A DNA stretch of 60,387 nucleotides from the IMG/VR virus record IMGVR_UViG_3300050014_001170, positions 1 to 60,387 of that record, one strand, 5' to 3'. The position numbers and the translations under genes are program-made. The notes beneath the pieces are model-generated. The model saw only the letters and a list, made by a program, of their open reading frames with translations, was not told the origin of the DNA and ran no database searches. Below, one piece after another: positions 1-60,387 of this stretch (positions within the stretch are counted from its first letter, which is position 1; the number at the start of each line of letters is the position of its first letter). This DNA comes from a virus.

Positions 1-763
1 GAACTCCAATAGTAAGGGGTGCATCTGGAGCAGCAGTTCCAATACCGACATTACCATTAACAAATAAAGAACTATTGATGGTTAAATTGCCGGTCATTGT
101 ATCTCCAGCTTTTTGAACATAATCACCAGCTCCTCCACCTGCAACTGAAACATCAAGAACTCCAGCATTCCAAAATAAACCTGCCCCGGTCGAAGTGCTT
201 CTTATAAAATAGCTCAAAGCAGTTCCAACCGAAACGTTAGTTGCAAATCCTGCAAGACCTATTGAAGAGTTGGTTGCATATAAATTGAAAGAAGCATTCT
301 TAGCGAAAGCTGCAGTTCCTACTGAAACATTAGTTGCAAATCCAGCAAGTCCTATTGAAGAGTTGGTTGCCATTAAATTGATAGAAGCGTTAATAGTGGA
401 AACGACTAAACCAACACTAGCATTTGTAGCAAATCCGGCAAGTCCTATTGAAGCATTGGTAGCATAAGAACTTAAATCATAAGTAGCTGATGATGTGTCA
501 GCCATTTTAAGCCATGAAGAATATACATTATAAGCAGCAGAATCCGTTAAAATATATAATCCCTTTGATGGGTCAACTTGAACATAGGCTGGCATTCCAG
601 TATACACCCATGCTTCACCCCAAACGCTACCAGTCTTAATTTTCCAAGTACTTGGGTCAACCAAGTCACTATATAAACCAACGACGGTTCTAGCATCCAA
701 AGGACCTGCTAATAATGGTTCTAAGTTTGCAGCAAAATTAAATGTTCCTTTTCCTCTTGACAT
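1..763 (-). CDS. tail fibre / adhesin protein, 3' part cut by window edge
   Basis: An open minus-strand frame runs from an ATG at 763 off the left edge (254 codons visible). The N-terminal part is unique. The middle is built of near-identical units of the form ATNASIGLAGF, about 12-14 residues each, and the end reads QKAGDTMTGNLTI followed by NGNVGIGTAAPDAPL. The DTMTG and VGIGT phrases are typical of phage and bacterial long tail-fibre proteins that end in an intramolecular chaperone, but that end is outside the window. It starts 3 nt after the stop of the gene at 766, so the two are co-transcribed. Probably a virion host-recognition protein; the receptor is unknown. Confidence 0.75.
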   Translation of the reverse strand, partial: MSRGKGTFNFAANLEPLLAGPLDARTVVGLYSDLVDPSTWKIKTGSVWGEAWVYTGMPAYVQVDPSKGLYILTDSAAYNVYSSWLKMADTSSATYDLSSYATNASIGLAGFATNASVGLVVSTINASINLMATNSSIGLAGFATNVSVGTAAFAKNASFNLYATNSSIGLAGFATNVSVGTALSYFIRSTSTGAGLFWNAGVLDVSVAGGGAGDYVQKAGDTMTGNLTINSSLFVNGNVGIGTAAPDAPLTIGV

Positions 764-765
764 GG

Positions 766-2187
766 CTAAAATTCTAGATATATTTTTGTTGAATCTCTTT
801 TTGTTCCGGCATATGTATACAAAGTATAGTTAGCTACATATCTTTGTATTATATTAGTTGAAGCACTTGTTGCCCATGTTGTTAGGGATGAAGCAGCACT
901 TCCTCCTTCATATTCCCATTGTCCACTAACAGTGCTATATGTTTTAATTCCTGATAAAGCGTGCAAAGATATTCTCGCGGTTGGTATTTCAAATTTTTGT
1001 TTTGTAACATTAGGAACATCCCCAGTTTCCCCTACCAATATAAATCCATTAGCTATATTTGGAACAGGAGTAGTAGCTAATGCTAATAGAGTTTGCTTTG
1101 TTAATGTGCTGATATCTACAGTAGTTGCATAATATGGATAAGAACCTTCGATTATTCTTGTTGATGCAGCAGTTAAAGTGCCAGCTACTAATGGCCCTGT
1201 TGTAGCATTACCCCCTTTATTATCTAATGGTTGTGGACCCTGATTATATCCTATTTGACAACTCCATGATTGACTGCCATATTGAACATCGTATGCAAAA
1301 GATTGAACATTTGGTGATACATTAGAAGAAGCATCAACTAAGTTTGAACCTGTATAGTTATAATTATTGCAAGAGCCGCTTCTTACATTTTGATATGTTG
1401 TTCCATTATAAATGGTTCCTTGATTTAATGTTGTTGTAAATTGTAATGCCGCAATGTTTGTTGAAACCTCATATAATGTTGTAGTAGGTGACATGGTGAG
1501 CGTTCCAGTCGGAGCAGTAAGAGTAGGCTGAATTGTTGGAAATAATAAATCATTTAGAATAACTGTAACACTATCCCCGGATAAATCTGCAACTGTTGTG
1601 CCTGCTAAAATTCCGCCTACCGCACTAGGCATTGCTAATGTTGGATCTAATGTAGAGGGATCATAAAAAACTCTCGAAGATAAAATAGAAGAGTCCCCAA
1701 TTCCTGCTGCAACTGAAACATCAAGCATACCAGCATTCCAATTGAATCCAGTTCCTATTGAAGCTTCCCTTAATAAAGCTGTTGATAACTCCCAAAAATA
1801 TAATGAAGCTTCTAATGGAGTAACATTTTTCCACTTTGAAGTAGCAAAATCATATTGTAAAAATTGATTTGAAGAAATATCTACAATTGAAACATCAGAA
1901 AGCCCGGCAAGAGATGAAACACCTGTTGCTATTGAAACATCCAGCATACTTCCATCCCAAGCTAAACCAGTTCCTACTGAAGTATTTCTTATAAAATAGC
2001 CTAAAGCAGTTCCTATTGAAGCATTAGTAGCAAATGCATTTGTATAATCATAAATTGCTTTTCCTGTAACTAAAATCGATGAGGCATCTGCAACAATTGA
2101 TATTGAAGTATCCTGGATACTTATAACAGGTTGTGATGGAGAAGAGCCAAGAATAAGCCCATTCTTAATTTTAAATTCGTTTGCCAT
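766..2187 (-). CDS. tail fibre-like repeat protein (473 aa)
   Basis: Begins MANEFKIKNGLILG, a common opening of phage fibre proteins. Residues 1-160 hold two copies of a unit of the form W(D/N)(G/A)(S/G)MLDVS(I/V)A(T/A)G, shared with the neighbouring genes at 1, 2253 and 5638. The remainder is Thr/Ser/Asn-rich and beta-sheet-like. It has no signal peptide or membrane segment. It sits in the minus-strand fibre block, and the stop is followed directly by the next fibre gene. Role inferred as a virion adhesion component. The repeats suggest the genes exchange segments by recombination. Confidence 0.7.
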   Translation of the reverse strand: MANEFKIKNGLILGSSPSQPVISIQDTSISIVADASSILVTGKAIYDYTNAFATNASIGTALGYFIRNTSVGTGLAWDGSMLDVSIATGVSSLAGLSDVSIVDISSNQFLQYDFATSKWKNVTPLEASLYFWELSTALLREASIGTGFNWNAGMLDVSVAAGIGDSSILSSRVFYDPSTLDPTLAMPSAVGGILAGTTVADLSGDSVTVILNDLLFPTIQPTLTAPTGTLTMSPTTTLYEVSTNIAALQFTTTLNQGTIYNGTTYQNVRSGSCNNYNYTGSNLVDASSNVSPNVQSFAYDVQYGSQSWSCQIGYNQGPQPLDNKGGNATTGPLVAGTLTAASTRIIEGSYPYYATTVDISTLTKQTLLALATTPVPNIANGFILVGETGDVPNVTKQKFEIPTARISLHALSGIKTYSTVSGQWEYEGGSAASSLTTWATSASTNIIQRYVANYTLYTYAGTKRDSTKIYLEF

Positions 2188-2252
2188 TTTTTAATTATTC
2201 TTTCACTATCCAGAAATAATTCTATATAGCTTATTATTTTATATATTTTTGA

Positions 2253-4196
2253 TTATCCCGTAATGAATACTGAACAATCTCCTGTAAGCGACCCTAAGGT
2301 CCAATCCAGAGTAATATCCCCATTAGCAGCATATTTAACTCCTGTAAAAACAAGTTCTCTAAGTTCATAAACTGCTACTGTAAATGGTCCAGCACCAAGT
2401 CCATGAGTTGCAGCTGGAATAGCAAAAGTAGATATTCCAGTTGGATCAAATGCGCCGGCATATTTTGTAACATATCCACCTGCTCCTGGTACTGTTATAG
2501 TAATAGTAGAGGTATCTGATGTTATTGAAACCCCAACCCCCTGAACCAATTGTCTAAGATATGCGATATTATTATTTTCATATGAAAATATTGCTGCATT
2601 TCCTCCATTAGCTACATTCGCTACTGCTCTTATTGCATTAGTTGAAAGATCTGCAATACCTGCGGTATGAACTATAGTTAATGTATTAAGACCAACTATG
2701 GAAGTATCCATATAATCTAATCTTGTATCTACTTGGATAGAAACATCACTTATTAAAGCATCTACTTTAGTTTTGCCATAGTAGTTAGTTGAAGTTTCAA
2801 ACGCCATCGTTCCTAAATCCCTAGAACCAACTAATGTGCCATTCCAAACAAGAGCTGTCATCTCAGAAGCTTGGGCAGTGGCAATAGGTAATCCTAATCC
2901 AACTCCTGGGGTAAATGTAAACCCAGCAGAAGTATCAGTTCTATATTTTGTTCCATCCCAGAATCCAATCCCAAATGCTGTTGGCGTATCTTCTCTTGTT
3001 GCAACTGCTTGAGTAGAAGCATCTATGAAAGAAGAACCATCTTTAGCAATTCCTATTCTAAAAGTTTGAAAAGATTCATCATATACAAATATGTATGGAT
3101 CCGATGATCCTCTTTCTATAACAATACCAGATTGCATGTATGCAGGAGGAGCTCCTGTAAGACCTGTATTTAATCTAATATAGGATGCTGATACATCTAT
3201 AGTTTCTATATTTGTAATATATAAAGATCCATCTACAGTTAAATTTCCTCCAATATAAGTATCCCCGAGAACCGATAACCCTCCATTAATAGAAGCATTA
3301 TTTGTAACTGATAATCCTCCTGCAGTAATAGAGAGAGGACCGGTCATTGTATCCCCAGCTTTAAGAACAAAAAGTCCTTTAGAAGCTTCTAATCCTTGAA
3401 TAAGCCCATTTAATATTCCGAGAGAAGTATCCTGATTTAAATCCCAAGTATTAAATGTTCCTAATGAGCTATTGATATTGGTAATTTGTGTGCCAATTGC
3501 GTTTAATGAACTATCAAGATAAGTTTTGCCATAATAGTTTGTAGAGGTTTCCCATGTCATAGAACCAAGAGTTCTTACTCTAAGAGAACCATCTGCTCCT
3601 TCCATTACAAGTGCTGATGGGGTATTTGCTGTTGAAGCTACTAAACCTGCTATTTTTAATGAATTTGTAGCAGAAGTTGTGATTATTGTAGGAATATTTA
3701 ATGTACCGCCAAGACCTACTGAACTATTTGTAGTAGTTAAACCATTCCAGGATTTGACCGTTGCTGCAGCTAATGCCCCAATAGAAGCATCGTGAATTAT
3801 TGTTAATATATTTAAAGCACCAACAGAAGTTTCAAGATTATTAATATCTGTTATGCTAGTATTGATAAGACCGTTAAGAGTTCCTAAAGAAAGATCTATA
3901 TTATCTAATCTTGTATCTACTTGTGTAGAAACATCACTTATTAAGGCATCTACTTTAGTTTTGCCGTAATAGTTAGTAGAGGTTTCCCAAGTCATTGTTC
4001 CTAATTGTCGACTTTGAATAGAAACATCGACTCCTATCGTTCCAACTACTAAAGCATATGGAGTATTAGTAATTGTTGCTCCGGGACTTGATATATGAGT
4101 TACCCCTTGTAAATATACAGATGAATCAAAGGTAACATTTTTTAAAAATGAAGCACTTGAATCAACAATGAAATTGGGCTGAACATACTTTGCCAT
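2253..4196 (-). CDS. tail fibre-like repeat protein (647 aa)
   Basis: A long repetitive protein with three copies of a unit around METSTNYYGKTKVDALISDVS and many DASLG/NTSIG phrases. A central segment carries LKAGDTMTGPLSI and NNASINGGLSVLGDTYIGG, the fibre motif also seen at the left window edge. The C-terminal 80 residues look like a distinct folded head (VPGAGGYVTKYAGAF onward). The intergenic gap to the next gene is about 30 nt, so it is part of the fibre operon. Function as a host-binding fibre is inferred from repeat style and context. Confidence 0.7.
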   Translation of the reverse strand: MAKYVQPNFIVDSSASFLKNVTFDSSVYLQGVTHISSPGATITNTPYALVVGTIGVDVSIQSRQLGTMTWETSTNYYGKTKVDALISDVSTQVDTRLDNIDLSLGTLNGLINTSITDINNLETSVGALNILTIIHDASIGALAAATVKSWNGLTTTNSSVGLGGTLNIPTIITTSATNSLKIAGLVASTANTPSALVMEGADGSLRVRTLGSMTWETSTNYYGKTYLDSSLNAIGTQITNINSSLGTFNTWDLNQDTSLGILNGLIQGLEASKGLFVLKAGDTMTGPLSITAGGLSVTNNASINGGLSVLGDTYIGGNLTVDGSLYITNIETIDVSASYIRLNTGLTGAPPAYMQSGIVIERGSSDPYIFVYDESFQTFRIGIAKDGSSFIDASTQAVATREDTPTAFGIGFWDGTKYRTDTSAGFTFTPGVGLGLPIATAQASEMTALVWNGTLVGSRDLGTMAFETSTNYYGKTKVDALISDVSIQVDTRLDYMDTSIVGLNTLTIVHTAGIADLSTNAIRAVANVANGGNAAIFSYENNNIAYLRQLVQGVGVSITSDTSTITITVPGAGGYVTKYAGAFDPTGISTFAIPAATHGLGAGPFTVAVYELRELVFTGVKYAANGDITLDWTLGSLTGDCSVFITG

Positions 4197-4227
4197 TATT
4201 TATTGTTTATTTTATTTATATATTCTT

Positions 4228-5622
4228 TTAGTATCCAATGATAATTACATCATAACTTTGTCCTAAAGGAAAATTTGTAAAATTAAGTATTGAAGTATTA
4301 AGACCCCTGATTTTATCTGGAAATAATTCTTCCTGAGTTGATGGATCATATACTGCTATAAGATGATTCATGGTATTTAATGAATGATCAATTGTAAATG
4401 TATTTGACCCTATATTGGTTATAGTAGTATTATAATTTTTTGATTTCAGATAAGGGGAAACACCTATTTCGCCATTTATAGCAATTAAAACTCCATTATA
4501 TGAAGGATCTAATTTGAGAGCTTCTGCTATTATTTTTCCATGAACCCCAAGATTTCCTAATATATCTACATTGCCTTGAATTCCTACAGCTCTTTTATAT
4601 AAATCATCATAGTTTAATATAGTTAAATTTTGACCGTAATAATTGCTATTTCCAAAATATGCTCCAGCTACACTTCCCGTATTATACCAAAATGGCCCAC
4701 TCCAACTTTGTGTTTGATTTACAACTAAATCCGAAGAATTTATTGTTTGCAAAAACCAGGTGTCCCCTACTTTGTAAAGGCATTTATCTCCTGAAAGATT
4801 TGAATAAACACTAGCATCATTTACAATTGCAAGTCCCGAAATAGGAGGAGTAAAATAAGTTCCTCCAAATCCATTTGTGTCATCAATAACATAATAGGAA
4901 TTTAGTAAACTTTCAACAATCTCTTCTTTAATATTTAGCAAATATAAAGATTGGGGTGTTCCGATATTTAATGAACCTGCTCTAATTCCTCCATAACTGC
5001 TATCTAAATAATTACGTATTTCAAGATTTCCACTAGCGTCCTTTAATTTAACGCCATCATTTGTCATGTAAAGTTGGAAAGCTTGGGATAATGTTCCACT
5101 AGCATCTGTTGGAGCAATTATGCCTTTAACCCCATTATATCTGTATCCTGTTATCTGTATCGGAGCCGGAGGAACTATATTAAATGTTAAAATCCCCGTC
5201 ATGTAATCAAAACGCCAAGGATAAACAGCACTGGTTTTTTGTATTTCTACTCCATTTGAAAAAAGTTTCAAATCATAACCTGCACCATACTTATCTGATA
5301 TCCAATCTTTTAATCTGGGATTTGTTGGATCATCAGCTAATGCAAAATTAAAGGGATTTACAGAATTTGCAACTGCAGCCCAAGTTAAACTACCGGAAAC
5401 AGTTGTATCAACTTTAAGGGTAAATTTATCATATCCATCAATATAGGGATATGCTGAAAATGGACCATAGCTTGGATCAACAGGAATTGCATTTATCCAG
5501 ATTTCTTGAAGATGGACATTTATTGTATTATCCCCAAATTCTTCGTAAAATTGTTTCGCTGAATCTGTTTGGCGTTTATTTACTAAGGTTTTAAAAGATA
5601 TATCGTTTTGATTCCAAGACAT
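4228..5622 (-). CDS. fibre/baseplate-associated structural protein (464 aa)
   Basis: Not repeat-dominated like its neighbours. The N-terminus (MSWNQNDISFKTLVNKRQTDS) is followed by mixed alpha/beta sequence. Residues 330-390 resemble a fibre shaft (LGVHGKIIAEALKLD), and the end (NHLIAVYDPSTQEELFPDKI) resembles a short C-terminal beta domain. It starts 15 nt downstream of the 864-aa gene, so it is in the same transcript. Likely a virion protein linking fibre segments; the exact family is not recognised. Confidence 0.6.
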   Translation of the reverse strand: MSWNQNDISFKTLVNKRQTDSAKQFYEEFGDNTINVHLQEIWINAIPVDPSYGPFSAYPYIDGYDKFTLKVDTTVSGSLTWAAVANSVNPFNFALADDPTNPRLKDWISDKYGAGYDLKLFSNGVEIQKTSAVYPWRFDYMTGILTFNIVPPAPIQITGYRYNGVKGIIAPTDASGTLSQAFQLYMTNDGVKLKDASGNLEIRNYLDSSYGGIRAGSLNIGTPQSLYLLNIKEEIVESLLNSYYVIDDTNGFGGTYFTPPISGLAIVNDASVYSNLSGDKCLYKVGDTWFLQTINSSDLVVNQTQSWSGPFWYNTGSVAGAYFGNSNYYGQNLTILNYDDLYKRAVGIQGNVDILGNLGVHGKIIAEALKLDPSYNGVLIAINGEIGVSPYLKSKNYNTTITNIGSNTFTIDHSLNTMNHLIAVYDPSTQEELFPDKIRGLNTSILNFTNFPLGQSYDVIIIGY

Positions 5623-5637
5623 TTATAATATTAAATT

Positions 5638-8232
5638 TTAGCTTAACGTAATTTGTGTTATTGATTTAGAAATATTTTTAAAAATAATTTTAAGTGCAAA
5701 TTGATTTATATGTGTTATTTCATTTCCCAAACTATCTGTTCCTAAAGACCATGCAATACTTGAACTAGATCTTGCTGTCCATGCACCTTTTGCTTGATTT
5801 ATTGATGATCCATCTCCCCCCGTTCCGTATTCTAGTGCTAAATCAAAATATTTATCTTGATCAGTAAGCCATAGGATAATATTGGTATTTCCAAATCCGT
5901 ATATACTTGAATCGGTAATCGGATTAAATCCGGTGAATGTTAAAGTTCCACTACTTAAACTTCCTGTTTTAGTAAATCTTCTAATATATTCTTTATCCCC
6001 TGAAAATGCAAAATTAGCATAATCACCGGCAACAGGATATCGCAAGGTTCCATTCTGAACTTGAGCATATGCTCCATTACCAGGATTAAAAATTGTGTAA
6101 TTAGTTTCATCCCAATCCACATCTGTTCCTGATGAAGCAATTAAAAGTCTCTTACTCTCATCAGTAAAATATTCAGTTGTTACAGTTGCTCTTGTAGGTA
6201 AATATGTATTGAGTCTTTTTGTCAGGGTTAATGTACTTGAATCCCCTGTAAAATTGGGTTTATATAAAGTTACTGCTAATGTTGGATAACCAGAACCTGT
6301 AGCTTGATTAGCTATATCAAATGTAAATTCCTGATTAGCCACATTAAAACTAGCATCATAAGATGGAATCGATATTGGATTTAATAATATTTGAGATCCA
6401 TAAGTAGAAGTTATTTTTCCAACTGCTATTGAATGATAAGCATTCTTAAATATTCCAGGCGCAGCAGTAAATGATACAAGGATTTTTGAATTTATACCAT
6501 AATATTGTATTCCACTTAAATAAACGGAATTTAATGCTCCTTCCGAAACACTTGGGGAAATAGACCATTTAGCAGCGCCTGGACTTGGATCGAATCTTAA
6601 AAAGAATTCATTAGAAGTAGCTGCCTCAGAATGACCAATAGAATATTTTACCCCTCCTGTTCGTTGAGTAGTTATATCTAAATATGCTTCAACCCTTCTC
6701 CAGAAATCGGAATTGATTCCGCCATATCCTGCTTCATTATTAAATCTTAAAATCCCGGTTGCTTCAGTCGTTGAAAATGAAGTATTTCCAAAACCTAATG
6801 TCATATCATAAGAGGCATCTAAAACCCCATTAACATATCCATAAAGAGTTCCTCTTGTAGTAGTATTACCAAAAAATCCTGCTCTAAAAGTATCTACAAA
6901 ACTTGGTGTGGTAAGTCTAAAAGTATTATCAACAGCATAATCATTTATAATTATACCGGGCGCAATGCCGCTATAATACCAAGCTGGGATTAATCCCGAA
7001 GGTAATTTAGCTGCATAGGTTACAGAACTTGTTAATAATAGGGTTTTATTAGTTAATAAATTAGGTCGAGCCGGAGCCAATAACCCCATTATACTATCTA
7101 AATTAGAAACACTTGTTTGAAGATCATTTCCGGTAAAAATAAAATTTGAACTATCATAGTTAACCCCACCTATATTTGTAGAGTTTTCAATAATCATATC
7201 AAAAAGAAAATTATATGAAGGATCAAAAACTGCTGACTTATTAACAATTAACAAATGACTTGCATCCCAAGCAAAATCGGTGCTTAGGTTTATTGAAGAT
7301 TCTTTAAGATAATTTTTACTAATCAACCAAGCAATTGATGCATCTCGTGATGCTAATGAACCATCAATATATATTTTTTGCTGAGCATCTTTAAGATATA
7401 AATTTGTTATTGAAGCATCTCTTAAAGCAAAAGAACTATCAATATATGCTGTTGAATATCCACTTATAATACTAACATCTAATAAAGCTCCATTCCAAAC
7501 AAAACTAGATCCCAGCGATGATTCTTTAACATATCTGCCGTCATGCAAATGTGAAGATGGAGACATGTTAATACTTAGCCAAGCAATAGATGCGTCTCTT
7601 GCAAATAAAGAACTATCAACATATATTTGGGATACTGATCCAGCAATTACGCTTACATCAACATACAATTGACCATCTAATCCCCATGCAAATCCTGAAC
7701 TGAGATTTAATGAAGCTTCTTTAACATATATTCCTAGAGGTTGCTTATTAGCGTCAAGCCATGCAATAGATATATCTCGTAATGCTAATGCACCATTAAT
7801 ATAACTTGTATCCGTTGGGGACATGCCAAAGTGATGTGATAGATCTAAATAATATTGACCATCTTCACCTTGCAATAAATCTGCATTTATTATTGGAATT
7901 GGAGGAGTATAAGCATAAACGGGATCACCTTCATAAATTAGATACCAATTTAAAATATTGCCTGTACCAATTCCAGTTCTAGTATATTTTATTTTAAGAT
8001 AAAAAGTTGGTTGATCCCTAAATTGAATACCGCTTAAAGCACTTTGAGAAAGAGAATTCCAATTTGTCCACGTAGCATTATCCCAAGAATATTGAAATTC
8101 CTTCTTAGAAAAGACCCCAGAAATTCCTTCTTCTTGAAAAAATGTTATTCTTGTGACATTTGGAATAGGAATAGAATTAGAAAATTCTACGGTTTTTATA
8201 GATTCTTGTTTCTCGGTGAATTGGTATTGCAT
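5638..8232 (-). CDS. large fibre/adhesin protein (864 aa)
   Basis: The N-terminal 110 residues (IPIPNVTRITFF ... KKEFQYSWDNATWTNW) match the N-terminal domain of the adjacent gene at 8344, so the two are paralogous at that end and may attach to the same virion partner. Residues 130-330 hold five or six copies of a unit centred on SSLFARDASIAWL. The C-terminal 500 residues are non-repetitive and beta-rich, as expected of a receptor-binding head. It is the largest protein of the fibre operon. Confidence 0.7.
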   Translation of the reverse strand: MQYQFTEKQESIKTVEFSNSIPIPNVTRITFFQEEGISGVFSKKEFQYSWDNATWTNWNSLSQSALSGIQFRDQPTFYLKIKYTRTGIGTGNILNWYLIYEGDPVYAYTPPIPIINADLLQGEDGQYYLDLSHHFGMSPTDTSYINGALALRDISIAWLDANKQPLGIYVKEASLNLSSGFAWGLDGQLYVDVSVIAGSVSQIYVDSSLFARDASIAWLSINMSPSSHLHDGRYVKESSLGSSFVWNGALLDVSIISGYSTAYIDSSFALRDASITNLYLKDAQQKIYIDGSLASRDASIAWLISKNYLKESSINLSTDFAWDASHLLIVNKSAVFDPSYNFLFDMIIENSTNIGGVNYDSSNFIFTGNDLQTSVSNLDSIMGLLAPARPNLLTNKTLLLTSSVTYAAKLPSGLIPAWYYSGIAPGIIINDYAVDNTFRLTTPSFVDTFRAGFFGNTTTRGTLYGYVNGVLDASYDMTLGFGNTSFSTTEATGILRFNNEAGYGGINSDFWRRVEAYLDITTQRTGGVKYSIGHSEAATSNEFFLRFDPSPGAAKWSISPSVSEGALNSVYLSGIQYYGINSKILVSFTAAPGIFKNAYHSIAVGKITSTYGSQILLNPISIPSYDASFNVANQEFTFDIANQATGSGYPTLAVTLYKPNFTGDSSTLTLTKRLNTYLPTRATVTTEYFTDESKRLLIASSGTDVDWDETNYTIFNPGNGAYAQVQNGTLRYPVAGDYANFAFSGDKEYIRRFTKTGSLSSGTLTFTGFNPITDSSIYGFGNTNIILWLTDQDKYFDLALEYGTGGDGSSINQAKGAWTARSSSSIAWSLGTDSLGNEITHINQFALKIIFKNISKSITQITLS

Positions 8233-8343
8233 GTAGAAACTTTATTTTCTTTATTTATCTGGTTTTAAAAACCGATAAGTTAATAAAGATCCTTCTACAA
8301 ATTACCCAGCTTTTTTGCAAAACGATTATATTATATTTTTAGA

Positions 8344-8991
8344 TTAAATTATCCCTGTTATTAATCCATTTAAAACTGTTACCGTTGAACCATCTGAAAG
8401 AAAAGTTCCTGTAAACCCAGAACTGATATCTTGTTTAGTCTGAAGTCCCCCCATTAAATTATTAAGAGCTTTTTGTAGACCTGCTATTGTATTAATTGCT
8501 TGCTCCCCTTTTTGATTTGGTCTCCATAAATAATAATTTGCATTTTTTCCTAAAAGAGTTTCGGCATCGGTAATCTTAGTAACTTCAAATGTTTTAACTA
8601 CTCCTCCAAGATCATTACATCCATCAGAAATAACAAAAGCATGTTCTGCAGAAACACCTTCGACTGGGGGAGCATAGGTTGGACTCGTATTTGGCAAATA
8701 TTCTATAGAGAATGCGGATACTTTTCCAGCCGTAGGACTAGTCATAGTATATTTGATCTCAAAAAATAAAAATTTATGATCTCCTGTATTAACTTTAATA
8801 TTTCCAACATTTAGATCTTCCCATGAAGACCAATAAATTCTATCAAAAGACCATCTAAATTCTTTTTTTAAAAAAAGTTTTGAAGAGTTGTCTGTATAGA
8901 ATTTTATAGAACCAACATTTTCAATAGGGATTTCATTCTTAAAATAGATAAGATTTTCTAAAGAAATTTTCGTGAAATTTGAAAAATTCAT
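8344..8991 (-). CDS. fibre-associated protein sharing the N-terminal domain of its neighbour (215 aa)
   Basis: Residues 1-110 (EIPIENVGSIKFYTD ... KKEFRWSFDRIYWSSW ... EIKYTM) align by eye with residues 1-110 of the 864-aa protein. The C-terminal half is short and ends in a mixed coil/beta tail. It is the first gene of the minus-strand fibre block. No promoter is obvious upstream. It could be a short adaptor occupying the same site on the virion as the large adhesin. Confidence 0.6.
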   Translation of the reverse strand: MNFSNFTKISLENLIYFKNEIPIENVGSIKFYTDNSSKLFLKKEFRWSFDRIYWSSWEDLNVGNIKVNTGDHKFLFFEIKYTMTSPTAGKVSAFSIEYLPNTSPTYAPPVEGVSAEHAFVISDGCNDLGGVVKTFEVTKITDAETLLGKNANYYLWRPNQKGEQAINTIAGLQKALNNLMGGLQTKQDISSGFTGTFLSDGSTVTVLNGLITGII

Positions 8992-9033
8992 ATATTCCTA
9001 ATTTATTTTATTTATTCACAGGAAATAAACTAG

Positions 9034-9070
9034 TAATAAAAAAACCCCTTACTATTTCTAGTAAGAGGTT
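9034..9070 (-). terminator. rho-independent terminator on the minus strand
   Basis: On the minus strand CCTCTTACTA and TAGTAAGGGG form a 10-bp stem (one G-U) closed by a GAAA tetraloop and followed by a run of T. It lies just after the stop of the HD gene and before the fibre block, so it separates the accessory genes from the fibre operon. Confidence 0.85.
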
Positions 9071-9093
9071 AAAAAAGAAAAAAGAAATAAAAA

Positions 9094-9582
9094 TTAAAAA
9101 GATAATTCTTCTGGAGTCAAAGTTCTCATGTTATCGAATTCAGAAAACTCCTTTATTTTTTCATAATTGGGTTTCTTTTTAAATTCCTCCTGCTTGGATT
9201 GTTTCATTTCCCCCATTAGTTTTACTTTCATATGTCCGATGACAATATCATATATGAGATCGGCATTTCCCCCTTGACGAAAAATCCAATCCTTATATTT
9301 TGCAACCAAGCGAGCCGAAACAAATTCATGTCCATAAGCACTCCAGGTTCCCCTTTTATTCAATCTTGTAGTCTCGGTTTTTCCGAGATCATGAAATAAA
9401 GCGGATAAAGAAAAATCAAGATCTCCACTTTTTCTAGCTCTTTCATAAACTATTCTCGTATGAATTAATACATTACCTTCAGGATGCCAGGTTTTACTCT
9501 GAGGAGTTTTCTCGCATTTTTCCAAAAGATTACGTATTTCTTCAGGAACTATTTTTGATATTTTTTCAAATGATAGGATCAT
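9094..9582 (-). CDS. HD-domain phosphohydrolase (162 aa)
   Basis: Shows the HD metal-binding pattern: H41 in LIHTRIVY, H64-D65 in SALFHDLGKTETT, and a later H85 in SAYGHEFVSARLV. This matches small HD proteins related to the HD domain of tRNA nucleotidyltransferases, and the length suits a single-domain enzyme. The substrate (nucleotide, cyclic nucleotide or 2',3'-cyclic phosphate RNA end) cannot be read from sequence. It overlaps the upstream gene by 17 nt, is co-transcribed, and is closed by the terminator at 9034-9070. Confidence 0.75.
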   Translation of the reverse strand: MILSFEKISKIVPEEIRNLLEKCEKTPQSKTWHPEGNVLIHTRIVYERARKSGDLDFSLSALFHDLGKTETTRLNKRGTWSAYGHEFVSARLVAKYKDWIFRQGGNADLIYDIVIGHMKVKLMGEMKQSKQEEFKKKPNYEKIKEFSEFDNMRTLTPEELSF

Positions 9583-10234
9583 GTATTATACCTTTTAAAT
9601 CTCGGGGTAGTAAAAAAGTTGAATTTTTTAATATTTCTGACATAATTCTTTTACCTTCCAGCTCAATCTCCCTTCTTTTACTTTCACTAAAAATTTCATG
9701 TTCCATCATTTCTGCCATTTGTTTTGTCCGTCTTTCGGTATTTATTTTTTCGTTTATAATTCTCTCTGCTTCTAATAGTTCATCCTCAATAAGCCATGGA
9801 GCTTTTTCTTGTATATCTTTTTCAATAGGTATTAAAATAAAGCTCCCAGAAAAGAAAATAGTTTTTCCATAAAAACTTCTAAGACGAATTTCCCGTATCT
9901 CAGTTCTCATTCTTGGTGGGGTATTTATTTTATTTAATATTGCTTGAGGATTTATTTGAGGGATCATTCCAGCCTTTGACATTGATCGAATTAAATCATC
10001 TATACGGTCCTCAATTTCAACTTTTGTAAATAAAATAATATTATGAGGCCGATATAAATTATCTGGAAATTCTATTCTTTCAAGTTTTTTTAAAAAATCA
10101 AAAATCAATTCTGGAGTTTTTAACCTGACTGAGGATCCGTCAATAGAAAACTGAGCTCCTATAATTTCAGTGGAATCCTGTTTCCTTCCAATTTGCATGG
10201 AATCTTTTGGGTCTATATGTCTAATAAAAGCCAT
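9566..10234 (-). CDS. unrecognised protein (222 aa)
   Basis: Starts at the ATG at 10234; an in-frame TTG 15 nt upstream lies inside the promoter box and is not used here. The protein is charged, with a predicted helical C-terminal third rich in Glu/Arg/Lys (residues 150-205). No signal peptide, membrane segment or known motif. The promoter box ends 6 nt before the ATG, so the mRNA would have almost no leader. It overlaps the HD gene downstream. Confidence 0.65.
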   Translation of the reverse strand: MAFIRHIDPKDSMQIGRKQDSTEIIGAQFSIDGSSVRLKTPELIFDFLKKLERIEFPDNLYRPHNIILFTKVEIEDRIDDLIRSMSKAGMIPQINPQAILNKINTPPRMRTEIREIRLRSFYGKTIFFSGSFILIPIEKDIQEKAPWLIEDELLEAERIINEKINTERRTKQMAEMMEHEIFSESKRREIELEGKRIMSEILKNSTFLLPRDLKGIIHDPII

Positions 10235-10240
10235 AAGGCA

Positions 10241-10248
10241 AATATACA
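10241..10248 (-). promoter_or_regulatory. Bacteroidetes-type promoter box TATATTTG
   Basis: TATATTTG read on the minus strand, ending 6 nt before the ATG at 10234. It matches the -7 consensus TAnnTTTG of Bacteroidetes promoters and predicts a near-leaderless transcript. Confidence 0.65.
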
Positions 10249-10270
10249 AAATATTTTCTAAATTAAAAAA

Positions 10271-10474
10271 TTAAAGAAGAATTATTAATTCATCTCCGAA
10301 ATTGTCTTCAATAATTTTCATAAACTCCTCTTGAGTAGCAGCTTCAGCAAGATCCTTACCAATTTTTTCAGTATCTAATCCTTTTTCAGTAGCTAAATCA
10401 AAAGCCTCTCTAAAAATGACAGTCATAAAATTAATACCTATCATTTTTGTATCAACAATGACTTTTCCCATCAT
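10271..10474 (-). CDS. small unrecognised protein (67 aa)
   Basis: Short acidic protein (MMGKVIVDTKMIGINF ...) overlapping the preceding gene by 4 nt, so translationally coupled to it. No domain recognised. A second Met codon follows the first directly. Confidence 0.55.
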   Translation of the reverse strand: MMGKVIVDTKMIGINFMTVIFREAFDLATEKGLDTEKIGKDLAEAATQEEFMKIIEDNFGDELIILL

Positions 10475-10911
10475 AATTCTGCAATTATTTTTTCTTTAGC
10501 CCCATATCCTAATCTTGCTGAAACTTTTTGAACATCAATCCACATGGCAGTTTTACATGGAAAAACCATTGAATCTATTTCAGCTTCTTTAGCAGATTCA
10601 TTAAGCAATTCATCAGGACCATAATCAACCGAAAGTGTTAGATGATATCCCGGATAATATTCCACTGCTTTTTTATAGGTTTCTGACATTCTTCGGATTA
10701 AAGATTCTTTAAATTTTTGAAGTTTCTCTGGGGTAACTCCTTCTCTTGCTCGATTTGCAGTTACATTTCCAAGCATCCACATCATATTTCCCATACGGCG
10801 ATCCTCAGCACTTCCTTCATTCTGAGCTCCATTATCCCAGTTCAATTTATGACCAGAGATTTGTTCTGCCCACCAGTTGGCAGCAGCTTCGAGTAATTTT
10901 GAATCAATCAT
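10471..10911 (-). CDS. unrecognised protein (146 aa)
   Basis: Mostly helical protein with a WW pair near the N-terminus (AAANWWAEQISGHKLNWDNG) and a Met/Trp-rich stretch (MGNMMWMLGNVTANRAREG). The C-terminal half is mixed alpha/beta. It overlaps both neighbours by 4 nt and lies in a five-gene minus-strand operon. No function inferred. Confidence 0.6.
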   Translation of the reverse strand: MIDSKLLEAAANWWAEQISGHKLNWDNGAQNEGSAEDRRMGNMMWMLGNVTANRAREGVTPEKLQKFKESLIRRMSETYKKAVEYYPGYHLTLSVDYGPDELLNESAKEAEIDSMVFPCKTAMWIDVQKVSARLGYGAKEKIIAEL

Positions 10912-11135
10912 TTCTTTTCTTTTTTATAATCAAATAAAATACTATCATACCATACATTTCTTCCTGTGTCACATTTTACTCGACATCTGTTTTGTCTAAG
11001 GATTGAGAACTCAGTAACAATATATTGTTTGCCTAGAGTTAATTTCATTTTTGATGAAGGTCTTGATACACATCTAACCTTTAAATTAACCTTTTGTACT
11101 ATGGGTACTTCGACTGCATTTTTAAATTCAAACAT
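10908..11135 (-). CDS. small basic protein (75 aa)
   Basis: Basic, beta-rich small protein (VNLKVRCVSRPSSKMKLTLGKQYIV) with the look of an SH3-like barrel and two Cys residues. It overlaps the downstream gene by 4 nt. Function unknown. Confidence 0.55.
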   Translation of the reverse strand: MFEFKNAVEVPIVQKVNLKVRCVSRPSSKMKLTLGKQYIVTEFSILRQNRCRVKCDTGRNVWYDSILFDYKKEKK

Positions 11136-11138
11136 AAT

Positions 11139-11669
11139 TTAAAACCTTAGGTTATATTGTAATAAAAGAAAATTTACTTTTTCTAAACAACATTTTTTAT
11201 ATTTTTTACCACTTTCACAAGGGCAAGAATCATTTCTTTTAATTTTCTTAAATTTAAGAAGATATTGTTTTACTTTTTCCTTTTCTTCTATTCGAGCATT
11301 AATTTCTTCTTCTCGTTTTTTCCTTTTTGCTTCATTAATTGTATGTTGACCCGCATCACTTTCAATTATTTCTGTTTCCCAATCAGACCCTGGAGGACTA
11401 AACATATGGGCCAATTCTTTAATATTTCTTTGCTCTGGACTACTCATAAAATCCCCAAATAATTTGGTATAGCTTTCCTTTTGTTTTTCATTATAACGTT
11501 CTCTCTGCTCAATAAGTTTTTCTTCAGGGATTTCCGATAATAAAATATTTGCATAAACGGTTTCACATTCATTGCAAAACAACTCTTTCGGATTAGGATA
11601 TTGCTGTTCAAATAATTCCCAATCATTGCATTTTTTGCACCAGAGTCTTTTATATTCTCTTATTGGCAT
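11139..11669 (-). CDS. SEC-C zinc-motif protein (176 aa)
   Basis: The C-terminus carries a SEC-C motif, CPCESGKKYKKCC, the zinc ligand set first known from the SecA tail. The N-terminus has a second zinc ribbon: CKKC at residues 11-14 and CNEC at 32-35. The middle is a charged helix rich in Glu/Lys. Such proteins bind zinc and often act as adaptors; no enzyme domain is visible. It is the first gene of its operon, with a TACATTTA promoter box upstream. Confidence 0.7.
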   Translation of the reverse strand: MPIREYKRLWCKKCNDWELFEQQYPNPKELFCNECETVYANILLSEIPEEKLIEQRERYNEKQKESYTKLFGDFMSSPEQRNIKELAHMFSPPGSDWETEIIESDAGQHTINEAKRKKREEEINARIEEKEKVKQYLLKFKKIKRNDSCPCESGKKYKKCCLEKVNFLLLQYNLRF

Positions 11670-11693
11670 CCCTATCTAAATTATTTAATAAAG

Positions 11694-11701
11694 TAAATGT
11701 A
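11694..11701 (-). promoter_or_regulatory. promoter box TACATTTA upstream of the SEC-C gene
   Basis: Minus-strand TACATTTA, close to TAnnTTTG, about 25 nt upstream of the ATG at 11669. Confidence 0.45.
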
Positions 11702-11777
11702 CACAAAAATTTCCAAATTAAAAAATAATCTTAGAACTTTTTATCAAATATATGATATAATCTATATAGTAGTTTTG

Positions 11778-12572
11778 ATGAAAAAATTTAGAAAAGATAA
11801 AAATAAACTTTTCATATGTGAAGAGTGCGGAAAATTATGTAAAGATAAAACAGTTTTAAGTATTCATAATATTAAAATTCATAAATTAAATCCTAGAGAA
11901 TATTTTAATAAATGGATAAAAGAAGAGGGGGAAGGAATATGCAAAATATGTGGGAACGAAACAGAATTAAAAAGATCTGATAAGGGATATACTAATACAT
12001 GTTCCAAAAAATGCAAGGATTTATATGTCACAAAAAGAACTGAAGAGGAAGTTTTTAAAAAATATGAGGTATGTAATGTTTATCAGTCTGAAGAGATTAA
12101 ATTAAAATGCAGAAAAACAAAATTGGAAAAATATGGAGATGAAAAATATCAAAATAGAGAACAAATAGAGAAAACTAATTTAATGAGATATGGTTCAAAA
12201 ACCCCATTAAAAAATATAGAAATACAATTAAAAACCCAAAAAAATGGAATACTATCTAAAAAATTCAAAAATTTATGGTATCAGGGGTCTTATGAATTAG
12301 ATTTTCTTACTAAATATTATGATAATTTTTCTGATATTAAAAGAGGGCCAACAATTAAATATATTTTAGATGGCAATATGAAAAACTATTATTCAGATTT
12401 TTATATACCTTCCTTAAATCTTATAATAGAAATTAAAAATTCATATCTTTTAAAAAGAGATCAAAATATGATTAGAGAAAAAGAACAAGCAGTATTAAAA
12501 AAGGGATTTAATTATATTATGATTTTGGATAAAAATTATGAAGAATTTTGCAATTTCTTTCAAAATTTATAG
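11778..12572 (+). CDS. homing-type endonuclease, zinc finger plus PD-(D/E)XK nuclease (264 aa)
   Basis: The chosen start is the ATG at 11778 (MKKFRKDKN), since the upstream extension is low-complexity and lies in the promoter region of the minus-strand neighbour. Residues 12-35 form a C2H2-like finger (CEECGKLC...H...H), followed by a four-Cys knuckle (CKICG ... CSKKC). The C-terminal part holds YSDFYIPSLNLIIEIKNSY, the D...EXK core of restriction-endonuclease-fold homing enzymes. It is the only plus-strand gene in a minus-strand block, and its 3' end overlaps the convergent phosphatase gene by 13 nt, as expected of a mobile insertion. Confidence 0.75.
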   Translation: MKKFRKDKNKLFICEECGKLCKDKTVLSIHNIKIHKLNPREYFNKWIKEEGEGICKICGNETELKRSDKGYTNTCSKKCKDLYVTKRTEEEVFKKYEVCNVYQSEEIKLKCRKTKLEKYGDEKYQNREQIEKTNLMRYGSKTPLKNIEIQLKTQKNGILSKKFKNLWYQGSYELDFLTKYYDNFSDIKRGPTIKYILDGNMKNYYSDFYIPSLNLIIEIKNSYLLKRDQNMIREKEQAVLKKGFNYIMILDKNYEEFCNFFQNL

Positions 12573-13063
12573 TTTTTATATATTGTAATATTATTTAGCA
12601 TTCTTACAACACGTTGATTAGGTAATATATAAGGATTTGCTCTTTTAAATTCCTCTCTATCACATTGAAAATAATCACAAATAAATTGAGCACAAGCACC
12701 CGATCTTGCGATTCCGGCTGAACAATGAATAATAAAAACATTTTGCTTTTTATTTTTCTTAATAAAGTCCCTAATAGCTTTTGCATCTTCAATAGTAAAA
12801 GCTTTCACTTTTTCCTGATTAGTTGGAGAAAATTTATCAGTATCCTGTTCAACATCATCAAACCATAAACGGATAACATTTGAATGATCCTGATCAAACC
12901 AAGAAACAGACCATTGGCCATGAGTATCATTAATAGAAATAAGAGCTACATCTGAAAGAGTTTTTTCAACATTCTTATCAGAGATTCCCATTTTCTCCAT
13001 TACCTCATTAAATTGAGGTTTACTCCAAGCCAGTATTCTTTTAGTTTTTTGTTCGATTGACAT
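12560..13063 (-). CDS. dual-specificity (tyrosine-type) protein phosphatase (167 aa)
   Basis: Contains IHCSAGIARSGA at residues 112-123, the HCX5R active-site loop with nucleophile C114 and R120, and an upstream Asp-rich segment that could supply the general acid. The size fits compact dual-specificity phosphatases, which can act on phosphoproteins or on RNA 5' ends and phosphoinositides. The N-terminal 40 residues are not part of the known core. The target in the infected cell is unknown. Confidence 0.85.
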   Translation of the reverse strand: MSIEQKTKRILAWSKPQFNEVMEKMGISDKNVEKTLSDVALISINDTHGQWSVSWFDQDHSNVIRLWFDDVEQDTDKFSPTNQEKVKAFTIEDAKAIRDFIKKNKKQNVFIIHCSAGIARSGACAQFICDYFQCDREEFKRANPYILPNQRVVRMLNNITIYKNYKF

Positions 13064-13075
13064 TTTTTATAACTT

Positions 13076-13309
13076 TTATTCTTTATAATTAAATTTATTA
13101 GTAAAAAACCATATATAATATAGGCATAGAGGAAACCATATTATAGGAGTCCATTGATCTTCTCGATCATTAATCTTTATTTTAGGATAATGAAGATGTT
13201 CGCTCATTAAGAATAATCCTGCTATTATTTGAATAAAGTACAAAACCAATATCCCAGCTATAATAAAATCTATCCATTCGGGTATTTTATCAAGTAACTC
13301 CCCTATCAT
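13076..13309 (-). CDS. small membrane protein (77 aa)
   Basis: The start at ATG 13309 overlaps the TGA of the upstream gene. Residues 13-36 (WIDFIIAGILVLYFIQIIAGLFL) and about 55-70 (TPIIWFPLCLYYIWFF) are two membrane segments. No known family. It probably sits in the inner membrane. Confidence 0.6.
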   Translation of the reverse strand: MIGELLDKIPEWIDFIIAGILVLYFIQIIAGLFLMSEHLHYPKIKINDREDQWTPIIWFPLCLYYIWFFTNKFNYKE

Positions 13310-13935
13310 TTTTTCCTTTCCATTAAACATTTTCCGCAATTATATTTATATCTATCTTTAGAGTGAAAATTTGGATGATTTTTACAAAGATCAATTTTTT
13401 TTGTTTTCACTTCTTCTTCTGAAGCTAATCTTTTTCTTCCAATCCCTTGTTCCCATTTAGCTTTATGGGATCTTTCTCTTTCCGCATCCTCTTCATTACC
13501 AATAAAAAAATATTCTCCGTAACCAGATACAGTTATAATCCATGTAGCTTCACCTTTCCAAATTTCTTCAAGAAGGGCAATTCCGTCTTTCCATTTTTTT
13601 CCAGCTCTTATTTCATGAGTAAGAGATAATTTTCCACACCATGAATTCCATTCTGCAGGAATTTTTTCGTCACTTATTCTGGCAAGATAATATTTTGTGT
13701 TAAAAGAAAAGACCATTCCACATCCTCTTGCCCCACAAAGAACTTTTGAACTAGGAACTTTTGCAATAAAATGTTTTTCATCAAGATGTTTTACAACATA
13801 CATTCGGTTTCCCATATCATATCCGGAGATTTTTATTTCTTCTTTGCCATCATGATCAACCCAAAGATCATAAAGAACCCCTTTTATGATAGGATCCTCA
13901 ACTCTCATCAATTGGTTTATTTCAATTCTTTCCAT
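13306..13935 (-). CDS. unrecognised zinc-tail protein (209 aa)
   Basis: Mixed alpha/beta protein. The C-terminus has a CX2H...CX2C pattern (CKNHPNFHSKDRYKYNCGKC) that could bind zinc, and another pair, CGARGC, lies near residue 75. No catalytic motif. It is coupled by a 4-nt overlap to the small membrane protein. Confidence 0.6.
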   Translation of the reverse strand: MERIEINQLMRVEDPIIKGVLYDLWVDHDGKEEIKISGYDMGNRMYVVKHLDEKHFIAKVPSSKVLCGARGCGMVFSFNTKYYLARISDEKIPAEWNSWCGKLSLTHEIRAGKKWKDGIALLEEIWKGEATWIITVSGYGEYFFIGNEEDAERERSHKAKWEQGIGRKRLASEEEVKTKKIDLCKNHPNFHSKDRYKYNCGKCLMERKK

Positions 13936-13942
13936 TTTTCTA

Positions 13943-14731
13943 CTATTTGTTTGACCATTTTGTATAATTTTTAAATTCCCATCCTTCTGTATTAAGAGTA
14001 TTTTTATAGCATTGAGATTTATTTTTTATTTCTATTTTTCCTTTATTTTTCCATCTATTTAAAATTCTCCAGTCTAAATTATTGATTTCAATAAATTTTT
14101 TTAATTCATCTTTATATAAGTTAAATTCTTTATTATTTGGATCGATTATTAGCCATAATGATTTCATTCTCCTTCCATGTTTTCCTTCTCTTAATACTTG
14201 CCAACTTTCACAATTCAGGGTATTTTCTTTTATATGATAGGTTTTTTTGATTTGTATTTTTCCATAATTGATATGTTTTCGAAGAGTATAGAAATTTAAA
14301 TTTTTTTCTTCACATATTGCGCTTAAACAAACATTTTTATATTCCTTTCCAGCTGGATCGATTAATGTATATTTTTTTGATGAGGTTTTTCCAATACAAG
14401 AATTTCTTATTTGATTTTTTGTTTCTTCAGAATGACACCCCTGTACCCCCACACCTCCAGTTGGACTTATATTATACCCTCTAGGCTTTAATGTGTTAAA
14501 TTCTTTTATATATTTTTCCTGTAATTTGCTTACTTCTTCTCGGGTATCACCCCATTCTAATATTTCTTTGAAAAAATTATGTTCTCCATATATTTTAACT
14601 GTATTACAAAAATAAGAACCACTTCCAATATAATATCTTTTTTCTTTTGGATCTATAGTATGATCCCCGACATATTGTTTGCCACTTATTAAATTAGTTG
14701 TTAGATATACATAATGAATTTTATTAGACAT
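13943..14731 (-). CDS. GIY-YIG homing endonuclease (262 aa)
   Basis: The N-terminus reads IHYVYLTTNLISGKQYVGDHT, the GIY-YIG core in the form YVY...QYVG, followed by the usual Gly-Ser-Gly (YIGSGSY) and catalytic Glu region. The C-terminal half is Lys-rich with repeated helix-turn segments that would bind DNA. It stands between two phage genes with which it has no functional link, as free-standing phage homing endonucleases do. Confidence 0.85.
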   Translation of the reverse strand: MSNKIHYVYLTTNLISGKQYVGDHTIDPKEKRYYIGSGSYFCNTVKIYGEHNFFKEILEWGDTREEVSKLQEKYIKEFNTLKPRGYNISPTGGVGVQGCHSEETKNQIRNSCIGKTSSKKYTLIDPAGKEYKNVCLSAICEEKNLNFYTLRKHINYGKIQIKKTYHIKENTLNCESWQVLREGKHGRRMKSLWLIIDPNNKEFNLYKDELKKFIEINNLDWRILNRWKNKGKIEIKNKSQCYKNTLNTEGWEFKNYTKWSNK

Positions 14732-14775
14732 AGTTTTTATTTTATATATCTGGAAATTGGTATTTTAAATTGCAT

Positions 14776-15918
14776 CTAAATACAGCCTTTATCAATAAAT
14801 TCTCTTGCATTATTTAATTTATGTGTTCTTTTTTCAAGATATTCTTTAATAGAAATTCTTATATCTTTATTATTAAATATGTGCTGAATTGCAAAAGAAA
14901 AATTTGGATTAGATTTAAATTTTAGAACAAACTCTTTTCGATCCCCTTTATATAATTTACATAGTTTCTCTACTTCTAAACTCTTTTTGTAAAAATAATT
15001 CATAACAATTTCTTGTATATGTTTTATTTGATTCCTAAATTCCTCATCTTCTAATTGGGAAAGTAAATCGTCTATTGTTTCATCCAATATCATTTTTATA
15101 ATAATATTTTCTCTTTCTGCATCATCCTTGCATTTATGCTTGATGAAATACCAAGCCGTTTTTAATTTAATAAGTTGATCATCAGTAAATTTAATAACCC
15201 ATCCTTCTTTTCCTTCAGCAGTTTTAGATTCCTCTATTAATGAATCAAGAGTTCCGCTTTCTTCTTCAACTACTTGCATATCTTTAGGAATAAAAGACTT
15301 ATTAATTTCCGAAACAGAATAATAAATTCCGGTAATATTATCTCTCATTCCAATAAAACGAATCTGAGGTTTAGAATATTTTAAAACGACTCTGTTATCC
15401 CAAGAAACATATTCAAATAAAGGAGTATATCCGGCGTTGAGTAATTCTTTAACCCAGATGACATGCTCTTCGTTTGTATAGAGAAGGTTATAAGCTAATT
15501 CGGATTGTTCACTAGTAAATGATCCTATAGTTTTAGCAAAAAGCTTTCCGTTAGGAAGCATCATAAAAGCTATAAGAGATCCATCAGCTTTTTCAGTTAT
15601 GCTGCAAATTTCTTTATCTTTAACAACTCCATACTGAGTTGAATCTACCTGATTAAGATTAAAAAATTTAGGAAGCATGAAAAAAGTTTTCCAGAGGGAT
15701 CCATCCTTATTAAAAACAAAGGTAACACCTCTCAGATCAAAGGCATTTACTTCAGGACGATTTGGAAGGGGATTAGCGAAATCATTCCATCCGCATATAA
15801 AATAATTAAATGCTGCAAGTTTGTAACCGTCTTTCGTAAACGTAAATTCCCAGAAGTTATTGCTATTATACTTCTGGCAAATTTCCTGAGCATCTTTATA
15901 TGTAAGAATATACTTCAT
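14776..15918 (-). CDS. rnlA: T4 RNA ligase 1-like enzyme (380 aa)
   Basis: Nucleotidyltransferase motif I is EKADGS with adenylated lysine K110. FEYVSWDNRVVLKY matches motif III/IIIa, EGWVIKF motif IV, and IKLKTAWYF motif V. Length (380 aa) is almost that of T4 Rnl1 (374 aa), including an all-helical C-terminal domain. It joins RNA 5'-phosphate to 3'-OH; in T4 it reseals tRNAs cut by a host anticodon nuclease. The partner kinase is not beside it; a broken P-loop kinase lies at 28437. Confidence 0.88.
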   Translation of the reverse strand: MKYILTYKDAQEICQKYNSNNFWEFTFTKDGYKLAAFNYFICGWNDFANPLPNRPEVNAFDLRGVTFVFNKDGSLWKTFFMLPKFFNLNQVDSTQYGVVKDKEICSITEKADGSLIAFMMLPNGKLFAKTIGSFTSEQSELAYNLLYTNEEHVIWVKELLNAGYTPLFEYVSWDNRVVLKYSKPQIRFIGMRDNITGIYYSVSEINKSFIPKDMQVVEEESGTLDSLIEESKTAEGKEGWVIKFTDDQLIKLKTAWYFIKHKCKDDAERENIIIKMILDETIDDLLSQLEDEEFRNQIKHIQEIVMNYFYKKSLEVEKLCKLYKGDRKEFVLKFKSNPNFSFAIQHIFNNKDIRISIKEYLEKRTHKLNNAREFIDKGCI

Positions 15919-15964
15919 TTTTCTTTTAGCTAAAGTACGAAATGTTTCTCAAATAAAAAAATAT

Positions 15965-16258
15965 TTAATCTATTATTTCAATAGCTTCCCATTCTGCTAC
16001 CCAAGGACCCCAATAATTCTGATAGGTCCAGCCATCATCAAAACTTGTATATCGACAAATAATAAGTCTTTCTTTTACTTTAATTTTTTTAAGCCAACGA
16101 AATTTATGGCCAACCCACCATGGACGATAAGCGAATATTTCTCTTATTCTTTCTGTATTAGTAATTTTTTCTTCCCAGTGTTCTCCTTCACTTTCTCCAG
16201 ACAATACCCCAAGGAGTTCATATTTTTTCCCCTCAAAATTAAAATAAGTTTTTTTCAT
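15965..16258 (-). CDS. small unrecognised protein (97 aa)
   Basis: ATG at 16258 overlaps the stop of the gene upstream (ATGA). Trp/Tyr-rich, beta-strand pattern (YRPWWVGHKFRWLKKIKV ... WTYQNYWGPWVAEWEAIEI). Soluble, no motif known. Function unknown. Confidence 0.6.
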   Translation of the reverse strand: MKKTYFNFEGKKYELLGVLSGESEGEHWEEKITNTERIREIFAYRPWWVGHKFRWLKKIKVKERLIICRYTSFDDGWTYQNYWGPWVAEWEAIEIID

Positions 16259-16476
16259 TCCCAATTATTTTTTAGATAATCAAATAATTCATTTACCCTT
16301 ATCCTTTCATGTGGCCACGTACAGTTGCTGCAGTCCCAAACCCCATTTTCTAAATAATATCCTAAAGATGTATCATTACAGGGCCAACGATAGCAATAAC
16401 AAAAAACACAAGATTCTAATTTATCTTTATCATGACAGGGGTAATAAGTACATCCTTTATTAATTGTGCTAATCAT
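16255..16476 (-). CDS. cysteine-rich small domain protein (73 aa)
   Basis: Pattern CTYYPCH...CVFCYCYRWPCN...DCSNCTWPH matches the cysteine-rich small domain (CX4PCH ... CXFCYC) that binds zinc or iron, known as a stand-alone domain in anaerobes and archaea. The entire protein is this domain. ATG overlaps the end of the degraded HNH gene. Role in the phage unknown. Confidence 0.65.
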   Translation of the reverse strand: MISTINKGCTYYPCHDKDKLESCVFCYCYRWPCNDTSLGYYLENGVWDCSNCTWPHERIRVNELFDYLKNNWE

Positions 16477-16755
16477 TTTTTAAATTTACATTTATCGAAA
16501 TGGTATCTCCCCATTATTCGGTAACCACCAAATTTATTGCAGTATGGGCAAATAACTATTCTTTGCTTAAGTTAATAATTTATGACAAACAAAATGTTCT
16601 TTAGCTATTAATAAAACTTTGTTTTCTTTTTCTTCTCCCCCGCCTAAACATTTAGGGAGAATGTGATGATTTTCATAATAAACCCCTTTGTGTTTTTCTC
16701 TCTTTTTTGATATAGCATTTTGAATTATATTTTCATAAATTTTTTTATGATTCAT
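16473..16755 (-). pseudogene. decayed HNH homing endonuclease (internal deletion)
   Basis: The first 62 codons encode an HNH N-terminus (YENHHILPKCLGGGEEKENK ... KEHFVCHKLLT) and then stop at 16567. Immediately downstream, in another frame, the minus strand reads CPYCNKFGGYRIMGRYHFDKC, the C-terminal zinc finger typical of these enzymes, ending at 16473. The region between the HNH and the finger is missing, so an internal deletion with frameshift removed most of the DNA-binding part. The remnant overlaps the start codon of the downstream gene. Confidence 0.75.
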
Positions 16756-17168
16756 AATTTACTCGGTTTGGGCTCTTGGATAACATTTTTTTTAATTTGT
16801 AAATGTTTATTAAAATGTTCACTTTTTGGATCATGCAATGGGCAATAGGGATCTTCTGAACACTGGCGACCCGGACCACAAACCTCAATACATAATTCTT
16901 CAAAAGTATTGTAAACTTTCCATTCTTTCAATCCATTATCCCCATCTAAAACTGGTTTTTTGAAAGCAAGTTTTATTCTATTGTTTGTCCAGATAAGGTC
17001 TTTTACAGATTCAAAATCCTGCAACATAGATTTATCCCCATATCCTTGAGGAATGTCATTTTCATAATGAACTTCAGCAATGGAAAAACCACGTTCCCCA
17101 TTATTAAATAATTTTGTAATTATTCTATGATTCCAATAATGAAATGGGGTTTCTTTAGGTTTAGACAT
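16752..17168 (-). CDS. unrecognised protein (138 aa)
   Basis: Mixed alpha/beta protein with a Cys cluster (CIEVCGPGRQCSEDPYCPLHD) near the C-terminal third that could bind a metal. It overlaps the HNH remnant by 4 nt. No family recognised. Confidence 0.6.
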   Translation of the reverse strand: MSKPKETPFHYWNHRIITKLFNNGERGFSIAEVHYENDIPQGYGDKSMLQDFESVKDLIWTNNRIKLAFKKPVLDGDNGLKEWKVYNTFEELCIEVCGPGRQCSEDPYCPLHDPKSEHFNKHLQIKKNVIQEPKPSKL

Positions 17169-17173
17169 ATCGA

Positions 17174-17914
17174 TTAGGTATATTTAGAAATATGTAATTT
17201 TTCTTCAAGTATTTTTTCATTCCAAAATTCATAAAAATCTTTTAAATGGTTTCTATCGTAATCCCAAATCTCATCCCAGACTTCTTTCTCAGCAGTTTCT
17301 TTAATTGTTTCTATAGAAATTCCATCAAAGAATTTGGTAACCAATTTTATATAAATACTTTTATCACAAATTTCAATAAGAGCTTTTCTTTTATCTTTTT
17401 TGGTTTCATAATTTTCATCAAGATCTTTTGGATTAAGTTCTGCATTAAAAGCTTTGTGATAATCTTCTAGAGTCCATCTAAGCATATTAAAGTAATGTTC
17501 CAATTCAGGTTTCCAATAGGTATATTCCACTTCTCTCTTTTTCCACTCATTTCCGCATTCACACTTATTAATTGGATTGGTATCTATTTTTCCACTACTG
17601 TGACCACTAATATATCCTCCAGTTCCAAAAAGATTTCCACTCATACTTCCTTCCATGGATCCTTCAAATTTTCCTTGGAGCCGATTAATTCGATCATTAA
17701 TTTTTTTGGATCCACATTTAGGACATTCATCATTTATCCACGAAGCGATTTTTTTAGAACTTTCATTTTTAGTATCCGCTTCTTTATCAGCACGATCTTT
17801 GAGAATTTTATATTCCTCTTTAATTTTTTTGAATTTGAGAGTAGCAAGTTTTTCTGTTTCTAAACGTTTAACCTCTCTTTGAGTTTTTCTTTTCTGAAAT
17901 CCAAATAAGTCCAT
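17174..17914 (-). CDS. zinc-ribbon protein with Gly/Ser linker (246 aa)
   Basis: An N-terminal Lys/Glu coiled coil (residues 5-55) is followed by CPKCGSKK and CECGNEWKKR, which together make a zinc ribbon interrupted by a Gly/Ser-rich insert (EGSMSGNLFGTGGYISGHSSG). The C-terminal 100 residues are helical and acidic. First gene of the leftward operon next to the divergent control region. Function unknown. Confidence 0.6.
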   Translation of the reverse strand: MDLFGFQKRKTQREVKRLETEKLATLKFKKIKEEYKILKDRADKEADTKNESSKKIASWINDECPKCGSKKINDRINRLQGKFEGSMEGSMSGNLFGTGGYISGHSSGKIDTNPINKCECGNEWKKREVEYTYWKPELEHYFNMLRWTLEDYHKAFNAELNPKDLDENYETKKDKRKALIEICDKSIYIKLVTKFFDGISIETIKETAEKEVWDEIWDYDRNHLKDFYEFWNEKILEEKLHISKYT

Positions 17915-18223
17915 ATGATATATTTTAGGGAACCAATATACGAAATCTTTTCGAAATAAAAAAATATTTATTGAATTATTTTTTCAGGGCTGTATCTATT
18001 AATAATTCGCGGGTCGTGCGCGCTCGCGACTAAAGAACCAAATTTTTCCTTTCTTACATATAAAGAGATTTTTTCCTTCTCTCTTAGACACTTATTTTAT
18101 GCAACTCCTGGAAAAAGTTTTGTTAAAATCTGTTAAAAAAGTTAATTTTTCGTTAAATATGTTTTTTAATGTGAGAATTTTGTTGTACATTTGTCCTGAA
18201 TAAATAAAGCAAAGATATTATCA
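17915..18223 (+). other. divergent control region between leftward and rightward genes
   Basis: 309 nt without a gene, where transcription direction flips. It holds a leftward promoter box TATATTGG (17940-17933), an isolated GC-rich near-palindrome at 18013-18030 (GTCGTGCGCGCTCGCGAC) in an otherwise AT-rich sequence, and four GTTAA repeats plus the rightward box TACATTTG (18186-18193). It could be a regulatory hub, an origin, or a recombination site; sequence alone does not decide. Confidence 0.6.
18122..18193 (+). promoter_or_regulatory. promoter with four phased GTTAA boxes
   Basis: GTT of the GTTAA boxes begins at 18122, 18132, 18141 and 18152, 9-11 nt apart, and the last box ends 32 nt before TACATTTG (18186-18193). 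Same geometry as the promoter at 24397-24449; the TTAAC-type promoters elsewhere in the window carry the boxes on the other strand. Confidence 0.6.
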
Positions 18224-18802
18224 ATGAAACTTGTAAAAGAAAATTTAATGGAAGGGGTGGCTGATAAGGTTTATCCTAATTTTAATATTCCCGGGGATTT
18301 TGATAATTTCGAAAAAATTTATGCTGAACAAGAAATTAAGAAGGAAGAAACCAAAATGAGCAATATAGAATTTGAAAAAAAAGATAATTGGTCTCTTATA
18401 AAAAATCCAGTATCCCTTCAAAATTTTGGTCCTTCTATCAGAGGTGTTATTATGGAGAATGGGGATTTCTATTTAGAAAATGTATCCGGGGTAATTCATA
18501 ATGATATACTGGACATTCTTTATAAAAAAGGAGTTATAAAAGAGCCGGTTAAAAGAAATTGGGGTCGCAAATTTCCTTTTGAAACAGAATTTTTAACTGT
18601 TCAAAGATATGGTGATTCAAATAATATTACTATTGGGGAGAGTAATAAAGCTATTTATGTGGAATCCGAATATAATAAAAATAGACATTACTACACAGAA
18701 TTTATGAACAAGGCTAAAAAGAAATGTCCAAATATAAATTTCATAGATAAATTAATAGGAATAAAATATCTTAAAGAAGCAAAAGGATTTCATATTTTAT
18801 AA
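18224..18802 (+). CDS. unrecognised protein (192 aa)
   Basis: First gene of the rightward half, 30 nt downstream of a boxed promoter. Soluble alpha/beta protein with no known motif; residues 40-130 look like one compact domain. Because it sits alone behind a strong-looking promoter it may be an early or regulatory protein, but this is inference. Confidence 0.6.
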   Translation: MKLVKENLMEGVADKVYPNFNIPGDFDNFEKIYAEQEIKKEETKMSNIEFEKKDNWSLIKNPVSLQNFGPSIRGVIMENGDFYLENVSGVIHNDILDILYKKGVIKEPVKRNWGRKFPFETEFLTVQRYGDSNNITIGESNKAIYVESEYNKNRHYYTEFMNKAKKKCPNINFIDKLIGIKYLKEAKGFHIL

Positions 18803-18866
18803 AATACTTATAAAGTAAATTCTAAAAAAATATCTCAAATTATTTTTTAGTTTTAGATTTTTTTCG

Positions 18867-18874
18867 TATATTTG
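18867..18874 (+). promoter_or_regulatory. promoter box TATATTTG without TTAAC boxes
   Basis: A perfect TAnnTTTG box preceded by a T-rich stretch, 70 nt upstream of the small gene at 18945. No TTAAC doublet is found upstream, so it belongs to the simple promoter class. Confidence 0.6.
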
Positions 18875-18944
18875 AACCTTAATTAAAACATTTACATCTC
18901 TTTCGCATAAAAGATTAAAGAATATATAAAAAAATAGAAACATA

Positions 18945-19127
18945 ATGGCTCAAAAAATTAAAATAGGATTGGTGTCTACACAGGATTTATATAGGATGAG
19001 TTGCCGTATAAATAGATCTTCTGCGAAAGCTCAAGGCTTTTATGATGGTCGTTTCGCATCAAAAACCGAGCCAACAAAGAAACAAATGCTTCACCTTAAA
19101 TTACGCAGATCAAAACATCTGATCTAA
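18945..19127 (+). CDS. small basic protein (60 aa)
   Basis: Strongly basic (MAQKIKIGLVSTQDLYRMSCRINRSSAK ... LKLRRSKHLI), own promoter upstream and a hairpin downstream at 19152. Probably nucleic-acid binding on charge alone; family not recognised. Confidence 0.6.
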   Translation: MAQKIKIGLVSTQDLYRMSCRINRSSAKAQGFYDGRFASKTEPTKKQMLHLKLRRSKHLI

Positions 19128-19151
19128 ACAAAATAATTTTTTATAAGGTGG

Positions 19152-19171
19152 GGATTTCCAAAAGGAAATCC
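19152..19171 (+). terminator. hairpin, possible terminator
   Basis: GGATTTCC and GGAAATCC form a perfect 8-bp stem with an AAAA loop after the small basic gene. The following T run is short (CTTTACTG), so termination may be partial. Confidence 0.55.
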
Positions 19172-19201
19172 TTTACTGTTTATTAAATGAGGAATAATAA
19201 A

Positions 19202-19720
19202 ATGACACAGGAATTAATTTTTAAAAAAATGGATGGTACAATCATCCAGGATGTAAATCAGTATGTTAAGGATTGGGTACTTGATAATCCATATGGAACT
19301 GTAACAATTGGTTGTGATTCTCAGGAATTTGCAAGATATGTTAAATATGCAGTTGTAATAGTAATGCACATGAAGGATAAGTATAATATGGGAAAGGGTG
19401 CTCATGTTATTAATTGTACAATATTTGACAAAGAAATGAAAGCCAAAAGAAGTACTGCTAAAATTACTATGGAATTTGATACAGCCAAACTTTATAATAA
19501 ACTATGGCAAGAAGTGGAATTAACTGTTCAAGCTGCACAAATGCTTGACGGATGTAATAAAAAAGTAAAAATTCATCTTGACTATAATTCAGATGCTCAT
19601 GAGATGTCCAATCTTCTCTATGCTTCAGGAATTGGATATGCTTTATCTAAGGGATATGAAGCATTTGGAAAGCCCGATGGAATTTGTGCTTCAATTGTAG
19701 CAGATAAATTTTGTAGATAA
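19202..19720 (+). CDS. YkuK-type RNase H-fold protein (172 aa)
   Basis: TVTIGCDSQEFARYVKYAVVIVMHMK and the later IHLDYNSDAHEMSNLL, followed by VADKFCR, fit the RNase H-like YkuK family, in which the conserved GxDSQ and later Asp residues form the metal site. Start taken at ATG 19202; an in-frame ATG at 19187 is also possible. Followed by a strong terminator. The nuclease substrate is not known for this family. Confidence 0.7.
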   Translation: MTQELIFKKMDGTIIQDVNQYVKDWVLDNPYGTVTIGCDSQEFARYVKYAVVIVMHMKDKYNMGKGAHVINCTIFDKEMKAKRSTAKITMEFDTAKLYNKLWQEVELTVQAAQMLDGCNKKVKIHLDYNSDAHEMSNLLYASGIGYALSKGYEAFGKPDGICASIVADKFCR

Positions 19721-19726
19721 AAAAAG

Positions 19727-19758
19727 ATCCCAGATTATTATTTAGTCTGGGATTTTTT
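19727..19758 (+). terminator. rho-independent terminator fused to a promoter
   Basis: ATCCCAGA and TCTGGGAT form a perfect 8-bp stem followed by six T. The T run is only 3 nt before the next promoter box TACATTTG (19762), so terminator and promoter are combined. Confidence 0.85.
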
Positions 19759-19761
19759 ATG

Positions 19762-19769
19762 TACATTTG
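19762..19769 (+). promoter_or_regulatory. promoter box TACATTTG giving a near-leaderless mRNA
   Basis: TAnnTTTG box with only five nucleotides (TTCTT) before the ATG at 19775. Confidence 0.65.
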
Positions 19770-19774
19770 TTCTT

Positions 19775-20809
19775 ATGAATATACCTTTAACACGAGATGT
19801 TTTTAGAAACTCCGTTTTCGAACGAGATAAACATCTTTGTGTGATATGTAAAGAAGCGGCCTTAGATGCCCATCATATTTTAGAAAGAAGGCTTTTTCCC
19901 GAAGGGGGATACTATCTCAACAACGGAGCATCGCTTTGTGAAAAACATCATTTATTAGCTGAATCTACTCAGCTATCCTGCGATGAAATTCGGCAATCAG
20001 CGGGAATAACAGAGATAGTACTTCCCCCTCATTTTTATACAGATGTTGAATATGATAAATGGGGTAATGAAGTTCTTGCAAATGGTACACGTGTACGCGG
20101 GGAACTATTTAATGATATGTCTGTTCAGAAAATACTTACCCCAGTTTTGGATCTTTTTACTGATAGGGTTAAATATCCTAGAACTTTTCATTTACCCTGG
20201 AGCCCTGGAATGAGTAGAGATGATCGCATGATGGAAAATATAAAAGTTTTTGAAGGGCAGGAAGTTATGATATGTGAAAAACTTGATGGGGAAAATACAA
20301 CTTGGTATAGAGATTATCTTCATGCTCGATCTATAAATTCGGATAATCATCCATCAAGAAATTGGGTTAAAAATCTTTGGGCTCAGAAAGGATATGAGAT
20401 TCCTGAAGGCTGGAGAGTCTGCGGTGAGAATATGTTTGCCAAGCATGCAATTCATTATACTAAGGAAAAAGGAAATGCTTTATCGACATATTTTTATATG
20501 TTTTCAATTTGGGATGAAAAAAATATATGCTTGAGTTGGAAAGAAACAGAAGAATGGGCAGAACTTCTTGAACTTACTTTAGTTCCTGCATTTTATAAAG
20601 GAATTTGGGATATGAAAGTAATAGAGGAGCTTAATAAAAAGATGGAAGCAAATCCTGGAACAATAGAAGGATATGTTGTACGTTTAGCTCGGGAATACCA
20701 TTATTCAGAATTTAGAAATGTATGTGGAAAATATGTTCGAAAAAATCACGTCTCAAATTCACATGGGCATTGGGCTCAACAAAAAATAACTAAAAACGAA
20801 CTGAAATAA
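19775..20809 (+). CDS. HNH nuclease - RNA ligase fusion (344 aa)
   Basis: Residues 12-65 are an HNH domain (FERDKHLCVICKEAALDAHH ... NNGASLCEKHH): C22/C25, H33-H34, C55, H58-H59. From about residue 105 it becomes a nucleotidyltransferase: motif I CEKLDGEN with K169, motif III-like GENMFAKHAIHY, FYMFSIWD, motif IV EGYVVR and motif V GKYVRK, close to the Rnl2/DRB0094 group of RNA ligases. One polypeptide therefore carries a potential cutter and a sealer. It has its own promoter at 19762. Confidence 0.85.
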   Translation: MNIPLTRDVFRNSVFERDKHLCVICKEAALDAHHILERRLFPEGGYYLNNGASLCEKHHLLAESTQLSCDEIRQSAGITEIVLPPHFYTDVEYDKWGNEVLANGTRVRGELFNDMSVQKILTPVLDLFTDRVKYPRTFHLPWSPGMSRDDRMMENIKVFEGQEVMICEKLDGENTTWYRDYLHARSINSDNHPSRNWVKNLWAQKGYEIPEGWRVCGENMFAKHAIHYTKEKGNALSTYFYMFSIWDEKNICLSWKETEEWAELLELTLVPAFYKGIWDMKVIEELNKKMEANPGTIEGYVVRLAREYHYSEFRNVCGKYVRKNHVSNSHGHWAQQKITKNELK

Positions 20810-20810
20810 A

Positions 20811-20990
20811 ATGAAACACGATAAAAATTTCTTTACAGAGAAGAATCTTAGAACCAAAAGTTTAGGTACTTTATATAGATGGAAACGTATAGAAAAAAGT
20901 ACAGAAGGAACTCTTTATTGGTATTTTTGGCCAGCTAATATACGTACTATATTAAATAAACTTATAAAAGAAAAATTAACAAAGAATTAA
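20811..20990 (+). CDS. small unrecognised protein (59 aa)
   Basis: ATG directly after the ligase stop; reads MKHDKNFFTEKNLRTKS ... TLYWYFWPANIRTILNK. Basic, aromatic-rich. Coupled to the ligase gene, so perhaps related to it. No motif recognised. Confidence 0.5.
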   Translation: MKHDKNFFTEKNLRTKSLGTLYRWKRIEKSTEGTLYWYFWPANIRTILNKLIKEKLTKN

Positions 20991-21008
20991 ACCCTTAATA
21001 ATTTAACT

Positions 21009-21098
21009 ATGAAAAACACTATTAAACATTGGCTATTTGTTCAAAGAAGTACCATGAAAAACACTATTAAACATTGGCTATTTGTTCAAATAAGTACC
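21009..21098 (+). repeat. tandem 45-nt duplication
   Basis: Two consecutive 45-nt copies (21009-21053 and 21054-21098) differ at very few positions. Each encodes MKNTIKHWLFVQ in the frame that leads into the KH protein. It could be a duplicated leader peptide or an alternative N-terminus. Confidence 0.85.
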
Positions 21099-21164
21099 AT
21101 TAGAATCAATAGTTTAAATCTTAAAAAGAGGATAGGATATTTATTTTATCCCGAAAAAAATAGA

Positions 21165-21446
21165 ATGAGTAAACAAAGCAGACTCAATCGTAAGGTTGCT
21201 AATATAATTAACAATTTTTTTATGAAAGGAGATGAATTATCTTCTGGGTTTCCTAGCAATTATATTCAGATGACTAAAGTTATTGTTAAAGAAAAGAAAG
21301 CTGAAGTTAATATAACAGTTGAACTTTCCAGACCTGGATTATTAATAGGTAAAGCAGGCAGAACTATTGATGCTGTTAATAAAAGATTAGCTGATTATTT
21401 TAATAAAAAGGTTAATATTCATATCAAAGAATCTTATTTATTCTAA
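21165..21446 (+). CDS. KH-domain RNA-binding protein (93 aa)
   Basis: VNITVELSRPGLLIGKAGRTIDAVNKRL carries the GxxG loop (IGKAG) of a type II KH domain as in ribosomal protein S3; the entire protein is one KH domain with a basic N-terminus. The start ATG 21165 (MSKQSRLNRK) is preferred; the frame is open upstream through the tandem duplication to 21009. It probably binds single-stranded RNA in the cytoplasm; target unknown. Confidence 0.75.
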   Translation: MSKQSRLNRKVANIINNFFMKGDELSSGFPSNYIQMTKVIVKEKKAEVNITVELSRPGLLIGKAGRTIDAVNKRLADYFNKKVNIHIKESYLF

Positions 21447-21451
21447 ATTAT

Positions 21452-21715
21452 ATGAGAGTTTTATTGGATTTACGAGAAAGAAAAAATAGCAAATATCCAA
21501 ATTTTCCGGATGAATTACCGAATTCCTGGTTTAATGAAGAATGGGCAGAAAAAAGGCATGGTCAGACATTAAGTCATTTAAATAGCCGGGGAGGATTGGG
21601 TCCAGAAGAAATGGTTATGAATATAGAGCATCTTAGTCTTGATGACTTTAGAAAATTGACTTTAAATGATGCAATGGAAAAATTATTAGAAAAACTTAAA
21701 AATGAATTAAAATGA
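21452..21715 (+). CDS. small acidic protein (87 aa)
   Basis: Contains LPNSWFNEEWAEKRHGQTLSHLNSRGGLGPEEM and a helical C-terminus. Overlaps the next gene by 4 nt. Resembles short phage proteins of unknown role; nothing more can be read. Confidence 0.55.
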   Translation: MRVLLDLRERKNSKYPNFPDELPNSWFNEEWAEKRHGQTLSHLNSRGGLGPEEMVMNIEHLSLDDFRKLTLNDAMEKLLEKLKNELK

Positions 21716-21915
21716 TAGAGTACGAAAAAGATTTTTCCCAAATAACAAAAGAACATAATGATACTATGCTATTAACTAAAATGACTTTAAAATCTATAAA
21801 AGTTATTCAGAAACAAATAAAAGTTAGTAATGAAGAAATTCAAGAAATGATAAATTATTTCTCAAAAATGGAATATTATCATATATGTTCCCGATTAAAA
21901 AATGAATCAAAATGA
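21712..21915 (+). CDS. small helical protein (67 aa)
   Basis: Highly charged helical protein (MIEYEKDFSQITKEHND ...), overlapping both neighbours by 4 nt. Unknown function. Confidence 0.5.
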   Translation: MIEYEKDFSQITKEHNDTMLLTKMTLKSIKVIQKQIKVSNEEIQEMINYFSKMEYYHICSRLKNESK

Positions 21916-22265
21916 ATGCAACAGAATTTGTTATAAAAAAATTTGAAACTAACTATCCAGAGATAGTGAAATCAATTGATGAATGGACAGAATTTTCCAT
22001 TAAGAAAAACTGGGATGAATTAAGAATTATTCTTAATCAGAATAATGTCGCAAATTGCCCTGATGAAAATGCTTATGGAGAAATTAATGATAGGGGAGAA
22101 CAGGGAAATTTACTTACAGCTTATCTTCTTAAAATTTCTTTTAAGGTTCAGGAATATCTTAATGCTAAAGGGTACTTGGTTCAGATATTAAGACCCGCTC
22201 ATGAAGAAGCTCCTCAGGGAGGATGGCAAGCTGGGAATTTAATTAAAGCAAGTTTTAAAAAATAA
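21912..22265 (+). CDS. unrecognised protein (117 aa)
   Basis: Alpha/beta protein with a Gly-rich end (EEAPQGGWQAGNLIKASF). In a chain of tightly coupled small genes. Unknown function. Confidence 0.55.
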   Translation: MNATEFVIKKFETNYPEIVKSIDEWTEFSIKKNWDELRIILNQNNVANCPDENAYGEINDRGEQGNLLTAYLLKISFKVQEYLNAKGYLVQILRPAHEEAPQGGWQAGNLIKASFKK

Positions 22266-22268
22266 AAA

Positions 22269-22655
22269 ATGGATATTAAAAGATCGCGCAATTTAGTTAT
22301 TGCGGAATTCATGGGTTACCCTTATTATTTTGAGGATATGCACCATTTTTATGGCGGACCTATCAAAGGAGAAATACTTGACGTCGGTGATATTATTTGC
22401 AAGACAAAACCAAGAATTTATGAGGGTAGAGATGGATTAAATATGATTGCTGATGCAGATTATACTCGAGTTCCAAACCGATGGTATGATCAATCATGGG
22501 ACGAATTAATTCCGGTAATTCAAAGAATAAGAGAAATTATGCCTAAGGAATCTATATCCTTAGATAAATTTCTTTTAAGCTTAGATATTAAAATAGTTTG
22601 GAAGGAAGTTCATAATTTTATTGAGTGGTATAATGAAATAGAAGAAATTCAATGA
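22269..22655 (+). CDS. unrecognised protein (128 aa)
   Basis: Conserved-looking phage protein with clustered Tyr/Asp residues (EFMGYPYYFEDMHHFYGGPI ... PNRWYDQSWDELIPVIQRIRE). Overlaps the ATP-grasp gene by 4 nt. Unknown function. Confidence 0.55.
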   Translation: MDIKRSRNLVIAEFMGYPYYFEDMHHFYGGPIKGEILDVGDIICKTKPRIYEGRDGLNMIADADYTRVPNRWYDQSWDELIPVIQRIREIMPKESISLDKFLLSLDIKIVWKEVHNFIEWYNEIEEIQ

Positions 22656-23536
22656 AAGCAAAGTGGTTAGTTGAAGCAAATATTTTCGAAGACAATACAG
22701 ACAAACTTATTGGAATTCTGAAACAAAAAGGAATTGATCACCATGTTTTAAAGTATATTCCTTTTGATGATGATTTACCAAACAGATGTTTGAAAATTTA
22801 TGGACCAGAAGAATGTGTAGTTTTTTATGGGTCTCTTAATTTTGGTCGTAAGTTAAAAAAGCTTCCTTGGGTTCCTGGGGTATATCTTAATGAGAAAGCA
22901 TTTGAGTGTACATCATATTATCCTAACCTTAAAGGAATGCTTTTGCATCATCATGACTATTGGATGATGCCTTATGGGGATTTAGCTGAACACAAAACAA
23001 GAATATTTAAACATTTCGGAGACAAGGTCTTTATTCGTCCAAATTCGGGTATGAAACAATTTGTTGGAATGATTTGTCATGAAGATGATTTTTATGAGTG
23101 TGTTAAACTTGCAGGATCCTATGATGTTGAACCAGATCTTTTAACTCTTTTATCTCGGGTTTATCCTATTGAAAAGGAATGGAGATTTATTATTGTTGAT
23201 AGTGAACCAGTTTCCGGAAGTTTATATCGAGATTGGTCTTCTCCCGAAAAAATATCTCCCGGAACTGTTACAAGAGATTATGTTTTGATGAATTCTCACT
23301 CTTTGTGGGAAGGATGCGATGATAAACAAGCTTTAATGACAGCTTACGAAGCTGCTAAAAGATATAATCCGGATCGTTGCTGGACAATGGATATTTCTAA
23401 AACTGAATTTGGAACTTATGATGTTTTGGAAATAGGATGTTTTTCAGGAGCCGGCTTATATGGTAATGATCTTAGTAAAGTGGTTGATGCTGTTTCTGCT
23501 GCAGCATTAAAAGAATGGGAGGAATATAATGTATGA
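22652..23536 (+). CDS. R2K-type ATP-grasp ligase (294 aa)
   Basis: The central and C-terminal parts show the ATP-grasp order of a lysine region (DKVFIRPNSGMKQFVG), a hinge acid pair (KEWRFIIVDSEPVSGSLYRD) and a terminal metal-binding pair (WTMDISKTEFGTYDVLEIGCFSG). This layout, with EWR and SG, is that of the R2K clade found in phages and bacteria, predicted to join an amino group to a carboxylate. The substrate is unknown. Overla­ps both neighbours by 4 nt. Confidence 0.7.
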   Translation: MKAKWLVEANIFEDNTDKLIGILKQKGIDHHVLKYIPFDDDLPNRCLKIYGPEECVVFYGSLNFGRKLKKLPWVPGVYLNEKAFECTSYYPNLKGMLLHHHDYWMMPYGDLAEHKTRIFKHFGDKVFIRPNSGMKQFVGMICHEDDFYECVKLAGSYDVEPDLLTLLSRVYPIEKEWRFIIVDSEPVSGSLYRDWSSPEKISPGTVTRDYVLMNSHSLWEGCDDKQALMTAYEAAKRYNPDRCWTMDISKTEFGTYDVLEIGCFSGAGLYGNDLSKVVDAVSAAALKEWEEYNV

Positions 23537-23865
23537 TCTTAATCCCGCTATATTTTAAGGATGGTGTTCAATTTTCATCTGGATATGAACGAGTAGTTCA
23601 TGGAGGGCGAGGGTCTTTTGTAGAACTTACCCGAGATCAAATTTTAATTTCTCTTAAATCCCATTTTAATACTCCTGTTCCGAAAGAAATAAAACCCGAA
23701 TTATTTTATTATCATTGGTTGCAGACAGAAGGAAGAACCGAAAAGATATATTGGCAAATAAATACGGTTAAATATGCAGATTATAAAGTGGGGTATTATT
23801 ATATTTCCCCAACTCTTCTCAAACCTTTTATAGAGATGGATCCTGGGGTGAAGATGCTTTTTTAA
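23533..23865 (+). CDS. unrecognised protein (110 aa)
   Basis: Alpha/beta protein starting in the last codons of the ATP-grasp gene; aromatic-rich (PELFYYHWLQTEGRTEKIYWQIN). Possibly its partner by position. No motif. Confidence 0.55.
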   Translation: MILIPLYFKDGVQFSSGYERVVHGGRGSFVELTRDQILISLKSHFNTPVPKEIKPELFYYHWLQTEGRTEKIYWQINTVKYADYKVGYYYISPTLLKPFIEMDPGVKMLF

Positions 23866-23868
23866 GTA

Positions 23869-23953
23869 TGTTAAGATTCTGTTAAATTTAACGTTTTTTA
23901 ACGATTAAATTTCCTGAGTAATTTTTTTACTCGGGATTTTTGTTGTATATTTA
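23869..23953 (+). promoter_or_regulatory. terminator-promoter with mirrored GTTAA/TTAAC boxes
   Basis: Two GTTAA boxes (23870 and 23881) and two TTAAC boxes (AAC at 23890 and 23900) form a mirror-symmetric array around GTTAAATTTAAC. Then comes a hairpin (CCTGAGTAA / TTACTCGGG with T loop, 23913-23935) with a T tail, and then the box TATATTTA at 23946-23953. The last TTAAC box is 44 nt from the -7 box, one turn farther than elsewhere. Confidence 0.6.
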
Positions 23954-23974
23954 TCCCAATTAAAAAATCTTTAA

Positions 23975-24388
23975 ATGAGTTTTAAAAACAAATTTAAAAA
24001 ATCAATATTAATTGCCATTTTATTTTTATTTGGGGTTGCTGTTTTGGCAGCACCAAGAAAAATAACCTTAAATAGCCTCACCCCAAATATTCTTTGCCAG
24101 GGATTAAGCACACTTGTAAATTTTACAGTTGCTGGTAATTACAATTTTGGCAATAAGTTTAATGTTGAACTTTCAGATAATTTGGGAAATTTTTCTTCTC
24201 CAACAATTATAGGCTCTTTATTTAGCACGAATTCAGGAACATTTACCGTAACTACAGATCCAATAATTGTTATTGGTACAGGATATAGAATTAGGGTAAG
24301 AAGTACTAACCAAGTAGTAACATCCGGTTCTTTATCAATAAAAATTTATCTCCATCCTGCTCTAAATCCTATAATTAAATTGTATTAG
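23975..24388 (+). CDS. secreted Ig-like surface domain protein (137 aa)
   Basis: Signal peptide of about 26 residues (KKSILIAILFLFGVAVLAA). The mature part has the pattern NILCQGLSTLVNFTVAGNYNFGNKFNVEL ... GYRIRVRSTN, which is the Ig-like domain commonly repeated in Bacteroidetes gliding and adhesion proteins, here as a single unit without a sorting tail. First gene of the secreted cassette, behind its own terminator-promoter. Confidence 0.7.
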   Translation: MSFKNKFKKSILIAILFLFGVAVLAAPRKITLNSLTPNILCQGLSTLVNFTVAGNYNFGNKFNVELSDNLGNFSSPTIIGSLFSTNSGTFTVTTDPIIVIGTGYRIRVRSTNQVVTSGSLSIKIYLHPALNPIIKLY

Positions 24389-24396
24389 TGAATGTT

Positions 24397-24449
24397 GTTA
24401 AAATATTGTTAAAAATATTTCTTTACTACGGAAATTATTCGTATATTTG
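24397..24449 (+). promoter_or_regulatory. promoter with two GTTAA boxes
   Basis: GTTAA boxes begin at 24397 and 24408 (11 nt apart); the second GTT ends 32 nt before TATATTTG at 24442-24449. Drives the secreted protein at 24499. Confidence 0.65.
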
Positions 24450-24498
24450 CATTCTAAATTTAATATTAAAAATAAATTAAAAATTAAAAAAAGTAACT

Positions 24499-25176
24499 AT
24501 GAAAACATTTAAATTTTTATTTGGAATTTTAGCTTTATTAGTAATAACAGCTATTAGTGCAAACGCACAGATTGTGGTTACCGAAGGGTCTACCCACAAT
24601 TTCAAGGTAACTACTGACCATTCAGCCGCACCTTTCAATTATGTTTATGGTTGGTCAACTGCTCCTGGTGGCAATACAATTGCTACGGCGGACAAAGCTG
24701 CTACTGATATTAAATTCGTTGTTGCAGGTGCCACCACAATTTCAGTTAGCGAAACTAATCCTCTTGGAGGTTGCGCTACAATCAACAACTTTTTAGTTAC
24801 CGTTCTTGGTATGCAAACATTAGCTTTTACATCAGCTACTTCTCAAAGTTGCGCTAATGTAGCCGCAGTTCTTCCTTTTACCTTTGGCGGGGCAACAGCT
24901 GATTATTATCCTTTGGTTATAAATTATAAAGTAGCTATCAACGGTGCACCTGCAATAGACAGAATAGCAACTTTGGCTTTTGGAGCAACATTCGAACTTC
25001 CTTTAACAGCTGCCGACCGTGCTGACCTGTCTAACCCTGCCGGTCCTTCTTATAATATAGTTGTTACTTTGGTTAGTGCAACTGCTAATTCCGGTACTGT
25101 TACACTTGGAGCAGCAGTTAATACTAACACAGTATTTGACATCCCAGATGCAAACGTAATTATAAAGGTCAATTAA
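24499..25176 (+). CDS. secreted Ig/PKD-like protein, probably abundant (225 aa)
   Basis: Signal peptide ends at SANAQ (residues 1-23). The mature protein is Ala/Thr/Val-rich, low in Lys, with two beta-sandwich-like halves (EGSTHNFKVTTDHS ... VSETNPLGGCATINNFLVTVLG and a second half to the end). It has a strong promoter of its own and a strong terminator right after it. Its third-codon positions use more C/G than neighbouring genes. Together these point to high expression. Likely exported to the periplasm or cell surface. Confidence 0.7.
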   Translation: MKTFKFLFGILALLVITAISANAQIVVTEGSTHNFKVTTDHSAAPFNYVYGWSTAPGGNTIATADKAATDIKFVVAGATTISVSETNPLGGCATINNFLVTVLGMQTLAFTSATSQSCANVAAVLPFTFGGATADYYPLVINYKVAINGAPAIDRIATLAFGATFELPLTAADRADLSNPAGPSYNIVVTLVSATANSGTVTLGAAVNTNTVFDIPDANVIIKVN

Positions 25177-25191
25177 TTACTTATCTACCCT

Positions 25192-25225
25192 GCAAACCCC
25201 AAAACCTCGGGGTTTGCTTTTTTTC
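25192..25225 (+). terminator. strong rho-independent terminator
   Basis: GCAAACCCC and GGGGTTTGC form a perfect 9-bp stem with an 8-nt loop, followed by eight T. It ends the 24499 transcript and probably limits expression of the next two genes. Confidence 0.9.
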
Positions 25226-25276
25226 AAAAAATTTTTCAAAGCATTTTTCTTCAAAAATTTTTCCTCAAAAATACTG

Positions 25277-25834
25277 ATGAAAAAATTAATCGCCATATTA
25301 TTTTTCTTCCTAATTTTCTGGAATGCTCAAGCTCAACAAAGAGTTTTCCGGGGATCAGTACATCAGTATACAATAAAAAATGAAAATCCTTTATATAGTT
25401 TTATTTGGACAACATCCGGAGGAACTTCTTCTTCATTACAAACAAAAGAAATCGCTACTATAAAATGGGACGGATTTACAGGAATTTATACACTTTCCGT
25501 AATTCTTGTAAATAATATCTCTGGTTGTGCAAGTAATCCTATTTCTCTTGAAGTAGAGATAATCGATGGATTAATAATACCTAATGCCTTTACCCCCAAT
25601 GACGATGGACAAAATGATCTATGGATAATTGGAGGATTAGAGGGCTTTCCTGATTTAATTGTAACGATCTTTGATAGTTGGGGAAGAACTATTTTCAGAT
25701 CAGAAAAAGGTTATCCTAAACCCTGGGATGGCGAATGGAAAGGGGTCAGGGTACCAATAGATGCATATTATTATATCATTGATTTAAACAATGGGGATAA
25801 ACTCCTAAAAGGAAGCGTAACACTTATTAGATAA
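25277..25834 (+). CDS. type IX secretion cargo with gliding-motility-type C-terminal domain (185 aa)
   Basis: The start at 25277 gives a good signal peptide (KKLIAILFFFLIFWNAQAQ); the upstream in-frame extension is the terminator tail. Residues 20-100 form a PKD-like domain. From residue 104, LIIPNAFTPNDDGQNDLW ... VTIFDSWGRTIF ... YPKPWDGEWKG ... VPIDAYYYIIDLNNG ... GSVTLIR is the full type B (CHU_C / gliding motility-associated) sorting domain. The protein should be exported by the host type IX system and kept at the cell surface. It is next to its presumed outer-membrane partner. Confidence 0.88.
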   Translation: MKKLIAILFFFLIFWNAQAQQRVFRGSVHQYTIKNENPLYSFIWTTSGGTSSSLQTKEIATIKWDGFTGIYTLSVILVNNISGCASNPISLEVEIIDGLIIPNAFTPNDDGQNDLWIIGGLEGFPDLIVTIFDSWGRTIFRSEKGYPKPWDGEWKGVRVPIDAYYYIIDLNNGDKLLKGSVTLIR

Positions 25835-25839
25835 TAATT

Positions 25840-26814
25840 ATGAAAAAATTAATTTCTTTTTACATCTTAATATTTTTAACTATATCGGTTAAAGGGCAAC
25901 AGGTTCCTATATTTAGCCAATATATGTTCAATAAGTTTTTACTTAATCCAGCTTTAGCTGGAGCAGAAGGATATACATCTTGTACTATTACTTCTAGATT
26001 ACAATGGGCAGGATTTAAAGATGCTCCTGTTACAAATTCTATAAATGCTCAAACTCGACTTACTAAAAAATCTTCAGGAAAAAAGGTTAGTCAGTTCTCA
26101 GATAATTATGGAAAAACAGGGATTGGAATAAATATTTATGATGATCATCGAGGGCTTCTTGCTCAAACTGGGGTTGAATTTACTTATGCATATCATACAA
26201 AAATTGCTGAGAAAGCTCAATTATCTTTTGGCTTAACTTACAGCATGACAAATTTTCGCTTAGATAAATCTAAATTACAATTAAACGAACCGGATAATTA
26301 TTTAACCATGAATAATCTATCACTATGGATAATGGATTTAAATGCTGGGGTTTATTTAACTACTCAGAAAGCATATTTAGGATTTTCAGCAAATCGTATT
26401 TTGCCCGATTATTTAATACCTAGTTCAACTCTTGGAATGGGAAATCCCGAATATGTTGAAATGAAACTCAAAAGAAACTACAATCTTATGGCAGGATATA
26501 GATTTGCACTTGATAAAAACTGGGGGATCGAACCAAGTTGCTTCTTTAAAACTACAGATCAAATTCGGCTTTCTCAGATTGATCTATCCTGTAGAACTTA
26601 TTACAAAAGAGATTTTTGGCTTGGCTTTGGAGTTCGTTCGGGAAATGCTTTAACAGCGAATATGGGGGTTAGGTGGAATAATATCTATTTTGGATATGGA
26701 TATGATTTTACTTTGAATAAGCTTCAAACCTATTCAGCAGGAACTCATGAATTTATCATTACTTTTAAGATTGGTCAAAACGTTTGGAAATATAAATGGT
26801 TAGAAAGATTTTAA
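25840..26814 (+). CDS. sprF: PorP/SprF-family outer membrane protein (324 aa)
   Basis: Signal peptide to KGQQ, then QVPIFSQYMFNKFLLNPALAGAEG ... LQWAGFKDAPVTNSINAQT, the hallmark start of the PorP/SprF family, followed by alternating amphipathic strands up to an aromatic end, as in an outer membrane barrel. Length is normal for the family. In Flavobacterium SprF-like proteins are paired with a type B sorting-domain protein, and here the gene follows one by 5 nt. The phage would thus bring its own anchor for its surface protein. Confidence 0.88.
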   Translation: MKKLISFYILIFLTISVKGQQVPIFSQYMFNKFLLNPALAGAEGYTSCTITSRLQWAGFKDAPVTNSINAQTRLTKKSSGKKVSQFSDNYGKTGIGINIYDDHRGLLAQTGVEFTYAYHTKIAEKAQLSFGLTYSMTNFRLDKSKLQLNEPDNYLTMNNLSLWIMDLNAGVYLTTQKAYLGFSANRILPDYLIPSSTLGMGNPEYVEMKLKRNYNLMAGYRFALDKNWGIEPSCFFKTTDQIRLSQIDLSCRTYYKRDFWLGFGVRSGNALTANMGVRWNNIYFGYGYDFTLNKLQTYSAGTHEFIITFKIGQNVWKYKWLERF

Positions 26815-26843
26815 AATATATTTTTTTATTAAGAATTTTATCG

Positions 26844-26851
26844 TATATTTG
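26844..26851 (+). promoter_or_regulatory. promoter box TATATTTG
   Basis: Simple TAnnTTTG box 15 nt before the ATG at 26867, no TTAAC doublet. Confidence 0.6.
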
Positions 26852-26866
26852 TATAAATAAAAAATT

Positions 26867-27859
26867 ATGAAGAAAGTAAAAATGAATATCAAGGATCTTC
26901 CCATATTAGGGAATGCTCAAATTCCTATTCATCTTATGCATTATTCCCACAAAAAAGATAAAAAGAAATTTTTTCAATCGGGATTTGCTTATTTTGGGGT
27001 TGCTGATGATCAAGCAGATGTAACTGGTTCTGATGGCGAAGACAAAGGATCTCTTGGCGGAAAAATGGGAGGAAATTACGAAATAATTCAGAAAAGAAAA
27101 GAAGATGATATTACACTTATTATTGATGTTGAGGATTTATGGGAACAAATAAGTAATCTTCTTGAAACTGCAGGGGTTAAAGTTCAGTTAGAAGGGATCG
27201 AAGAAACCTATAAAAAATATTGGGCTAAACATGAAAAGCTCAAAGAAATTTCTCAAATGCAAAAAGAAGCAGAAGAAGCTATAAAAAAAGAGGAAAAAGA
27301 AAAGATTAAAGAAGCTGAAGCAAAAATTAAAGAAGTTGAAACAGGGATTAGGGATTTTTCAATACTTACAGATAATGGGTGGGATTTAACTAAGGAAATT
27401 AGCGACTATGACTATCGTTATGATGAAGATTATCGATTTGATTGTAATATTGGAGTTGGGGTAAGAGTTGCTAAAGATGGAGATTGCTATACTTCTAAAC
27501 GTGTAGACTCAGTTCCAACAGTTACCCTTGATATTACTACATGGAAAGGAATTAGTCCTGGGGCTATTCATTATTATGGGGATCTTAAAATTTCTTTACC
27601 TCAATTTGAAAGAGATAATCGTTCAGGACATTTTTGCTCAATGTGGGATATTCCTTTTTTCAAAAATAATAGAATAAATCTTACCCATGTATTGGAACAA
27701 TGGGAAATAGATCGATATCCTGATAGTTATCAAGATATTCGTCTCGGACAACATATTAGGGGTTTTTATGCTCCAGAAGGAGTTAAAAGAGCTGCAGAGG
27801 TATTTTTTGCTGAACATTTTGATCCAGGATGGGATTTTAAAATTGAGGAAAATTACTAA
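26867..27859 (+). CDS. coiled-coil protein of unknown function (330 aa)
   Basis: Residues 110-165 form a long Lys/Glu coiled coil (EETYKKYWAKHEKLKEISQ ... AEAKIKEVETG). N-terminal region has Gly-rich SDGEDKGSLGGKMGGNYE, C-terminal 160 residues are alpha/beta. No known family. Stop overlaps the ATG of the next gene (TAATG). Confidence 0.6.
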   Translation: MKKVKMNIKDLPILGNAQIPIHLMHYSHKKDKKKFFQSGFAYFGVADDQADVTGSDGEDKGSLGGKMGGNYEIIQKRKEDDITLIIDVEDLWEQISNLLETAGVKVQLEGIEETYKKYWAKHEKLKEISQMQKEAEEAIKKEEKEKIKEAEAKIKEVETGIRDFSILTDNGWDLTKEISDYDYRYDEDYRFDCNIGVGVRVAKDGDCYTSKRVDSVPTVTLDITTWKGISPGAIHYYGDLKISLPQFERDNRSGHFCSMWDIPFFKNNRINLTHVLEQWEIDRYPDSYQDIRLGQHIRGFYAPEGVKRAAEVFFAEHFDPGWDFKIEENY

Positions 27860-28452
27860 TGAAAAGAATTACAATAATCGTAATGTATATCATGGAATCC
27901 AAAACTCCATGGAAGGATTTCTTCTGGTTATTAAGAACTCTTTTAAATACTCCAATGATTTTATTTCACGAACTATCTCATATACTAGCTATTATTTTAA
28001 CAAGATGCGATGCTAGTCTGGATCCTAAGAAGTGGTATTTTCTTGCTAAAACCAATACACCTTACATTAATTCTGAAGGAAAAGAATGTATAAAAGCTGG
28101 ATTAGGATTTGCTTTTCCTATTGCTCTTCAAGATTCAAATCCTTGGAAAATTTTAATAGTCGGGGCAGCTCCTTTATTATCTATTTTATTTGATATATTT
28201 CTATGTTTTTATATTCCTTCAAAAATTCATATCCCTTTTGCATTTCAATATGTTATAATGAATTTTATGTTTGCTTATTTGGCTAGCAATTTAATGGAAG
28301 GAGCTTGGCTTAGTAAAGATGATATGAACTGTATTAAAATAGGGTGGAATCAGATAAAACCAGAAATTCATTATAGAGTTCGAAATATTTCAGAAAAAGT
28401 TTTTATTATAAAGAAATTATTCGTACATTTGCATTTATGGAAAGATCGTTAA
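27859..28452 (+). CDS. membrane HExxH protein, M50-like (197 aa)
   Basis: Contains MILFHELSHILAIILTR: an HExxH zinc motif (HELSH) embedded in a hydrophobic helix, as in intramembrane metalloproteases of the M50 type. Two or three further membrane segments follow (WKILIVGAAPLLSILFDIFLCFYI, FAFQYVIMNFMFAYLASNLM). The second M50 metal-ligand motif (NxxPxxxLDG) is not obvious; NLMEGAWLSKDD may replace it. Could cleave host membrane proteins, or be a non-catalytic relative. Confidence 0.6.
   Translation: MKRITIIVMYIMESKTPWKDFFWLLRTLLNTPMILFHELSHILAIILTRCDASLDPKKWYFLAKTNTPYINSEGKECIKAGLGFAFPIALQDSNPWKILIVGAAPLLSILFDIFLCFYIPSKIHIPFAFQYVIMNFMFAYLASNLMEGAWLSKDDMNCIKIGWNQIKPEIHYRVRNISEKVFIIKKLFVHLHLWKDR
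28424..28431 (+). promoter_or_regulatory. promoter box TACATTTG
   Basis: TAnnTTTG box lying inside the end of the membrane-protease gene, five nucleotides before the ATG at 28437. Confidence 0.55.
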
Positions 28453-28893
28453 TTATATTTAATCGTGAATATAAACCAAAAAAATAAAAATGGAGCCCTC
28501 TCTGAAAGATCCTTGATCATTCTAAGAGGGCTCCCGTAGCTGGGATCTGGAAAATCCACTTTTGCTAAATTATTTAATGCTCCTATTTGTACTGCCGATG
28601 ATTATCATATGGTAGAAGGGAAGTATATTTGGAAATCTGAAAATGTTGGTAAAAGTCATTTGAAATGTCAAAATAAATGCGCAACACTTATGAGAGAAAA
28701 AGTGGAAAAAATTATAATAGCAAATACTTCTACTACAGAAAAAGAATTAAAACCATATTATGATTTAGCAATAGCTTATGGATATAAAGTTTTTTCTATA
28801 ATTGTTGAAAATAGGATTTCCTCAAAAAATATTCATAATGTTCCAGAAGAAACTATCATGAATATGCGGAAAAAATTTAATATAAAATTATAA
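28437..28893 (+). pseudogene. disrupted P-loop kinase (polynucleotide/nucleoside kinase-like)
   Basis: An ATG at 28437 opens MERSLIIFNREYKPKK then TAA. A second, related start of the same protein follows in another frame: SERSLIILRGLP, then TAG-CTG, then GSGKSTFAKLF ... DDYHMV and a kinase-like C-terminus to 28893. Without the six nucleotides TAGCTG (28537-28542) the Walker A loop would read GLPGSGKST. A perfect 10-bp hairpin (GGAGCCCTCT/AGAGGGCTCC, 28492-28534) sits just before. The remainder of the frame is intact. It is either a pseudogene by duplication and insertion, a recoded gene, or an assembly error. Confidence 0.7.
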
Positions 28894-28922
28894 AAATATT
28901 TTTGAATTTGGGATTTTTTATG

Positions 28923-28930
28923 TACATTTG
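28923..28930 (+). promoter_or_regulatory. promoter box TACATTTG giving a near-leaderless mRNA
   Basis: TAnnTTTG box after a T run, five nucleotides before the ATG at 28936. Confidence 0.6.
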
Positions 28931-28935
28931 CAATT

Positions 28936-29319
28936 ATGATTTTATCTAAACAAGATATTGAAGATATTAATAAAGAGTGCCCTTCTGATCAAGGAATCTT
29001 TAGAGAACCATATGGTATTCCAACTCATATAAAAGAACATGTTATTTATATGAGATGGGAAACAGGAGGAATGGCTGGAGGAAATTGCTGGGGGGATGAT
29101 GCTTATTTTCAAGAGGGAGAGCCAAAACCTAAATTTAAGGTTTTGGATATTCTTTTGAAACGCGTTAAACCTAATATTTCTCTTTTAGAATTTAGGGAAC
29201 TTGAAGAACTCATTCATACAAATCATGAAACAAAGTATGAATATTATGGCAACAGTGAGGATTATGAAATAGAATACATTATACTTTCTGAGTTTTTGAA
29301 TAAAATTGAACACTTTTAA
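28936..29319 (+). CDS. unrecognised protein (127 aa)
   Basis: Acidic soluble protein with a Gly-rich centre (MRWETGGMAGGNCWGDDAYF). Own promoter upstream. Unknown function. Confidence 0.6.
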   Translation: MILSKQDIEDINKECPSDQGIFREPYGIPTHIKEHVIYMRWETGGMAGGNCWGDDAYFQEGEPKPKFKVLDILLKRVKPNISLLEFRELEELIHTNHETKYEYYGNSEDYEIEYIILSEFLNKIEHF

Positions 29320-29328
29320 AAATACAAA

Positions 29329-29706
29329 ATGGAAGAACAAATTATTAGTTTTGAAACATCAAAAATGCTCTGGGAACTTATAAATTTCCCTTGGAATATA
29401 CCCAATTGGTATGACCAAATAGGAACATTAAATTATTCTCATACTGCCGGGGAGGAATTTCATCTTCTCAGGGGAATTCCTGCTCCCACACAAACTTGTC
29501 TTCGAAGATGGTTAAGAGAAAAATATGATATACATATTATCATTGAACCTTATGGTGAATTAGAAAAAACTATCTATGAATGGACAGTAATATCCAATCT
29601 TTATGAAGAGGAAGATGAGGATAATATAAATTTTCCATCTTATGAAAAAGCTTTGGAATCAGCTCTGCAGGAAAGTCTTAAACTTGTTAAATCAAAAAAT
29701 ATATAA
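29329..29706 (+). CDS. unrecognised protein (125 aa)
   Basis: Alpha/beta protein (PTQTCLRRWLREKYDIHIIIEPYG ... EKALESALQESLKLV). The pattern resembles small phage proteins found near other genes of unknown role. Co-transcribed with neighbours. Confidence 0.55.
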   Translation: MEEQIISFETSKMLWELINFPWNIPNWYDQIGTLNYSHTAGEEFHLLRGIPAPTQTCLRRWLREKYDIHIIIEPYGELEKTIYEWTVISNLYEEEDEDNINFPSYEKALESALQESLKLVKSKNI

Positions 29707-29708
29707 TT

Positions 29709-29906
29709 ATGGAAACCAAAATAGAAAAAATCAAAGTAATCGAAGTAAATGAGGTTTACAAAACTCATGTTGGGGATTTAGTAAAAATCATGGAAATTGA
29801 TAAACCCAATAATAGAGTGCATCTTTTCAATATTTCTGATGGTGCAAATCAATGGGTTTCATTATCCAATGCTCTTGAACACAAATTTATAATGAGAATA
29901 AAATAA
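29709..29906 (+). CDS. small beta-rich protein (65 aa)
   Basis: Two-residue gap after the previous gene. Pattern VGDLVKIMEIDKPNNRVHLFNISDG suggests a small beta barrel. Unknown function. Confidence 0.5.
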   Translation: METKIEKIKVIEVNEVYKTHVGDLVKIMEIDKPNNRVHLFNISDGANQWVSLSNALEHKFIMRIK

Positions 29907-29949
29907 AACTTTTAGCTTTTTCTTAACTATAATTTTAATATAAATCAAA

Positions 29950-30588
29950 ATGTCGGAAGAAATATCGGAAGAAAAAACGGCTATTCAAAAGCTCTGCGAA
30001 GACCCAAAATCCAAGAATTTCGTTAATCACTTAATCAGAGCTTATGTTCCAATTAACAAGCCTACTAAGGTTTGGGAATTTGAAGATAAGAAATCTCATA
30101 AGTGTAATGTTTGTAGTCATGAACTTATTGACTTAGGAACTGTCCTTGGAAGAATACAAACTTCTAAAGAATATGCGAAAGATTTCGTTGATAACTTGCG
30201 AAAACAGATTAGCGGGGAAGAAGTTAAAAGAGAAGATAATCCTATAATAAAACATATTACTCATGGAGCTATCCTGGCTTGGCAAGGAGAAAAAACAACA
30301 ACTTTTCTTTGTGCAGATTGTATAAAAAATCTTCTTGAAATGGTTACAACAGCTCTTCTTCTAGGAGATAAAAATATTATTTGGATTACAAATCAAATGA
30401 GAAGGAATCAGGTTTTTACTCATTTTAAGGAAAGCCCCAGTTTAGATGATAAAGAAAAGGAAGAAGTAAAGGAAATTCAAAAGCATGCCGATAAAAAGAA
30501 GATGACTTTTGCGGATCTTGGAGTTCTTCAAGGATTAAAAGAAAGATTGGAAATTGAAGAAAAAGCAAGCGAAACTAAAAATGAATAG
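29950..30588 (+). CDS. zinc-binding protein (212 aa)
   Basis: CNVC (near residue 53) and CADC (near residue 119) would form one four-Cys zinc site across an inserted helical segment. C-terminal third is charged and helical. Function unknown. Confidence 0.6.
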   Translation: MSEEISEEKTAIQKLCEDPKSKNFVNHLIRAYVPINKPTKVWEFEDKKSHKCNVCSHELIDLGTVLGRIQTSKEYAKDFVDNLRKQISGEEVKREDNPIIKHITHGAILAWQGEKTTTFLCADCIKNLLEMVTTALLLGDKNIIWITNQMRRNQVFTHFKESPSLDDKEKEEVKEIQKHADKKKMTFADLGVLQGLKERLEIEEKASETKNE

Positions 30589-31072
30589 GATTAAGCTCTT
30601 AAAAAAATTCTTAAAAGATTTCAAATATAAAATAACTATTAAGAGGTATATGATTGTTGCATATAACAATCGAACCTATGAAGGGTATAGATTTGTTATT
30701 CCGGAAGTATTTACTTTTTTTGGTGCTAATTATTGGATAAATCAGAATGGGGATAAAGCTAGATATGTTTACGATCTTTATGATATAGCTCTTAGAAAAT
30801 TAGTAATTAATCATCAGCCAATGATAGATGAATTTAATTACGTGAAAAATATCATTCTCAAAACAACAGCTAATTACTCTGCTTCTCTTCGAGTTTATAT
30901 TTTTAATTTTAAAAGAAAATGGGATAGAAGATTTGGAGAAGCTGCTGCAGGTATCTATTTTTTAGATCTTATGGTAATATATAAAATTCAAATGGAAAAA
31001 ACCGGTATAAAATACTTTAATCAAAATAATTCGGATACTTGGACAGAGGAAAAAAATTTAACGAAACTTTAA
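30581..31072 (+). CDS. unrecognised protein (163 aa)
   Basis: The ATG at 30581 overlaps the stop of the zinc protein. Basic N-terminus (MNRIKLLKKFLKDFKYKITIKRY), then aromatic-rich alpha/beta sequence. Its 3' end overlaps the TTAAC boxes of the next promoter. Unknown function. Confidence 0.55.
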   Translation: MNRIKLLKKFLKDFKYKITIKRYMIVAYNNRTYEGYRFVIPEVFTFFGANYWINQNGDKARYVYDLYDIALRKLVINHQPMIDEFNYVKNIILKTTANYSASLRVYIFNFKRKWDRRFGEAAAGIYFLDLMVIYKIQMEKTGIKYFNQNNSDTWTEEKNLTKL

Positions 31073-31113
31073 CATTAAAAATTATTAAAATTTTAATTTT
31101 TTATGTATATTTG
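31060..31113 (+). promoter_or_regulatory. TTAAC-doublet promoter of the PhoB-like regulator
   Basis: AAC of the two TTTAAC boxes at 31060-31062 and 31071-31073 (11 nt apart); 33 nt from the second to TATATTTG at 31106-31113. The gene it drives encodes a DNA-binding protein of the family that reads 11-nt-spaced direct repeats, so autoregulation is likely. Confidence 0.75.
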
Positions 31114-31131
31114 CACTACATTTAATACATT

Positions 31132-31884
31132 GTGAAAATGAAGATTGTAATTTTTACACATGATGCGGAGATTATTAATATATTTAATAGATACACTCGA
31201 GCCGCAGATCCTTCAAAACCTACATATAAAGATTCTGTTCTTCTTCAAAAAGAAACCATAGAGTTAATAACAGCTCGGACAGAAAAAGCATTTTTTGATT
31301 TAATTGCTGATGAATCTATAGAGGGGTTTGCTATTAGTGTTGCATCCTCATTCTCTAAAAAAGCTATCGATTTTATTAAAAGAAGATCTTCCTATGTTCC
31401 AATTCTTTTATATGGAAATATGAAGGATCTTATTTCTATAATGGGGGCAGATATTTATATTCCTTTTGAAGAATCAGGGGATAAGGAATTTTCCTATCAA
31501 AGTCTTTTTGATATTATTGTAAGAAATGTCTCCAATTATACCAAAAATTTTGGAAAACTTCGTAAACTTATGACAAAGATGGCTGAAGTTATTGAGTTTG
31601 ATTCTTGCAAATATGATCCTACTCGAAGAATGCTTTTTCATCAGGGGAAGGAAGTTAAAAAACTTTCAGCAAAAGAAGGGGGCATTCTTGAAATACTTTC
31701 TGTAAATTTTGGTCAGGTAGTTAAGAGAGGAATTATTCTCGAAAAGGTTTGGAAGGTGGATGATTATTTTTCAGGGAGATCTATGGATGTTTATGTTACT
31801 CATTTAAGAAGACTTTTTCAAGAATATGAAATAAATCTTACCATTAAGAATATATCTGGAATAGGTTTAATTCTCGAAGCTTGA
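31132..31884 (+). CDS. OmpR/PhoB-type transcription regulator with degenerate receiver (250 aa)
   Basis: Residues 155-250 are a winged helix of the OmpR/PhoB type: KKLSAKEGGILEILSVN ... VVKRGIILEKVWK ... RSMDVYVTHLRRLF ... IKNISGIGLIL. Residues 1-130 have the alternating strands of a receiver domain, but the expected phospho-acceptor strand reads EGFAISVASS without an Asp and the conserved Lys-Pro is replaced by YIPFEE. It should therefore not depend on phosphorylation. OmpR-family proteins bind tandem direct repeats about 11 bp apart next to promoters; such repeats (TTAAC) occur before this gene and others here. Confidence 0.85.
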   Translation: MKMKIVIFTHDAEIINIFNRYTRAADPSKPTYKDSVLLQKETIELITARTEKAFFDLIADESIEGFAISVASSFSKKAIDFIKRRSSYVPILLYGNMKDLISIMGADIYIPFEESGDKEFSYQSLFDIIVRNVSNYTKNFGKLRKLMTKMAEVIEFDSCKYDPTRRMLFHQGKEVKKLSAKEGGILEILSVNFGQVVKRGIILEKVWKVDDYFSGRSMDVYVTHLRRLFQEYEINLTIKNISGIGLILEA

Positions 31885-31903
31885 TTAAAACTGAAGATAG
31901 GAT

Positions 31904-32014
31904 ATGAAAACTATTGAGATGTATCGTCTTTTAAAAAAGACAAAAGAAAATAATAGAAAAATTACAAAACTTTCTATAAAACTTAAAAAATTTCTTGATG
32001 GCAAGAGCAAATAA
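31904..32014 (+). CDS. very small basic protein (36 aa)
   Basis: ATG at 31904, reads MKTIEMYRLLKKTKENNRK ... FLDGKSK; overlaps the following gene's ATG. Lys-rich helix. Reality as a gene is uncertain. Confidence 0.35.
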   Translation: MKTIEMYRLLKKTKENNRKITKLSIKLKKFLDGKSK

Positions 32015-32285
32015 TGGGGGGTGGGATTTTATCAAGGTTGGCGGAATTTATCAATATAAAGAAGATGGATTTATAGCTCATGTAACTGTTCTTGAAGATA
32101 ATTCTGATGATAAATTTTATCGATTTAAACTTCAGGTGGAGAGATGCAATTATGACCAGCCTCCTCAAAATGGGGTTTTTGAAATATCTCATTCTAAAGA
32201 CCCTGGAGGATATTGGAGTGGGATGCTTCAGTTTTATGAGCAGCCAGAATATTCAGTAAGAGAATACAAATGGATAAGAAAATGA
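31998..32285 (+). CDS. small protein (95 aa)
   Basis: Begins MARANNGGWDFIKVGGIYQYKEDG from ATG 31998. Beta-rich, SH3-like pattern (FYRFKLQVERC ... GVFEISHSKDPGGYWSGML). Coupled to the next gene by ATGA overlap. Unknown function. Confidence 0.55.
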   Translation: MARANNGGWDFIKVGGIYQYKEDGFIAHVTVLEDNSDDKFYRFKLQVERCNYDQPPQNGVFEISHSKDPGGYWSGMLQFYEQPEYSVREYKWIRK

Positions 32286-32482
32286 AAATATTTAATATTG
32301 ATTTCAAAGGACATTGGCCTGTTCCTCATGGATTAGTTATCGCAGCTTATGATGAAGATCAAGCTAGAAAAATGGCTGAAAATCTTCTCGCTGAAGATTG
32401 CCTGGATCCAGAAACAATGGAAATTTCAGAAGTCTTTATTGAAGAACCAAAAATTATATTTTTTGAATCCGGAGATTATTAA
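32282..32482 (+). CDS. small protein (66 aa)
   Basis: Start ATG 32282 overlaps the upstream TGA (an ATG 12 nt earlier is also in frame). Acidic alpha/beta (GHWPVPHGLVIAAYDEDQARKMAENLL). Unknown function. Confidence 0.5.
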   Translation: MKIFNIDFKGHWPVPHGLVIAAYDEDQARKMAENLLAEDCLDPETMEISEVFIEEPKIIFFESGDY

Positions 32483-32501
32483 TTTTAAAAAATAAAACAC
32501 A

Positions 32502-32741
32502 ATGAGTAAAGACAAAGTAAAAGGCAGAAAGCCCTCAGCTTTCAGAAAAAAAATTGATTCTAGATTAGCTCTTTTGAATAATAATTCATCTTTTTCTGTA
32601 GGAAAGCATGATTCTAAAATTGATATTAATTATCTCCAAAATTTAATTACCTCCTATATTTGGTATTTTGAGAAGAGATCATGGAAAATGTTTCGTACCA
32701 AAAGATCAGAAAATGGGGTAAGAATTTATCGAGTTCGCTAG
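32502..32741 (+). CDS. small basic protein (79 aa)
   Basis: Lys/Arg-rich (MSKDKVKGRKPSAFRKKIDSRLALL ... RSWKMFRTKRSENGVRIYRVR). Possibly nucleic-acid binding. Unknown family. Confidence 0.5.
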   Translation: MSKDKVKGRKPSAFRKKIDSRLALLNNNSSFSVGKHDSKIDINYLQNLITSYIWYFEKRSWKMFRTKRSENGVRIYRVR

Positions 32742-32744
32742 TAA

Positions 32745-32801
32745 TTTTAACGATTTTTAACGACCTGGATTTTTTAGTCTGGGCCTTTTTTTGTATATTT
32801 G
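32745..32801 (+). promoter_or_regulatory. TTAAC-doublet promoter
   Basis: TTTTAACGA boxes with AAC at 32749-32751 and 32759-32761, 33 nt from the second to TATATTTG at 32794-32801. A weak hairpin with T tail (CCTGGA/TCTGGG) lies between boxes and -7 element. Confidence 0.75.
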
Positions 32802-32826
32802 CATCAAGAGAAAAGAGAAAAGAGAT

Positions 32827-33336
32827 ATGAAAAAAATATTTTTAATTCTAAAATTTCTAGGAATCCTTTCATTTACATGTGCTCAGGTTTCTTTTGATTC
32901 TGTAGCTTATAAGGCTTTTCAAAAAATATCTTTAAGTTATACAGAAAGAGATACAACCTCTTCAGATGTCTTATTTTGGTTTACTGGTAATAAAGTTTCT
33001 TTATCTACCAAGGATCAGACTAAGAATCTTTATTTTGGCGAGATTTTTGAGGAAACTCTTGAAACCGGTCATAGGGTTAAAAGAATTCAATGCAAAGATG
33101 ATGGTGGATTTAATTGTGTTTTAAGTACTGGTTATGATTCGGGATTTGATTTTATTTCGATTGAATATAATAATAAGGTATTTTTTTATAGGGTTTCAGA
33201 AACAAAAGAAAGACCTTGGGATAATGATCCAGTTGAATTAGTTCCTTATGAACTTATCAATAGAAAATATACGCCAGAGGAAATAAAATTTTGGTATCGC
33301 TTACAAGTTATTGATGCATCTTTTATAAATTTGTAA
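32827..33336 (+). CDS. secreted protein of unknown function (169 aa)
   Basis: ATG at 32827 gives a signal peptide (KKIFLILKFLGILSFTCAQ). Mature part is a mixed beta protein (WFTGNKVSLSTKDQTKNLYFGEIFEETL ...) with few Cys. Behind a TTAAC-doublet promoter, like other secreted proteins here. Likely periplasmic or lost from the cell; function unknown. Confidence 0.65.
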   Translation: MKKIFLILKFLGILSFTCAQVSFDSVAYKAFQKISLSYTERDTTSSDVLFWFTGNKVSLSTKDQTKNLYFGEIFEETLETGHRVKRIQCKDDGGFNCVLSTGYDSGFDFISIEYNNKVFFYRVSETKERPWDNDPVELVPYELINRKYTPEEIKFWYRLQVIDASFINL

Positions 33337-33337
33337 T

Positions 33338-33649
33338 ATGAGAACCGCAAACAAAGATTCTTTAATTACTTTAATTCAGATTTATGCAACTGGAAAAGTC
33401 AATTCCGGATTTAGCCCTCAAATTCTTGCAGAAGCTATTTCTAAACAAGTTGATTTTGATCAGCCAATTGATATTTTTTCAGCAAATAAAAATAAAGATG
33501 TTATTCGAAAAGGTAGGCAAGGCATTTCTAAATTAAAGAAAGAAATGGAAGCGGAATTGAAAAAATTAAATAAAGATGAAAAACTTTTTGCTAATTTCTT
33601 AAGAGGAAAAGTTACTGCATACCAAGAAATAAGAGATTTATTAAAATGA
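33338..33649 (+). CDS. small helical protein (103 aa)
   Basis: Basic helical protein, starts 1 nt after the previous stop (SKLKKEMEAELKKLNKDEKLF). Unknown function. Confidence 0.55.
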   Translation: MRTANKDSLITLIQIYATGKVNSGFSPQILAEAISKQVDFDQPIDIFSANKNKDVIRKGRQGISKLKKEMEAELKKLNKDEKLFANFLRGKVTAYQEIRDLLK

Positions 33650-33798
33650 ATACACTACTAATTATACTTATGCTTTTTTGTCTTTTTTCTATTCCTATTA
33701 CCGGTAGTATTTATATTGCTTACAGATATGGGTGGAAAGATATGATCAAATTTTGGAAATTTGTATATGAGGATTTAAAAAAACATAAAAATGGATAA
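33646..33798 (+). CDS. small membrane protein (50 aa)
   Basis: ATG at 33646 overlaps the previous stop. One N-terminal membrane segment (LLIILMLFCLFSIPITGSIYIAY), then a short basic tail. Paired with a similar small membrane protein at 33997, suggesting a local duplication. Confidence 0.5.
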   Translation: MNTLLIILMLFCLFSIPITGSIYIAYRYGWKDMIKFWKFVYEDLKKHKNG

Positions 33799-34000
33799 AA
33801 AAAAGATTGTAGAGGAAATTCAGCTTGACATTAAGCGAGGAATCTATGATAGTTTTCCTGTATTAAAAAGCCGATTGCTATTTATATCAGAAAAACTTAT
33901 TAAATCTATTTATATCGTTAATCAGGAAGCTCAACTTTCCAGAAATGAAATGGAAACTCTTCTTGAAAATGAATATATTAGAAAGGAAGATTTTCAATGA
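33791..34000 (+). CDS. small helical protein (69 aa)
   Basis: Charged helical protein (MDKKKIVEEIQLDIKRG ...), overlapping both small membrane-protein genes. Unknown. Confidence 0.5.
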   Translation: MDKKKIVEEIQLDIKRGIYDSFPVLKSRLLFISEKLIKSIYIVNQEAQLSRNEMETLLENEYIRKEDFQ

Positions 34001-34164
34001 AGATATTCTGTTTAACCATCTTACTTATTTTTTGGCTATTATTTACAGTTATTCTTTCTATAAGCATTTTTGGAGCACTCTTTGCTTTCTTGATCGAGGA
34101 TCAGTATGGTAGATCCGAATGGTTTAAAATGGGAAAAATTTTATATGAAACAATAATAGGATGA
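33997..34164 (+). CDS. small membrane protein (55 aa)
   Basis: ATG 33997 overlaps the previous stop; reads a single hydrophobic N-terminal segment (CLTILLIFWLLFTVILSISIF) then a polar tail. Similar in design to the protein at 33646. Unknown function. Confidence 0.5.
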   Translation: MKIFCLTILLIFWLLFTVILSISIFGALFAFLIEDQYGRSEWFKMGKILYETIIG

Positions 34165-35270
34165 CTTATACAATACAACAACTCAGAGATCGGAATATGA
34201 TTATTTTTGAATCTGTTTCTGGATCCAATGCTTATGGAACAAATACCCCTGAATCGGATCGTGATATACGTGGGGTTTTTATTCAGCCACTCAGGGATGC
34301 TCTTCAGTATGGATTTATAGATCAGGTTTCTGATGAAAAGAATGATGTTACATTTTATGAACTTGGTCGCTTTATGAATCTGGTTGCAGGAAATAATCCA
34401 AATATTTTAGAATTGCTGGATGTTCCCGATGATTGTATAATTTACAAGGATCCTCTTTTTGCTATATTGGAATATTATAAACAGGATTTTCTTTCAAAAA
34501 AAGTTCGCTGGACTTTTGCAGGATATGCAATTGATCAGATACAAAAAGCACGTGGTTATAACAAGAAAATGAACTGGGAAGAATCCCAGATGGTTCGCAA
34601 AACTGTTCTTGATTTTTGCTATGTTCTTGTTGGCGGAGGGTCAAAACCATTTAAAGAATGGCTGAGTGATTTAAATAAACAACTAATTCATCTTCAATAT
34701 ACTCAGGAAGATTTTGGTCTTGCTGCTGTAGATCATGCACATAATTTATATGCAATGTATATGAGTGAATTAAGAACTCTTGGATGGGGAATAGTTTCTG
34801 ATGAAGAAAAATCTAATGAAGTACAATTAACCTCTATACCAAAAAATCTTCAATTTTTGCATAATTTGTATTTTAATCAGGAAGGTTATTCATCTCATTG
34901 TAAAAAGTATCGTGAATATCAGACCTGGATTAAAGAACGTAATCCCAACAGATTCAAAATGAATAAAGCTCATGGTAAACAGTATGACAGCAAAAATATG
35001 ATGCATACCTATCGTTTGCTTCTTATGGCTCATGAACTTGCTAAGGGTGAACTTCGTGTTCGAAGAACTCCTGAAGAAATAGTAAAACTTATGAAAATAC
35101 GTAGAGGAGAATATGAGTATGAGGATCTTCTTCGTGAAGCAGAAGCAATGAAAGATGGATTAGAAGAAGCATTTCAAAAATCTACTCTTCCTGAAAAACC
35201 CGACGTTGAAAAAGTTCTCGAAATACTTCTAGGGATAAGATTAACTTATTATAAATTAAAAATATTTTAA
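34161..35270 (+). CDS. RlaP-type nucleotidyltransferase (369 aa)
   Basis: The N-terminus has the polymerase-beta fold signature GSNAYGTNTPESDRDIRGVF: G21-S22, then D33 and D35 as metal ligands. Together with the long helical C-terminal part (FAGYAIDQIQKARGYNKK ... RLLLMAHELAKGELRVRR) this fits the RlaP family (RNA-repair-associated nucleotidyltransferase). Members sit in RNA-repair gene sets; the nucleotide-transfer reaction on RNA ends is inferred from that. Overlaps the membrane protein upstream by 4 nt. Confidence 0.75.
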   Translation: MTYTIQQLRDRNMIIFESVSGSNAYGTNTPESDRDIRGVFIQPLRDALQYGFIDQVSDEKNDVTFYELGRFMNLVAGNNPNILELLDVPDDCIIYKDPLFAILEYYKQDFLSKKVRWTFAGYAIDQIQKARGYNKKMNWEESQMVRKTVLDFCYVLVGGGSKPFKEWLSDLNKQLIHLQYTQEDFGLAAVDHAHNLYAMYMSELRTLGWGIVSDEEKSNEVQLTSIPKNLQFLHNLYFNQEGYSSHCKKYREYQTWIKERNPNRFKMNKAHGKQYDSKNMMHTYRLLLMAHELAKGELRVRRTPEEIVKLMKIRRGEYEYEDLLREAEAMKDGLEEAFQKSTLPEKPDVEKVLEILLGIRLTYYKLKIF

Positions 35271-35272
35271 AA

Positions 35273-37075
35273 ATGAAAAATTACAGTAGTTACAGTAAAC
35301 CTATTAAACAAAAATCAACAATGAGAACAAAAGACATTTTTATGATTTTATTAACCATTCTTTTTGTTTGGCTATGTTTCTTTGCCGGCAGACCGGTTCT
35401 TAGTTATGGATTTACCGGATGGCCAGCTCTTATCTTCCTTGTAGGAGTTATTTTTCTTCTTTTTGATCTTGATGATTCCGAATTTGAAGGATCCTGGAGA
35501 TTATGGCCTGGATTAGGATTAATGGGAATAGGGTTCATATTTTTTGCTCTCTTACCTATAGGATCTTCAACAATGTTTCGAGCACAGGATTATAGACAAC
35601 TTATTGGTCAGGTAGAAGAAAAAACCTTCTCCAATGATATAAGTCCTATTGATCCATCTCGTATGGTATTAATTGATTATGAAGTTGCTGCTAAACTGGG
35701 AGACAAGCGTCTCGTTTCAGAAGATATGTCTCTTGGTAGTGTTGCAACAATCGGAAAATATACTCATCAAAAAATCGGAGCAGATCTATATTATGCAGCT
35801 CCAATCAATCATACGGACTTTTGGAAATGGCGTAAAAATAAACAAGGAACTCCTGGATATATTTTAGTTAATGCTCATAATCAAAAGGATGTTCGTCTTG
35901 TTAAAGAAGTTAACGGAAAACCTATTCATCTTAAATATCAAGAAGGAGGATGTTTTGGGGATTATCTTCCAAGACATATTTATAGAAATGGATACAGGAA
36001 TTATGGTCAATATGAATATGAATTTGAACTCGATGATGAAATGAATCCCTGGTTTGTAGTTCCCCTTTACGATAAAAAAGTTGGATATGGAGGTAAGGAT
36101 GTTGTTAAAGTTCTTATAGTTAATCCGGAAACTGGAAAAATAGATGAATACGATCCTAAAGATCTTCCGGCTTGGGTTGATAGAGCTTATCCTAAAGATC
36201 TTATTAGTGATCAATTTGACAAATGGGGAGAATGGGTACATGGATGGCCAAATTGGGCAAATAAGGATAAAATGAAACTTAGTCAGGGAACTCAACTTAT
36301 CTATGGTTCTGATGGAAGATGTTATCTATTCAGCGGAGTAACTTCAGTTGGCTCTGATGATGCAAGTATAGGATTTATCTTAGCTGATAGTCGAACAAAA
36401 AAAGTTACTCTTTATAAAGCGGGGGGAGCTATTGAATCAGCAGCTCAATCTTCTGCTCAAGGTAGGGTTCAGGAGAAAGAATATGTTGCTTCATGGCCAC
36501 GACCCTATAATGTAAATGGGGTCTGGACTTATGTTATGGCTCTTAAGGATAAAGAAGGACTTATCAAAAGCATTGCTCTCGTATCTTATACAAACTACGA
36601 AGTGGTAGGTATCGGGGATAATATATCAGATGCTATTCGTAACTATAAAGCTGCTCTAAACAGTAAAGGAGATATTGTAGCTGCATCAAGCGATAATACG
36701 AAATCTGTTTTAACCGGAAAGCTTTCTCGATTTGGTCAGGATACAAAAGAAGGTCAGTTCTATTATTATATTATACTCGAAGAATTACCTCAGACCTTAT
36801 TTGTTGGAACTTCTGCTCTTTCAAATGAATTACCTGTATCAAAGGTTGGTGATAAAATTAAAATATCTTTTGAGTCCGGAAATGAAGGAGAGATTTTCGT
36901 TGAAACTTTTGATAATCTTAATCTAAATTTTATAAAAACTCCTGAACAATTGAGAGTAGATTCTGCTGGTACGAAAGTTGAAGTTCGAATTAATAGAGAA
37001 AATCTTGATACAAGGGTAAAAGCTAAGCTTCAGAATATGACAGAAGAAGAAAAACTTAAACTTTTAAAGAAATAA
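35273..37075 (+). CDS. large N-terminally anchored membrane protein (600 aa)
   Basis: Three membrane helices in residues 20-105 (FMILLTILFVWLCFFAGR, WPALIFLVGVIFLLF, LGLMGIGFIFFALLP), followed by a long extracytoplasmic or cytoplasmic beta-rich part of about 490 residues. No known motif. Similar large anchored proteins occur in big phages; the role is not known. Followed at 2 nt by the NadD gene. Confidence 0.6.
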   Translation: MKNYSSYSKPIKQKSTMRTKDIFMILLTILFVWLCFFAGRPVLSYGFTGWPALIFLVGVIFLLFDLDDSEFEGSWRLWPGLGLMGIGFIFFALLPIGSSTMFRAQDYRQLIGQVEEKTFSNDISPIDPSRMVLIDYEVAAKLGDKRLVSEDMSLGSVATIGKYTHQKIGADLYYAAPINHTDFWKWRKNKQGTPGYILVNAHNQKDVRLVKEVNGKPIHLKYQEGGCFGDYLPRHIYRNGYRNYGQYEYEFELDDEMNPWFVVPLYDKKVGYGGKDVVKVLIVNPETGKIDEYDPKDLPAWVDRAYPKDLISDQFDKWGEWVHGWPNWANKDKMKLSQGTQLIYGSDGRCYLFSGVTSVGSDDASIGFILADSRTKKVTLYKAGGAIESAAQSSAQGRVQEKEYVASWPRPYNVNGVWTYVMALKDKEGLIKSIALVSYTNYEVVGIGDNISDAIRNYKAALNSKGDIVAASSDNTKSVLTGKLSRFGQDTKEGQFYYYIILEELPQTLFVGTSALSNELPVSKVGDKIKISFESGNEGEIFVETFDNLNLNFIKTPEQLRVDSAGTKVEVRINRENLDTRVKAKLQNMTEEEKLKLLKK

Positions 37076-37076
37076 A

Positions 37077-37685
37077 TTGAAAAAAGTTGCTATATTCGGA
37101 GGTGCTTTCAATCCAATAACATTGGGGCATCTTCGAGTAGCAAAAGTTCTAATAGAAAGATTACCGGATTTTGAAATATGGTTGAGTCCTACTTATGAAT
37201 CAACTCTTAATAAAACCATGTTAGATCCAAAGCATCGGATTGAAATGTGTAAATTAGCAGTTCAAAAGTTTTCAAAACTCAAAGTTTTTGATTATGAAAT
37301 TCACCATAAAGTTTCATCGGGAACTCTGGATTTCTACAAAAAACTAAAAGAAAATACTTTATATAAGAATTATGATTTTTATTTTGTAATTGGAATGGAT
37401 CAAGCTAACAATATTGATAAGTGGGTAAATTCTATAGTTCTTATTAATGCTGTTAAATTTATTATTCTTCCAAGAGAAGGGGAAAAAGAAAAATCTTCTT
37501 GGTATAAAAATTTTAATCATATTTTTATTGACAAACCAGATCAAAGAAAAATATCTTCAACAGTAGTTCGAAAAAATTTACTAAAATTTTATGCTGGAGA
37601 TGAAGAAATTCTTAGAGATCTTAAAAAAGATTTAGCACCGGAAGTTTTAAAATACATTCTGAAAAACAAACTCTATGGAAATTAA
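37077..37685 (+). CDS. nadD: nicotinate/nicotinamide nucleotide adenylyltransferase (NadD-like, 202 aa)
   Basis: Starts at TTG, directly after the previous stop. FGGAFNPITLGHLRVAK is the nucleotidyltransferase loop ((T/H)xGH form) and ISSTVVRKNL near the C-terminus is the second conserved motif (ISSTxxR). Length matches NadD. It would make the dinucleotide NaAD or NAD from the mononucleotide plus ATP. Overlaps the following Nudix gene, pointing to a joint role in NAD metabolism. Confidence 0.82.
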   Translation: MKKVAIFGGAFNPITLGHLRVAKVLIERLPDFEIWLSPTYESTLNKTMLDPKHRIEMCKLAVQKFSKLKVFDYEIHHKVSSGTLDFYKKLKENTLYKNYDFYFVIGMDQANNIDKWVNSIVLINAVKFIILPREGEKEKSSWYKNFNHIFIDKPDQRKISSTVVRKNLLKFYAGDEEILRDLKKDLAPEVLKYILKNKLYGN

Positions 37686-38256
37686 ATTTAGTAACCGACC
37701 TAATAAGGTACATTTTGTTAAAGATATTGATGGGGATCGTGATATTTGGGAAAGTAGAAGTGCTGCTGCTGTTGCGGTTGTTTTTGGAAAATTCAAAGGA
37801 GATATTTATGTTCTTATGGAGAAAAGATCTCAAGAAATGGATCAACCTGGTAAATGGTGTCTTCCTTGCGGATATTTCGATTGGGATGAAAATGGTTGGC
37901 AAGCTATAACTCGGGAAATCTATGAAGAAACCTCTTTATTTCTTCCAAATTATGATAAAAATTTGGTAAATCGAAACAAAAGAAGACCTTTCTTTGTAAA
38001 TACAGAGATTACAGAAAACAGACAGAATATTGCTTTAATTTATGGAATGGTTTTTGATTTTAAAGTGATTTTGCCTCAAGAGGTTTTTCTTTATAGAAAT
38101 TCAGAAATTGAAGAAATTAAATGGGTTAAGCTTAATGAGATTAATGGATTAAAGGTAGCTTTTAATCATGATAAACGTATCTGCCAAGCAGAAAAGTATT
38201 TTTCAAAGCATTTATTGCCTTGGTGGAAGTGGTTAATAAAAAAGATATTTTGTTAA
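37675..38256 (+). CDS. Nudix hydrolase (193 aa)
   Basis: The Nudix box is GYFDWDENGWQAITREIYEET, with the REXXEE core intact (REIYEE) though the spacing to the first Gly is slightly unusual. Substrate may be a dinucleotide such as NADH or ADP-ribose given the adjacent NadD. Start overlaps the NadD gene by 11 nt. The C-terminus ends with a helix of basic residues. Confidence 0.8.
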   Translation: MEIKFSNRPNKVHFVKDIDGDRDIWESRSAAAVAVVFGKFKGDIYVLMEKRSQEMDQPGKWCLPCGYFDWDENGWQAITREIYEETSLFLPNYDKNLVNRNKRRPFFVNTEITENRQNIALIYGMVFDFKVILPQEVFLYRNSEIEEIKWVKLNEINGLKVAFNHDKRICQAEKYFSKHLLPWWKWLIKKIFC

Positions 38257-38297
38257 AACTTCTATATCTTCTTCTTATAAAATATTAAAATATAGTT

Positions 38298-39257
38298 ATG
38301 GATACAGTAGTAACTCAATTGTTTACAGAAAAATTTCGTCCTCAAAAATTAGAGCAACTTATTGCCCCCGAAAGAGTTAAATCCCAATTAAAACATGGAT
38401 TAGTTCAGAATTTGCTTCTTTTTGGTTCTGCAGGAACAGGAAAAACCTCAACACTTTTTATTCTTGCAAAGGATCATCCTTATCTTTATATTAATGCCTC
38501 GGATCAAAGAGGAATTGATATTATTAGGGATAATGTAGTTCCTTTTTGCTCTTCAATATCTTTAGAAGAGGGTAAAGAAAAATTAAAGTGTGTTATATTA
38601 GATGAACTTGATGGAGCTACTGGGGAATTTTTTAAAGCATTACGTGCTGTTATGGAAAAATATGCTAAGACTACAAGATTTGTAGCTTCATGTAATTTTC
38701 TTAATAAGATTCCTGAACCCATATGGGAATCTAGATTTCTTCCTATTTCTTATGATCCGATTAATCCTGAAGAGGAAACATATTTAATAAATGAATATAA
38801 AGTACGAATTAGCGCAATATTAAAAGCAGCTCAAATAACTTTTACATTTGAGATTCTAGATAAATTTGTTCGCAATGATTTTCCAGATTTAAGAGCTTTA
38901 ATGAATAAAATACAATCACTTCATTTAAGAGGTGCTAAAGAGCTTTCTGCAGAAAATATGGCAACGAGTTCGGATTTTGGAGATCTTTTCCAACTTTGTC
39001 TTCAGCCATCAACAAAACCCTATGATAATTATAAATTAATTGTTAATCAATTTGCTTCAAAAATAGATGAAAGCCTTACAGCTTTGGGAAGTGATTTTCC
39101 CGAATATCTTAAAAATATGGCTCCTGCTCGTCTAGATAAATTACCATTAGTTCTTATTGCAACAGCTGAATATCAATATCAAAAGAGTTTTGTTATAGAT
39201 CCATTATTAACGCTTCTGGCTTGTGTTTTTAGAATACAGCAAATATTAAATTCATGA
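38298..39257 (+). CDS. sliding clamp loader ATPase, T4 gp44-like (319 aa)
   Basis: Walker A GSAGTGKTS (residues 43-51), Walker B VILDELD (99-105), sensor SRF-like SRFLP. N-terminus EKFRPQKLEQLI is the RFC/gp44 signature. The length equals that of T4 gp44. It opens the clamp on DNA with ATP, together with a small subunit not identified for certain here. Confidence 0.88.
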   Translation: MDTVVTQLFTEKFRPQKLEQLIAPERVKSQLKHGLVQNLLLFGSAGTGKTSTLFILAKDHPYLYINASDQRGIDIIRDNVVPFCSSISLEEGKEKLKCVILDELDGATGEFFKALRAVMEKYAKTTRFVASCNFLNKIPEPIWESRFLPISYDPINPEEETYLINEYKVRISAILKAAQITFTFEILDKFVRNDFPDLRALMNKIQSLHLRGAKELSAENMATSSDFGDLFQLCLQPSTKPYDNYKLIVNQFASKIDESLTALGSDFPEYLKNMAPARLDKLPLVLIATAEYQYQKSFVIDPLLTLLACVFRIQQILNS

Positions 39258-39448
39258 AAAAAATAAAAATAATTGTTGGAGATGATCTTAATTACCTCCA
39301 GAAAAATATTGATAAATGGATTGATGATAAGAAGCCTTATATAGATTCTATTTCCTCTATTACTCTCAATCCGGGTGAATATTCAAGCTCTTTTATGATT
39401 GCAATACTTTATTCGGAATCCAGTATTGATGCTTCAACAATTCCTTAA
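39254..39448 (+). CDS. small protein (64 aa)
   Basis: Follows the clamp loader with 4-nt overlap; acidic (DDLNYLQKNIDKWIDDKKP). Too short for the normal clamp-loader small subunit. Unknown. Confidence 0.5.
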   Translation: MKKIKIIVGDDLNYLQKNIDKWIDDKKPYIDSISSITLNPGEYSSSFMIAILYSESSIDASTIP

Positions 39449-39449
39449 T

Positions 39450-39505
39450 TTAACGACTTTTTAACAAGTATTATTATTTTTATTAAATATTTTTTCATAT
39501 ATTTG
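39450..39505 (+). promoter_or_regulatory. TTAAC-doublet promoter giving a leaderless mRNA
   Basis: AAC of the boxes at 39452-39454 and 39463-39465 (11 nt apart), 33 nt from the second to TATATTTG at 39498-39505; only four nucleotides separate it from the ATG at 39510. Confidence 0.75.
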
Positions 39506-39509
39506 GACT

Positions 39510-40682
39510 ATGATTAATGCAATATTTGACCTTAGCAATATGTTTTTTAGATCTCTCTTTATTGTAGGGGGATATGGATCTAAACAATACTCTTTTGATA
39601 ATCAAACTGAACTGGATCAATTGATGCGAAAAGTTGCTACTGATGTATCACAAGTAATTCGTATAATAAATCCTTCAAGAGTTATATTTGCTCTTGATTC
39701 TAAATCATGGAGAAAAGATATTTCTATTGATGAGAATGAAGGATATAAGGCTCAGCGTACAAAATCAGGTCTCATTAATTGGGATAACGTTTTTAAGATT
39801 CTTGGGGAATTTGCTGATATTCTTGAAACAAATGGTTTTATTATTTCAAAATTTGATAGAGCTGAGGCTGATGATATTGCAGCTTTATGGAAACAAGAAC
39901 TTCTTTTTAATCAGAATCAGCATGTTATTATAGTATCCGCAGATGAGGATGTAAGACAACTTGTTCAGTTTTATCCTTATACCCCTGAAAAATTTGCATT
40001 TTGTACAGTATTTAATCCATTTTTGCAAGGTAAAAATGCTTTCAAGAAACTTTATGTTCCCGAAAAATATTGGGATGAGTGGATTTTAGATGCTGATCCA
40101 GGTGATTTTTTCAACAGAGGAATTGATGTTGATAAAGAGGATTTCAAAAGAATCCTTAATGAGCCAAAAACAAAACTTGAAAAAATAAACGGAGAAAGAA
40201 TAGTTCTTCGAAAAATATTTTGCGGTGATGATGGCGATAATGTTCCTGCCATTTATACTTGGTTAAATGATAAAGGAAAAGAAGTAAGAATTACTGAATC
40301 TAAATTTGAAAAAATCATGGATTCTCTTGGAGAAAAAACTGATGCTTACGATCTTATGGACCAAAAAGAAATTATTTATGATCAACTTGCAAATATTTCG
40401 GGTCAACGTCCTTCATTTAATATGGCTGATCGGTTGAATCGTCAGCTTCAATTAGTTCATTTAGATCCTCTTATTTTTCCCGAAGAGTTTGTAAAAGTTT
40501 TTCAGGATAAAGTTACAGAAGAACTTGCCAAACCTCAGGTTCATCCTCAAAATTGGAATATGGTTTCAGTGCTTGAAGGAACTAGATATGTTATGGGTAA
40601 TGGAAAATACAAAAAACCTACAACAGAGGCTTCTATTTTTGGAGAAATAGATCGGATAAATCTTAATAAAGCACTTTTTTGA
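39510..40682 (+). CDS. rnh: RNase H-type 5'-3' exonuclease, T4 Rnh-like (390 aa)
   Basis: Acidic residues of the FEN/5' exonuclease family are visible: FDLSN near the start, KFDRAEADDIAALW, IVSADEDVRQL and CGDDGDNVPA (helix-hairpin region). Total length is a little above T4 Rnh (305). It removes RNA primers and 5' flaps during replication. Sits right after the clamp loader, as part of the replication group, behind a TTAAC-doublet promoter. Confidence 0.85.
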   Translation: MINAIFDLSNMFFRSLFIVGGYGSKQYSFDNQTELDQLMRKVATDVSQVIRIINPSRVIFALDSKSWRKDISIDENEGYKAQRTKSGLINWDNVFKILGEFADILETNGFIISKFDRAEADDIAALWKQELLFNQNQHVIIVSADEDVRQLVQFYPYTPEKFAFCTVFNPFLQGKNAFKKLYVPEKYWDEWILDADPGDFFNRGIDVDKEDFKRILNEPKTKLEKINGERIVLRKIFCGDDGDNVPAIYTWLNDKGKEVRITESKFEKIMDSLGEKTDAYDLMDQKEIIYDQLANISGQRPSFNMADRLNRQLQLVHLDPLIFPEEFVKVFQDKVTEELAKPQVHPQNWNMVSVLEGTRYVMGNGKYKKPTTEASIFGEIDRINLNKALF

Positions 40683-41146
40683 TGGACTCAACATATTCTA
40701 AAATGTGGAAAAAAGCCATAGGCAATTTTAGCATTCTAGAATTCGAACAAAGAATAAATGAAGAATTACCAAATCAACAAAAAATACAAAATAATATGAA
40801 ATACAAAATTTTTAATGTGAAAGATCTTTTATCTGAAATCCAATATGAAGGAGTTCGAAAAGGAACAAAAACAGAAGCATATTTGGAAAATGTTATTGAA
40901 ACTATTAATAAAACAGGAAAATATGTCTGGATTCAGTTTTTTCAACTTGTGGATGTATTCTATGTTGCGGTTCAGGTTTTGCCAACAACAGTAAAGAATG
41001 CTCAGGATGAAATTCGGGATCATTATGCAAATGCTGATGTTCGGGAAACTCAGCCTCAGACAATAAAAGGAACTTTATCCGGAGACAAAACACTGAAATC
41101 AGCTGACCCAGTTTCCTTAAAAACTTCTTTCCCCTGGAAACAATAA
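40682..41146 (+). CDS. unrecognised protein (154 aa)
   Basis: ATG at 40682 overlaps the exonuclease stop (TGATG). Alpha/beta protein; YIWIQ-like strands (YVWIQFFQLVDVFYVAVQVLPTT) and a Gln/Lys-rich tail ending SFPWKQ. Positionally a replication accessory candidate; no motif. Confidence 0.55.
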   Translation: MDSTYSKMWKKAIGNFSILEFEQRINEELPNQQKIQNNMKYKIFNVKDLLSEIQYEGVRKGTKTEAYLENVIETINKTGKYVWIQFFQLVDVFYVAVQVLPTTVKNAQDEIRDHYANADVRETQPQTIKGTLSGDKTLKSADPVSLKTSFPWKQ

Positions 41147-41184
41147 GTTCGTAATTAATCTACATTATTATAAACAAAAAACAA

Positions 41185-41739
41185 ATGGAAAAAATTCATC
41201 TCGTTTATCTTGCATTTCTTGGTATTGGAACTTTAGGATTACTAATGTCCCTTATACTCGGAGAATTCAGCCATGATGGTGTTGATTTTCATCACGATTT
41301 AGGTGGAATGGACCATGATGGGGATAGTGGGCAAGCTGATAGTCCTCGATTATTTTCTGTGAGAGCTATATTCGCTTTTCTCATGGCCTTTGGCATTGGA
41401 GGGGGAGCTATGTTTTTAACTGGAAATTCTATAGTTACTCAGATAATTGTTGGATTTCTTGCCGGAGCATTAACTGCTGTTCTAGTTTATTATATTATGA
41501 AATTTCTTTATTCTCAGCAAGGAAATGGTAATATAAATTCAGAGAGTTTTATAGGTAAATTAGCTGAAGTAACTGTGGAAACTACAAATAATGGGTCATG
41601 CCAGATAAAAGTAGATTCTGGGGGAGGAGATCAGCTTTTTATAGCTAAAGAAAAGAATTCTAAATCGGTCAAACAACATGAAAGTGTAAAAATTGTTGGC
41701 CGTATTGGAACTACGCTTATAATTGAAAAACAGTATTAA
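41185..41739 (+). CDS. NfeD-like membrane protein (184 aa)
   Basis: Membrane segments at residues 5-25 and two at 65-110 (IFAFLMAFGIGGGAMFLTG, IIVGFLAGALTAVLVYYIM), followed by a C-terminal OB-type beta domain (IGKLAEVTVETTNNGSCQIKVDSGGGDQLF ... VKIVGRIGTTLIIE). This is the YqiJ/NfeD layout, a partner of flotillins. The gene is 22 nt before the flotillin gene, as in bacterial operons. Confidence 0.75.
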   Translation: MEKIHLVYLAFLGIGTLGLLMSLILGEFSHDGVDFHHDLGGMDHDGDSGQADSPRLFSVRAIFAFLMAFGIGGGAMFLTGNSIVTQIIVGFLAGALTAVLVYYIMKFLYSQQGNGNINSESFIGKLAEVTVETTNNGSCQIKVDSGGGDQLFIAKEKNSKSVKQHESVKIVGRIGTTLIIEKQY

Positions 41740-41761
41740 TAATTAAAACAAACAAACAAAA

Positions 41762-43315
41762 ATGCAAAGTTATCTTATTTTAGGTGGAATTGTTCTTGGT
41801 GCGATTATTTTATTCGCTTCCCTATTGGCATTTGTCAATAAAAATTATATTCGAATCCCGCCCAACATGGCAGCTGTTATTTTTGGTCGTAAAAGGGTGA
41901 CCAAAGCAGCTGATGGAGCTAAAATTGAGAAAGGCTACAGATTAGTAGCTGGTGGTGGATTTTTCAAAATTCCTATTTTGGAAGAAGTTGAATTCATGAA
42001 CCTCTCAAACCGTACTCTTAATATTGAAGTCAAGGATGCTCCTAATAAAGATGGGGTTATGACAACAGTAGAAGGAGTAGCAAACGTCAAATTTGCTTCA
42101 GAAATAAATCTTCTTCAGGTAGCTGTAGAAAGATTTCTTGGCAAAAGCGATGATGATATTAATCAAAATATTCTTCAGAACCTTGAAGGTCACTTAAGAG
42201 CAGTGGTTGGAAGAATGTCAATGGAATCCCTTATTGGAGACAAAACTGAGTTAAACAAAGCAGTTCTTGAGGAAGCTAATGATGATTTTAACAAGATGGG
42301 TATAAATATAGACTTCCTTAATATTCAAAATATCAAGGATAGTGTTGATTATATCAAAAATCTTGGACGTAAAAGAGCAGCTCAAATAAAAAGGGATGCA
42401 GATATTGGTACTGCAGAAGCTGAAAGAGATTCACTTCAGAAAACAACTGATGCTAAAAGAGCAGGTATCGAACAGGCAAACATAAATGATCAGAAAATCT
42501 TTGAATCCAATAATTCTCGTGATGTAAAGAAAGCTGAAATGAAAGCTCTTACGGATACTCAAATTGAAATTGCAAATCAGGCAGGACCTCTTTCCCAGGC
42601 TAAAGCCCTCAAAGCAGTTGTTACAGCTCAGGCTGAAACAGAAACTGCACAGGAGGTTGCTCAAACTAAGGTTCAGGAGGCTCGTGCTCTTAAAATGGAA
42701 CAATCATATCAAGCTGATAAAATCGTTCCTGCAGAAGCTGATAAAAAATCTCGTATTATAACTGCTGAAGGAGCTCAACAATCAGTAATTATTGCAGCAG
42801 ATGGAGATAAACAAGCTACTATTAAGAAAGCAGAAGGGGAAGCTGAACGTATTCGTCTTACAAAGATAGCAGAAGCCGATGGTGAAGCTGCTAAAATTGT
42901 GAAAATGGGAGAGGCAGAAGGAAAAGCAATTTATGCTAAACTTTCTGGGGAAGCTAAAGGTATCAAGGAAAAAGCTGAGGCTTATGCTAAACTTGATCAG
43001 ACTGGTAAATTCCTCCAGGTACTTGAAGCATTACAGACTCTTGGTCCTAATGTTATTAAAGCATTCGCAGACGTTATGTCCGCTTCAACAGCACATCTTG
43101 CAAACATACAAGAAGTTAAAATTATCGATTTTGGCCGTGGGGGAAAAGATGGTTCAAGTGTGGGTAATTTCGGTGCAATTCCAGTAGAGGTTCTTACCAA
43201 ATTGGTTGAAGGACTTAAAGGAACAGGTTTCGATTTAACTAAACTTCTCAATTCCGTAGGGATTAAACCTGAAGATTTGGCTAAAGTAGTTACACAAGAA
43301 TCTAAAAAAGAATAA
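41762..43315 (+). CDS. flotillin (SPFH/YqiK family, 517 aa)
   Basis: N-terminal anchor (LGAIILFASLLAFVNKNYIRIPPNMAAVIFG), an SPFH domain to about residue 190 (IEVKDAPNKDGVMTTVEGVANVKFASE ... INIDFLNIQNIKDS), and a long Ala/Glu-rich coiled coil with repeated EAE/AEA heptads, then a Gly-rich tail. This is a full-length flotillin. It organises membrane microdomains and oligomerises with NfeD. Why a phage carries it is unknown. Confidence 0.88.
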   Translation: MQSYLILGGIVLGAIILFASLLAFVNKNYIRIPPNMAAVIFGRKRVTKAADGAKIEKGYRLVAGGGFFKIPILEEVEFMNLSNRTLNIEVKDAPNKDGVMTTVEGVANVKFASEINLLQVAVERFLGKSDDDINQNILQNLEGHLRAVVGRMSMESLIGDKTELNKAVLEEANDDFNKMGINIDFLNIQNIKDSVDYIKNLGRKRAAQIKRDADIGTAEAERDSLQKTTDAKRAGIEQANINDQKIFESNNSRDVKKAEMKALTDTQIEIANQAGPLSQAKALKAVVTAQAETETAQEVAQTKVQEARALKMEQSYQADKIVPAEADKKSRIITAEGAQQSVIIAADGDKQATIKKAEGEAERIRLTKIAEADGEAAKIVKMGEAEGKAIYAKLSGEAKGIKEKAEAYAKLDQTGKFLQVLEALQTLGPNVIKAFADVMSASTAHLANIQEVKIIDFGRGGKDGSSVGNFGAIPVEVLTKLVEGLKGTGFDLTKLLNSVGIKPEDLAKVVTQESKKE

Positions 43316-43334
43316 CAATTTTTGAAGTTTTGAA

Positions 43335-43375
43335 GGCTTCGGAGAACTGAAACATCTAAGTACCCGGGGCCTTTT
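43335..43375 (+). terminator. hairpin with a 23S rRNA-like loop
   Basis: GGC(TT)CGG pairs with CCGGGGCC, with a T-rich tail, so it may terminate the flotillin operon. The loop contains AACTGAAACATCTAAGTACC with flanking G and C, an exact match, as I remember it, to the conserved domain I segment of bacterial 23S rRNA (GGGGAACTGAAACATCTAAG). Confidence 0.65.
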
Positions 43376-43448
43376 AAAACTTTTTTAAATGTATTAGTAC
43401 AATTAATATTGAAGAATGGCTATTAATTTTCTGAGTGTATAAAATAAA

Positions 43449-44186
43449 ATGGTAATTTATAAAACAGCCAATTTAATAAATGGAAAATATTATATCGGAA
43501 AAGATTCTAAAAATTATCTAAATTACTTAGGCTCCGGAATTGCCATTAAAAAAGCTATAAAAAAATACGGCAAAGAAAATTTTACTAAAGAGATATTATG
43601 TTTTTGTAAATCTTTAGAAGAACTAGCAGATAAGGAAAAAGAATATATCACAACAGAAATTATAAATGATCCGAGTTCATATAATATGATATTAGGAGGA
43701 ATTGGTGGATCTGTTAAAGGTAGAAAAAATATTCTTAAAGGAAAAACATATGAAGAAATTTTTGGAAAAGAAAAAGCAGAGGAACTAAAAAAGATCAGAT
43801 CCACAGCATCAAAGGGTCAAAATAATGGAATGTATGGAAAACACTTAACTGCAGGATCCAAAAATGGAATGTATGGAAAACCTTCTCCAAATAGAAACAA
43901 AGAACTTTCTAAAAAGACAAAAGATAAAATTAAAAATAAATTTATAGATAAAAGTCTTATTGATCGCTTTGGGTTGGAAGAAGCTATTAATATCAAGAAA
44001 AGAATGTCTATTTCTCAGAAAAATAGAGATCGAAAATACTTAGTAGATCAAATAGATAATGAAGGAAAAAAAATTGGAGAATTTAAAACTATTGTGGAAG
44101 CTATAAAAAAACTTAATTTAAGCTCCAAAAAAGCTTATGCTAATTCATATAAAGAATTTAAATTTATAAAAAATGGGACCATTTGA
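43449..44186 (+). CDS. GIY-YIG homing endonuclease (245 aa)
   Basis: N-terminus VIYKTANLINGKYYIGKDS is the GIY-YIG core, followed by the usual YLGSG and acidic residue. Middle part has two GMYGK repeats (NUMOD3-type DNA-binding units). C-terminus is a Lys-rich helix-turn-helix. Lies between the flotillin operon and an unrelated gene, beside the rRNA-like hairpin. The ATG is directly preceded by an AT-rich leader. Confidence 0.85.
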   Translation: MVIYKTANLINGKYYIGKDSKNYLNYLGSGIAIKKAIKKYGKENFTKEILCFCKSLEELADKEKEYITTEIINDPSSYNMILGGIGGSVKGRKNILKGKTYEEIFGKEKAEELKKIRSTASKGQNNGMYGKHLTAGSKNGMYGKPSPNRNKELSKKTKDKIKNKFIDKSLIDRFGLEEAINIKKRMSISQKNRDRKYLVDQIDNEGKKIGEFKTIVEAIKKLNLSSKKAYANSYKEFKFIKNGTI

Positions 44187-44595
44187 ACTGTCTAAGATTA
44201 TTTTTGAATCTCCTGGAGAATATTCAGATTTAACAAAAGGAGATAAAAGATCCAATTTTTTTATTTTGCAGAGAAGATTCGCTATTAATTTTCCTATACA
44301 AGCTCAATTACTTCAACACATAAGAATTAATATGGAAGCTACCATTGATTGGTGGCAACGATATATCAGAAGTAAAAAATATCCGAAAACCCCGTTTTGG
44401 ATGTATATACCAGGGGTGAAAAAAAATCAGGAGAAAGAAGAGAAAAAAACCAAAATTACTTCTGAAATGATTTCTGAATTTTGCAGATTTTATCAAAAGG
44501 ATCCCAAACAAATTAAGGATGCTATAAAATTTTATCCTATGGAAATGCAAAAAGAGATGAATGATTTTCAAAAGATGATAAAAGAATTAAGATGA
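44173..44595 (+). CDS. unrecognised protein, possible clamp-loader accessory (140 aa)
   Basis: Overlaps the end of the homing endonuclease gene. Sequence RSNFFILQRRFAINFPIQAQLLQHIRINMEATIDWWQRYIR reminds me of small subunits of phage clamp loaders, but this is weak. C-terminal part is helical (QKDPKQIKDAIKFYPMEMQKEMNDF). Coupled to the next gene by 4 nt. Confidence 0.4.
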   Translation: MGPFELSKIIFESPGEYSDLTKGDKRSNFFILQRRFAINFPIQAQLLQHIRINMEATIDWWQRYIRSKKYPKTPFWMYIPGVKKNQEKEEKKTKITSEMISEFCRFYQKDPKQIKDAIKFYPMEMQKEMNDFQKMIKELR

Positions 44596-44834
44596 GAGAA
44601 ATAGCTAAAACTAGAATGGTTTTATCAGCTTATGTAAAAGGTGGAATGAAATCCGTAGCTAAATATCTTTCAAATTCGGAATTAGAATTTCAGGAAGGGA
44701 CTTGGGTTTTTAAAGCTAAAAATCTTTTAGAAAATAAATGTCCTTTAAGTTTAGAACAAGAAATTAATTTAATGTTATATAAATTTATTTTAGATGATAA
44801 AATCAAAGAAGAGCCAAGAGGAGAAGATTCTTAA
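44592..44834 (+). CDS. small protein (80 aa)
   Basis: Basic N-terminus, helical (MREIAKTRMVLSAYVKGGMKSVAKYL). Overlaps both neighbours. Unknown function. Confidence 0.5.
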   Translation: MREIAKTRMVLSAYVKGGMKSVAKYLSNSELEFQEGTWVFKAKNLLENKCPLSLEQEINLMLYKFILDDKIKEEPRGEDS

Positions 44835-45309
44835 TTATACTTTAAGCAATCTAGAAATAAATGAGATTTGCCCGAATTTTATAGATGGAGTAATTATTTC
44901 TATTGAAGAAGGCAAAAGAAGATTGGATCTTCCTTCTTCTATGTCTTCAGATTTTTTTAGAAAATGGCTTGATGGAAGAGGAGGAGTTTTTTCTAAAGAC
45001 ATTGCTCATTTTCTAAAAGGAAAATCTCCTGCTAAATATATTCTTATGGAAGGAGAAGGAGAAAAAACAATTCTTCGATTAATAGAAGACGAAGAATTTT
45101 TAGATTTTGAAACTAAAAAATTAGTGGATGGCAAAGTAAAGGATAAAGCCTATATGAATCTTAGAAATATTAAAGAAGGGGAATCACTCACCACTTCTTC
45201 AAGATATATAGTAGAAATTCCAGAAATTATCGAAATAGAACTTCTAGATATACCTCATCAAGATGGTGAGGACAGTTTAGCCCAATCAGTACCACTGTTT
45301 TCAGACTAA
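44794..45309 (+). CDS. unrecognised protein (171 aa)
   Basis: Starts within the previous gene (41-nt overlap); no later ATG fits well. Soluble, charged; MEGEGEKTILRLIEDEEFLDFE and a C-terminal Glu/Ile-rich strand (EIPEIIEIELLDIP). Unknown function. Confidence 0.5.
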   Translation: MIKSKKSQEEKILNYTLSNLEINEICPNFIDGVIISIEEGKRRLDLPSSMSSDFFRKWLDGRGGVFSKDIAHFLKGKSPAKYILMEGEGEKTILRLIEDEEFLDFETKKLVDGKVKDKAYMNLRNIKEGESLTTSSRYIVEIPEIIEIELLDIPHQDGEDSLAQSVPLFSD

Positions 45310-45396
45310 ACTTTAATTCCAATTAAAATAAATATTAACCCTTTAATGATAGGAAAGCTTTTGGTTATAAAAAGGGTTTTATGTTAAACTAAAACG

Positions 45397-46209
45397 ATGA
45401 TTATGAAACAATTAAAGAAACAAATTTACGAAAAGATTGAGACTACATCAATACCTCCTACGAATTTGCTTACTTTGAATAAATTTTCTCTAATAAAAAA
45501 ACTAGCAAAAGGACTATTGACATTAATCTTCTTAGCAATTTTAGGCCTGTTCACAACTGCTTTAATGGAAATTCCTACTAAAGCAAATACAAATGGGAAT
45601 AATCCAACTATAGAAAATATAAATTCACTTTATATTTCGAAAGTTAGAAATTACTCAGAAGAAAAACTAATTAAAGAGGTGGATATTTATTTAAAATCCA
45701 TCGCTCCTAAAGAAAAATTGAATCCAAAATTACTGGTCAAATTATGCGAGAAATATGAAATAGATTTATCCCTAGTTATTGCTCAAGGTATATTGGAATC
45801 TCAATTAGGGACAAAGGGTTTAGCGGTACAAACAAACTCTGTTTGGAATGTGGGATCTTTTGATAATGGGATGATTCATTATACTTATTCCAATCCCAAT
45901 GAATCAATAGAACCATATCTTAAATTAGTAAAAGAAAAATATCTAATTAAGATAACTGCTCGGGGGGATACTATTCATCGAGAAATAAGAAACTTAATAG
46001 CGGATAGGGGATTTATAAATCATGAAGGAAAAAGATATGCTACAAGTCCCTCTTATGAAAATAATCTTAGATATTGGATTCTTAGGGTTCAAATGGATTC
46101 TAAAATAAAATTATATCAGGATATTAAAATTCTTCCTGATGAAGATATATTAGGATTTTTTATTCCTCAAGGAGAACCAGGAGACAGTTTATTTCTGGCA
46201 AAATTATAA
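45397..46209 (+). CDS. membrane-anchored glucosaminidase (270 aa)
   Basis: A cytoplasmic N-terminus is followed by a membrane segment (LLTLIFLAILGLFTTALM, residues 38-57), then the mannosyl-glycoprotein endo-beta-N-acetylglucosaminidase (flgJ-type) core: LVIAQGILESQLGTKGLAVQTNSVWNVGSF, with catalytic Glu in ILESQLG. Probably cuts peptidoglycan at lysis or entry. Followed by a strong terminator. Confidence 0.85.
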   Translation: MIMKQLKKQIYEKIETTSIPPTNLLTLNKFSLIKKLAKGLLTLIFLAILGLFTTALMEIPTKANTNGNNPTIENINSLYISKVRNYSEEKLIKEVDIYLKSIAPKEKLNPKLLVKLCEKYEIDLSLVIAQGILESQLGTKGLAVQTNSVWNVGSFDNGMIHYTYSNPNESIEPYLKLVKEKYLIKITARGDTIHREIRNLIADRGFINHEGKRYATSPSYENNLRYWILRVQMDSKIKLYQDIKILPDEDILGFFIPQGEPGDSLFLAKL

Positions 46210-46230
46210 TTATTTTTGATGTAGTCTAAA

Positions 46231-46255
46231 AAAACCCCAATCGGGGTTTTTTTTT
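46231..46255 (+). terminator. strong rho-independent terminator
   Basis: AAAACCCC and GGGGTTTT form a stem with AATC loop, followed by nine T, after the glucosaminidase gene. Confidence 0.9.
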
Positions 46256-46284
46256 ATGAATAAATAGATAAATATTTTTTTATT

Positions 46285-47088
46285 ATGCTAATGACTAATT
46301 ATCAATTTACATTAAAAAGAAGTCCTATTGATCTTAGAGATTTAATGTTATGCTCTGTTTATTCAGCTGACATAAAACTTCCAACAACCTATGATCTTCG
46401 CCCAGAAATGCCTCCTATTAGGGATCAAGGAAATCAGGGTTCCTGTTCTGCTCAAACAGCTTCTGAAATGAAAGAATGGCAAGAAAGAGCCAATATGGGA
46501 TATGAAAAATATATGTCTCCTCAATTTATTTATAATTTGAGAGAAAATTATGAGGAAGAGGGAATGACCCCAAGGGATACAATGAAAATTCTTAATAAAA
46601 TTGGAGTTGTTTATGAAAAAAATTATACATATGGAAAAATAGAACGACTTGATCCCAGCAGTATGAGCCTTGAACTTTTAAATGAAGCTGCTAGGTATAT
46701 AATTTCAGGATATGCAAGAATTAATTCGGTTGAGGGATTAAAAAAAGCTTTATTTACTAATGGTCCTTGCTATATGGCATTTCCAGTTTATAATCCTGAA
46801 AAATGGGAATTCTGGAAACCTGATTATGCAGGGCAGAAAGCATTAGGAGGACATGCAGTTTCTGCTGTTGGTTGGTTGAAAAATAGTTTTATTATTCGTA
46901 ATCACTGGACTGATCAATGGGCAGATAATGGATATACCTATCTTAAATTTACCGATTGGGGTATGCAATGGGAAGCTTGGACAACTATTGATGCAGATTC
47001 TCTAGAAAATTTTAATAGAAAAGCAGTTGCAACCTATGATTTACCAGGATTTTTTGCTAAACTTTTTTATAAAAATTTACATAAATAA
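46285..47088 (+). CDS. papain-like (C1A) cysteine peptidase (267 aa)
   Basis: DLRPEMPPIRDQGNQGSCSAQTASEM contains the catalytic Cys (C54, after DQGxQGSC). GGHAVSAVGW carries the catalytic His and FIIRNHWTDQW the Asn, where the usual NSWG reads NHWT. No signal peptide, so cytoplasmic or virion-associated. Paralogue of the protein at 57978, sharing the KEWQE and SPQFIYN segments. Confidence 0.82.
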   Translation: MLMTNYQFTLKRSPIDLRDLMLCSVYSADIKLPTTYDLRPEMPPIRDQGNQGSCSAQTASEMKEWQERANMGYEKYMSPQFIYNLRENYEEEGMTPRDTMKILNKIGVVYEKNYTYGKIERLDPSSMSLELLNEAARYIISGYARINSVEGLKKALFTNGPCYMAFPVYNPEKWEFWKPDYAGQKALGGHAVSAVGWLKNSFIIRNHWTDQWADNGYTYLKFTDWGMQWEAWTTIDADSLENFNRKAVATYDLPGFFAKLFYKNLHK

Positions 47089-47112
47089 TTTTTTTATTTA
47101 GGGATTTTTTAG

Positions 47113-47120
47113 TATATTTA
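47113..47120 (+). promoter_or_regulatory. promoter box TATATTTA
   Basis: Near-consensus TAnnTTTG box after a long T run, 19 nt before the ATG at 47139. Confidence 0.5.
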
Positions 47121-47138
47121 TTCTATAAAGTTTAGAAT

Positions 47139-47402
47139 ATGAATAAATCATACATTGTCAAATATGAAGTACATTGCAAACTTCAAAATTTCTTTAACAA
47201 AGAAATAGTTATTAAAAATTGCATATCTGAAATGCATGCAAAAGCAAAATTGGATGATTTTTGCAAAAAGAAACATGGCATAGAATATCAATGTATTATT
47301 GTTCTTTCATGCAAAGAAAAATATGATTTGTGTGGGGTAGAAGATATTTTTGGTAAGGGATTTGCGGATATATTTGGAAAAAAATATGGGGGAAAGAAAT
47401 AA
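47139..47402 (+). CDS. small Lys/Cys-rich protein (87 aa)
   Basis: Lys-rich, Cys at several positions (EVHCKLQNFFNKEIVIKNCISEMHAKAK); C-terminus Gly/Lys-rich (FGKGFADIFGKKYGGKK). Unknown function. Stop overlaps the next ATG. Confidence 0.5.
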   Translation: MNKSYIVKYEVHCKLQNFFNKEIVIKNCISEMHAKAKLDDFCKKKHGIEYQCIIVLSCKEKYDLCGVEDIFGKGFADIFGKKYGGKK

Positions 47403-47701
47403 TGGCACATGTATTTTTTCAGGAATTTGGAATAAATCCGGGGATAGATGAAAATCAAATCTCTCCAGGTCAAGCGAAATATTTAAAAAATTGTTTAGTT
47501 TTGGAAATAGCTAATAATTGGCCTTTTGTTCGATGGATGATGGATAGATTTCGCAACGAAGAGCTTAAGCAGGTGGATCCGCTTGAGGAGGCTTGGTTTA
47601 ATTTTATTTTTTCCAACCATATTGATATTGAAAAATATGAAAAGAATTCTGATCAATTTATTAATGAATATCTAGAAAAAACAAATGTTAGTTCCGATTA
47701 A
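47402..47701 (+). CDS. unrecognised protein (99 aa)
   Basis: Helical protein (SPGQAKYLKNCLVLEIANNWPFVRWMMDRFR). Coupled to neighbours by short overlaps. Unknown. Confidence 0.55.
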   Translation: MAHVFFQEFGINPGIDENQISPGQAKYLKNCLVLEIANNWPFVRWMMDRFRNEELKQVDPLEEAWFNFIFSNHIDIEKYEKNSDQFINEYLEKTNVSSD

Positions 47702-47879
47702 AAAAGTATTTAGCATTATTGATTCATGTAAAACTACAGATCAATTAGAAGGATGCAAAAGATTAGCTTTATCTTATACCAAACTTATAGCTTCAAAAGG
47801 AGTAATAAATTCAGAATTAGTGGGAAAAATATTACAGATAATAATAAATGAAAAGCAAGAAAAATTAACAAAACTTTAA
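47685..47879 (+). CDS. small helical protein (64 aa)
   Basis: Overlaps the previous gene by 17 nt and its 3' end overlaps the next promoter boxes. Helical. Unknown function. Confidence 0.45.
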   Translation: MLVPIKKVFSIIDSCKTTDQLEGCKRLALSYTKLIASKGVINSELVGKILQIIINEKQEKLTKL

Positions 47880-47919
47880 CAAAAAGAAATTTATTATCTT
47901 AAATTTTTTTGTATATTTG
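47866..47919 (+). promoter_or_regulatory. TTAAC-doublet promoter
   Basis: AAC of the boxes at 47867-47869 and 47878-47880, 11 nt apart; 32 nt to TATATTTG at 47912-47919. Confidence 0.7.
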
Positions 47920-47967
47920 ATCTATAATATATAAATAACTAAAAATTAACTAAAAAAATTAAACTGA

Positions 47968-48270
47968 ATGAAAAAATTTGTATTTTGTATTTTGACAATA
48001 TTATTGTCATTAACATTTGTTCCCATTCAAGCAAGTGCTAGTCCTGCAAAACCAGCTACTGCTTTAACCACTGAAAAAACGGCTGAAATTAAAGCTATGG
48101 AATTGAGAATAGCTGAAATTAAAGCTATGGATAAAACAAAATTGAAAGCATCTGAAAAGAAAGATCTAAGAAAGGAAGCTAAGGTAATGAAAGAAAAAGT
48201 TCGAAGAGATTACACTTATGAATATAGTGCATTACTTCTTTTACTTCTTCTTTTGATTATTTGTTTATAA
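47968..48270 (+). CDS. small secreted/anchored Bacteroidetes-type protein (100 aa)
   Basis: Signal peptide (KKFVFCILTILLSLTFVPIQASA), then a charged helix containing RIAEIKAMDKTKLKASEKKDLRKE, and a C-terminal membrane segment of Leu/Ile. The KAMDK...EKK(D/E)LRKE pattern followed by a short hydrophobic end is a common small-protein family in Bacteroidetes chromosomes. Probably acquired from the host. Terminated by the hairpin at 48323. Confidence 0.7.
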   Translation: MKKFVFCILTILLSLTFVPIQASASPAKPATALTTEKTAEIKAMELRIAEIKAMDKTKLKASEKKDLRKEAKVMKEKVRRDYTYEYSALLLLLLLLIICL

Positions 48271-48322
48271 TATTTGTTGGGATTTTCGGAATTAGCGAGT
48301 AACCTCAGTAATTAAAATGTAT

Positions 48323-48354
48323 GGGTGATGTTTTAAACATCACCCTTTATTTTT
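48323..48354 (+). terminator. rho-independent terminator
   Basis: GGGTGATGTTT pairs with AAACATCACCC over 11 bp, followed by a T-rich tail. Confidence 0.85.
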
Positions 48355-48430
48355 AAAACTTTAACGCTAAGTATCAAAACTTTTTGAATTATTGTGAGTA
48401 TATACTTTATAAATTTGATATAAATTAGAT

Positions 48431-48539
48431 GAGAAATTTTCTATCATATTGTCCGACTCTAAATTTAACCTTAACACAGGAGCAACTCCCATTGTGCGGA
48501 GTTTCCGAGAGGGTATGTCGATAATAATAGAAAGTTCTC
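48431..48539 (+). ncRNA. candidate structured RNA with long closing helix
   Basis: No gene fits between the terminator at 48323 and the promoter at 48597. GAGAA...TTTTCTAT...CGAC (48431-48457) pairs with GTCG...ATAG...TTCTC (48517-48539) in a long closing helix. Inside are GGAG/CTCC and CGGA/TCCG hairpins around a purine-rich centre. A TAAATTTG box at 48410-48417 could start it and the terminator at 48566 could end it. No known RNA family recognised. Confidence 0.5.
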
Positions 48540-48565
48540 ATATTAGATAACTTCTTATAATTTCA

Positions 48566-48595
48566 CCCTCCTCGGACAACCAAGGAGGGTTTTTT
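48566..48595 (+). terminator. rho-independent terminator
   Basis: CCCTCCT and AGGAGGG stem with a 10-nt loop, then six T. Confidence 0.85.
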
Positions 48596-48596
48596 A

Positions 48597-48654
48597 TTTT
48601 AACGAATTTTTAACGAAATAAGTTTTTGTTCTTTGAGATTTTTTAGTATGTTTG
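48597..48654 (+). promoter_or_regulatory. TTAAC-doublet promoter
   Basis: TTTTAACGA boxes with AAC at 48601-48603 and 48612-48614 (11 nt); 33 nt to TATGTTTG at 48647-48654. Confidence 0.75.
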
Positions 48655-48678
48655 CCATATAAATAAAATAAGGATTTA

Positions 48679-48861
48679 ATGGCAAAAAAAGATCATACAT
48701 TGTTAGAAGAAGTTGAACTAGTTGATCAGGCTCTTCGTGAAGCAGCTCCTTATGATTTGCAGTCAGAGGTAATAGCTTCAGCAATACAAGCAATTAGAGA
48801 AAATCCCGAATTGGATTTATCAACTGCTTTACAATATGGTCTTCAGGATTGGGATGTTTGA
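48679..48861 (+). CDS. small acidic protein (60 aa)
   Basis: Acidic, helical (MAKKDHTLLEEVELVDQALREAAPYDLQSEV ... ALQYGLQDWDV). Strong boxed promoter before and terminator after, so a monocistronic unit. Unknown function. Confidence 0.6.
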   Translation: MAKKDHTLLEEVELVDQALREAAPYDLQSEVIASAIQAIRENPELDLSTALQYGLQDWDV

Positions 48862-48882
48862 TGTTTGATATGTTATGTAATC

Positions 48883-48918
48883 AAAAGTCCCGGGTCCTTA
48901 AAAAATTCGGGACTTTTT
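48883..48918 (+). terminator. rho-independent terminator before the tRNA array
   Basis: AAAAGTCCCG pairs with CGGGACTTTTT, ending in a T run. Confidence 0.85.
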
Positions 48919-48952
48919 ATGTCCCAGCGATCTTTGACATATTGGTTTTATT

Positions 48953-49024
48953 GGCGCTGATGCTCAATGGATGGGTACCGGTCTGCAAAACCGGATTAGA
49001 TGGGTTCGATTCCCACCGGCGCCT
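48953..49024 (+). tRNA. tRNA-Cys(GCA)
   Basis: Acceptor GGCGCTG pairs with CGGCGCC, anticodon stem CCGGT/ACCGG with loop CTGCAAA, T arm GTTCGATT. First tRNA of the array. Confidence 0.9.
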
Positions 49025-49026
49025 CT

Positions 49027-49096
49027 AGGTTGTAGTAAGATAATGGGTTACTTCGCTTTGGTTGCAAAATTACACCCTGTTCAAATTTCTCAACTT
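49027..49096 (+). ncRNA. GTAG/TTACTTCG element, copy a
   Basis: Outer helix AGGTTG/CAACTT, inner helix GGGT/ACCC, conserved GTAGTAAG upstream of the inner helix, TTACTTCG just after it, and TTCAAATTTCTCA after the 3' inner strand. Same layout as copies b and e with different helix sequences. Family unknown. Confidence 0.6.
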
Positions 49097-49141
49097 AACT
49101 ATTAAAGGTAAGTAACGATGCTAAGGGAACCTTCAAATAAT

Positions 49142-49181
49142 GTAGGATAAAAGTTAAAACCAGTATAGATCTGGATCCTAC
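49142..49181 (+). ncRNA. small hairpin with 7-bp closing helix
   Basis: GTAGGAT pairs perfectly with ATCCTAC and encloses CCAG-TATAGAT-CTGG, a 4-bp stem with a 7-nt loop. Noncoding; unassigned. Confidence 0.4.
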
Positions 49182-49188
49182 AAAAATT

Positions 49189-49268
49189 AAGCTGTAGTGA
49201 GTAAAGAGGTTACTTCGTGAGATTCCAAAACATCTAATAAAAGACACCTCTTTCAAATTTCTCAGTTT
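49189..49268 (+). ncRNA. GTAG/TTACTTCG element, copy b
   Basis: Outer helix AAGCTG/CAGTTT, inner helix AAAGAGGT/ACCTCTTT (8 bp), conserved GTAGTGAG, TTACTTCG and TTTCAAATTTCTCA in the same positions as copy a. Confidence 0.65.
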
Positions 49269-49272
49269 TAAT

Positions 49273-49346
49273 GCCGATGTAGCTCAGTTGGTCAGAGCAG
49301 CGCACTTGTAATGCGCAGGTCGGGGGTTCGAATCCCTTCATCGGCT
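49273..49346 (+). tRNA. tRNA-Thr(TGT)
   Basis: Acceptor GCCGATG/CATCGGC, anticodon stem GCGCA/TGCGC with loop CTTGTAA, canonical D and T arms. Confidence 0.95.
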
Positions 49347-49495
49347 CAAAGTACATGAATTCCTTAAGTGGGGTTTTGGAGAAAAGTAATTACGTAATAT
49401 CTTCTCTCGGGTATATTGGCAGCTTGCGATAGCATCGCATTGAAAGAAAATGCAACTGTAGCCACGATCAGTTTTTCAACATGTATTTTAAAAAT
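49347..49495 (+). other. 149-nt gap with hairpins
   Basis: No gene. Contains GAGAA/TTCTC, TGCGAT-AGC-ATCGCA and ACTG/CAGT hairpins. Possibly processed spacer RNA; nothing identified. Confidence 0.35.
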
Positions 49496-49569
49496 TGCCC
49501 TATGGTGTAATAGGTTAACATACCGCACTTTGGATGCAGTGAGTGTAGGTTCGAACCCTACTGGGGCAA
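49496..49569 (+). tRNA. tRNA-Gln(TTG)
   Basis: Acceptor TGCCCTA/TGGGGCA, anticodon loop CTTTGGA, T arm with TTCGAAC. Confidence 0.9.
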
Positions 49570-49579
49570 CGAAATGTTC

Positions 49580-49618
49580 CTATATCGTCAAAGGTTAGCT
49601 ACCGGCGATAGAATATAG
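49580..49618 (+). ncRNA. hairpin in tRNA spacer
   Basis: CTATATCG pairs with CGATA(GAA)TATAG around GGT-TAGCT-ACC. A further CTCGAG pair at 49670/49680 forms another hairpin before the next tRNA. Unassigned. Confidence 0.35.
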
Positions 49619-49689
49619 AGAGCGATAGATAGGTCCGGACTTAATTCTATCTTACCTTACTCGAGGTGGTAAAAGTACTCTCGAGACTT

Positions 49690-49762
49690 CGGGGTGTGGC
49701 CTAATTGGCAAGGTACTACATTTGGGATGTAGGGAGTGTGGGTTCGAGTCCCGCCACCCCGA
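49690..49762 (+). tRNA. tRNA-Pro(TGG)
   Basis: Acceptor CGGGGTG/CACCCCG, anticodon stem CTACA/TGTAG with loop TTTGGGA (G37 as in true tRNA-Pro). Confidence 0.9.
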
Positions 49763-49770
49763 CTAAAATT

Positions 49771-49927
49771 GAGGTATCTACCCTTGTGAAGAAAGGGGCC
49801 TGGCGGTCAACCCAGGTGCGGATTATTCTGATAAGGAAAAAATAGTATATCGGAAATCTATCTATAAGTGTACATAAAAATAGAAAGTAAGATATATGAA
49901 AATAGGGTTCAAATCCCCCATACCTCA
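49771..49927 (+). ncRNA. tRNA-like RNA with long insertion
   Basis: GAGGTAT at 49771 pairs perfectly with ATACCTC at 49920, and arms resembling a D stem (CCCTT/AAGGG), an anticodon stem (CCTGG/CCAGG) and a T loop (GGG-TTCAAAT-CCC) occur in order. The anticodon loop has 8 nt (CGGTCAAC) and about 85 nt are inserted before the T arm. Either a tRNA gene with an insertion or a decayed tRNA. Confidence 0.45.
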
Positions 49928-49945
49928 CTAATTTAAATTAATAAA

Positions 49946-50254
49946 ATGGGAAAAGAGGAAATTAAAAAAGAATTTATTGAATGCGAATGTGGCACTCATC
50001 TATTACAAATTATTCATAATGCTGAGTATTTTGATGATATAGAAACAAATAAACAAAGAATTCGTCAAGAATTTTGGTTAGCAATGTTTAATTACGGAAA
50101 TCAAAAACCAAGTTTTTGGCAAAGAATAAGAATTATTTGGAATTATCTCAAAACTGGAAAAATGCATGAGGATCAAATGATTCTTACTACAGAAGAAGCT
50201 CAGAAACTTGCAATTTTTATAAATAATAATATTATTGAAACAGAAAAAGATTGA
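49946..50254 (+). CDS. unrecognised protein inside the tRNA array (102 aa)
   Basis: Soluble protein with CECGTHLLQIIHNAEYF near the start and a helical end; beta-alpha. It resembles accessory proteins of unknown role. Not a homing endonuclease by motif, although it lies among tRNAs. Confidence 0.55.
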   Translation: MGKEEIKKEFIECECGTHLLQIIHNAEYFDDIETNKQRIRQEFWLAMFNYGNQKPSFWQRIRIIWNYLKTGKMHEDQMILTTEEAQKLAIFINNNIIETEKD

Positions 50255-50370
50255 ATGTATATTAAAGCGAAGCCTGGAATACACGGATCTGCAGAATCCT
50301 AATAGCTTGGGGGATACGAATTGCTAAATGACCAGTATTATATATGTTCCCTAATATGCATTTTTTAAAT

Positions 50371-50441
50371 TGTCCTCTCGAATAATGGTAGTTCACATGT
50401 CTCTGGAACATGGAGTTTGGGTTCGAATCCCGCGAGGACAA
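50371..50441 (+). tRNA. tRNA-Gln(CTG)
   Basis: Acceptor TGTCCTC/GAGGACA, anticodon stem CATGT/ACATG with loop CTCTGGA, T arm GGGTTCGAATCCC. Confidence 0.9.
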
Positions 50442-50489
50442 CCACGGATTTTTGAGTATCGAACATGAATATATAAATAAAATATATTC

Positions 50490-51098
50490 ATGACTAAAAA
50501 ATTTAATTATTTTTATAGAGTAGAAAATCTCATTAATGGAAAATTTTATTTTGGCGTACATAGTACAAATAATTTGGAAGATAAGTATTTAGGTTCAGGA
50601 AAACGAATATCATATGCTATAAAAAAATACGGTAAAAATAATTTTCAAAAAGAAATTTTAGAAAGCTTTGAGACTTTTAAGAAAGCTTTGGATTATGAAG
50701 AATTTATTGTTTCCGAAGAATTATTAAAAGATCCCAGTTGTTATAATTTGATGAAAGGCGGAAAAGGAGGAAATAACGGTAGAGGAGAAGAATGGTATAA
50801 ACAGCATTGTTCAGAAGCTGGAAAAAATTGTATGAAAGATCCTATTTATAGAGAAATTTTTATAAAAAAACAACGGGAGAATTGGAAAAATATTTCTATT
50901 CATACAGGATTTAAAGATAAAAAACATTCAGAAGAAGCCAAAAAGAATATAGGTAAAGGAAATTCTTTATCTCAAAAAGGAGAAAAAAATTCTCAATTCG
51001 GAACTTGCTGGATAACAAATGGAATTAATAATATGAAAATTCCAAAAGATGAATTAAATCTCTGGCTCCAAGAAAATTGGAAAAGGGGAAGAGTATAA
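50490..51098 (+). CDS. GIY-YIG homing endonuclease (202 aa)
   Basis: YFYRVENLINGKFYFGVHSTNN is the GIY-YIG core; KYLGSGKRISYAIKKYGKNNFQKEIL contains the catalytic Arg/Glu region. A helix-turn tail (HSEEAKKNIGKGNS) follows. It stands between tRNA-Gln(CTG) and the Ser tRNA element, a typical insertion in phage tRNA arrays. Confidence 0.85.
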   Translation: MTKKFNYFYRVENLINGKFYFGVHSTNNLEDKYLGSGKRISYAIKKYGKNNFQKEILESFETFKKALDYEEFIVSEELLKDPSCYNLMKGGKGGNNGRGEEWYKQHCSEAGKNCMKDPIYREIFIKKQRENWKNISIHTGFKDKKHSEEAKKNIGKGNSLSQKGEKNSQFGTCWITNGINNMKIPKDELNLWLQENWKRGRV

Positions 51099-51253
51099 AC
51101 TGTAGTAATGTTAAGAGTTACTTCGATCTGTCTTGAAAACAGGTGTCCGTAAGGACGTGGAGGTTCGAGTCCTTCTACTCTTGGGGAACTTAGGGTATGA
51201 CGAAATTGGTAGACGTGCTTTAGAAAAAACACTCTAAACGACTTTCTCAGTTT
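51097..51253 (+). ncRNA. GTAG/TTACTTCG element, copy c, with embedded tRNA-Ser-like part
   Basis: 5' AAACTG (51097) pairs with 3' CAGTTT (51248); GTAGTAATG, AGAGT and TTACTTCG follow as in copies a, b and e, and ACTCT plus GACTTTCTC precede the 3' strand. The apical part is much longer and contains the tRNA-Ser-like sequence at 51113 and a degraded tRNA-Leu-like sequence. Confidence 0.5.
51113..51183 (+). tRNA. tRNA-Ser(TGA) lacking a D arm
   Basis: Acceptor AAGAGT/ACTCTT (6 bp), anticodon stem CTGT/ACAG with loop CTTGAAA, long variable arm GTCC-GTAA-GGAC and T arm GGAGG-TTCGAGT-CCTTC are all present, but only eight nucleotides (ACTTCGAT) stand where the D arm should be. Confidence 0.6.
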
Positions 51254-51258
51254 AAATT

Positions 51259-51333
51259 CGGGGTACGATCCACATGGTGAGGTTGCCGGCATTGGAAGCC
51301 GGATTATTGGGGGTTCGAGTCCCTCTATCCCGA
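51259..51333 (+). tRNA. tRNA with anticodon TGG (Pro-like)
   Basis: Acceptor CGGGGTA/TATCCCG (one G-U), anticodon stem CCGGC/GCCGG with loop ATTGGAA, T arm GGGGG-TTCGAGT-CCCTC. The D arm is weak and A37 differs from usual tRNA-Pro, so the identity is tentative. Confidence 0.65.
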
Positions 51334-51352
51334 CTAAATTGTTTGCTTAAAT

Positions 51353-51467
51353 ATGAATGTATGCGTAGGCGATTACAGCCTTCATAAGTAGCAGCCGGTG
51401 CAAACCGTGGTTAAGTCCTGCTTCCAATAACGAAACGCATAAGCCGATCAAGCGGAAAAACATTCAT
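51353..51467 (+). ncRNA. structured RNA with nested closing helices and 16S-like phrases
   Basis: ATGAATGT (51353) pairs with ACATTCAT (51460), and inside ATGCGT pairs with ACGCAT. The interior reads AGCAGCCG and GGTTAAGTCC followed by AATAACGA, phrases also found in conserved 16S rRNA regions. Noncoding; no family recognised. Confidence 0.5.
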
Positions 51468-51474
51468 GGTAAAG

Positions 51475-51556
51475 ATAACTATTTGATCCAGTCTCTACAG
51501 GGTAGTTCATTACTGCACTGTATGTACGAAGGTATAAAACGCTTGGGGATAGTTAT
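51475..51556 (+). ncRNA. structured RNA with 8-bp closing helix
   Basis: ATAACTAT at 51475 pairs perfectly with ATAGTTAT at 51549, with an internal CAGT/ACTG stem. Unassigned. Confidence 0.4.
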
Positions 51557-51590
51557 TCCACTTGATAATTTGGACAAACAATTTAATTTT

Positions 51591-51666
51591 GCCCTCTTAG
51601 CAGAAATGGCACGTGCATCACACTTAGGATGTGATAATTATGTGGGTTCGAATCCCACAGAGGGTA
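51591..51666 (+). tRNA. tRNA-Leu(TAG)
   Basis: Acceptor GCCCTCT/AGAGGGT (G1-U72), anticodon stem ATCACA/TGTGAT with loop CTTAGGA, T arm GTGGG-TTCGAAT-CCCAC. The variable arm is short, unlike normal tRNA-Leu. Confidence 0.85.
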
Positions 51667-51727
51667 CAAAAATTCAAGTCTGGCATCTATGCCATTTTTA
51701 TCATAAATATATAGAATAAATAAAATT

Positions 51728-52558
51728 ATGTATAAATGTGAATGTGGAAGACAATTTGAAAAACAAAATTCTCTAAATACCCATGCAAGATTTTGTAAAT
51801 CTTATATCAGAAAAAATAAAATTTCCAAATATAGAGAAAATGAAAATTTATATAAATGTGAATGCGGAAGAATATTTAATAATTCTCAAGGATTAAATGG
51901 ACATTTTTGTTATTGTTTAATTCATCGAAACGGGAAACCCCCCATGGAAATAAAAGTAAATTGGGGGAATTCGGGAAATCAAAATAAACCTTGGTGCAAA
52001 GGATTAAATAAAGAAAATAATTTATCATTATTAAATGCTTCAAATAGCTTAAAAGAAAATTATTCGGGGAAAGATGCTATATGGTATGGAAAACATCATT
52101 CTGATGAAACAAAAAGAATATTATCCGAAAAAAGAATGAAATTTTTACAGGATAATCCAAATAGTAATATTAAATGGTTTTCTATAAGCAATGGGGAAAA
52201 GGAGATTAAGGTTCAAGGAAAATGGGAATTGAATATTGCAAATTGGTTGAATGAAATTAATGAAAAATGGGATCGAATAACTATAAAATATAAAAATAGG
52301 AGGTATACCCCAGATTTTTATTTAATTGATAGAGATGAATATATTGAAGTTAAGGGATGGTTGAAGGATAGAGATTTATATAAAATGTTTTTAGTTTTAC
52401 AGGAAAATCCTGATATTAAAATAAGATTATTACAAAAAAAATTATATAAAAAAATAGATAAAATAAAAATTGAGGATATTCCCATATTTAATGAAATTTA
52501 TTCTTTAGATAATGTGGATTTTAATAAATTTAAAAATGTTTTTAATTTGCTCCCTTAG
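51728..52558 (+). CDS. zinc-finger PD-(D/E)XK homing endonuclease (276 aa)
   Basis: Two zinc knuckles at the start (YKCECGRQFEKQNSLNTHARFC and YKCECGRIFNNSQGLNGHFC), a NUMOD3-like middle (YGKHHSDETKRILSEKRM), and the nuclease core YTPDFYLIDRDEYIEVKGW. Same family as 11778 and 55398. Its stop codon (52556-52558) lies inside the 5' acceptor strand of the next tRNA. Confidence 0.82.
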   Translation: MYKCECGRQFEKQNSLNTHARFCKSYIRKNKISKYRENENLYKCECGRIFNNSQGLNGHFCYCLIHRNGKPPMEIKVNWGNSGNQNKPWCKGLNKENNLSLLNASNSLKENYSGKDAIWYGKHHSDETKRILSEKRMKFLQDNPNSNIKWFSISNGEKEIKVQGKWELNIANWLNEINEKWDRITIKYKNRRYTPDFYLIDRDEYIEVKGWLKDRDLYKMFLVLQENPDIKIRLLQKKLYKKIDKIKIEDIPIFNEIYSLDNVDFNKFKNVFNLLP

Positions 52559-52619
52559 CCCAACTAGGCAGATCAGACTTAAACCCTGTACAGTATCGGT
52601 TCGAATCCGATAGGGAGTA
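52549..52619 (+). tRNA. tRNA-Leu(TAA)
   Basis: Acceptor GCTCCCT/AGGGAGT (G1-U72), anticodon loop CTTAAAC with an imperfect stem (A-C mismatch), T arm TCGGTTCGAATCCGA. Short variable arm. First ten nucleotides overlap the endonuclease gene. Confidence 0.8.
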
Positions 52620-52623
52620 CAAA

Positions 52624-52697
52624 CGGAATGTATATCAGTTGGCTAGATTACCTGATTAGGGTTCAGGAGGTCGAGGGTTCGAGTCTCTCCATTCCGA
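52624..52697 (+). tRNA. tRNA-Pro(AGG)
   Basis: Acceptor CGGAATG/CATTCCG, anticodon stem CCTGA/TCAGG with loop TTAGGGT, giving anticodon AGG, rare outside tRNA-Arg(ACG) for A34. T arm GAGGG-TTCGAGT-CTCTC. Confidence 0.75.
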
Positions 52698-52738
52698 CAT
52701 TTTTATTAAAAACATTTTTTTCCTAAGAAATTAATTTG

Positions 52739-52746
52739 TATATTTG
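52739..52746 (+). promoter_or_regulatory. promoter box TATATTTG
   Basis: Consensus TAnnTTTG box after the tRNA-Pro(AGG), upstream of a structured leader and the secreted protein gene at 52839. Confidence 0.6.
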
Positions 52747-52749
52747 CTC

Positions 52750-52838
52750 TATTGAATGAGACAAAGAGTTTGTCAGAAACTTACCCTTAATAAGGTAAAG
52801 CGGAACTCGGCTTAAGGCAGCTGTTAAAATAAAAAAAT
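52750..52838 (+). ncRNA. structured 5' leader
   Basis: GACAAA-GAG-TTTGTC (52760-52774), TTACC/GGTAA (52781-52798) and GCGGAACTCGGC... form successive hairpins between the promoter and the ATG at 52839. It could regulate translation or be a separate RNA; contains GGAACTCGGC, a phrase also present in 23S rRNA. Confidence 0.45.
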
Positions 52839-53309
52839 ATGAAACGCCTATTAACTTTTATAACATTATTACTGCTTTACACTACCACCAGTTTTGGTAC
52901 TTGTAAAATATCTAATAACACAGATGCTAAGAATACTCCTTTATTTGAAAGAGTTTTTGCTCTTGTTTCTAAAGATTTAGATATTGATACTTGTAATTTA
53001 GAAATAACTATAAGTTATAGTATTTTTAAGGAACCAGTTAAAGCAGCAACAATAAGAAGCGCAGAGAATAGTTATGTTATAAATATAAGCGAATATATCC
53101 TTGAATGGGATAAACCTGAAATCTTTATACATGAATTAGTTCATATATCTCAAATAGAACATCATAAACTTGTTATATACAGATATTCTGCTTGGTTTGA
53201 AGGTAAAACATACACCAATGATATACCTTATGAAGAAAGACGGTATGAGAATGAAGCAATGAAAGGTTCAAGAGAATTAACTAAGAAATATTGTAAAGAA
53301 TTAAAATAG
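52839..53309 (+). CDS. secreted HExxH metalloprotein (156 aa)
   Basis: Signal peptide (KRLLTFITLLLLYTTTSFG). The mature part contains FIHELVHISQIEHH, an HExxH motif with a further His downstream, and an acidic segment YEERRYENEAM that could give the third zinc ligand. Small gluzincin-like protein; a protease in the periplasm or outside the cell is plausible. Behind its own promoter with a structured leader. Confidence 0.65.
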   Translation: MKRLLTFITLLLLYTTTSFGTCKISNNTDAKNTPLFERVFALVSKDLDIDTCNLEITISYSIFKEPVKAATIRSAENSYVINISEYILEWDKPEIFIHELVHISQIEHHKLVIYRYSAWFEGKTYTNDIPYEERRYENEAMKGSRELTKKYCKELK

Positions 53310-53716
53310 GTAGCATTCTTTTTTAATATAAAAAGTTCTTTAAAATATTGGATGTGAATACCGATCGGAGATTGGTATCTGGTGCGGCGGGGATCGAGAC
53401 CCCAACTTGGTCGGCTCAAATCCGGCCAGGGCATGGATTAGAATAATCAGAGATGCTCTGTTCTAATGCAAAAAACAGAAAATCATCCAAAAATATTCCA
53501 ACTGAAGAGATCCAAAGGCTTCCAAACCCTGACCAATGGATCGTCCAAAGGGACTACTGGAGGGAATATATTCGGAAGTTGGATTAAACTGACAACGAGT
53601 ATATGCCATGCGGAAGGTAGGACGCCGGGCTTCGACACTCAAGCTAAGTCTTCGGACAGAGTGTTCAGACTCAAGACTAAAGGGATGTGAGAGCTGGTTG
53701 GAATTTTTATAATTTT
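53310..53716 (+). ncRNA. 407-nt noncoding, strongly structured region
   Basis: Strong hairpins in order: ATACCGAT-CGGAG-ATTGGTAT, GGGG-ATCGAGA-CCCC, GGTCGG-CTCAAAT-CCGGCC, TTAGAA...CAGAG-ATG-CTCTG...TTCTAA, and a long-range TATTCCAAC (near 53494) with GTTGGAAT (near 53696). The first three resemble tRNA-like arms without a matching acceptor. No gene fits. Not a family I recognise. Confidence 0.5.
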
Positions 53717-53798
53717 GCCGACATCGCATAGTGGCAATTGCAAGGGACTGTAAATCCCTCGCCTACGGGCTTCGAAGGTTCGAGTCCTTCTGGCGGCA
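53717..53798 (+). tRNA. tRNA-Tyr(GTA)
   Basis: Acceptor GCCGACA/TGGCGGC (one mismatch), anticodon stem AGGGA/TCCCT with loop CTGTAAA, long variable arm and T arm AAGG-TTCGAGT-CCTT. Confidence 0.9.
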
Positions 53799-53850
53799 CT
53801 GAAAAAGCGGAAGAATGAGAATCCGGCCTTGAATATATAGAATAAAAACT

Positions 53851-54279
53851 ATGACTCAAGGAAAAATTAAAGTTACTGATCAAGAAATTCTTGATATTTT
53901 TAATACGGATACAACTCTTAATAAAGCTTCAGCTAAGTTAAATATGTCTTCGATTTCATTATGTCGAAGAACTAAAAAGCTTGGTTTAAAATGGGTAGAT
54001 AAAAAGAATCATGGAGGAGGATTCGAAATTCCTCTTTCTGAAATTCTTGAAGGAAAACATCCTTACTATCAGACTGGTCATCTAAAATTGAGGTTGATAA
54101 AAAAGGGGATTAAAGAAAATAAATGTGAAGAATGTCATATAACAGATTGGAATGGAAAATCATTGAATATGCAACTAGATCATATAGATGGTAATCCTCA
54201 TAATCATCTTTTAGAAAATTTAAAAATGTTATGTCCCAATTGTCACAGTCAAACAGAAACATTTTGCGGTAAAATTTAA
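53851..54279 (+). CDS. HNH endonuclease with helix-turn-helix (142 aa)
   Basis: The N-terminus looks like a helix-turn-helix (DQEILDIFNTDTTLNKASAKLNMSSISLCRRTKKLGL). From residue 90, CEECHITDWNGKSLNMQLDHIDGNPHNHLLENLKMLCPNCHSQT is a full HNH core with zinc-binding Cys pairs. Free-standing homing enzyme beside tRNA-Tyr. Confidence 0.85.
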   Translation: MTQGKIKVTDQEILDIFNTDTTLNKASAKLNMSSISLCRRTKKLGLKWVDKKNHGGGFEIPLSEILEGKHPYYQTGHLKLRLIKKGIKENKCEECHITDWNGKSLNMQLDHIDGNPHNHLLENLKMLCPNCHSQTETFCGKI

Positions 54280-54295
54280 TTTAAAACAAAATACA

Positions 54296-54466
54296 ATGAG
54301 TAAATTTCGAATTGATTATGATGATCGGCCTGACGATATTATTGATAAAATCAATCAGGCATTAATAACTCATGGATTATCAATAATAAAAATTGAGGAT
54401 CCGAGTGATGAAGAAGAGGAATCTCAACATTATAAAATTGTTAAGTTTCTTCCGGATGAAGGATAA
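54296..54466 (+). CDS. small acidic protein (56 aa)
   Basis: Reads MSKFRIDYDDRPDDIIDKINQALITHG ... SDEEEESQHYKIVKFLPDEG. Very acidic, beta-alpha. Unknown function; overlaps the next gene's start. Confidence 0.5.
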   Translation: MSKFRIDYDDRPDDIIDKINQALITHGLSIIKIEDPSDEEEESQHYKIVKFLPDEG

Positions 54467-54764
54467 GATTCTAGAAACCCAATGGGGTGTAATAAATTAT
54501 AATTATTACAAAGATGAAAAATATCCTAATGGACTCTTAATTTTTATGGGAAGTTATATTCCTAGAAAATTTAGGGGACAAGGTAAATTCAAAGAAATGG
54601 TAAATGAATTATTTTCTCAATTTCAAAAAGGAACAGAAGTTCAACTTGCTATTGCAAATAAGCATTTAATTCACATGTTTGAAGAAATGGGATTTGAAAA
54701 AACAGAAGATATTGAATACTGGGGAAGTCCTAGTAATACAATAAATTTGAAAGGAAAAATATAA
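54456..54764 (+). CDS. GNAT-fold acetyltransferase-like protein (102 aa)
   Basis: The start ATG 54456 is preferred over the longer frame. IPRKFRGQGKFKEMVNEL corresponds to the acetyl-CoA binding motif (R/QxxGxG) of GNAT proteins, here short and slightly changed (RGQGK), and the strand-helix order is right (LLIFMGSYIPRKF... EVQLAIANKHLIHMFEEMGFEK). Short for the family; substrate unknown. Confidence 0.65.
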   Translation: MKDKILETQWGVINYNYYKDEKYPNGLLIFMGSYIPRKFRGQGKFKEMVNELFSQFQKGTEVQLAIANKHLIHMFEEMGFEKTEDIEYWGSPSNTINLKGKI

Positions 54765-54768
54765 ATAT

Positions 54769-54854
54769 TGTCCAGGTGGCGGAATTGGTAGACGCGTTGG
54801 TTCGAGGGGCCAATGTTAGAAATAACGTGTGGGTTCGAGTCCCATTCTGGACAC
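54769..54854 (+). tRNA. tRNA-Leu(GAG)
   Basis: Acceptor TGTCCAG/CTGGACA, long variable arm GTTA-GAAA-TAAC, T arm TGGG-TTCGAGT-CCCA. The anticodon loop by position is TCGAGGG, so anticodon GAG with C at position 33 instead of the universal U. Confidence 0.75.
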
Positions 54855-54868
54855 AAAGCAGATTATAT

Positions 54869-54902
54869 GATAGTAACTGTAAGGAGAGCGCTCTCCACTA
54901 TC
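54869..54902 (+). ncRNA. hairpin with perfect 14-nt palindrome
   Basis: GATAGT pairs with ACTATC and encloses GGAGAGCGCTCTCC, a perfect palindrome. Confidence 0.4.
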
Positions 54903-54906
54903 CTAT

Positions 54907-54978
54907 GGCGCGTTCGTATAATGGCTAGTACGCAGGGTTTTCATCCCTGTAATAGGAGTTCGATTCTCCTACGCGCTA
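54907..54978 (+). tRNA. tRNA-Glu(TTC)
   Basis: Acceptor GGCGCGT/ACGCGCT, anticodon stem CAGGG/CCCTG with loop TTTTCAT, T arm AGGAG-TTCGATT-CTCCT. Confidence 0.9.
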
Positions 54979-55101
54979 CTATCATAACAGTGACAAATTT
55001 GGGTTCGATTCCCAGGTGGGTCGTATCAGACGGCGAAGCAATTCTAAATGTATTCCTGATATGGCGTACCCTAAGCTAGGGAGGTATAGCTTATGATAAA
55101 T
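54979..55101 (+). other. spacer with orphan T arm
   Basis: Contains TGGG-TTCGATT-CCCA with no matching 5' tRNA half, then CCCTA-AGC-TAGGG and AAGCTA/TAGCTT hairpins. Probably a tRNA remnant. Confidence 0.4.
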
Positions 55102-55172
55102 GCTCGGTTCTTCTAGAGGCAGGAAGGATGTTTCTCAGGCATCAAACAAGGATTCGATTTCCTTACCGAGTA
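55102..55172 (+). tRNA. tRNA-Glu(CTC)
   Basis: Acceptor GCTCGGT/ACCGAGT (G1-U72), anticodon stem GATGT/GCATC with loop TTCTCAG, T arm AAGGA-TTCGATT-TCCTT. Confidence 0.85.
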
Positions 55173-55175
55173 CAA

Positions 55176-55258
55176 GGTGAAAATGCCTCAATCATAGAAA
55201 TGAGGTCAAAGTCCATAACTGCACAGCGTTCTATGTCTGTGCACGGAAAATTTTCACC
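55176..55258 (+). ncRNA. three-way-junction RNA
   Basis: GGTGAAAAT at 55176 pairs perfectly (9 bp) with ATTTTCACC at 55250; inside are CCTCA/TGAGG and TGCACAG/CTGTGCA hairpins. A compact, well-formed fold of 83 nt with no known assignment. Confidence 0.6.
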
Positions 55259-55263
55259 CTAAT

Positions 55264-55337
55264 GGCGCTGTCTTCTAATGGCCTAGGAATTCTCCCCTTC
55301 AAGGAGCAAGATGCGGGTTCGACCCCCGTCGGCGCTA
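55264..55337 (+). tRNA. tRNA-Glu(TTC)-like with C33
   Basis: Acceptor GGCGCTG/CGGCGCT (G1-U72), D arm TTCTAATGGCCTAG, T arm GCGGG-TTCGACC-CCCGT, anticodon loop CCTTCAA by position with C instead of U at 33. Overlaps the non-preferred upstream extension of the next gene. Confidence 0.75.
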
Positions 55338-55397
55338 CATATATCAATCTTAAAAATAATAGTTCGAAACTTTTCTCAAAATCCTCATTATAATAAT

Positions 55398-56069
55398 ATG
55401 AAGATATGTGAAAACTGTAGTAAAGAACATGATGAAACTTATGGTTCCGGAAGATTTTGTTCGATTAAATGTGCTAGGGGATTTAGTACTAAAGCAAAAA
55501 GAAAAGAAATAAATGAAGCAGTAAGTAAAAAACTAACAAAAAAAATAGATAAAGGCGAAAAAATAGGATATATTCAAAAATCCATCAAACCCAAAAATAT
55601 AAAATATTGTCTATGCGGACAACAATTATCACCACGCAATGAATTAGGTTTTTGTAATAAATGTAAATATTCTTCGGAAATATATCGAAAAAATGTTAGC
55701 AATTCATTAAAAGGAAAAACCGGAGGATATAGAAAAGGAGCTGGACAAACTAAAGGAGGGAGATACCAAGGATTTTATTTTGATAGTCCATTTGAAATTG
55801 AAATTGCAAAATATTTAGATACTCTAGATATTAAATGGAAAAGAAATACTAAAAGATTTTATTTTATTTTTAATAACAAGAAAACATATTATATCCCTGA
55901 TTTTTATATAAATAATTCCTTTTATCTAGAGGCAAAAGGATATTGGCATGGGGATAAACAGCAAAAGACAGAAGAAGCAGTTCGACAAAATAATTTAAAC
56001 TGGAAAGTAATAATGTGGAAAGATTGGAAGAAGAATAATTCTATACTTCTAACAATTTTTCAACAATGA
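55398..56069 (+). CDS. zinc-finger PD-(D/E)XK homing endonuclease (223 aa)
   Basis: Start at ATG 55398 (MKICENCSKEHDETYGSGRFC), since the longer frame runs through a tRNA. Two zinc knuckles (CENCSKEH...CSIKC and CLCGQQL...CNKC), then the nuclease core YYIPDFYINNSFYLEAKGYW. Third member of this family in the window, close to tRNA genes. Confidence 0.82.
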   Translation: MKICENCSKEHDETYGSGRFCSIKCARGFSTKAKRKEINEAVSKKLTKKIDKGEKIGYIQKSIKPKNIKYCLCGQQLSPRNELGFCNKCKYSSEIYRKNVSNSLKGKTGGYRKGAGQTKGGRYQGFYFDSPFEIEIAKYLDTLDIKWKRNTKRFYFIFNNKKTYYIPDFYINNSFYLEAKGYWHGDKQQKTEEAVRQNNLNWKVIMWKDWKKNNSILLTIFQQ

Positions 56070-56167
56070 CCAAATCCACTGGCATACTACACGAGGATTC
56101 CTGCCAGTTTCCAACATGGTATATAGTGGTCCCCGATAACGGAGTTGGCAGACAAGGTTAGAGGGTA
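56070..56167 (+). other. spacer with tRNA fragment
   Basis: CTGGCA/TGCCAG hairpin followed by a sequence like the D-arm half of a tRNA-Leu (CGATAACGGAGTTGGCAGAC) with no 3' half. Probably a decayed tRNA. Confidence 0.35.
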
Positions 56168-56237
56168 TCTGCGTTAGTTTAATGGCTAAAACTCCGGCGT
56201 TGAGCTGGAGATATGGGTTCGACTCCCATACGTGGAG
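56168..56237 (+). tRNA. tRNA with anticodon TTG by position (Gln-like), G33
   Basis: Acceptor TCTGCGT/ACGTGGA (with wobble pairs), D arm with AATGGC, anticodon stem TCCGG/CTGGA with loop CGTTGAG, T arm ATGGG-TTCGACT-CCCAT. Position 33 is G, not U. Confidence 0.6.
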
Positions 56238-56259
56238 CTAAATAAAACCAATATTTTAA

Positions 56260-56315
56260 TTAACGAGAATTTAACAAAAATCATTTTTATATTATCAAAT
56301 CTTTTCGTATATTTG
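56260..56315 (+). promoter_or_regulatory. TTAAC-doublet promoter of the long noncoding RNA
   Basis: AAC of the boxes at 56262-56264 and 56273-56275 (11 nt); 33 nt to TATATTTG at 56308-56315. Confidence 0.75.
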
Positions 56316-56374
56316 ATCTATAATAATAAACAATAAAACCAATACGTTCTTTTAAATTTTGATTTTCAAATCCG

Positions 56375-56420
56375 TAGTAAGTTAAGGAGTTACTTCGAAA
56401 TAACGGTCCAAAGGTAGTAC
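56375..56420 (+). ncRNA. GTAG/TTACTTCG element, copy d, continuing into 23S-like sequence
   Basis: GTAGTAAGTTAAGGAGTTACTTCG begins like the other copies. It is followed by ATAACGGTCCAAAGGTAG, which differs at one position, as I remember it, from the conserved domain IV stretch of 23S rRNA (ATAACGGTCCTAAGGTAG). Confidence 0.5.
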
Positions 56421-56679
56421 CGACACCGCGAGGTGCCCACGAATGCATGAAAAATTGCATCGTTTCACAGATCTCTTGTAGATGCTGAAGACGGGTAACG
56501 GTAGAACATATAGAAACTTTTGTATGAGTCAGGAGGACTAATAATCCGTACATACTGTGAAAACGAAAGTAATTAAGGCCTGGAATTAAAACCAATAGCA
56601 ATATTGGTGAGCCTATAAAGTTCTATGCGACCGGCCACCCAAGATAATACTCTAAACAAAGATTCTCGGATAACATTAT

Positions 56680-56748
56680 AATTCGTGGTAAGATAAGGGT
56701 TACTTCGCGTCAATTGCTAAAATACACTCTTGTCAACTTTCCCGAATT
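56680..56748 (+). ncRNA. GTAG/TTACTTCG element, copy e
   Basis: Outer helix AATTCG/CGAATT, inner helix AAGGGT/ACTCTT (one G-U), conserved GTGGTAAG, TTACTTCG and GTCAACTTTC at the same places as copies a and b. Confidence 0.6.
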
Positions 56749-57271
56749 TCATTTTTTATATGCGGTTTCCCACGGGTAAGGACTCATGTTACCTGAAGTG
56801 GTTTCAATCTAATATTGATCATAAAAATTGAATGAGGGGTGAAAATCCCCGGAACCGAGACCATTCGGCACCTTCCAATGAGGTAACATTTGGCCCCATC
56901 ATAATATTAGCTATAAAGGATGGGTGATCAGTGAAAGTCTGAGGGGCGCCAACCCATAAAGATATTCCATTAAAAAGGAAATCTAAACTAGCTCGCCACC
57001 CGAGCGTCAGAAAGGTTTCAGTTATGAGTTAAATAACAGGTTTTACGTCGCATGATTTACCTTTAATAATCAGGCTCCGTGTTCCGAACGTTAGAGGGTC
57101 TCCCGCCAATGAGTACAATGTGGTAGGTTTTTTACGCTTCTGAGTTTTTCTTCTAGAGCAATCTAAAAAAATTCAGTGTACCGTATGGATTCCACGGAAG
57201 GGTCTAATTGGCTCGCTTCGGTCTTAAGGGTTAGCACCCAAGAGTAGAAAACCTCGGCAGAGGTTATCGGG

Positions 57272-57305
57272 GGTTGGCTTACTTAAATTAGCCAACCTTT
57301 TTTTT
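57272..57305 (+). terminator. terminator of the long noncoding RNA
   Basis: GGTTGGCT/AGCCAACC perfect 8-bp stem followed by eight T, just before the next tRNA. Confidence 0.85.
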
Positions 57306-57307
57306 AA

Positions 57308-57394
57308 GCCTTCGTGGCGGAAATGGATAGACGTGTCGGATTCAGTATCCGATTCCCGTAATACGGAGTGTGGGCTCGAATCCCACCGAGGGCA
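57308..57394 (+). tRNA. tRNA-Leu(CAG)
   Basis: Acceptor GCCTTCG/CGAGGGC, anticodon stem TCGGA/TCCGA with loop TTCAGTA, long variable arm CCCGTAATACGG. It starts 3 nt after the terminator T run. Confidence 0.9.
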
Positions 57395-57404
57395 CAAAAT
57401 TTTT

Positions 57405-57535
57405 TAGAATATCTGAGACGGCAGAAACGTAAGAAATTGCCTTATGATCCGTCCACTAAGCATTAGAAGGAGAAGTTACTCATACATGTTAAGAGGTGAT
57501 GAGCTTTTGGTGGAAAAACGTTTTTTAATATTCTA
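57405..57535 (+). ncRNA. structured RNA with 8-bp closing helix
   Basis: TAGAATAT at 57405 pairs perfectly with ATATTCTA at 57528. Inside: GACGG/CCGTC, GGCA/TGCC, CCAC/GTGG and a CTCAT/ATGAG stem. Unassigned noncoding region between the last tRNA and the next gene. Confidence 0.5.
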
Positions 57536-57564
57536 TCAGATATATACAATATAAAGTATAAATT

Positions 57565-57981
57565 ATGAACACTCAGTTTTGGAAAGGCTTTCTTATGTGT
57601 ATTGTCGGAGTAATTTTTACTACATTTAATACAATTCCTATTAACTTTTCCATAATGCTTGTTACTCTGATTGGTTCTATCCTGGTGTATATAGGAACTA
57701 ATGCAATCAAATCCTTACGCCCAATATCAATTCCAAGTACATTAACCTGGAGAGATGCGGTTCATTCTCTTTTTATTCTTATTGGCAATGGCCTCGTTGA
57801 TTCAGCTTATTCAATAGTAACTGGAACTACAATACATTGGATTATTTTATTACAAATATCAGCAAGTATTGCATTCACATATTTAGGATCAACATTCTTT
57901 GGAGGTCCATATTCAGCAAAACCTGTTAGCTGGTCAAAAAAGACACGTATTTCTTATACTAAAAAAATGATGATATTATGA
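57565..57981 (+). CDS. membrane protein, holin candidate (138 aa)
   Basis: Four hydrophobic segments (FLMCIVGVIFTTFNTIP, IMLVTLIGSILVYIGTNAI, AVHSLFILIGNGLVDSAYSIV, WIILLQISASIAFTYLG) and a basic C-terminus (KKTRISYTKKMM). Size and topology suit a holin or a small channel, but no family motif. Overlaps the peptidase gene by 4 nt. Confidence 0.55.
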   Translation: MNTQFWKGFLMCIVGVIFTTFNTIPINFSIMLVTLIGSILVYIGTNAIKSLRPISIPSTLTWRDAVHSLFILIGNGLVDSAYSIVTGTTIHWIILLQISASIAFTYLGSTFFGGPYSAKPVSWSKKTRISYTKKMMIL

Positions 57982-58823
57982 AAGATTTTAGCCAATACAA
58001 ATTAAATGTTCTTCCTAGTCCCAAAAATAAAAGAGATTGGTTAGCATCTGAGATTTATCCTAGAGCAATATTACCAGAAGTGGTTGATTATCGTCCTCAA
58101 ATGCAACCTATTAGGGATCAAGGCGATCAAGGATCGTGTGCAGCTATGGCCGGTGCTGCAATGAAAGAGTGGCAAGAGAAACTTGACATGAATCTTAATG
58201 AGTACATGAGTCCTCAATTTATTTATAATAGCAGAGAAGATCTGAATGAAGAAGGAATGTACATGAGAGATCTTATGGCAGTATTGAAGGAAAAAGGGGA
58301 TTGTTTAGAAATAATGTTTCCTTATGGAAACATGGAATTACCATCTATTGATGCTCTTATGAATGCTTCTCTTTATAAGATATTGAATTATGCGTTCATT
58401 GATATAATTGATGATTTAAAATTATCTCTTTATTCTAATGGTCCTTGTATTATTGCAGTTCCAGTCTATAACTTTACAGAACGTATGTGGTTTCAGGGAT
58501 CAAAACAAAATCTTCTGGGCGGCCATGCATTATGTGTAGTAGGTTATAATAAAGATGGATTCATTATTAGAAATTCTTGGGGTACTGATTGGGGTCAAAA
58601 TGGTTATTGCATTATGTCTTATGATGATTTTGGTTTACAATGGGAATTATGGACTACTGTTGATGCAAGATCTTATAATCCACCAGTTCCACCAACACCT
58701 CCAGAACCACCAACCCCACCAACACCACCGGATCCACCTATTCCGCCAACACCTCCGGATCCACCAGTTCCACCAGAGCCTGAAAGAAAAGGTTGTTTTG
58801 CAAAGATTTTCGGAATTTCTTAA
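57978..58823 (+). CDS. papain-like (C1A) cysteine peptidase with proline-rich tail (281 aa)
   Basis: DYRPQMQPIRDQGDQGSCAAMAGAAM has catalytic Cys (C54), GGHALCVVGYN the His and IIRNSWGTDWGQNGY the Asn, a normal NSWG. After residue 230 there is a tail of PPxPP repeats (with Pro-Glu and Pro-Asp) ending ERKGCFAKIFGIS. Paralogue of 46285, with a better conserved active site. No signal peptide. Confidence 0.85.
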   Translation: MKDFSQYKLNVLPSPKNKRDWLASEIYPRAILPEVVDYRPQMQPIRDQGDQGSCAAMAGAAMKEWQEKLDMNLNEYMSPQFIYNSREDLNEEGMYMRDLMAVLKEKGDCLEIMFPYGNMELPSIDALMNASLYKILNYAFIDIIDDLKLSLYSNGPCIIAVPVYNFTERMWFQGSKQNLLGGHALCVVGYNKDGFIIRNSWGTDWGQNGYCIMSYDDFGLQWELWTTVDARSYNPPVPPTPPEPPTPPTPPDPPIPPTPPDPPVPPEPERKGCFAKIFGIS

Positions 58824-58838
58824 TTTATATAAATTGTT

Positions 58839-58891
58839 AATTGCTAACCGTTCAGTCGGAAAGTATACATAACTTAAAGCCACTAGCAATT
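58839..58891 (+). ncRNA. small structured RNA with 8-bp closing helix
   Basis: AATTGCTA at 58839 pairs perfectly with TAGCAATT at 58884; inside ACCG...CGG and AAGT/ACTT stems. Lies between genes. Confidence 0.45.
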
Positions 58892-58923
58892 TTTATTATT
58901 AATTACATTAAATACAAAATAAC

Positions 58924-59160
58924 ATGAAATCAAAAATGCCATACATTCTTACAGGATTATCTATTTTAGCTGAATTCTTTGTTATTGCAGTTTGTGTTTT
59001 CCTCGCTATTTTTACTCCTAAAGAGGAAACAGCTTTAAGATGCATTCTCTATGCATTTATAATCTGGCACTTATTTTTGGATCCAACGGGTCTATTTCAA
59101 ATGTTTACTCCTAAAAAACTTAAGGAAAGATTTCAATCTTTGAAAAATTCTTTTTCTTAA
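58924..59160 (+). CDS. small membrane protein (78 aa)
   Basis: Two membrane segments (ILTGLSILAEFFVIAVCVFLAIF and CILYAFIIWHLFLDP), then a basic end (KKLKERFQSLKNSFS). Unknown function. Confidence 0.6.
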   Translation: MKSKMPYILTGLSILAEFFVIAVCVFLAIFTPKEETALRCILYAFIIWHLFLDPTGLFQMFTPKKLKERFQSLKNSFS

Positions 59161-59162
59161 CA

Positions 59163-59219
59163 TTTAACCTATATTTAACAGGAACCATTTTTCTGGTTCA
59201 ATTTAATTTTGTATATTAC
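59163..59219 (+). promoter_or_regulatory. TTAAC-doublet promoter, degenerate -7 box
   Basis: AAC of the boxes at 59166-59168 and 59177-59179 (11 nt), 33 nt to TATATTAC at 59212-59219. A GGAACC/GGTTC hairpin lies between. Confidence 0.55.
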
Positions 59220-59245
59220 ATTATTATTTAATTTAAAACTTATTT

Positions 59246-59452
59246 ATGAAAAAAATTATTACTAGACCTAAAATAGGAGATACTAGGATATATTTTACTT
59301 TTATCCTATTTCCAAAAACCCTTCAAAATAATGGAAACTGGATTAAAAGATGGTGCGAAAAAGTTCAAATTTTAGAGAGGTATTGTCTTGGGGTAGGACA
59401 AGACGATAACAATAAATGGGTCGATCAATCTTGGGCAGATTTACATTATTAA
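59246..59452 (+). CDS. small protein (68 aa)
   Basis: Basic, aromatic-rich (RPKIGDTRIYFTFILFPKTLQNNGNWIKRWCEK). Unknown function; behind a boxed promoter. Confidence 0.5.
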   Translation: MKKIITRPKIGDTRIYFTFILFPKTLQNNGNWIKRWCEKVQILERYCLGVGQDDNNKWVDQSWADLHY

Positions 59453-59499
59453 ATATTCACTTATAATTCTAAATTTATTATTAATCAAAATTGAAAACT

Positions 59500-60387
59500 A
59501 TGGCAGAAGGTAGAAGTGGTGATCTTGTTTTATCGCAAGGAACATACGTATTACTTCAAGACGGAGCTACAGGACAGGTAGAAGTTGTTACTGGTCCTTT
59601 TAAAGTTTCTCTTGCAGACACAGATCGACCAGTCATTTATGACAGGGAATCTCGTTTATTCTCTCCAACAACAGCAGACAAAGCTATTAGAGTTTGTCCA
59701 GCTGCAGATGAAGGGCAATATCTTGTTTTAACTAATCCATCCTCAGAGGATAATGGTGTAAAACATCCAGGAAAAGGAAAACAACCTACAATGGATCTTA
59801 CAATGGGAAGCAAAATTAATCTTCCGGGACCAGTAGTTTTTGCACTTTTTCCAGGTCAAGTAGCTGAAGTTATTGATGGGCATCAGCTTAAATCCAATGA
59901 ATATCTTCTTATTCGTATCTATAGCGAAAAGAAAGCAAAGGAAAATATTAAGAATTCAGTGGTAAAAGCTGCAGAAGGAACTGAAGAAAAAACTGGAAAG
60001 AAAAAAGAACTTTTTGATGAAAAAGAAATCCGCACAGGAAATCTTCTTATTATAAAAGGCACTGATGTTTCTTTCTATATGCCTCCAACAGGTATTGAGG
60101 TTCTTGAGGAAAAAGGAAAATACACCAGAGACGCTGTCACTTTGGAAAGACTTGAATATTGCATTCTTCTTGATCAAAATGGTGACAAACGCTATGTAAA
60201 AGGCCCGGATGTTGTATTTCCAAAACCAACTGAGGTATTCATTCAGTATAAAAATCAGAATGTTTTCAGAGCAATCGAACTCAATGAAGCAATGGGTATT
60301 TATATCAAAGTTATTGCTGATTATGAAGAAGACGGAAAAAAATATATTGCTGGTGAAGAACTTTTTATTACCGGAAACGAACAAAAA
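59500..60387 (+). CDS. major-vault-protein-like repeat protein, 3' end outside the window
   Basis: ATG at 59500 opens 296 codons to the window edge. The sequence has MVP-type repeats: LVLSQGTYVLLQDGATGQVEVVTGPF near the start and RLEYCILLDQNGDKRYVKGPDVVFPKPTEVF later, with the G-x-x-x-V-x-GP-x-x-x-x-P pattern of vault shell repeats. Between them is a charged segment and a band-like part. I would expect an SPFH-related shoulder downstream, outside the window. Function in phages unknown. Confidence 0.6.
   Translation, partial: MAEGRSGDLVLSQGTYVLLQDGATGQVEVVTGPFKVSLADTDRPVIYDRESRLFSPTTADKAIRVCPAADEGQYLVLTNPSSEDNGVKHPGKGKQPTMDLTMGSKINLPGPVVFALFPGQVAEVIDGHQLKSNEYLLIRIYSEKKAKENIKNSVVKAAEGTEEKTGKKKELFDEKEIRTGNLLIIKGTDVSFYMPPTGIEVLEEKGKYTRDAVTLERLEYCILLDQNGDKRYVKGPDVVFPKPTEVFIQYKNQNVFRAIELNEAMGIYIKVIADYEEDGKKYIAGEELFITGNEQK

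Follow-up and report, generated by a model that had tools for sequence, protein, structure and literature searches.

Type B cargos of the type IX secretion system (T9SS) stay at the cell surface via their own PorP-like carrier (PMC9143113; PMC12635249). The best-known pair, SprB/SprF of Flavobacterium johnsoniae, is encoded in the operon sprC-sprD-sprB-sprF; gliding SprF requires a Cys-X-Cys in its C-tail for bonding to the moving track, the motif being dispensable for cargo export (PMC12635249). In the PG1035-PorP(-PorE) system of Porphyromonas gingivalis, a small non-gliding type B protein uses a PorP carrier (PMC9143113). On the phage side, cryophages encode type A T9SS cargos that are thought to use the host system (PMC7468147), and sorting domains were noted in gut phage ORFs near crAss-BACON ORFs (PMC6949934).

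The four-gene cassette analysed here shares features with each of these systems. As in the spr operon, a type B domain is followed by a PorP-like carrier, with two more genes 5', a likeness of position; SprB is a giant adhesin whereas the phage cargo has 185 aa, the phage carrier lacks the C-tail Cys-X-Cys of gliding SprF (PMC12635249), and the cassette is phage-borne. Phage location also separates it from PG1035-PorP, as does a carrier without an adjoining PorE-like gene. The cryophage cargos, unlike ours, are enzymes and a PA14 protein with domains of type A, and a carrier gene was not reported (PMC7468147); for the crAss-BACON case, domain type and carrier were not described and no surface module was proposed (PMC6949934). 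Among solved proteins, only the grappling-hook protein GhpA of Aureispira (PDB 9flp and others) has a C-terminus matching the profile of the small phage cargos (E=8.9e-27, PDB sequence profile search), although it is bacterial and 5898 aa long. Finally, we propose for the phage module a logic of tip, shaft and anchor with short C-terminal strands shared with donor-strand pili (e.g. type V pili of Bacteroidales), but no sequence relation is shown and strand donation in the phage module is hypothetical.

An earlier note on this DNA had known of no phage system of this kind. That claim has to be narrowed, considering that phage T9SS cargos were noted before (PMC7468147, PMC6949934). The cargo-plus-carrier pair and the split module described below nonetheless appear to be new here, and our searches of the open-access literature gave no report of either in phages.

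A type B cargo adjoins a PorP/SprF carrier in a phage

The window, meaning the whole stretch of 60,387 bases analysed, comes from a record classed as virus. Four + strand ORFs follow one another in it, confirming the gene block that the earlier note had read, and are accompanied by putative transcription signals:

23912..23953, + strand: terminator-like hairpin (23912-23936) leading into a promoter box of Bacteroidota type (to 23953); such elements recur 5' of other genes in the same phage
23975..24388, + strand: gene 1, 137 aa with putative Sec signal, a single unit of a repeat known from large host surface proteins; equivalent of A in the phage module; C-terminal tail NPIIKLY
24434..24449, + strand: second promoter-like box, ATTATTCGTATATTTG, 5' of gene 2, putative from its likeness to the repeated box
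24499..25176, + strand: gene 2, 225 aa with putative Sec signal, probably Ig-like, in the position of partner B; C-terminal tail NVIIKVN
25192..25224, + strand: hairpin followed by a T run, resembling a strong intrinsic terminator (-16.6 kcal/mol, z -5.6), between gene 2 and genes 3-4
25277..25834, + strand: gene 3, 185-aa mini-cargo with putative Sec signal, one Ig-like domain and a type B T9SS sorting domain (about 25577-25831)
25840..26814, + strand: gene 4, outer-membrane carrier of the PorP/SprF family; C-tail without cysteine

Profile searches confirmed both family assignments made earlier. The gene 3 product matched CHU_C (PF13585) with E=1.8e-19 and 70.1 bits (cut-off 27) and TIGR04131 with 66.1 bits (cut-off 35), far above the curated cut-offs and with the alignment running to the last residue, as expected of a complete type B sorting domain. 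Gene 4 matched PF11751 (E=1.6e-74, 251 bits) and TIGR03519 (242.5 bits, cut-off 90.55), in both cases over the full length. A six-frame search of the whole record gave a single match each to the type B domain and to PorP/SprF, both in the cassette, and the same search gave none in 14 control genomes. With 5 bases between the two ORFs and phage genes on the flanks, the proposal that a type B cargo adjoins its carrier family within a phage is thus borne out.

The ORF lister placed the start of gene 3 at TTG 25214; from the ATG at 25277, a clear signal peptide can be read by eye, and the AlphaFold model has a helix at residues 2-17. The N-termini of all four products look like Sec signal peptides, also judged by eye. 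A fold search with gene 3 returned generic Ig/cadherin folds, and at 185 aa the protein is not a giant repetitive adhesin like gliding SprB. Cysteines of gene 4 are found at positions 48, 234 and 251 only, and its C-tail, KIGQNVWKYKWLERF, has no Cys-X-Cys. As gliding SprF needs this motif, static display is predicted: gene 4 should act as a static anchor and not be carried along the gliding track. Altered gliding, one of the outcomes suggested before, is therefore disfavoured. No PorE-like Pfam match was found among the ten neighbouring products scanned.

In host genomes, a type B cargo lies directly 5' of the carrier for 43 of the 65 PorP genes examined, several of the others being at contig ends. 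The closest host homologues of genes 3 and 4 form one adjacent pair on a Bacteroidales MAG contig (L004), with 47% identity for the sorting domain and 33% for PorP; the tree agrees with this pair as the nearest, on two long branches. IMG/VR scans with PorP alone or gene 3 alone found nothing, a 34-sequence PorP alignment was too divergent as scan query, and no near relative of the gene 3-gene 4 pair was found in IMG/VR or GenBank phages. PorP matches in two GenBank entries named 'Bacteriophage sp.' (MT839621, L002; MT836089, L003) were rejected as phage copies, as their ORFs are Bacteroidales chromosomal T9SS loci. Both entries have PorP followed by PorK/PorL/PorM/PorN-like genes and are Bacteroidales chromosome fragments.

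Phage genes flank the cassette

Products of the window include a phage-type clamp loader, an exonuclease, a nucleotidyltransferase, an RNA ligase/tail-fibre attachment protein, homing endonucleases and virion-like proteins, and a second RNA ligase has 47-53% identity to jumbo phage enzymes, e.g. that of Caulobacter CcrBL9. Judged by these products, the window is a fragment of a jumbo-type phage. The left flank is conserved in two sister contigs, L264 and L265 (22652-23536, 58-64% identity), and extends with 72% identity at 23533-23865 in L265 only; after it, both sisters have different genes in place of the cassette, and the type B domain is absent from both records. On the right, genes between 28609 and 31884 have 40-59% identity in the sisters, where they lie elsewhere and inverted, so that synteny does not span the right junction. 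The gene at 26867 had no relative in IMG/VR by scan, and the right flank is thus based on the genes from 28609 on. The earlier note would have been undone by missing family matches or by signs of host DNA joined by misassembly; both families matched and no evidence of such a join was found. Misassembly of the cassette into the phage is unlikely.

A regulatory element of phage type also precedes the block. The hairpin/promoter composite element of this phage has 8 matches against 0.36 expected and sits 5' of phage genes, and a repeated intergenic element precedes phage genes at 18160-18210, 18841-18891, 19736-19786, 23920-23970 and 28897-28947, the copy at the cassette uniting the hairpin with the promoter box; the repeated regulatory motif was not found in the sister loci L264/L265. 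Gene 2 has its own promoter-like box 5' and the strong terminator-like hairpin 3', and for this reason it may be produced in excess.

Other features of the window were recorded along the way. A winged-helix regulator of the OmpR/PhoB type (31132-31884), in which no receiver domain was recognised, is conserved at 40-43% in the sister phages. Just 3' of the cassette, 27859-28452 encodes a predicted membrane protein with a HELSH motif, possibly a site-2-type metalloprotease, with no Pfam match. Two related peptidase-like genes (phrog_16701) are present at 46285-47088 and 57978-58823. Two 45-base direct repeats, 96% identical, at 21006-21095 lie where the ORF at 21009 begins and give a repeated N-terminal peptide, MKNTIKHWLFVQ.

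Mini-cargos with secreted partners are widespread in phages

With the type B domain as query, an IMG/VR scan confirmed 130 viral stretches, and a second scan with a mini-cargo alignment added more. The fetched viral loci have 93 distinct ORFs with a complete sorting domain, of which 37 are mini-cargos (230 aa or less), and the 35 that have 160-230 aa fall into 24 clusters at 60% identity. Gene 3 aligns over its full length with 25 phage mini-cargo proteins (26-34% identity), and a secreted partner of about 185 aa lies directly 5' of most mini-cargos. Many of the records have Terminase_6N and T4 portal matches, with no match to Terminase_6C in phage records; the terminase and T4-type portal genes show that these records are phages. 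Short type B frames in hosts numbered four among the matches listed for 61 sampled Bacteroidota genomes, one of them at a contig edge, and partner-like domains in 296 host genomes (E<=1e-12) occurred only within frames of 452 aa or more. In the genomes of two uncultured phages, type B sorting domains number four (LR745206, 635 kb) and three (LR756502, 642 kb).

Most mini-cargo phages encode no carrier, in records of up to 322 kb. Among the 27 records searched, PorP was found only in the window and in one other lineage (L092/L103, contigs of 270 and 83 kb). The carrier of L092 (17083-18072, - strand), also present in L091, L100 and L103, has just one Cys in its C-tail, and about 7 kb away the opposite strand encodes a type B cargo of 998 aa. 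Placement on the tree needs at least two origins of the phage carriers, that of the L092 lineage having been acquired separately. As to the four-gene order that the earlier note proposed to look for in other Bacteroidetes phages, the exact order was not found elsewhere, but the cargo half is widespread, usually without carrier.

The earlier description of genes 1 and 2 as signal-peptide Ig-like proteins also stands in part, with Sec signals recognised by eye and the Ig-like character only partly shown. Gene 1 has 30-45% identity to repeat units within host surface proteins of 307-2535 aa. Gene 2 is a near-orphan that weakly resembles the Ig portion of gene 3 (phmmer E=5e-4); its match to the partner B family is not significant (hhalign probability 7%), its position and matching tail being as for B.

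The last residues of the two upstream proteins, A and B, agree within each genome (ISHD/ISHD, INHF/IQHF, INHY/IQHY, VFTN/IFTN, NIQ/TIQ), and the window has IIKLY/IIKVN for genes 1/2. Over 19 pairs of strictly adjacent ORFs, the similarity of the last five residues was reached by 0 of 20,000 shuffles, compared with 1237 for the control block -10 to -6 and 950 for -15 to -11; related phages are not fully independent here, and taking one pair per tail class gave the same answer. Some phages have the same domains fused in a single ORF, of 732 aa in the megaphage LR745206 and 742-830 aa in others, and in these fusions the tail position is the stretch immediately before the next Ig domain. The matching tails and their place in the fusions suggest docking of the tails in trans, perhaps by strand donation; the AlphaFold model of a fused B-C region (pLDDT 55.9) was too poor to judge the latter. 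With the tails of two upstream proteins matching and the same domains fused in some phages, the A-B-C module looks like a split adhesin.

Discussion

We consider it probable that the cassette is a phage-encoded surface-display module using the host T9SS. Gene 3 would be exported by Sec and, as its family membership and published T9SS biology lead us to expect, its sorting domain would take it through the host SprA/Sov translocon. It would then be handed to the gene 4 barrel and remain bound at the cell surface, statically anchored. Genes 1 to 3 may form a split adhesin, with genes 1 and 2 each docking on the next subunit by a short C-terminal tail, and the complex could exit the cell on the gene 3 sorting domain; as neither gene 1 nor gene 2 has a sorting domain, their export would be unexplained unless they ride on gene 3. 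The result would be an altered surface of the infected cell. Transcription counts against the one-complex model, as the hairpin 3' of gene 2 sets this gene apart from genes 3-4.

The purpose of such display is the least certain step. Receptor masking, or other exclusion of superinfecting phages, is a tentative suggestion, attractive because F. columnare resistant to phage lose their gliding and the receptor suggested by the authors is the motility apparatus (PMC3534065). Nearly as likely, the display would make infected cells adhere or aggregate. Equally tentative is the possibility that Bacteroidota phages, many of them T4-like, encode surface fibres of a class not recognised before, in which tip, shaft and type B anchor are separate proteins whose C-terminal tails match. 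Host type IX secretion would export these fibres, in some lineages with a carrier that the phage itself encodes, and they would rebuild the infected-cell surface against superinfection or for adhesion.

The same F. columnare observations (PMC3534065) would fit a blocking role: by filling the T9SS translocon or the carriers of the host, the mini-cargo would keep host adhesins, including some that serve as phage receptors, off the surface, and the carrier of the window would be a secondary addition. In most phages with a mini-cargo, this cargo must use host proteins, no carrier being encoded, and it is cut down to the sorting domain and a single Ig domain, at a size far below that of most host cargos. 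Nevertheless we regard this as unlikely, since an own carrier makes titration of host carriers unnecessary and conserved secreted partners with matching tails suggest building and not only blocking. Much less likely still is that the block is recently captured host DNA, or a misassembly join, with no function for the phage. Its absence from the sister phages, the drop of GC skew within the block and a pair with no near relative found in IMG/VR or GenBank phages would agree with such an origin, but the ORFs are intact, a phage-type terminator-promoter element precedes them, both sides hold phage genes, hosts rarely have the mini-cargo size and the closest host homologue of the carrier, just 33% identical, argues against a recent host fragment.

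We give the least weight to the proteins being on the phage particle instead of the cell, which seems highly improbable. Ig-like domains are common on virions and fibre-like genes are in the same genome half as the cassette; on the contrary, Sec signals and an adjoining outer-membrane barrel would not be expected of proteins on the particle of a lytic tailed phage, and the cassette genes lie outside any structural cluster.

In conclusion, surface display through the host system, the reading that we prefer, would be a case of a phage supplying both cargo and outer-membrane carrier, and the assembly model would, if true, define a new class. As the wider module suggests, large Bacteroidota phages may commonly remodel the surface of their hosts by way of type IX secretion. 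Moreover, the tiny type B cargos would be convenient for probing carrier specificity, at present investigated with giant adhesins.

Follow-up and report, generated by a model that had tools for sequence, protein, structure and literature searches.

The window, by which we mean the whole 60,387-base stretch of viral DNA analysed here, encodes an OmpR/PhoB-type regulator that probably serves as a master switch, independent of any kinase, over part of the phage gene programme, because the phospho-transfer chemistry of its receiver domain has been lost and because a paired TTAAC box is common to its own promoter and several others. Our best reading is that of a kinase-independent, MotA-like switch, operated by a pseudo-receiver OmpR/PhoB factor in T4-like Bacteroidota phages. 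The original prediction had proposed a PhoB-like regulator with a dead receiver, controlled by its own putative boxes; this interpretation is partly supported, since conservation among relatives strengthens it, neither proving it nor making it exclusive.

The virus record carries 15 tRNA genes, T4-type genes (an RNA ligase/tail fibre attachment catalyst, a clamp loader and a recombination exonuclease), members of the type IX secretion families PorP/SprF and CHU_C, and -7 boxes of the form TAnnTTTG, which is given as the Bacteroidota -7 consensus in an excerpt of PMC7366714. With these T4-type genes, -7 boxes and secretion families, the window is in all likelihood part of a larger T4-like phage genome, with a putative Bacteroidota host. 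The two secretion genes lie on the + strand (25214-26814), downstream of a doublet promoter at 24397. The product of the first, 206 aa long, has a CHU_C sorting domain (E 2.5e-19), and the second encodes a PorP/SprF membrane protein (E 1.6e-74); the pair might put a phage protein on the host surface, for example in superinfection exclusion. The 15 tRNA genes form a cluster at 48953-57395, in which Gln, Pro, Leu and Glu each have three; scattered among them are genes that match phage families of endonucleases or Holliday resolvases. Two + strand proteins (46285-47085 and 57978-58820) match the phage peptidase family phrog_16701, and the Pfam family Papain family cysteine protease was matched by 2 of 77 window ORFs. 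A gene at 19775-20809 (+) shows HNH endonuclease similarity in its N-terminal part and RNA ligase similarity in its C-terminal part, and matches phrog_24030 over its whole length. Many window ORFs match no named family.

The regulator and its promoter were delimited as follows.

31138-31884, + strand: regulator gene, 248 aa from an ATG start, with an in-frame GTG at 31132.
31058-31073, + strand: own-promoter TTAAC-N6-TTAAC doublet TTAACGAAACTTTAAC, an exact match to the pattern, found also upstream of 5/5 orthologues near RlaP.
31106-31113, + strand: -7 box TATATTTG of this promoter, 48 bp downstream of where the doublet starts.

The ATG at 31138 was preferred as the start because relatives begin with MKI or MRI, and the reading frame from 31060 meets a stop at codon 22. 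The gene had earlier been placed at 31060-31884; the end and the observation made there stand, but the start was wrong, 31060-31131 being promoter. The promoter as a whole occupies 31058-31131 and consists of the doublet, a T-rich run and then the -7 box, and its doublet overlaps the final 15 nt of an ORF that ends at 31072.

The protein is made up of a pseudo-receiver (aa 1-115), a long linking helix (aa 116-145) and an OmpR/PhoB winged helix (aa ~150-248). The winged helix was the sole domain recognised by Pfam, with a Trans_reg_C match at E 3.7e-12 (46.6 bits against a curated cut-off of 26.2; aa 176-245 of the GTG form) and no match to Response_reg, and Trans_reg_C was matched by 14/14 family members at E 0.1 or better. 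An AlphaFold2 model built from a 14-sequence alignment consists of a five-stranded (beta-alpha)5 receiver, the long linking helix and the winged helix; the best model had a mean pLDDT of 80.9 and a pTM of 0.52, the other four scoring 67.0-70.8, and confidence fell below 50 at residues 26-38 and 141-147. The best solved structures found by Foldseek were full-length OmpR/PhoB regulators, RitR and HP1043 among them, and the structural matches from Foldseek and VIA-align included RitR, CosR and HP1043. VIA-align matched single receiver domains at Z up to 14.5 over 122 residues and the winged helix at Z up to 15.9. The full-length Foldseek TM-scores were low (0.31-0.44 on the query), which we attribute to the two domains being arranged differently. 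The C-terminal OmpR/PhoB winged helix that had been predicted is thus borne out by the Trans_reg_C match above cut-off and by the full-length structural matches.

The receiver signature positions, mapped from strand ends in the model and from the family alignment, are T7, H8, S67, G93 (or N94) and I108. S67 stands at the phospho-Asp place at the end of beta-3, T7 and H8 form the place of the acidic pocket after beta-1, and I108 takes the Lys place before the beta-5 Pro. Structure prediction, the check suggested at the outset for the receiver half, returned a receiver fold with S67, and no Asp, at the acceptor place. With S67 for the Asp, T7 and H8 for the DD pair and I108 for the Lys, the protein is not a canonical two-component response regulator; as judged from model and alignment, it is a pseudo-receiver that has retained the fold and is missing the key residues. 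Ser holds the acceptor position in 10 of the 14 family members, Asp in 2, Glu in 1 and His in 1. None of the 14 has the Lys or the first pocket Asp, and the second pocket position is Glu in 8/14 and Asp in 1/14. The description of the receiver as dead fits the window protein, which has neither the phospho-Asp nor the Lys, but needs qualifying for the family: two relatives have Asp and one has Glu at the acceptor place, although these too are without the Lys and the first pocket Asp. D105 of the GAD motif is invariant in the family alignment, and part of the usual dimer face may therefore be kept. A single-sequence query of viral contigs returned no close relative of the whole protein, and tblastn of named phage records gave weak partial matches in 20 records, with 80% coverage in none.

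The window contains nine copies of the exact pattern TTAAC-N6-TTAAC, where 100 shuffles gave 0.39 on average (sd 0.58) and never more than 2, and a reversed-pattern control gave 0 matches. One-mismatch doublets numbered 15 against 9.97 expected, an excess that is not significant, so that only the exact form is informative. No doublet lies wholly within a listed gene, two share 15 nt with the end of an ORF, and a rightward gene starts 60-105 bp after the doublet at 8/9 sites. Besides the regulator's own doublet, the sites are these.

18141-18156, no strand assigned: doublet between divergent genes 17174-17914 (-) and 18224-18802 (+), flanked by TACATTTG at 18186 (+) and CATAAAATAAG at 18101 (-).
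23870-23885, - strand: doublet within a TTAAC array upstream of gene 23975.
24397-24412, - strand: doublet in reverse orientation, 45 bp before TATATTTG at 24442 (+), upstream of genes 24499-28452, the CHU_C and PorP/SprF genes among them.
39450-39465, + strand: doublet 48 bp before TATATTTG at 39498, with the exonuclease gene 39510-40682 (phrog_107) downstream.
47865-47880, + strand: doublet 47 bp before TATATTTG at 47912, with gene 47968 downstream; the single orthologue of this gene (in G013) likewise has a doublet.
48599-48614, + strand: doublet 48 bp before TATGTTTG at 48647, with 48679 and the tRNA cluster downstream.
56260-56275, + strand: doublet 48 bp before TATATTTG at 56308, within the tRNA region.
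59164-59179, + strand: doublet followed at 48 bp by an imperfect -7 box, TATATTAC, and then by gene 59246.

Another motif that resembles a promoter, AAACTTTT-N10-18-[CT]ATAWAA, was observed at 18101 (-) and in the related records G013, G054, G055/G056, G059 and G053. One strand of G013 has 10 copies and G054 has 4, where shuffling gives means of 0 and 0.1. A TTAAC doublet stands ~45 bp upstream of some copies, and the motif perhaps marks another temporal promoter class.

Ten related records contain 2-9 doublets each (shuffled means 0.1-0.65). One of them (G055) repeats 42.7 kb of another (G056) at 99.98%, so that the ten records represent nine distinct phages and 49 distinct doublet sites. TTAAC elements in these records form 53 pairs at a spacing of 11, where ~2.3 are expected per spacing; the next highest count is 12 pairs at 10, and only 3 pairs fall at 12. 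Such exact spacing argues against the idea that the doublet is an A+T-rich upstream polymerase element needing no dedicated factor. The promoters are indeed A+T rich throughout, but doublets are absent from G058 and G061, two relatives that are equally A+T rich, and we regard this explanation as very improbable indeed. The distance from the doublet start to TAnnTTTG is 47-49 bp in 17/53 cases, 14 of these at 48, and a -7-like box stands at the usual distance in the forward reading for 27 of the 49 distinct doublets. The other 22 comprise the 3 reverse window sites, sites followed by a CATAAAATAAG-like sequence and sites with nothing obvious. In pattern-found loci of other phages the distance likewise centres on 47-49; the composite-promoter search (doublet plus -7 box) allowed 44-52 bp between doublet start and box and so imposed this wider frame, but not the narrow peak. 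Composite promoters number 5 in the 60-kb window and 13 in the 0.416 Mb of the ten records.

This geometry bears on the sign of the regulation. The regulator could bind the doublets as a repressor that limits its own synthesis and turns early genes off. Genes commonly regulate themselves in either direction, repression would equally leave a conserved box in the gene's own promoter, and the evidence that links regulator and box would be the same; in G056, moreover, the second own-promoter doublet ends 9 bp before the -7 box and could block polymerase. The commonest doublet position, however, has its centre ~40 bp ahead of the start of the -7 box; this is beyond the core promoter, a place suited to an activator. 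Furthermore, 5/6 forward window sites are without TTTG near the -33 place, the sole exception being 48599 (18-bp spacer); -33 boxes are not found in all Bacteroidota, according to an excerpt of PMC7366714. We consider a repressor fairly unlikely.

Twelve relatives were reached via the neighbouring RlaP gene. Five of them have an orthologue of the regulator, in every case (5/5) with one or two exact doublets in its own promoter. When the remaining window genes were examined in those five records, an upstream doublet was present in only 5/120 gene-orthologue pairs (Fisher p 1e-6 against 5/5), and when only starts with free upstream sequence were counted, the regulator scored 3/3 against 3/41 for other genes (p 0.0015). 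Of the genes represented by several orthologues, the regulator is thus the one whose doublet is most conserved. For the exonuclease, just 1/9 records show a doublet at the orthologue, and regulon membership turns over between relatives. A wider, alignment-based family search returned 14 loci, 5 of them the orthologues near RlaP. With the window included, the own-promoter doublet is present in 10/14 family members with upstream sequence (9/13 with L188 and L189 merged); the exact form is absent in L190, which has a near match, and in L192, L195 and L199. That the regulator's own promoter carries the TTAAC doublet, as had been claimed, is accordingly true of the window and of most of the family.

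The records are fragments and the orthologues share descent, so these counts are not independent. In G013, G053, G055 and G057 doublets are present and no orthologue was detected; these records extend at most 2.4 kb upstream of RlaP and stop about where the regulator gene would end. In G058, G060 and G061 (36-40% RlaP identity), whose records span 10 kb on both sides of RlaP, we detected no regulator gene, and 0 doublets occur in 145,939 bases. G061 matches most of G058 at 97-98% identity, and the gene-less, doublet-less relatives therefore amount to two lineages and about 109 kb. Taken together, these comparisons support autoregulation and a phage-encoded reader of the boxes.

The reader might nevertheless be another, unrecognised phage protein, the regulator being merely one of its targets. 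Many window ORFs match no named family, as noted above, and doublet-rich records without an OmpR/PhoB match need some reader. Yet the own-promoter doublet is the most conserved one, as autoregulation predicts; an 11-bp direct repeat is a classic type of OmpR/PhoB site; and the lineages of G001/G020/G027 and of G034 also pair doublets with OmpR/PhoB helices. When the 77 other window ORFs were scanned, no rival bacterial-type transcription factor appeared among 25 of the 31 matched Pfam families, which include two zinc-finger types. We consider an unrecognised reader distinctly improbable.

The doublet promoters of more distant phages were surveyed in 50 viral records with pattern-found loci, taken from a listing of composite-promoter matches. 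PF00486 was absent in 8 of the 12 records with at least 4 composite promoters, and neither the A2 (family) nor the phrog_731 profile found a match in those eight, which carry 4-20 doublet promoters and no detectable OmpR/PhoB gene; seven of them (G007, G010, G024, G026, G032, G038 and G043) carry 7-20 each. Doublets can therefore exist without the regulator family, and another reader, of host or phage, is possible at least there: these eight records use either a host protein or a phage reader missed by the profiles. The original prediction that the regulator is the best candidate for the regulon's activator thus gains from the orthologue doublets and from the lack of a rival in the window scan, but is weakened by the eight doublet-rich records without the family. 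PF00486 co-occurs with at least 4 composite sites in 4/12 against 3/38 of the 50 records (p 0.048), a figure that we gave no weight because three of the four, G001, G020 and G027, share site sequences.

In G034 and in the G001/G020/G027 lineage, 9-11 doublet promoters occur together with a PhoB-type winged helix that has no receiver.

G001, 159858-160187: receiver-less winged helix, in a record with 10 doublet promoters.
G034, 7402-7704: receiver-less winged helix, in a record with 11 doublet promoters.

Their open frames, of 192 aa (136 from the first Met) in the G001 lineage and 132 aa in G034, leave no room for a receiver. The pairing of doublets with a receiver-less PhoB-type helix occurs in a jumbo-phage lineage. 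The winged helices of the window, G001 and G034 match the same phage family, phrog_731, so that these regulators share with ours the winged helix and the doublet promoters, and differ in having no receiver. Unlike most window sites, their listed promoters have TTTG at about the -33 place.

A host OmpR/PhoB regulator, for example PhoB in phosphate starvation, could also read the doublets, in which case the phage promoters would copy the Pho box and the phage protein would do something else. Bacillus PhoP boxes resemble TTAAC repeats on an 11-bp period, and so do the SphR boxes of cyanobacteria. The latter have the core TTAAC and are described as CTTAACCT 8-mers with 3-bp linkers in an excerpt of PMC1906773. 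The many doublet promoters in gene-less phage records fit such a host reader, as does the excess of the composite promoter over its reversed control in 395 Bacteroidia genomes (28 vs 5 sites); this excess could come from prophages or from the common host -7 box. The 28 sites are spread over 26/395 genomes, at most 3 per genome, and are absent from 369. In a separate genome scan for the composite promoter, some of whose loci were used in the PstS test below, most single matches are chance by a rough estimate. Exact doublets, on the other hand, are fewer than the reversed pattern in 40 Bacteroidia genomes (501 vs 1141). With no excess of doublets and at most three composite promoters per genome, there is no large host regulon of the doublet form; host use of the composite promoter on a small scale is possible. 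The exact doublet was found at 0 of 21 PstS-like loci (15/34 genomes), a weak test because only 1/34 genomes had a match above the family cut-off. No Pho-box sequence was found in the accessible portions of a B. fragilis PhoB paper (PMC3547664) and a B. thetaiotaomicron network paper (PMC12596196). The two distant gene-less phage lineages without doublets also speak against a host reader, which we judge quite unlikely.

On balance, we favour the reading that a phage-owned OmpR/PhoB pseudo-receiver factor binds the doublets free of phosphorylation and activates host polymerase, its own promoter included. Members of the OmpR/PhoB family are expected to form a head-to-tail dimer on an 11-bp direct repeat. 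In the scheme of binding, dimerisation, activation and timing that we infer, the regulator would bind TTAAC-N6-TTAAC head to tail as a dimer formed without phosphorylation and, from just upstream of the -33 region, would activate host RNA polymerase at -7-box promoters. If the -7 box starts near -11, the doublet would lie at about -44 to -59, which suggests polymerase contact upstream of the -33 region and not its replacement. With its own promoter as a target, the regulator would reinforce itself once made, and this positive autoregulation would give a sharp switch, turning on a set of phage genes and bypassing any host kinase.

A receiver fold without the phospho-transfer residues, joined to an OmpR/PhoB winged helix, is shared with ChxR, RitR, HP1043 and CosR, the last of which we take to be one of the pseudo-receiver or aspartate-less OmpR/PhoB regulators. 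These four are chromosomal, whereas the window regulator is phage-encoded and has its own promoter class. ChxR acts on tandem repeats and does not need phosphorylation, as described in an excerpt of PMC3960148, and the words 'phage' and 'virus' are absent from the main text of two reviews in the portions available (PMC4395418, PMC12632262). PhoB, PhoP and SphR with their Pho box, which an excerpt of PMC4415409 describes as two 11-nt direct repeat units, share the OmpR/PhoB helix and the 11-bp direct repeat. Unlike them, the window regulator is without a working receiver, and no phosphate gene was recognised among the scanned doublet targets.

Our comparison with T4 MotA concerns the role. MotA is a phage regulator that steers host polymerase to promoters combining a host -10 element with a phage box, and it acts as a monomer, together with AsiA, at a box centred at -30 (excerpt of PMC2988021). 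Common to both cases are a phage regulator and a retained host core element, and the window carries T4-type genes. The window box, in contrast to the MotA box at -30, is a direct repeat, most often starting 48 bp before the -7 box. The AsiA family was not seen among 25 of the 31 Pfam families matched in the window, itself a fragment. The proposed role of the regulator would parallel the MotA switch, while protein and geometry differ. By its sequence and fold features we class it among the pseudo-receiver OmpR/PhoB regulators, as one that is found in a virus and has a promoter class of its own; it may act in a MotA-like way but is not MotA. More tentatively, it is possible that Bacteroidota phages share a promoter class, an 11-bp TTAAC doublet ~48 bp upstream of a -7 box, read by input-stripped OmpR/PhoB proteins that arose through receiver decay in T4-like phages or complete receiver loss in jumbo phages, as a self-reinforcing, kinase-free MotA substitute with type IX secretion components among its targets.

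A literature search, most subscription journals being outside its reach, found no paper on a phage-encoded response regulator, and among the matches listed no doublet-type phage regulon is described, by title and abstract start. To our knowledge, the timing of transcription in Bacteroidota phages is little understood. If our reading is true, it would provide a testable switch and a promoter consensus from which phage regulons could be predicted, and the regulator would be a clear case of viral takeover in which a two-component protein has been freed of its kinase.

What the first reader, a model, noticed from the sequence alone, without database searches (positions are those of the whole stretch)
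41185..43315. NfeD-flotillin operon in a phage
A full-length flotillin with its NfeD partner is a bacterial membrane-organising operon. In a phage it may rearrange the host membrane for virion assembly or counter membrane-based defence.
Basis: partly seen in the sequence, partly recalled or inferred. Interest (0 to 1): 0.6.

Follow-up and report, generated by a model that had tools for sequence, protein, structure and literature searches.

The report
NfeD-flotillin membrane operon in large phages
A large virus of Bacteroidota bacteria carries, as its own long-kept genes, a two-gene membrane-organising operon (NfeD plus flotillin) of the kind bacteria use; like pairs turned up in other phages and in many large contigs classed as viral, and no role for them has been tested.

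Summary
41185-41739 encodes an NfeD2/YuaF-type protein (three membrane helices plus OB-fold) and 41762-43315 a full-length SPFH2 flotillin, 22 bases apart. They are real phage genes: they follow a Lak-like clamp loader and RNase H, the same layout recurs in three other contigs, and two more phage lineages carry the pair at a second site. The six flotillins form one clade (100/100) under purifying selection as strong as RNase H, and do not group with the Bacteroidota flotillins sampled (AU p 5e-72), so contamination by such a host is excluded; only four Bacteroidota sequences were available. The pair is accessory: close relatives lack it in the (incomplete) records held. It is not unique: NfeD-flotillin pairs also occur in crAss-like phage csAssE-Sib, the 469-kb Sinorhizobium phage Phosso and about 14 further distinct IMG/VR contigs, acquired several times independently. 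Most likely it builds a phage-owned scaffold on the host inner membrane that stabilises membrane proteins or a membrane patch during infection; that function is inferred from homologues, not shown. I found no paper describing the pair in phages, though lone SPFH genes in phages have been listed since 2006.

The parts
41185..41739 (+). NfeD2/YuaF-type membrane protein, 184 aa
   Evidence: ORF; AF2 model and PDB matches all NfeD; hhalign to cellular NfeD2 97.8-98.5%
41263..41343 (+). NfeD Asp/His-rich loop between helix 1 and helix 2 (about residues 27-53)
   Evidence: read from the sequence; low-confidence region of the model; acidic also in L062, L068, L041, L038
41560..41730 (+). NfeD C-terminal OB-fold (residues 126-182), expected to bind flotillin
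   Evidence: five strands, pLDDT about 72-83; fold matches; binding inferred from PMC11222466
41762..43315 (+). SPFH2 flotillin, 517 aa
41762..41845 (+). flotillin N-terminal hydrophobic anchor (residues 1-28)
   Evidence: hydropathy, helix in model
41852..42424 (+). SPFH/Band 7 domain (residues 31-221)
   Evidence: PF01145 4.6e-27
42350..42988 (+). long Ala/Glu/Lys-rich helical (coiled-coil) region, residues 197-409
   Evidence: model secondary structure, composition
38298..39257 (+). clamp loader large subunit (gp44-like), core gene upstream of the pair
   Evidence: phrog_168 6.6e-53; nearest named phage Lak-A2, 49.8%
39510..40682 (+). RNase H / 5'-3' exonuclease-like core gene
   Evidence: PF02739 4.7e-11, phrog_107 1.6e-22; nearest named phages Lak, 36-37%
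40679..41146 (+). 155-aa ORF directly upstream of NfeD; function unknown
   Evidence: kept in L003 and L045, a shortened copy in L064; no convincing family match
43449..44186 (+). GIY-YIG homing endonuclease next to the pair
   Evidence: phrog_314 1.4e-32; PADLOC HEase 4.6e-22
44173..44595 (+). 140-aa core ORF that follows RNase H in nearly all relatives; marks the downstream edge of insertion site A

Best explanation
The locus is a phage-resident NfeD2-SPFH2 (YuaF-FloT type) operon: an accessory gene pair of a large Bacteroidota phage distantly related to the Lak megaphages. Shown by sequence: both proteins, their pairing, long residence in phages, purifying selection, presence at two alternative sites, and like pairs in other phages and viral contigs. 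Inferred from studied homologues: NfeD sits in the host inner membrane and its OB-fold holds the flotillin coiled coil; the flotillin binds the cytoplasmic face and oligomerises into a ring or cage that sets off a membrane patch. Inferred with less certainty: the phage uses this scaffold during infection to keep the inner membrane and phage or host membrane proteins stable and working, in place of or on top of host flotillin.
For: Identity of both proteins. Same layout in L003, L045 and (from the flotillin on) L002; second site in L062 and L068/L069. Six-member phage clade 100/100. Flotillin dN/dS 0.09-0.22 among site-A copies, RNase H 0.12-0.14; third-position GC of the pair within the phage range. 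The whole pair, not flotillin alone, recurs: csAssE-Sib, Phosso, 17 of 17 further IMG/VR loci with visible upstream, about 14 distinct. Function of homologues: FloA-NfeD stabilises unfolded proteins at membrane microdomains (PMC11222466); flotillin cage on membranes (PMC11260169). Neighbouring genes differ between phage groups, which fits a self-contained membrane unit.
Against: No expression, localisation or phenotype data. Some phages carry flotillin without NfeD (L047, L048, MT835492, KIT04), so the partner is not always needed. The pair is missing from the held stretches of close relatives, so it is dispensable. NfeD-flotillin contact in the phage pair was not modelled.
Confidence: 0.5

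Rival explanations
1. Membrane tether for phage DNA replication: the scaffold anchors or concentrates the phage replisome at the inner membrane, which is why it lies just after the clamp loader and RNase H.
For: Site A lies directly after clamp loader, RNase H and a small ORF; in csAssE-Sib the pair also lies among primase, DnaB-like helicase, exonuclease and helicase genes.
Against: In L062 and L068 the pair is elsewhere, past a cell-wall enzyme and an HD hydrolase; many other phage pairs have different neighbours. Close relatives replicate with the same core genes and no detected pair.
Confidence: 0.15
2. Counter-defence or superinfection exclusion: the phage flotillin competes with or disperses host flotillin domains, or seals the membrane, so that membrane-acting abortive-infection systems or incoming phages fail.
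For: Accessory, patchy distribution and several independent acquisitions are typical of arms-race genes; csAssE-Sib carries a near-copy (69%) of a Bacteroides-type flotillin.
Against: No defence-related neighbour identified by family; PADLOC has no match for the pair. Flotillin itself evolves slowly, unlike many anti-defence genes; NfeD is faster, but that is also true of cellular NfeD2 proteins here.
Confidence: 0.2
3. Selfish passenger: the pair rides with homing endonucleases and gives the phage nothing.
For: A GIY-YIG endonuclease lies beside the pair in the window, L002 and L068, and one lies in the corresponding gap of L064.
Against: Flotillin dN/dS about 0.1 at dS about 1; both genes are kept together at two sites; like pairs occur in unrelated phages.
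Confidence: 0.05
4. Host contamination or assembly chimera.
For: Flotillin operons are ordinary bacterial genes; L003 was binned in a bacterial MAG.
Against: The same layout with phage core genes in separate assemblies, a phage-only clade on a long stem, and rejection of grouping with the sampled Bacteroidota.
Confidence: 0.01

Closest known systems
Bacterial NfeD2-SPFH2 operons (B. subtilis yuaF-yuaG/floT; E. coli yqiJ-yqiK; Thermomicrobium roseum pair, L040)
   Same: Gene order NfeD then flotillin, domain architecture, membrane helices plus OB-fold; T. roseum flotillin is the closest cellular sequence found (36%).
   Different: Encoded in phage genomes, forms its own clade on a long stem, falls below the FloT and Flot curated cut-offs.
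S. aureus FloA-NfeD (PMC11222466)
   Same: Works-like model: SPFH protein plus OB-fold NfeD partner at the membrane.
   Different: FloA belongs to another SPFH size class and its NfeD differs; mechanism in the phage is untested.
Flotillin-NfeD-like pair of crAss-like phage csAssE-Sib (OR575929; L038, L049)
   Same: Phage-borne pair in the same order; host also expected to be a Bacteroidota.
   Different: Separate acquisition: 69% to Bacteroides flotillin and clades with it; preceded by an acyl carrier protein gene.
SPFH pair of Sinorhizobium phage Phosso (PV764938; L053)
   Same: NfeD2-type gene followed by an SPFH gene in a 469-kb phage (YqiJ_N 1.1e-18, YqiJ_OB 3.3e-6).
   Different: Groups with the Agrobacterium YqiK-type flotillin.
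Stand-alone phage SPFH/'lipoprotein' genes (phrog_200; 44RR, Aeh1, RB43; PMC1524935)
   Same: SPFH domain in phages; the window flotillin matches phrog_200 over the SPFH part (2.4e-13).
   Different: No NfeD partner is reported for them in the passages read; the window protein is a full flotillin with a long coiled coil.

Membership tests
SPFH2 (prokaryotic flotillin) | SPFH/Band 7 domain behind an N-terminal membrane anchor | tested here: met
   PF01145 4.6e-27; hydrophobic residues 1-28
SPFH2 (prokaryotic flotillin) | closer to flotillins than to stomatin, prohibitin or HflK/C | tested here: met
   flotillin-2 2.2e-42 against stomatin 8.4e-6; fold search
SPFH2 (prokaryotic flotillin) | long Ala/Glu-rich coiled-coil region | tested here: met
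FloT equivalog (NF058507) / Flot domain (PF15975) | score above the curated cut-off | tested here: not met
   207 of 700 bits; 21.4 of 27 bits: it works like FloT but is not filed as the FloT equivalog
NfeD2 (YuaF/YqiJ type) | membrane helices followed by a C-terminal OB-fold | tested here: met
NfeD2 (YuaF/YqiJ type) | sequence homology to cellular NfeD2 | tested here: met
   hhalign 97.8 and 98.5%; Pfam NfeD not reached
NfeD2-SPFH2 operon | NfeD directly upstream of the SPFH2 gene on the same strand | tested here: met
   operon convention from PMC2636767
NfeD2-SPFH2 operon | physical NfeD-flotillin complex at the membrane | not testable with these tools
   no multimer modelling or experiment available
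Known anti-phage defence system | PADLOC model match | tested here: not met
   no match for either protein

The most novel reading that the evidence does not exclude
Large phages recurrently build their own NfeD-flotillin cage on the host inner membrane as an infection compartment: a viral membrane microdomain that isolates phage membrane proteins, DNA entry or replication from host stress and defence, with a conserved two-gene signature.
Probability: 0.25. Interest if true: 0.85.

Novelty: new variant of a known kind. Interest (0 to 1): 0.55.

Why it matters
Bacterial flotillin microdomains are a central but unsettled topic, and few phage genes are known to reorganise the host membrane. Recurrent recruitment of the complete NfeD-flotillin pair, rather than flotillin alone, says that the two genes are the functional unit and gives natural minimal versions to study. 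It also makes testable, by gene removal in a phage, whether a membrane scaffold matters during infection.

Tried and rejected
Contamination or chimera: rejected by synteny in separate assemblies. Recent pick-up from a Bacteroides- or Persicobacter-like host: rejected by tree and AU test. One origin for all phage flotillins: rejected, p 3e-39. Finding NfeD by single-sequence tblastn or peptide-pattern scan of phages gave nothing, because NfeD diverges fast; solved by profile and structure. Promoter and terminator scans gave no more than chance. Calling the 155-aa ORF gp62 was considered and dropped: no profile supports it. The idea that the pair belongs to the replication block was weakened by the second site. 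Terminase (phrog_2) was found in only 5 of 14 long records with phage-type flotillins, so the viral nature of the others rests on IMG/VR's classification. MT835570 (L044), a phage-collection record, reads as actinobacterial DNA and was treated as cellular.

Full report
WHAT IS THERE. Two intact ORFs lie at the stated coordinates: 41185-41739 (184 aa) and 41762-43315 (517 aa), same strand, 22 bases apart. The longer one has an N-terminal hydrophobic anchor, an SPFH domain (PF01145, 4.6e-27) and a long Ala/Glu/Lys-rich helical region. Among SPFH proteins it is nearest to flotillins: human flotillin-2 at 2.2e-42 against stomatin at 8.4e-6, and the solved flotillin complex is the first fold match. 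It falls below the curated cut-offs for the FloT equivalog and the Flot domain, so it is a divergent SPFH2 protein. The shorter one has no Pfam hit alone, but its model is three helices plus an OB-like barrel; every PDB match at E <= 0.001 is an NfeD-family domain or complex, including YuaF, and profile comparison to cellular NfeD2 proteins gives 97.8-98.5%.

IT IS A PHAGE LOCUS. The window is an IMG/VR virus record. The pair follows a clamp loader and RNase H; the window also has two RNA ligases, one of the tail-fibre-attachment type, an RlaP-like nucleotidyltransferase, homing endonucleases and 15 tRNAs. Clamp loader and RNase H both find the Prevotella Lak megaphages as nearest named relatives (49.8% and 36.6%), but in the Lak-A2 stretch read the clamp loader has other neighbours, and no flotillin was detected in Lak. 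The host is most likely a Bacteroidota: PorP/SprF and a T9SS type B sorting domain are encoded, Shine-Dalgarno motifs are nearly absent, and leaders are A-rich at -12 to -10 and -4 to -3; reading the last as Bacteroidota-like rests on general knowledge.

CONSERVATION AND MOBILITY. The order RNase H - 155-aa ORF - NfeD - flotillin is kept in L003 (a 4.4-kb phage contig binned in a bacterial MAG) and L045; L002 begins inside its flotillin and continues with the same genes as the window. In L062 and L068/L069 (these two near-identical) the pair lies instead about 2 to 2.5 kb past the 171-aa core ORF, beyond a probable cell-wall enzyme and an HD hydrolase (HD family). Close relatives (L063, L064, L065/66, L067, L070-L075) keep the core genes but show no flotillin in the records held, all of which may be incomplete. 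Carriers and non-carriers are interleaved on a weakly resolved RNase H tree. Site-A flotillins have dN/dS 0.09-0.22, like RNase H, with dS near or above 1. The pair is therefore an old, selected, accessory unit. A GIY-YIG endonuclease sits beside it in the window, L002 and L068, and in the gap of L064, which suggests, without proving, how it moves.

WHERE IT COMES FROM. Six phage flotillins form one clade (100/100) on a long stem (about 1.25 changes per site), in a set with Thermomicrobium, Acaryochloris and Tsukamurella whose support varied between trees (97/97, 85/74, 97/93) and which involves long branches. Joining the window-type phages with the sampled Bacteroidota flotillins is rejected (p 5e-72). 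Only four Bacteroidota sequences (Bacteroides, Phocaeicola, two Persicobacter) were available, so a donor elsewhere in that phylum stays open.

NOT UNIQUE. csAssE-Sib (crAss-like, complete genome) carries an NfeD-like gene and a flotillin 69% identical to that of Bacteroides. Phosso carries a YqiJ-type NfeD and an SPFH gene. Vibrio phage KIT04 has a flotillin behind a short 82-aa membrane protein that is not a clear NfeD. A scan with the Bacteroidota-type flotillin gave 18 further IMG/VR loci; NfeD lies directly upstream in all 17 where upstream is visible, about 14 of them distinct. L047/L048 and gut record MT835492 have a flotillin without NfeD. One origin for the phage flotillins of the first tree is rejected, and the larger tree spreads them over at least five places. 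Not every one of these contigs is proven viral: terminase was found in 5 of 14.

HOW IT PROBABLY WORKS. In S. aureus, NfeD binds flotillin through its OB-fold and the complex holds unfolded proteins at membrane microdomains (PMC11222466). Human flotillins form a closed cage on the membrane (PMC11260169). Bacterial SPFH2 genes are regularly paired with NfeD2 (PMC2636767). The phage pair keeps the parts needed for this. I infer a phage-owned inner-membrane scaffold that stabilises membrane proteins or a membrane patch during infection. The varied neighbours across phages argue for a general membrane service and against one fixed partner. Replication tethering and counter-defence remain open rivals.

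NOVELTY. SPFH genes in phages have been listed since 2006 (PMC1524935), with unclear role (PMC13239085), and 'flotillin family protein' labels exist in GenBank records. In the open-access library searched I found no description of NfeD-flotillin pairs in phages; the epsilon crAss-like paper that reports CrAssE-Sib does not mention flotillin. Subscription papers were not searchable, so this is absence from one library only.

Noticed in passing
window 25214-26814 (+), with 23975-25176 upstream: A T9SS-like cassette: a protein with a T9SS type B sorting domain (TIGR04131, 2.6e-18) followed directly by a PorP/SprF outer-membrane protein (PF11751, 1.6e-74). Only two weak matches in the phage collection and none in 16 related records.
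   Followed up: partly
L047 10650-13151 (IMGVR_UViG_3300021256_000064) and L048 10388-12877: An 833-aa (829-aa) protein with a major vault protein shoulder domain (PF11978, 9.3e-24) and Vault_3 repeat, about 1 kb downstream of a flotillin, in 140-kb viral contigs.
   Followed up: partly
L038 5158-7626 (csAssE-Sib): An acyl carrier protein gene overlaps the start of the NfeD-like gene, giving an ACP-NfeD-flotillin row; a possible link to lipid chemistry.
   Followed up: no
L045 5174-5317: A second, broken 48-residue start of a flotillin gene just downstream of the intact one: a partial duplication.
   Followed up: no
window 37077-38256 (+): Adjacent cytidylyltransferase-like (NMNAT-like) and Nudix genes, a likely split NAD-metabolism pair.
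   Followed up: no
window 46285-47088 and 57978-58823 (+): Two papain-family (C1) cysteine proteases in one phage fragment; the first is kept in many relatives.
   Followed up: no
window 48953-57395 (+): 15 tRNA genes, several of the same specificity (three each of Gln, Pro, Glu and Leu), in a gene-poor stretch.
   Followed up: no
window 19775-20809 (+): RNA ligase with an HNH-endonuclease-like N-terminal part (phrog_24030, 1.9e-127).
   Followed up: no
L003 (MWEH01000017.1): A phage contig binned into the MAG 'Firmicutes bacterium ADurb.Bin080'.
   Followed up: yes
L052 (NZ_OY725925.1, Bacteroides finegoldii 'plasmid 23'): Carries truA, PhoH, a purine-synthesis gene and other chromosomal-type genes around the flotillin: probably a chromosomal contig labelled as plasmid.
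   Followed up: no
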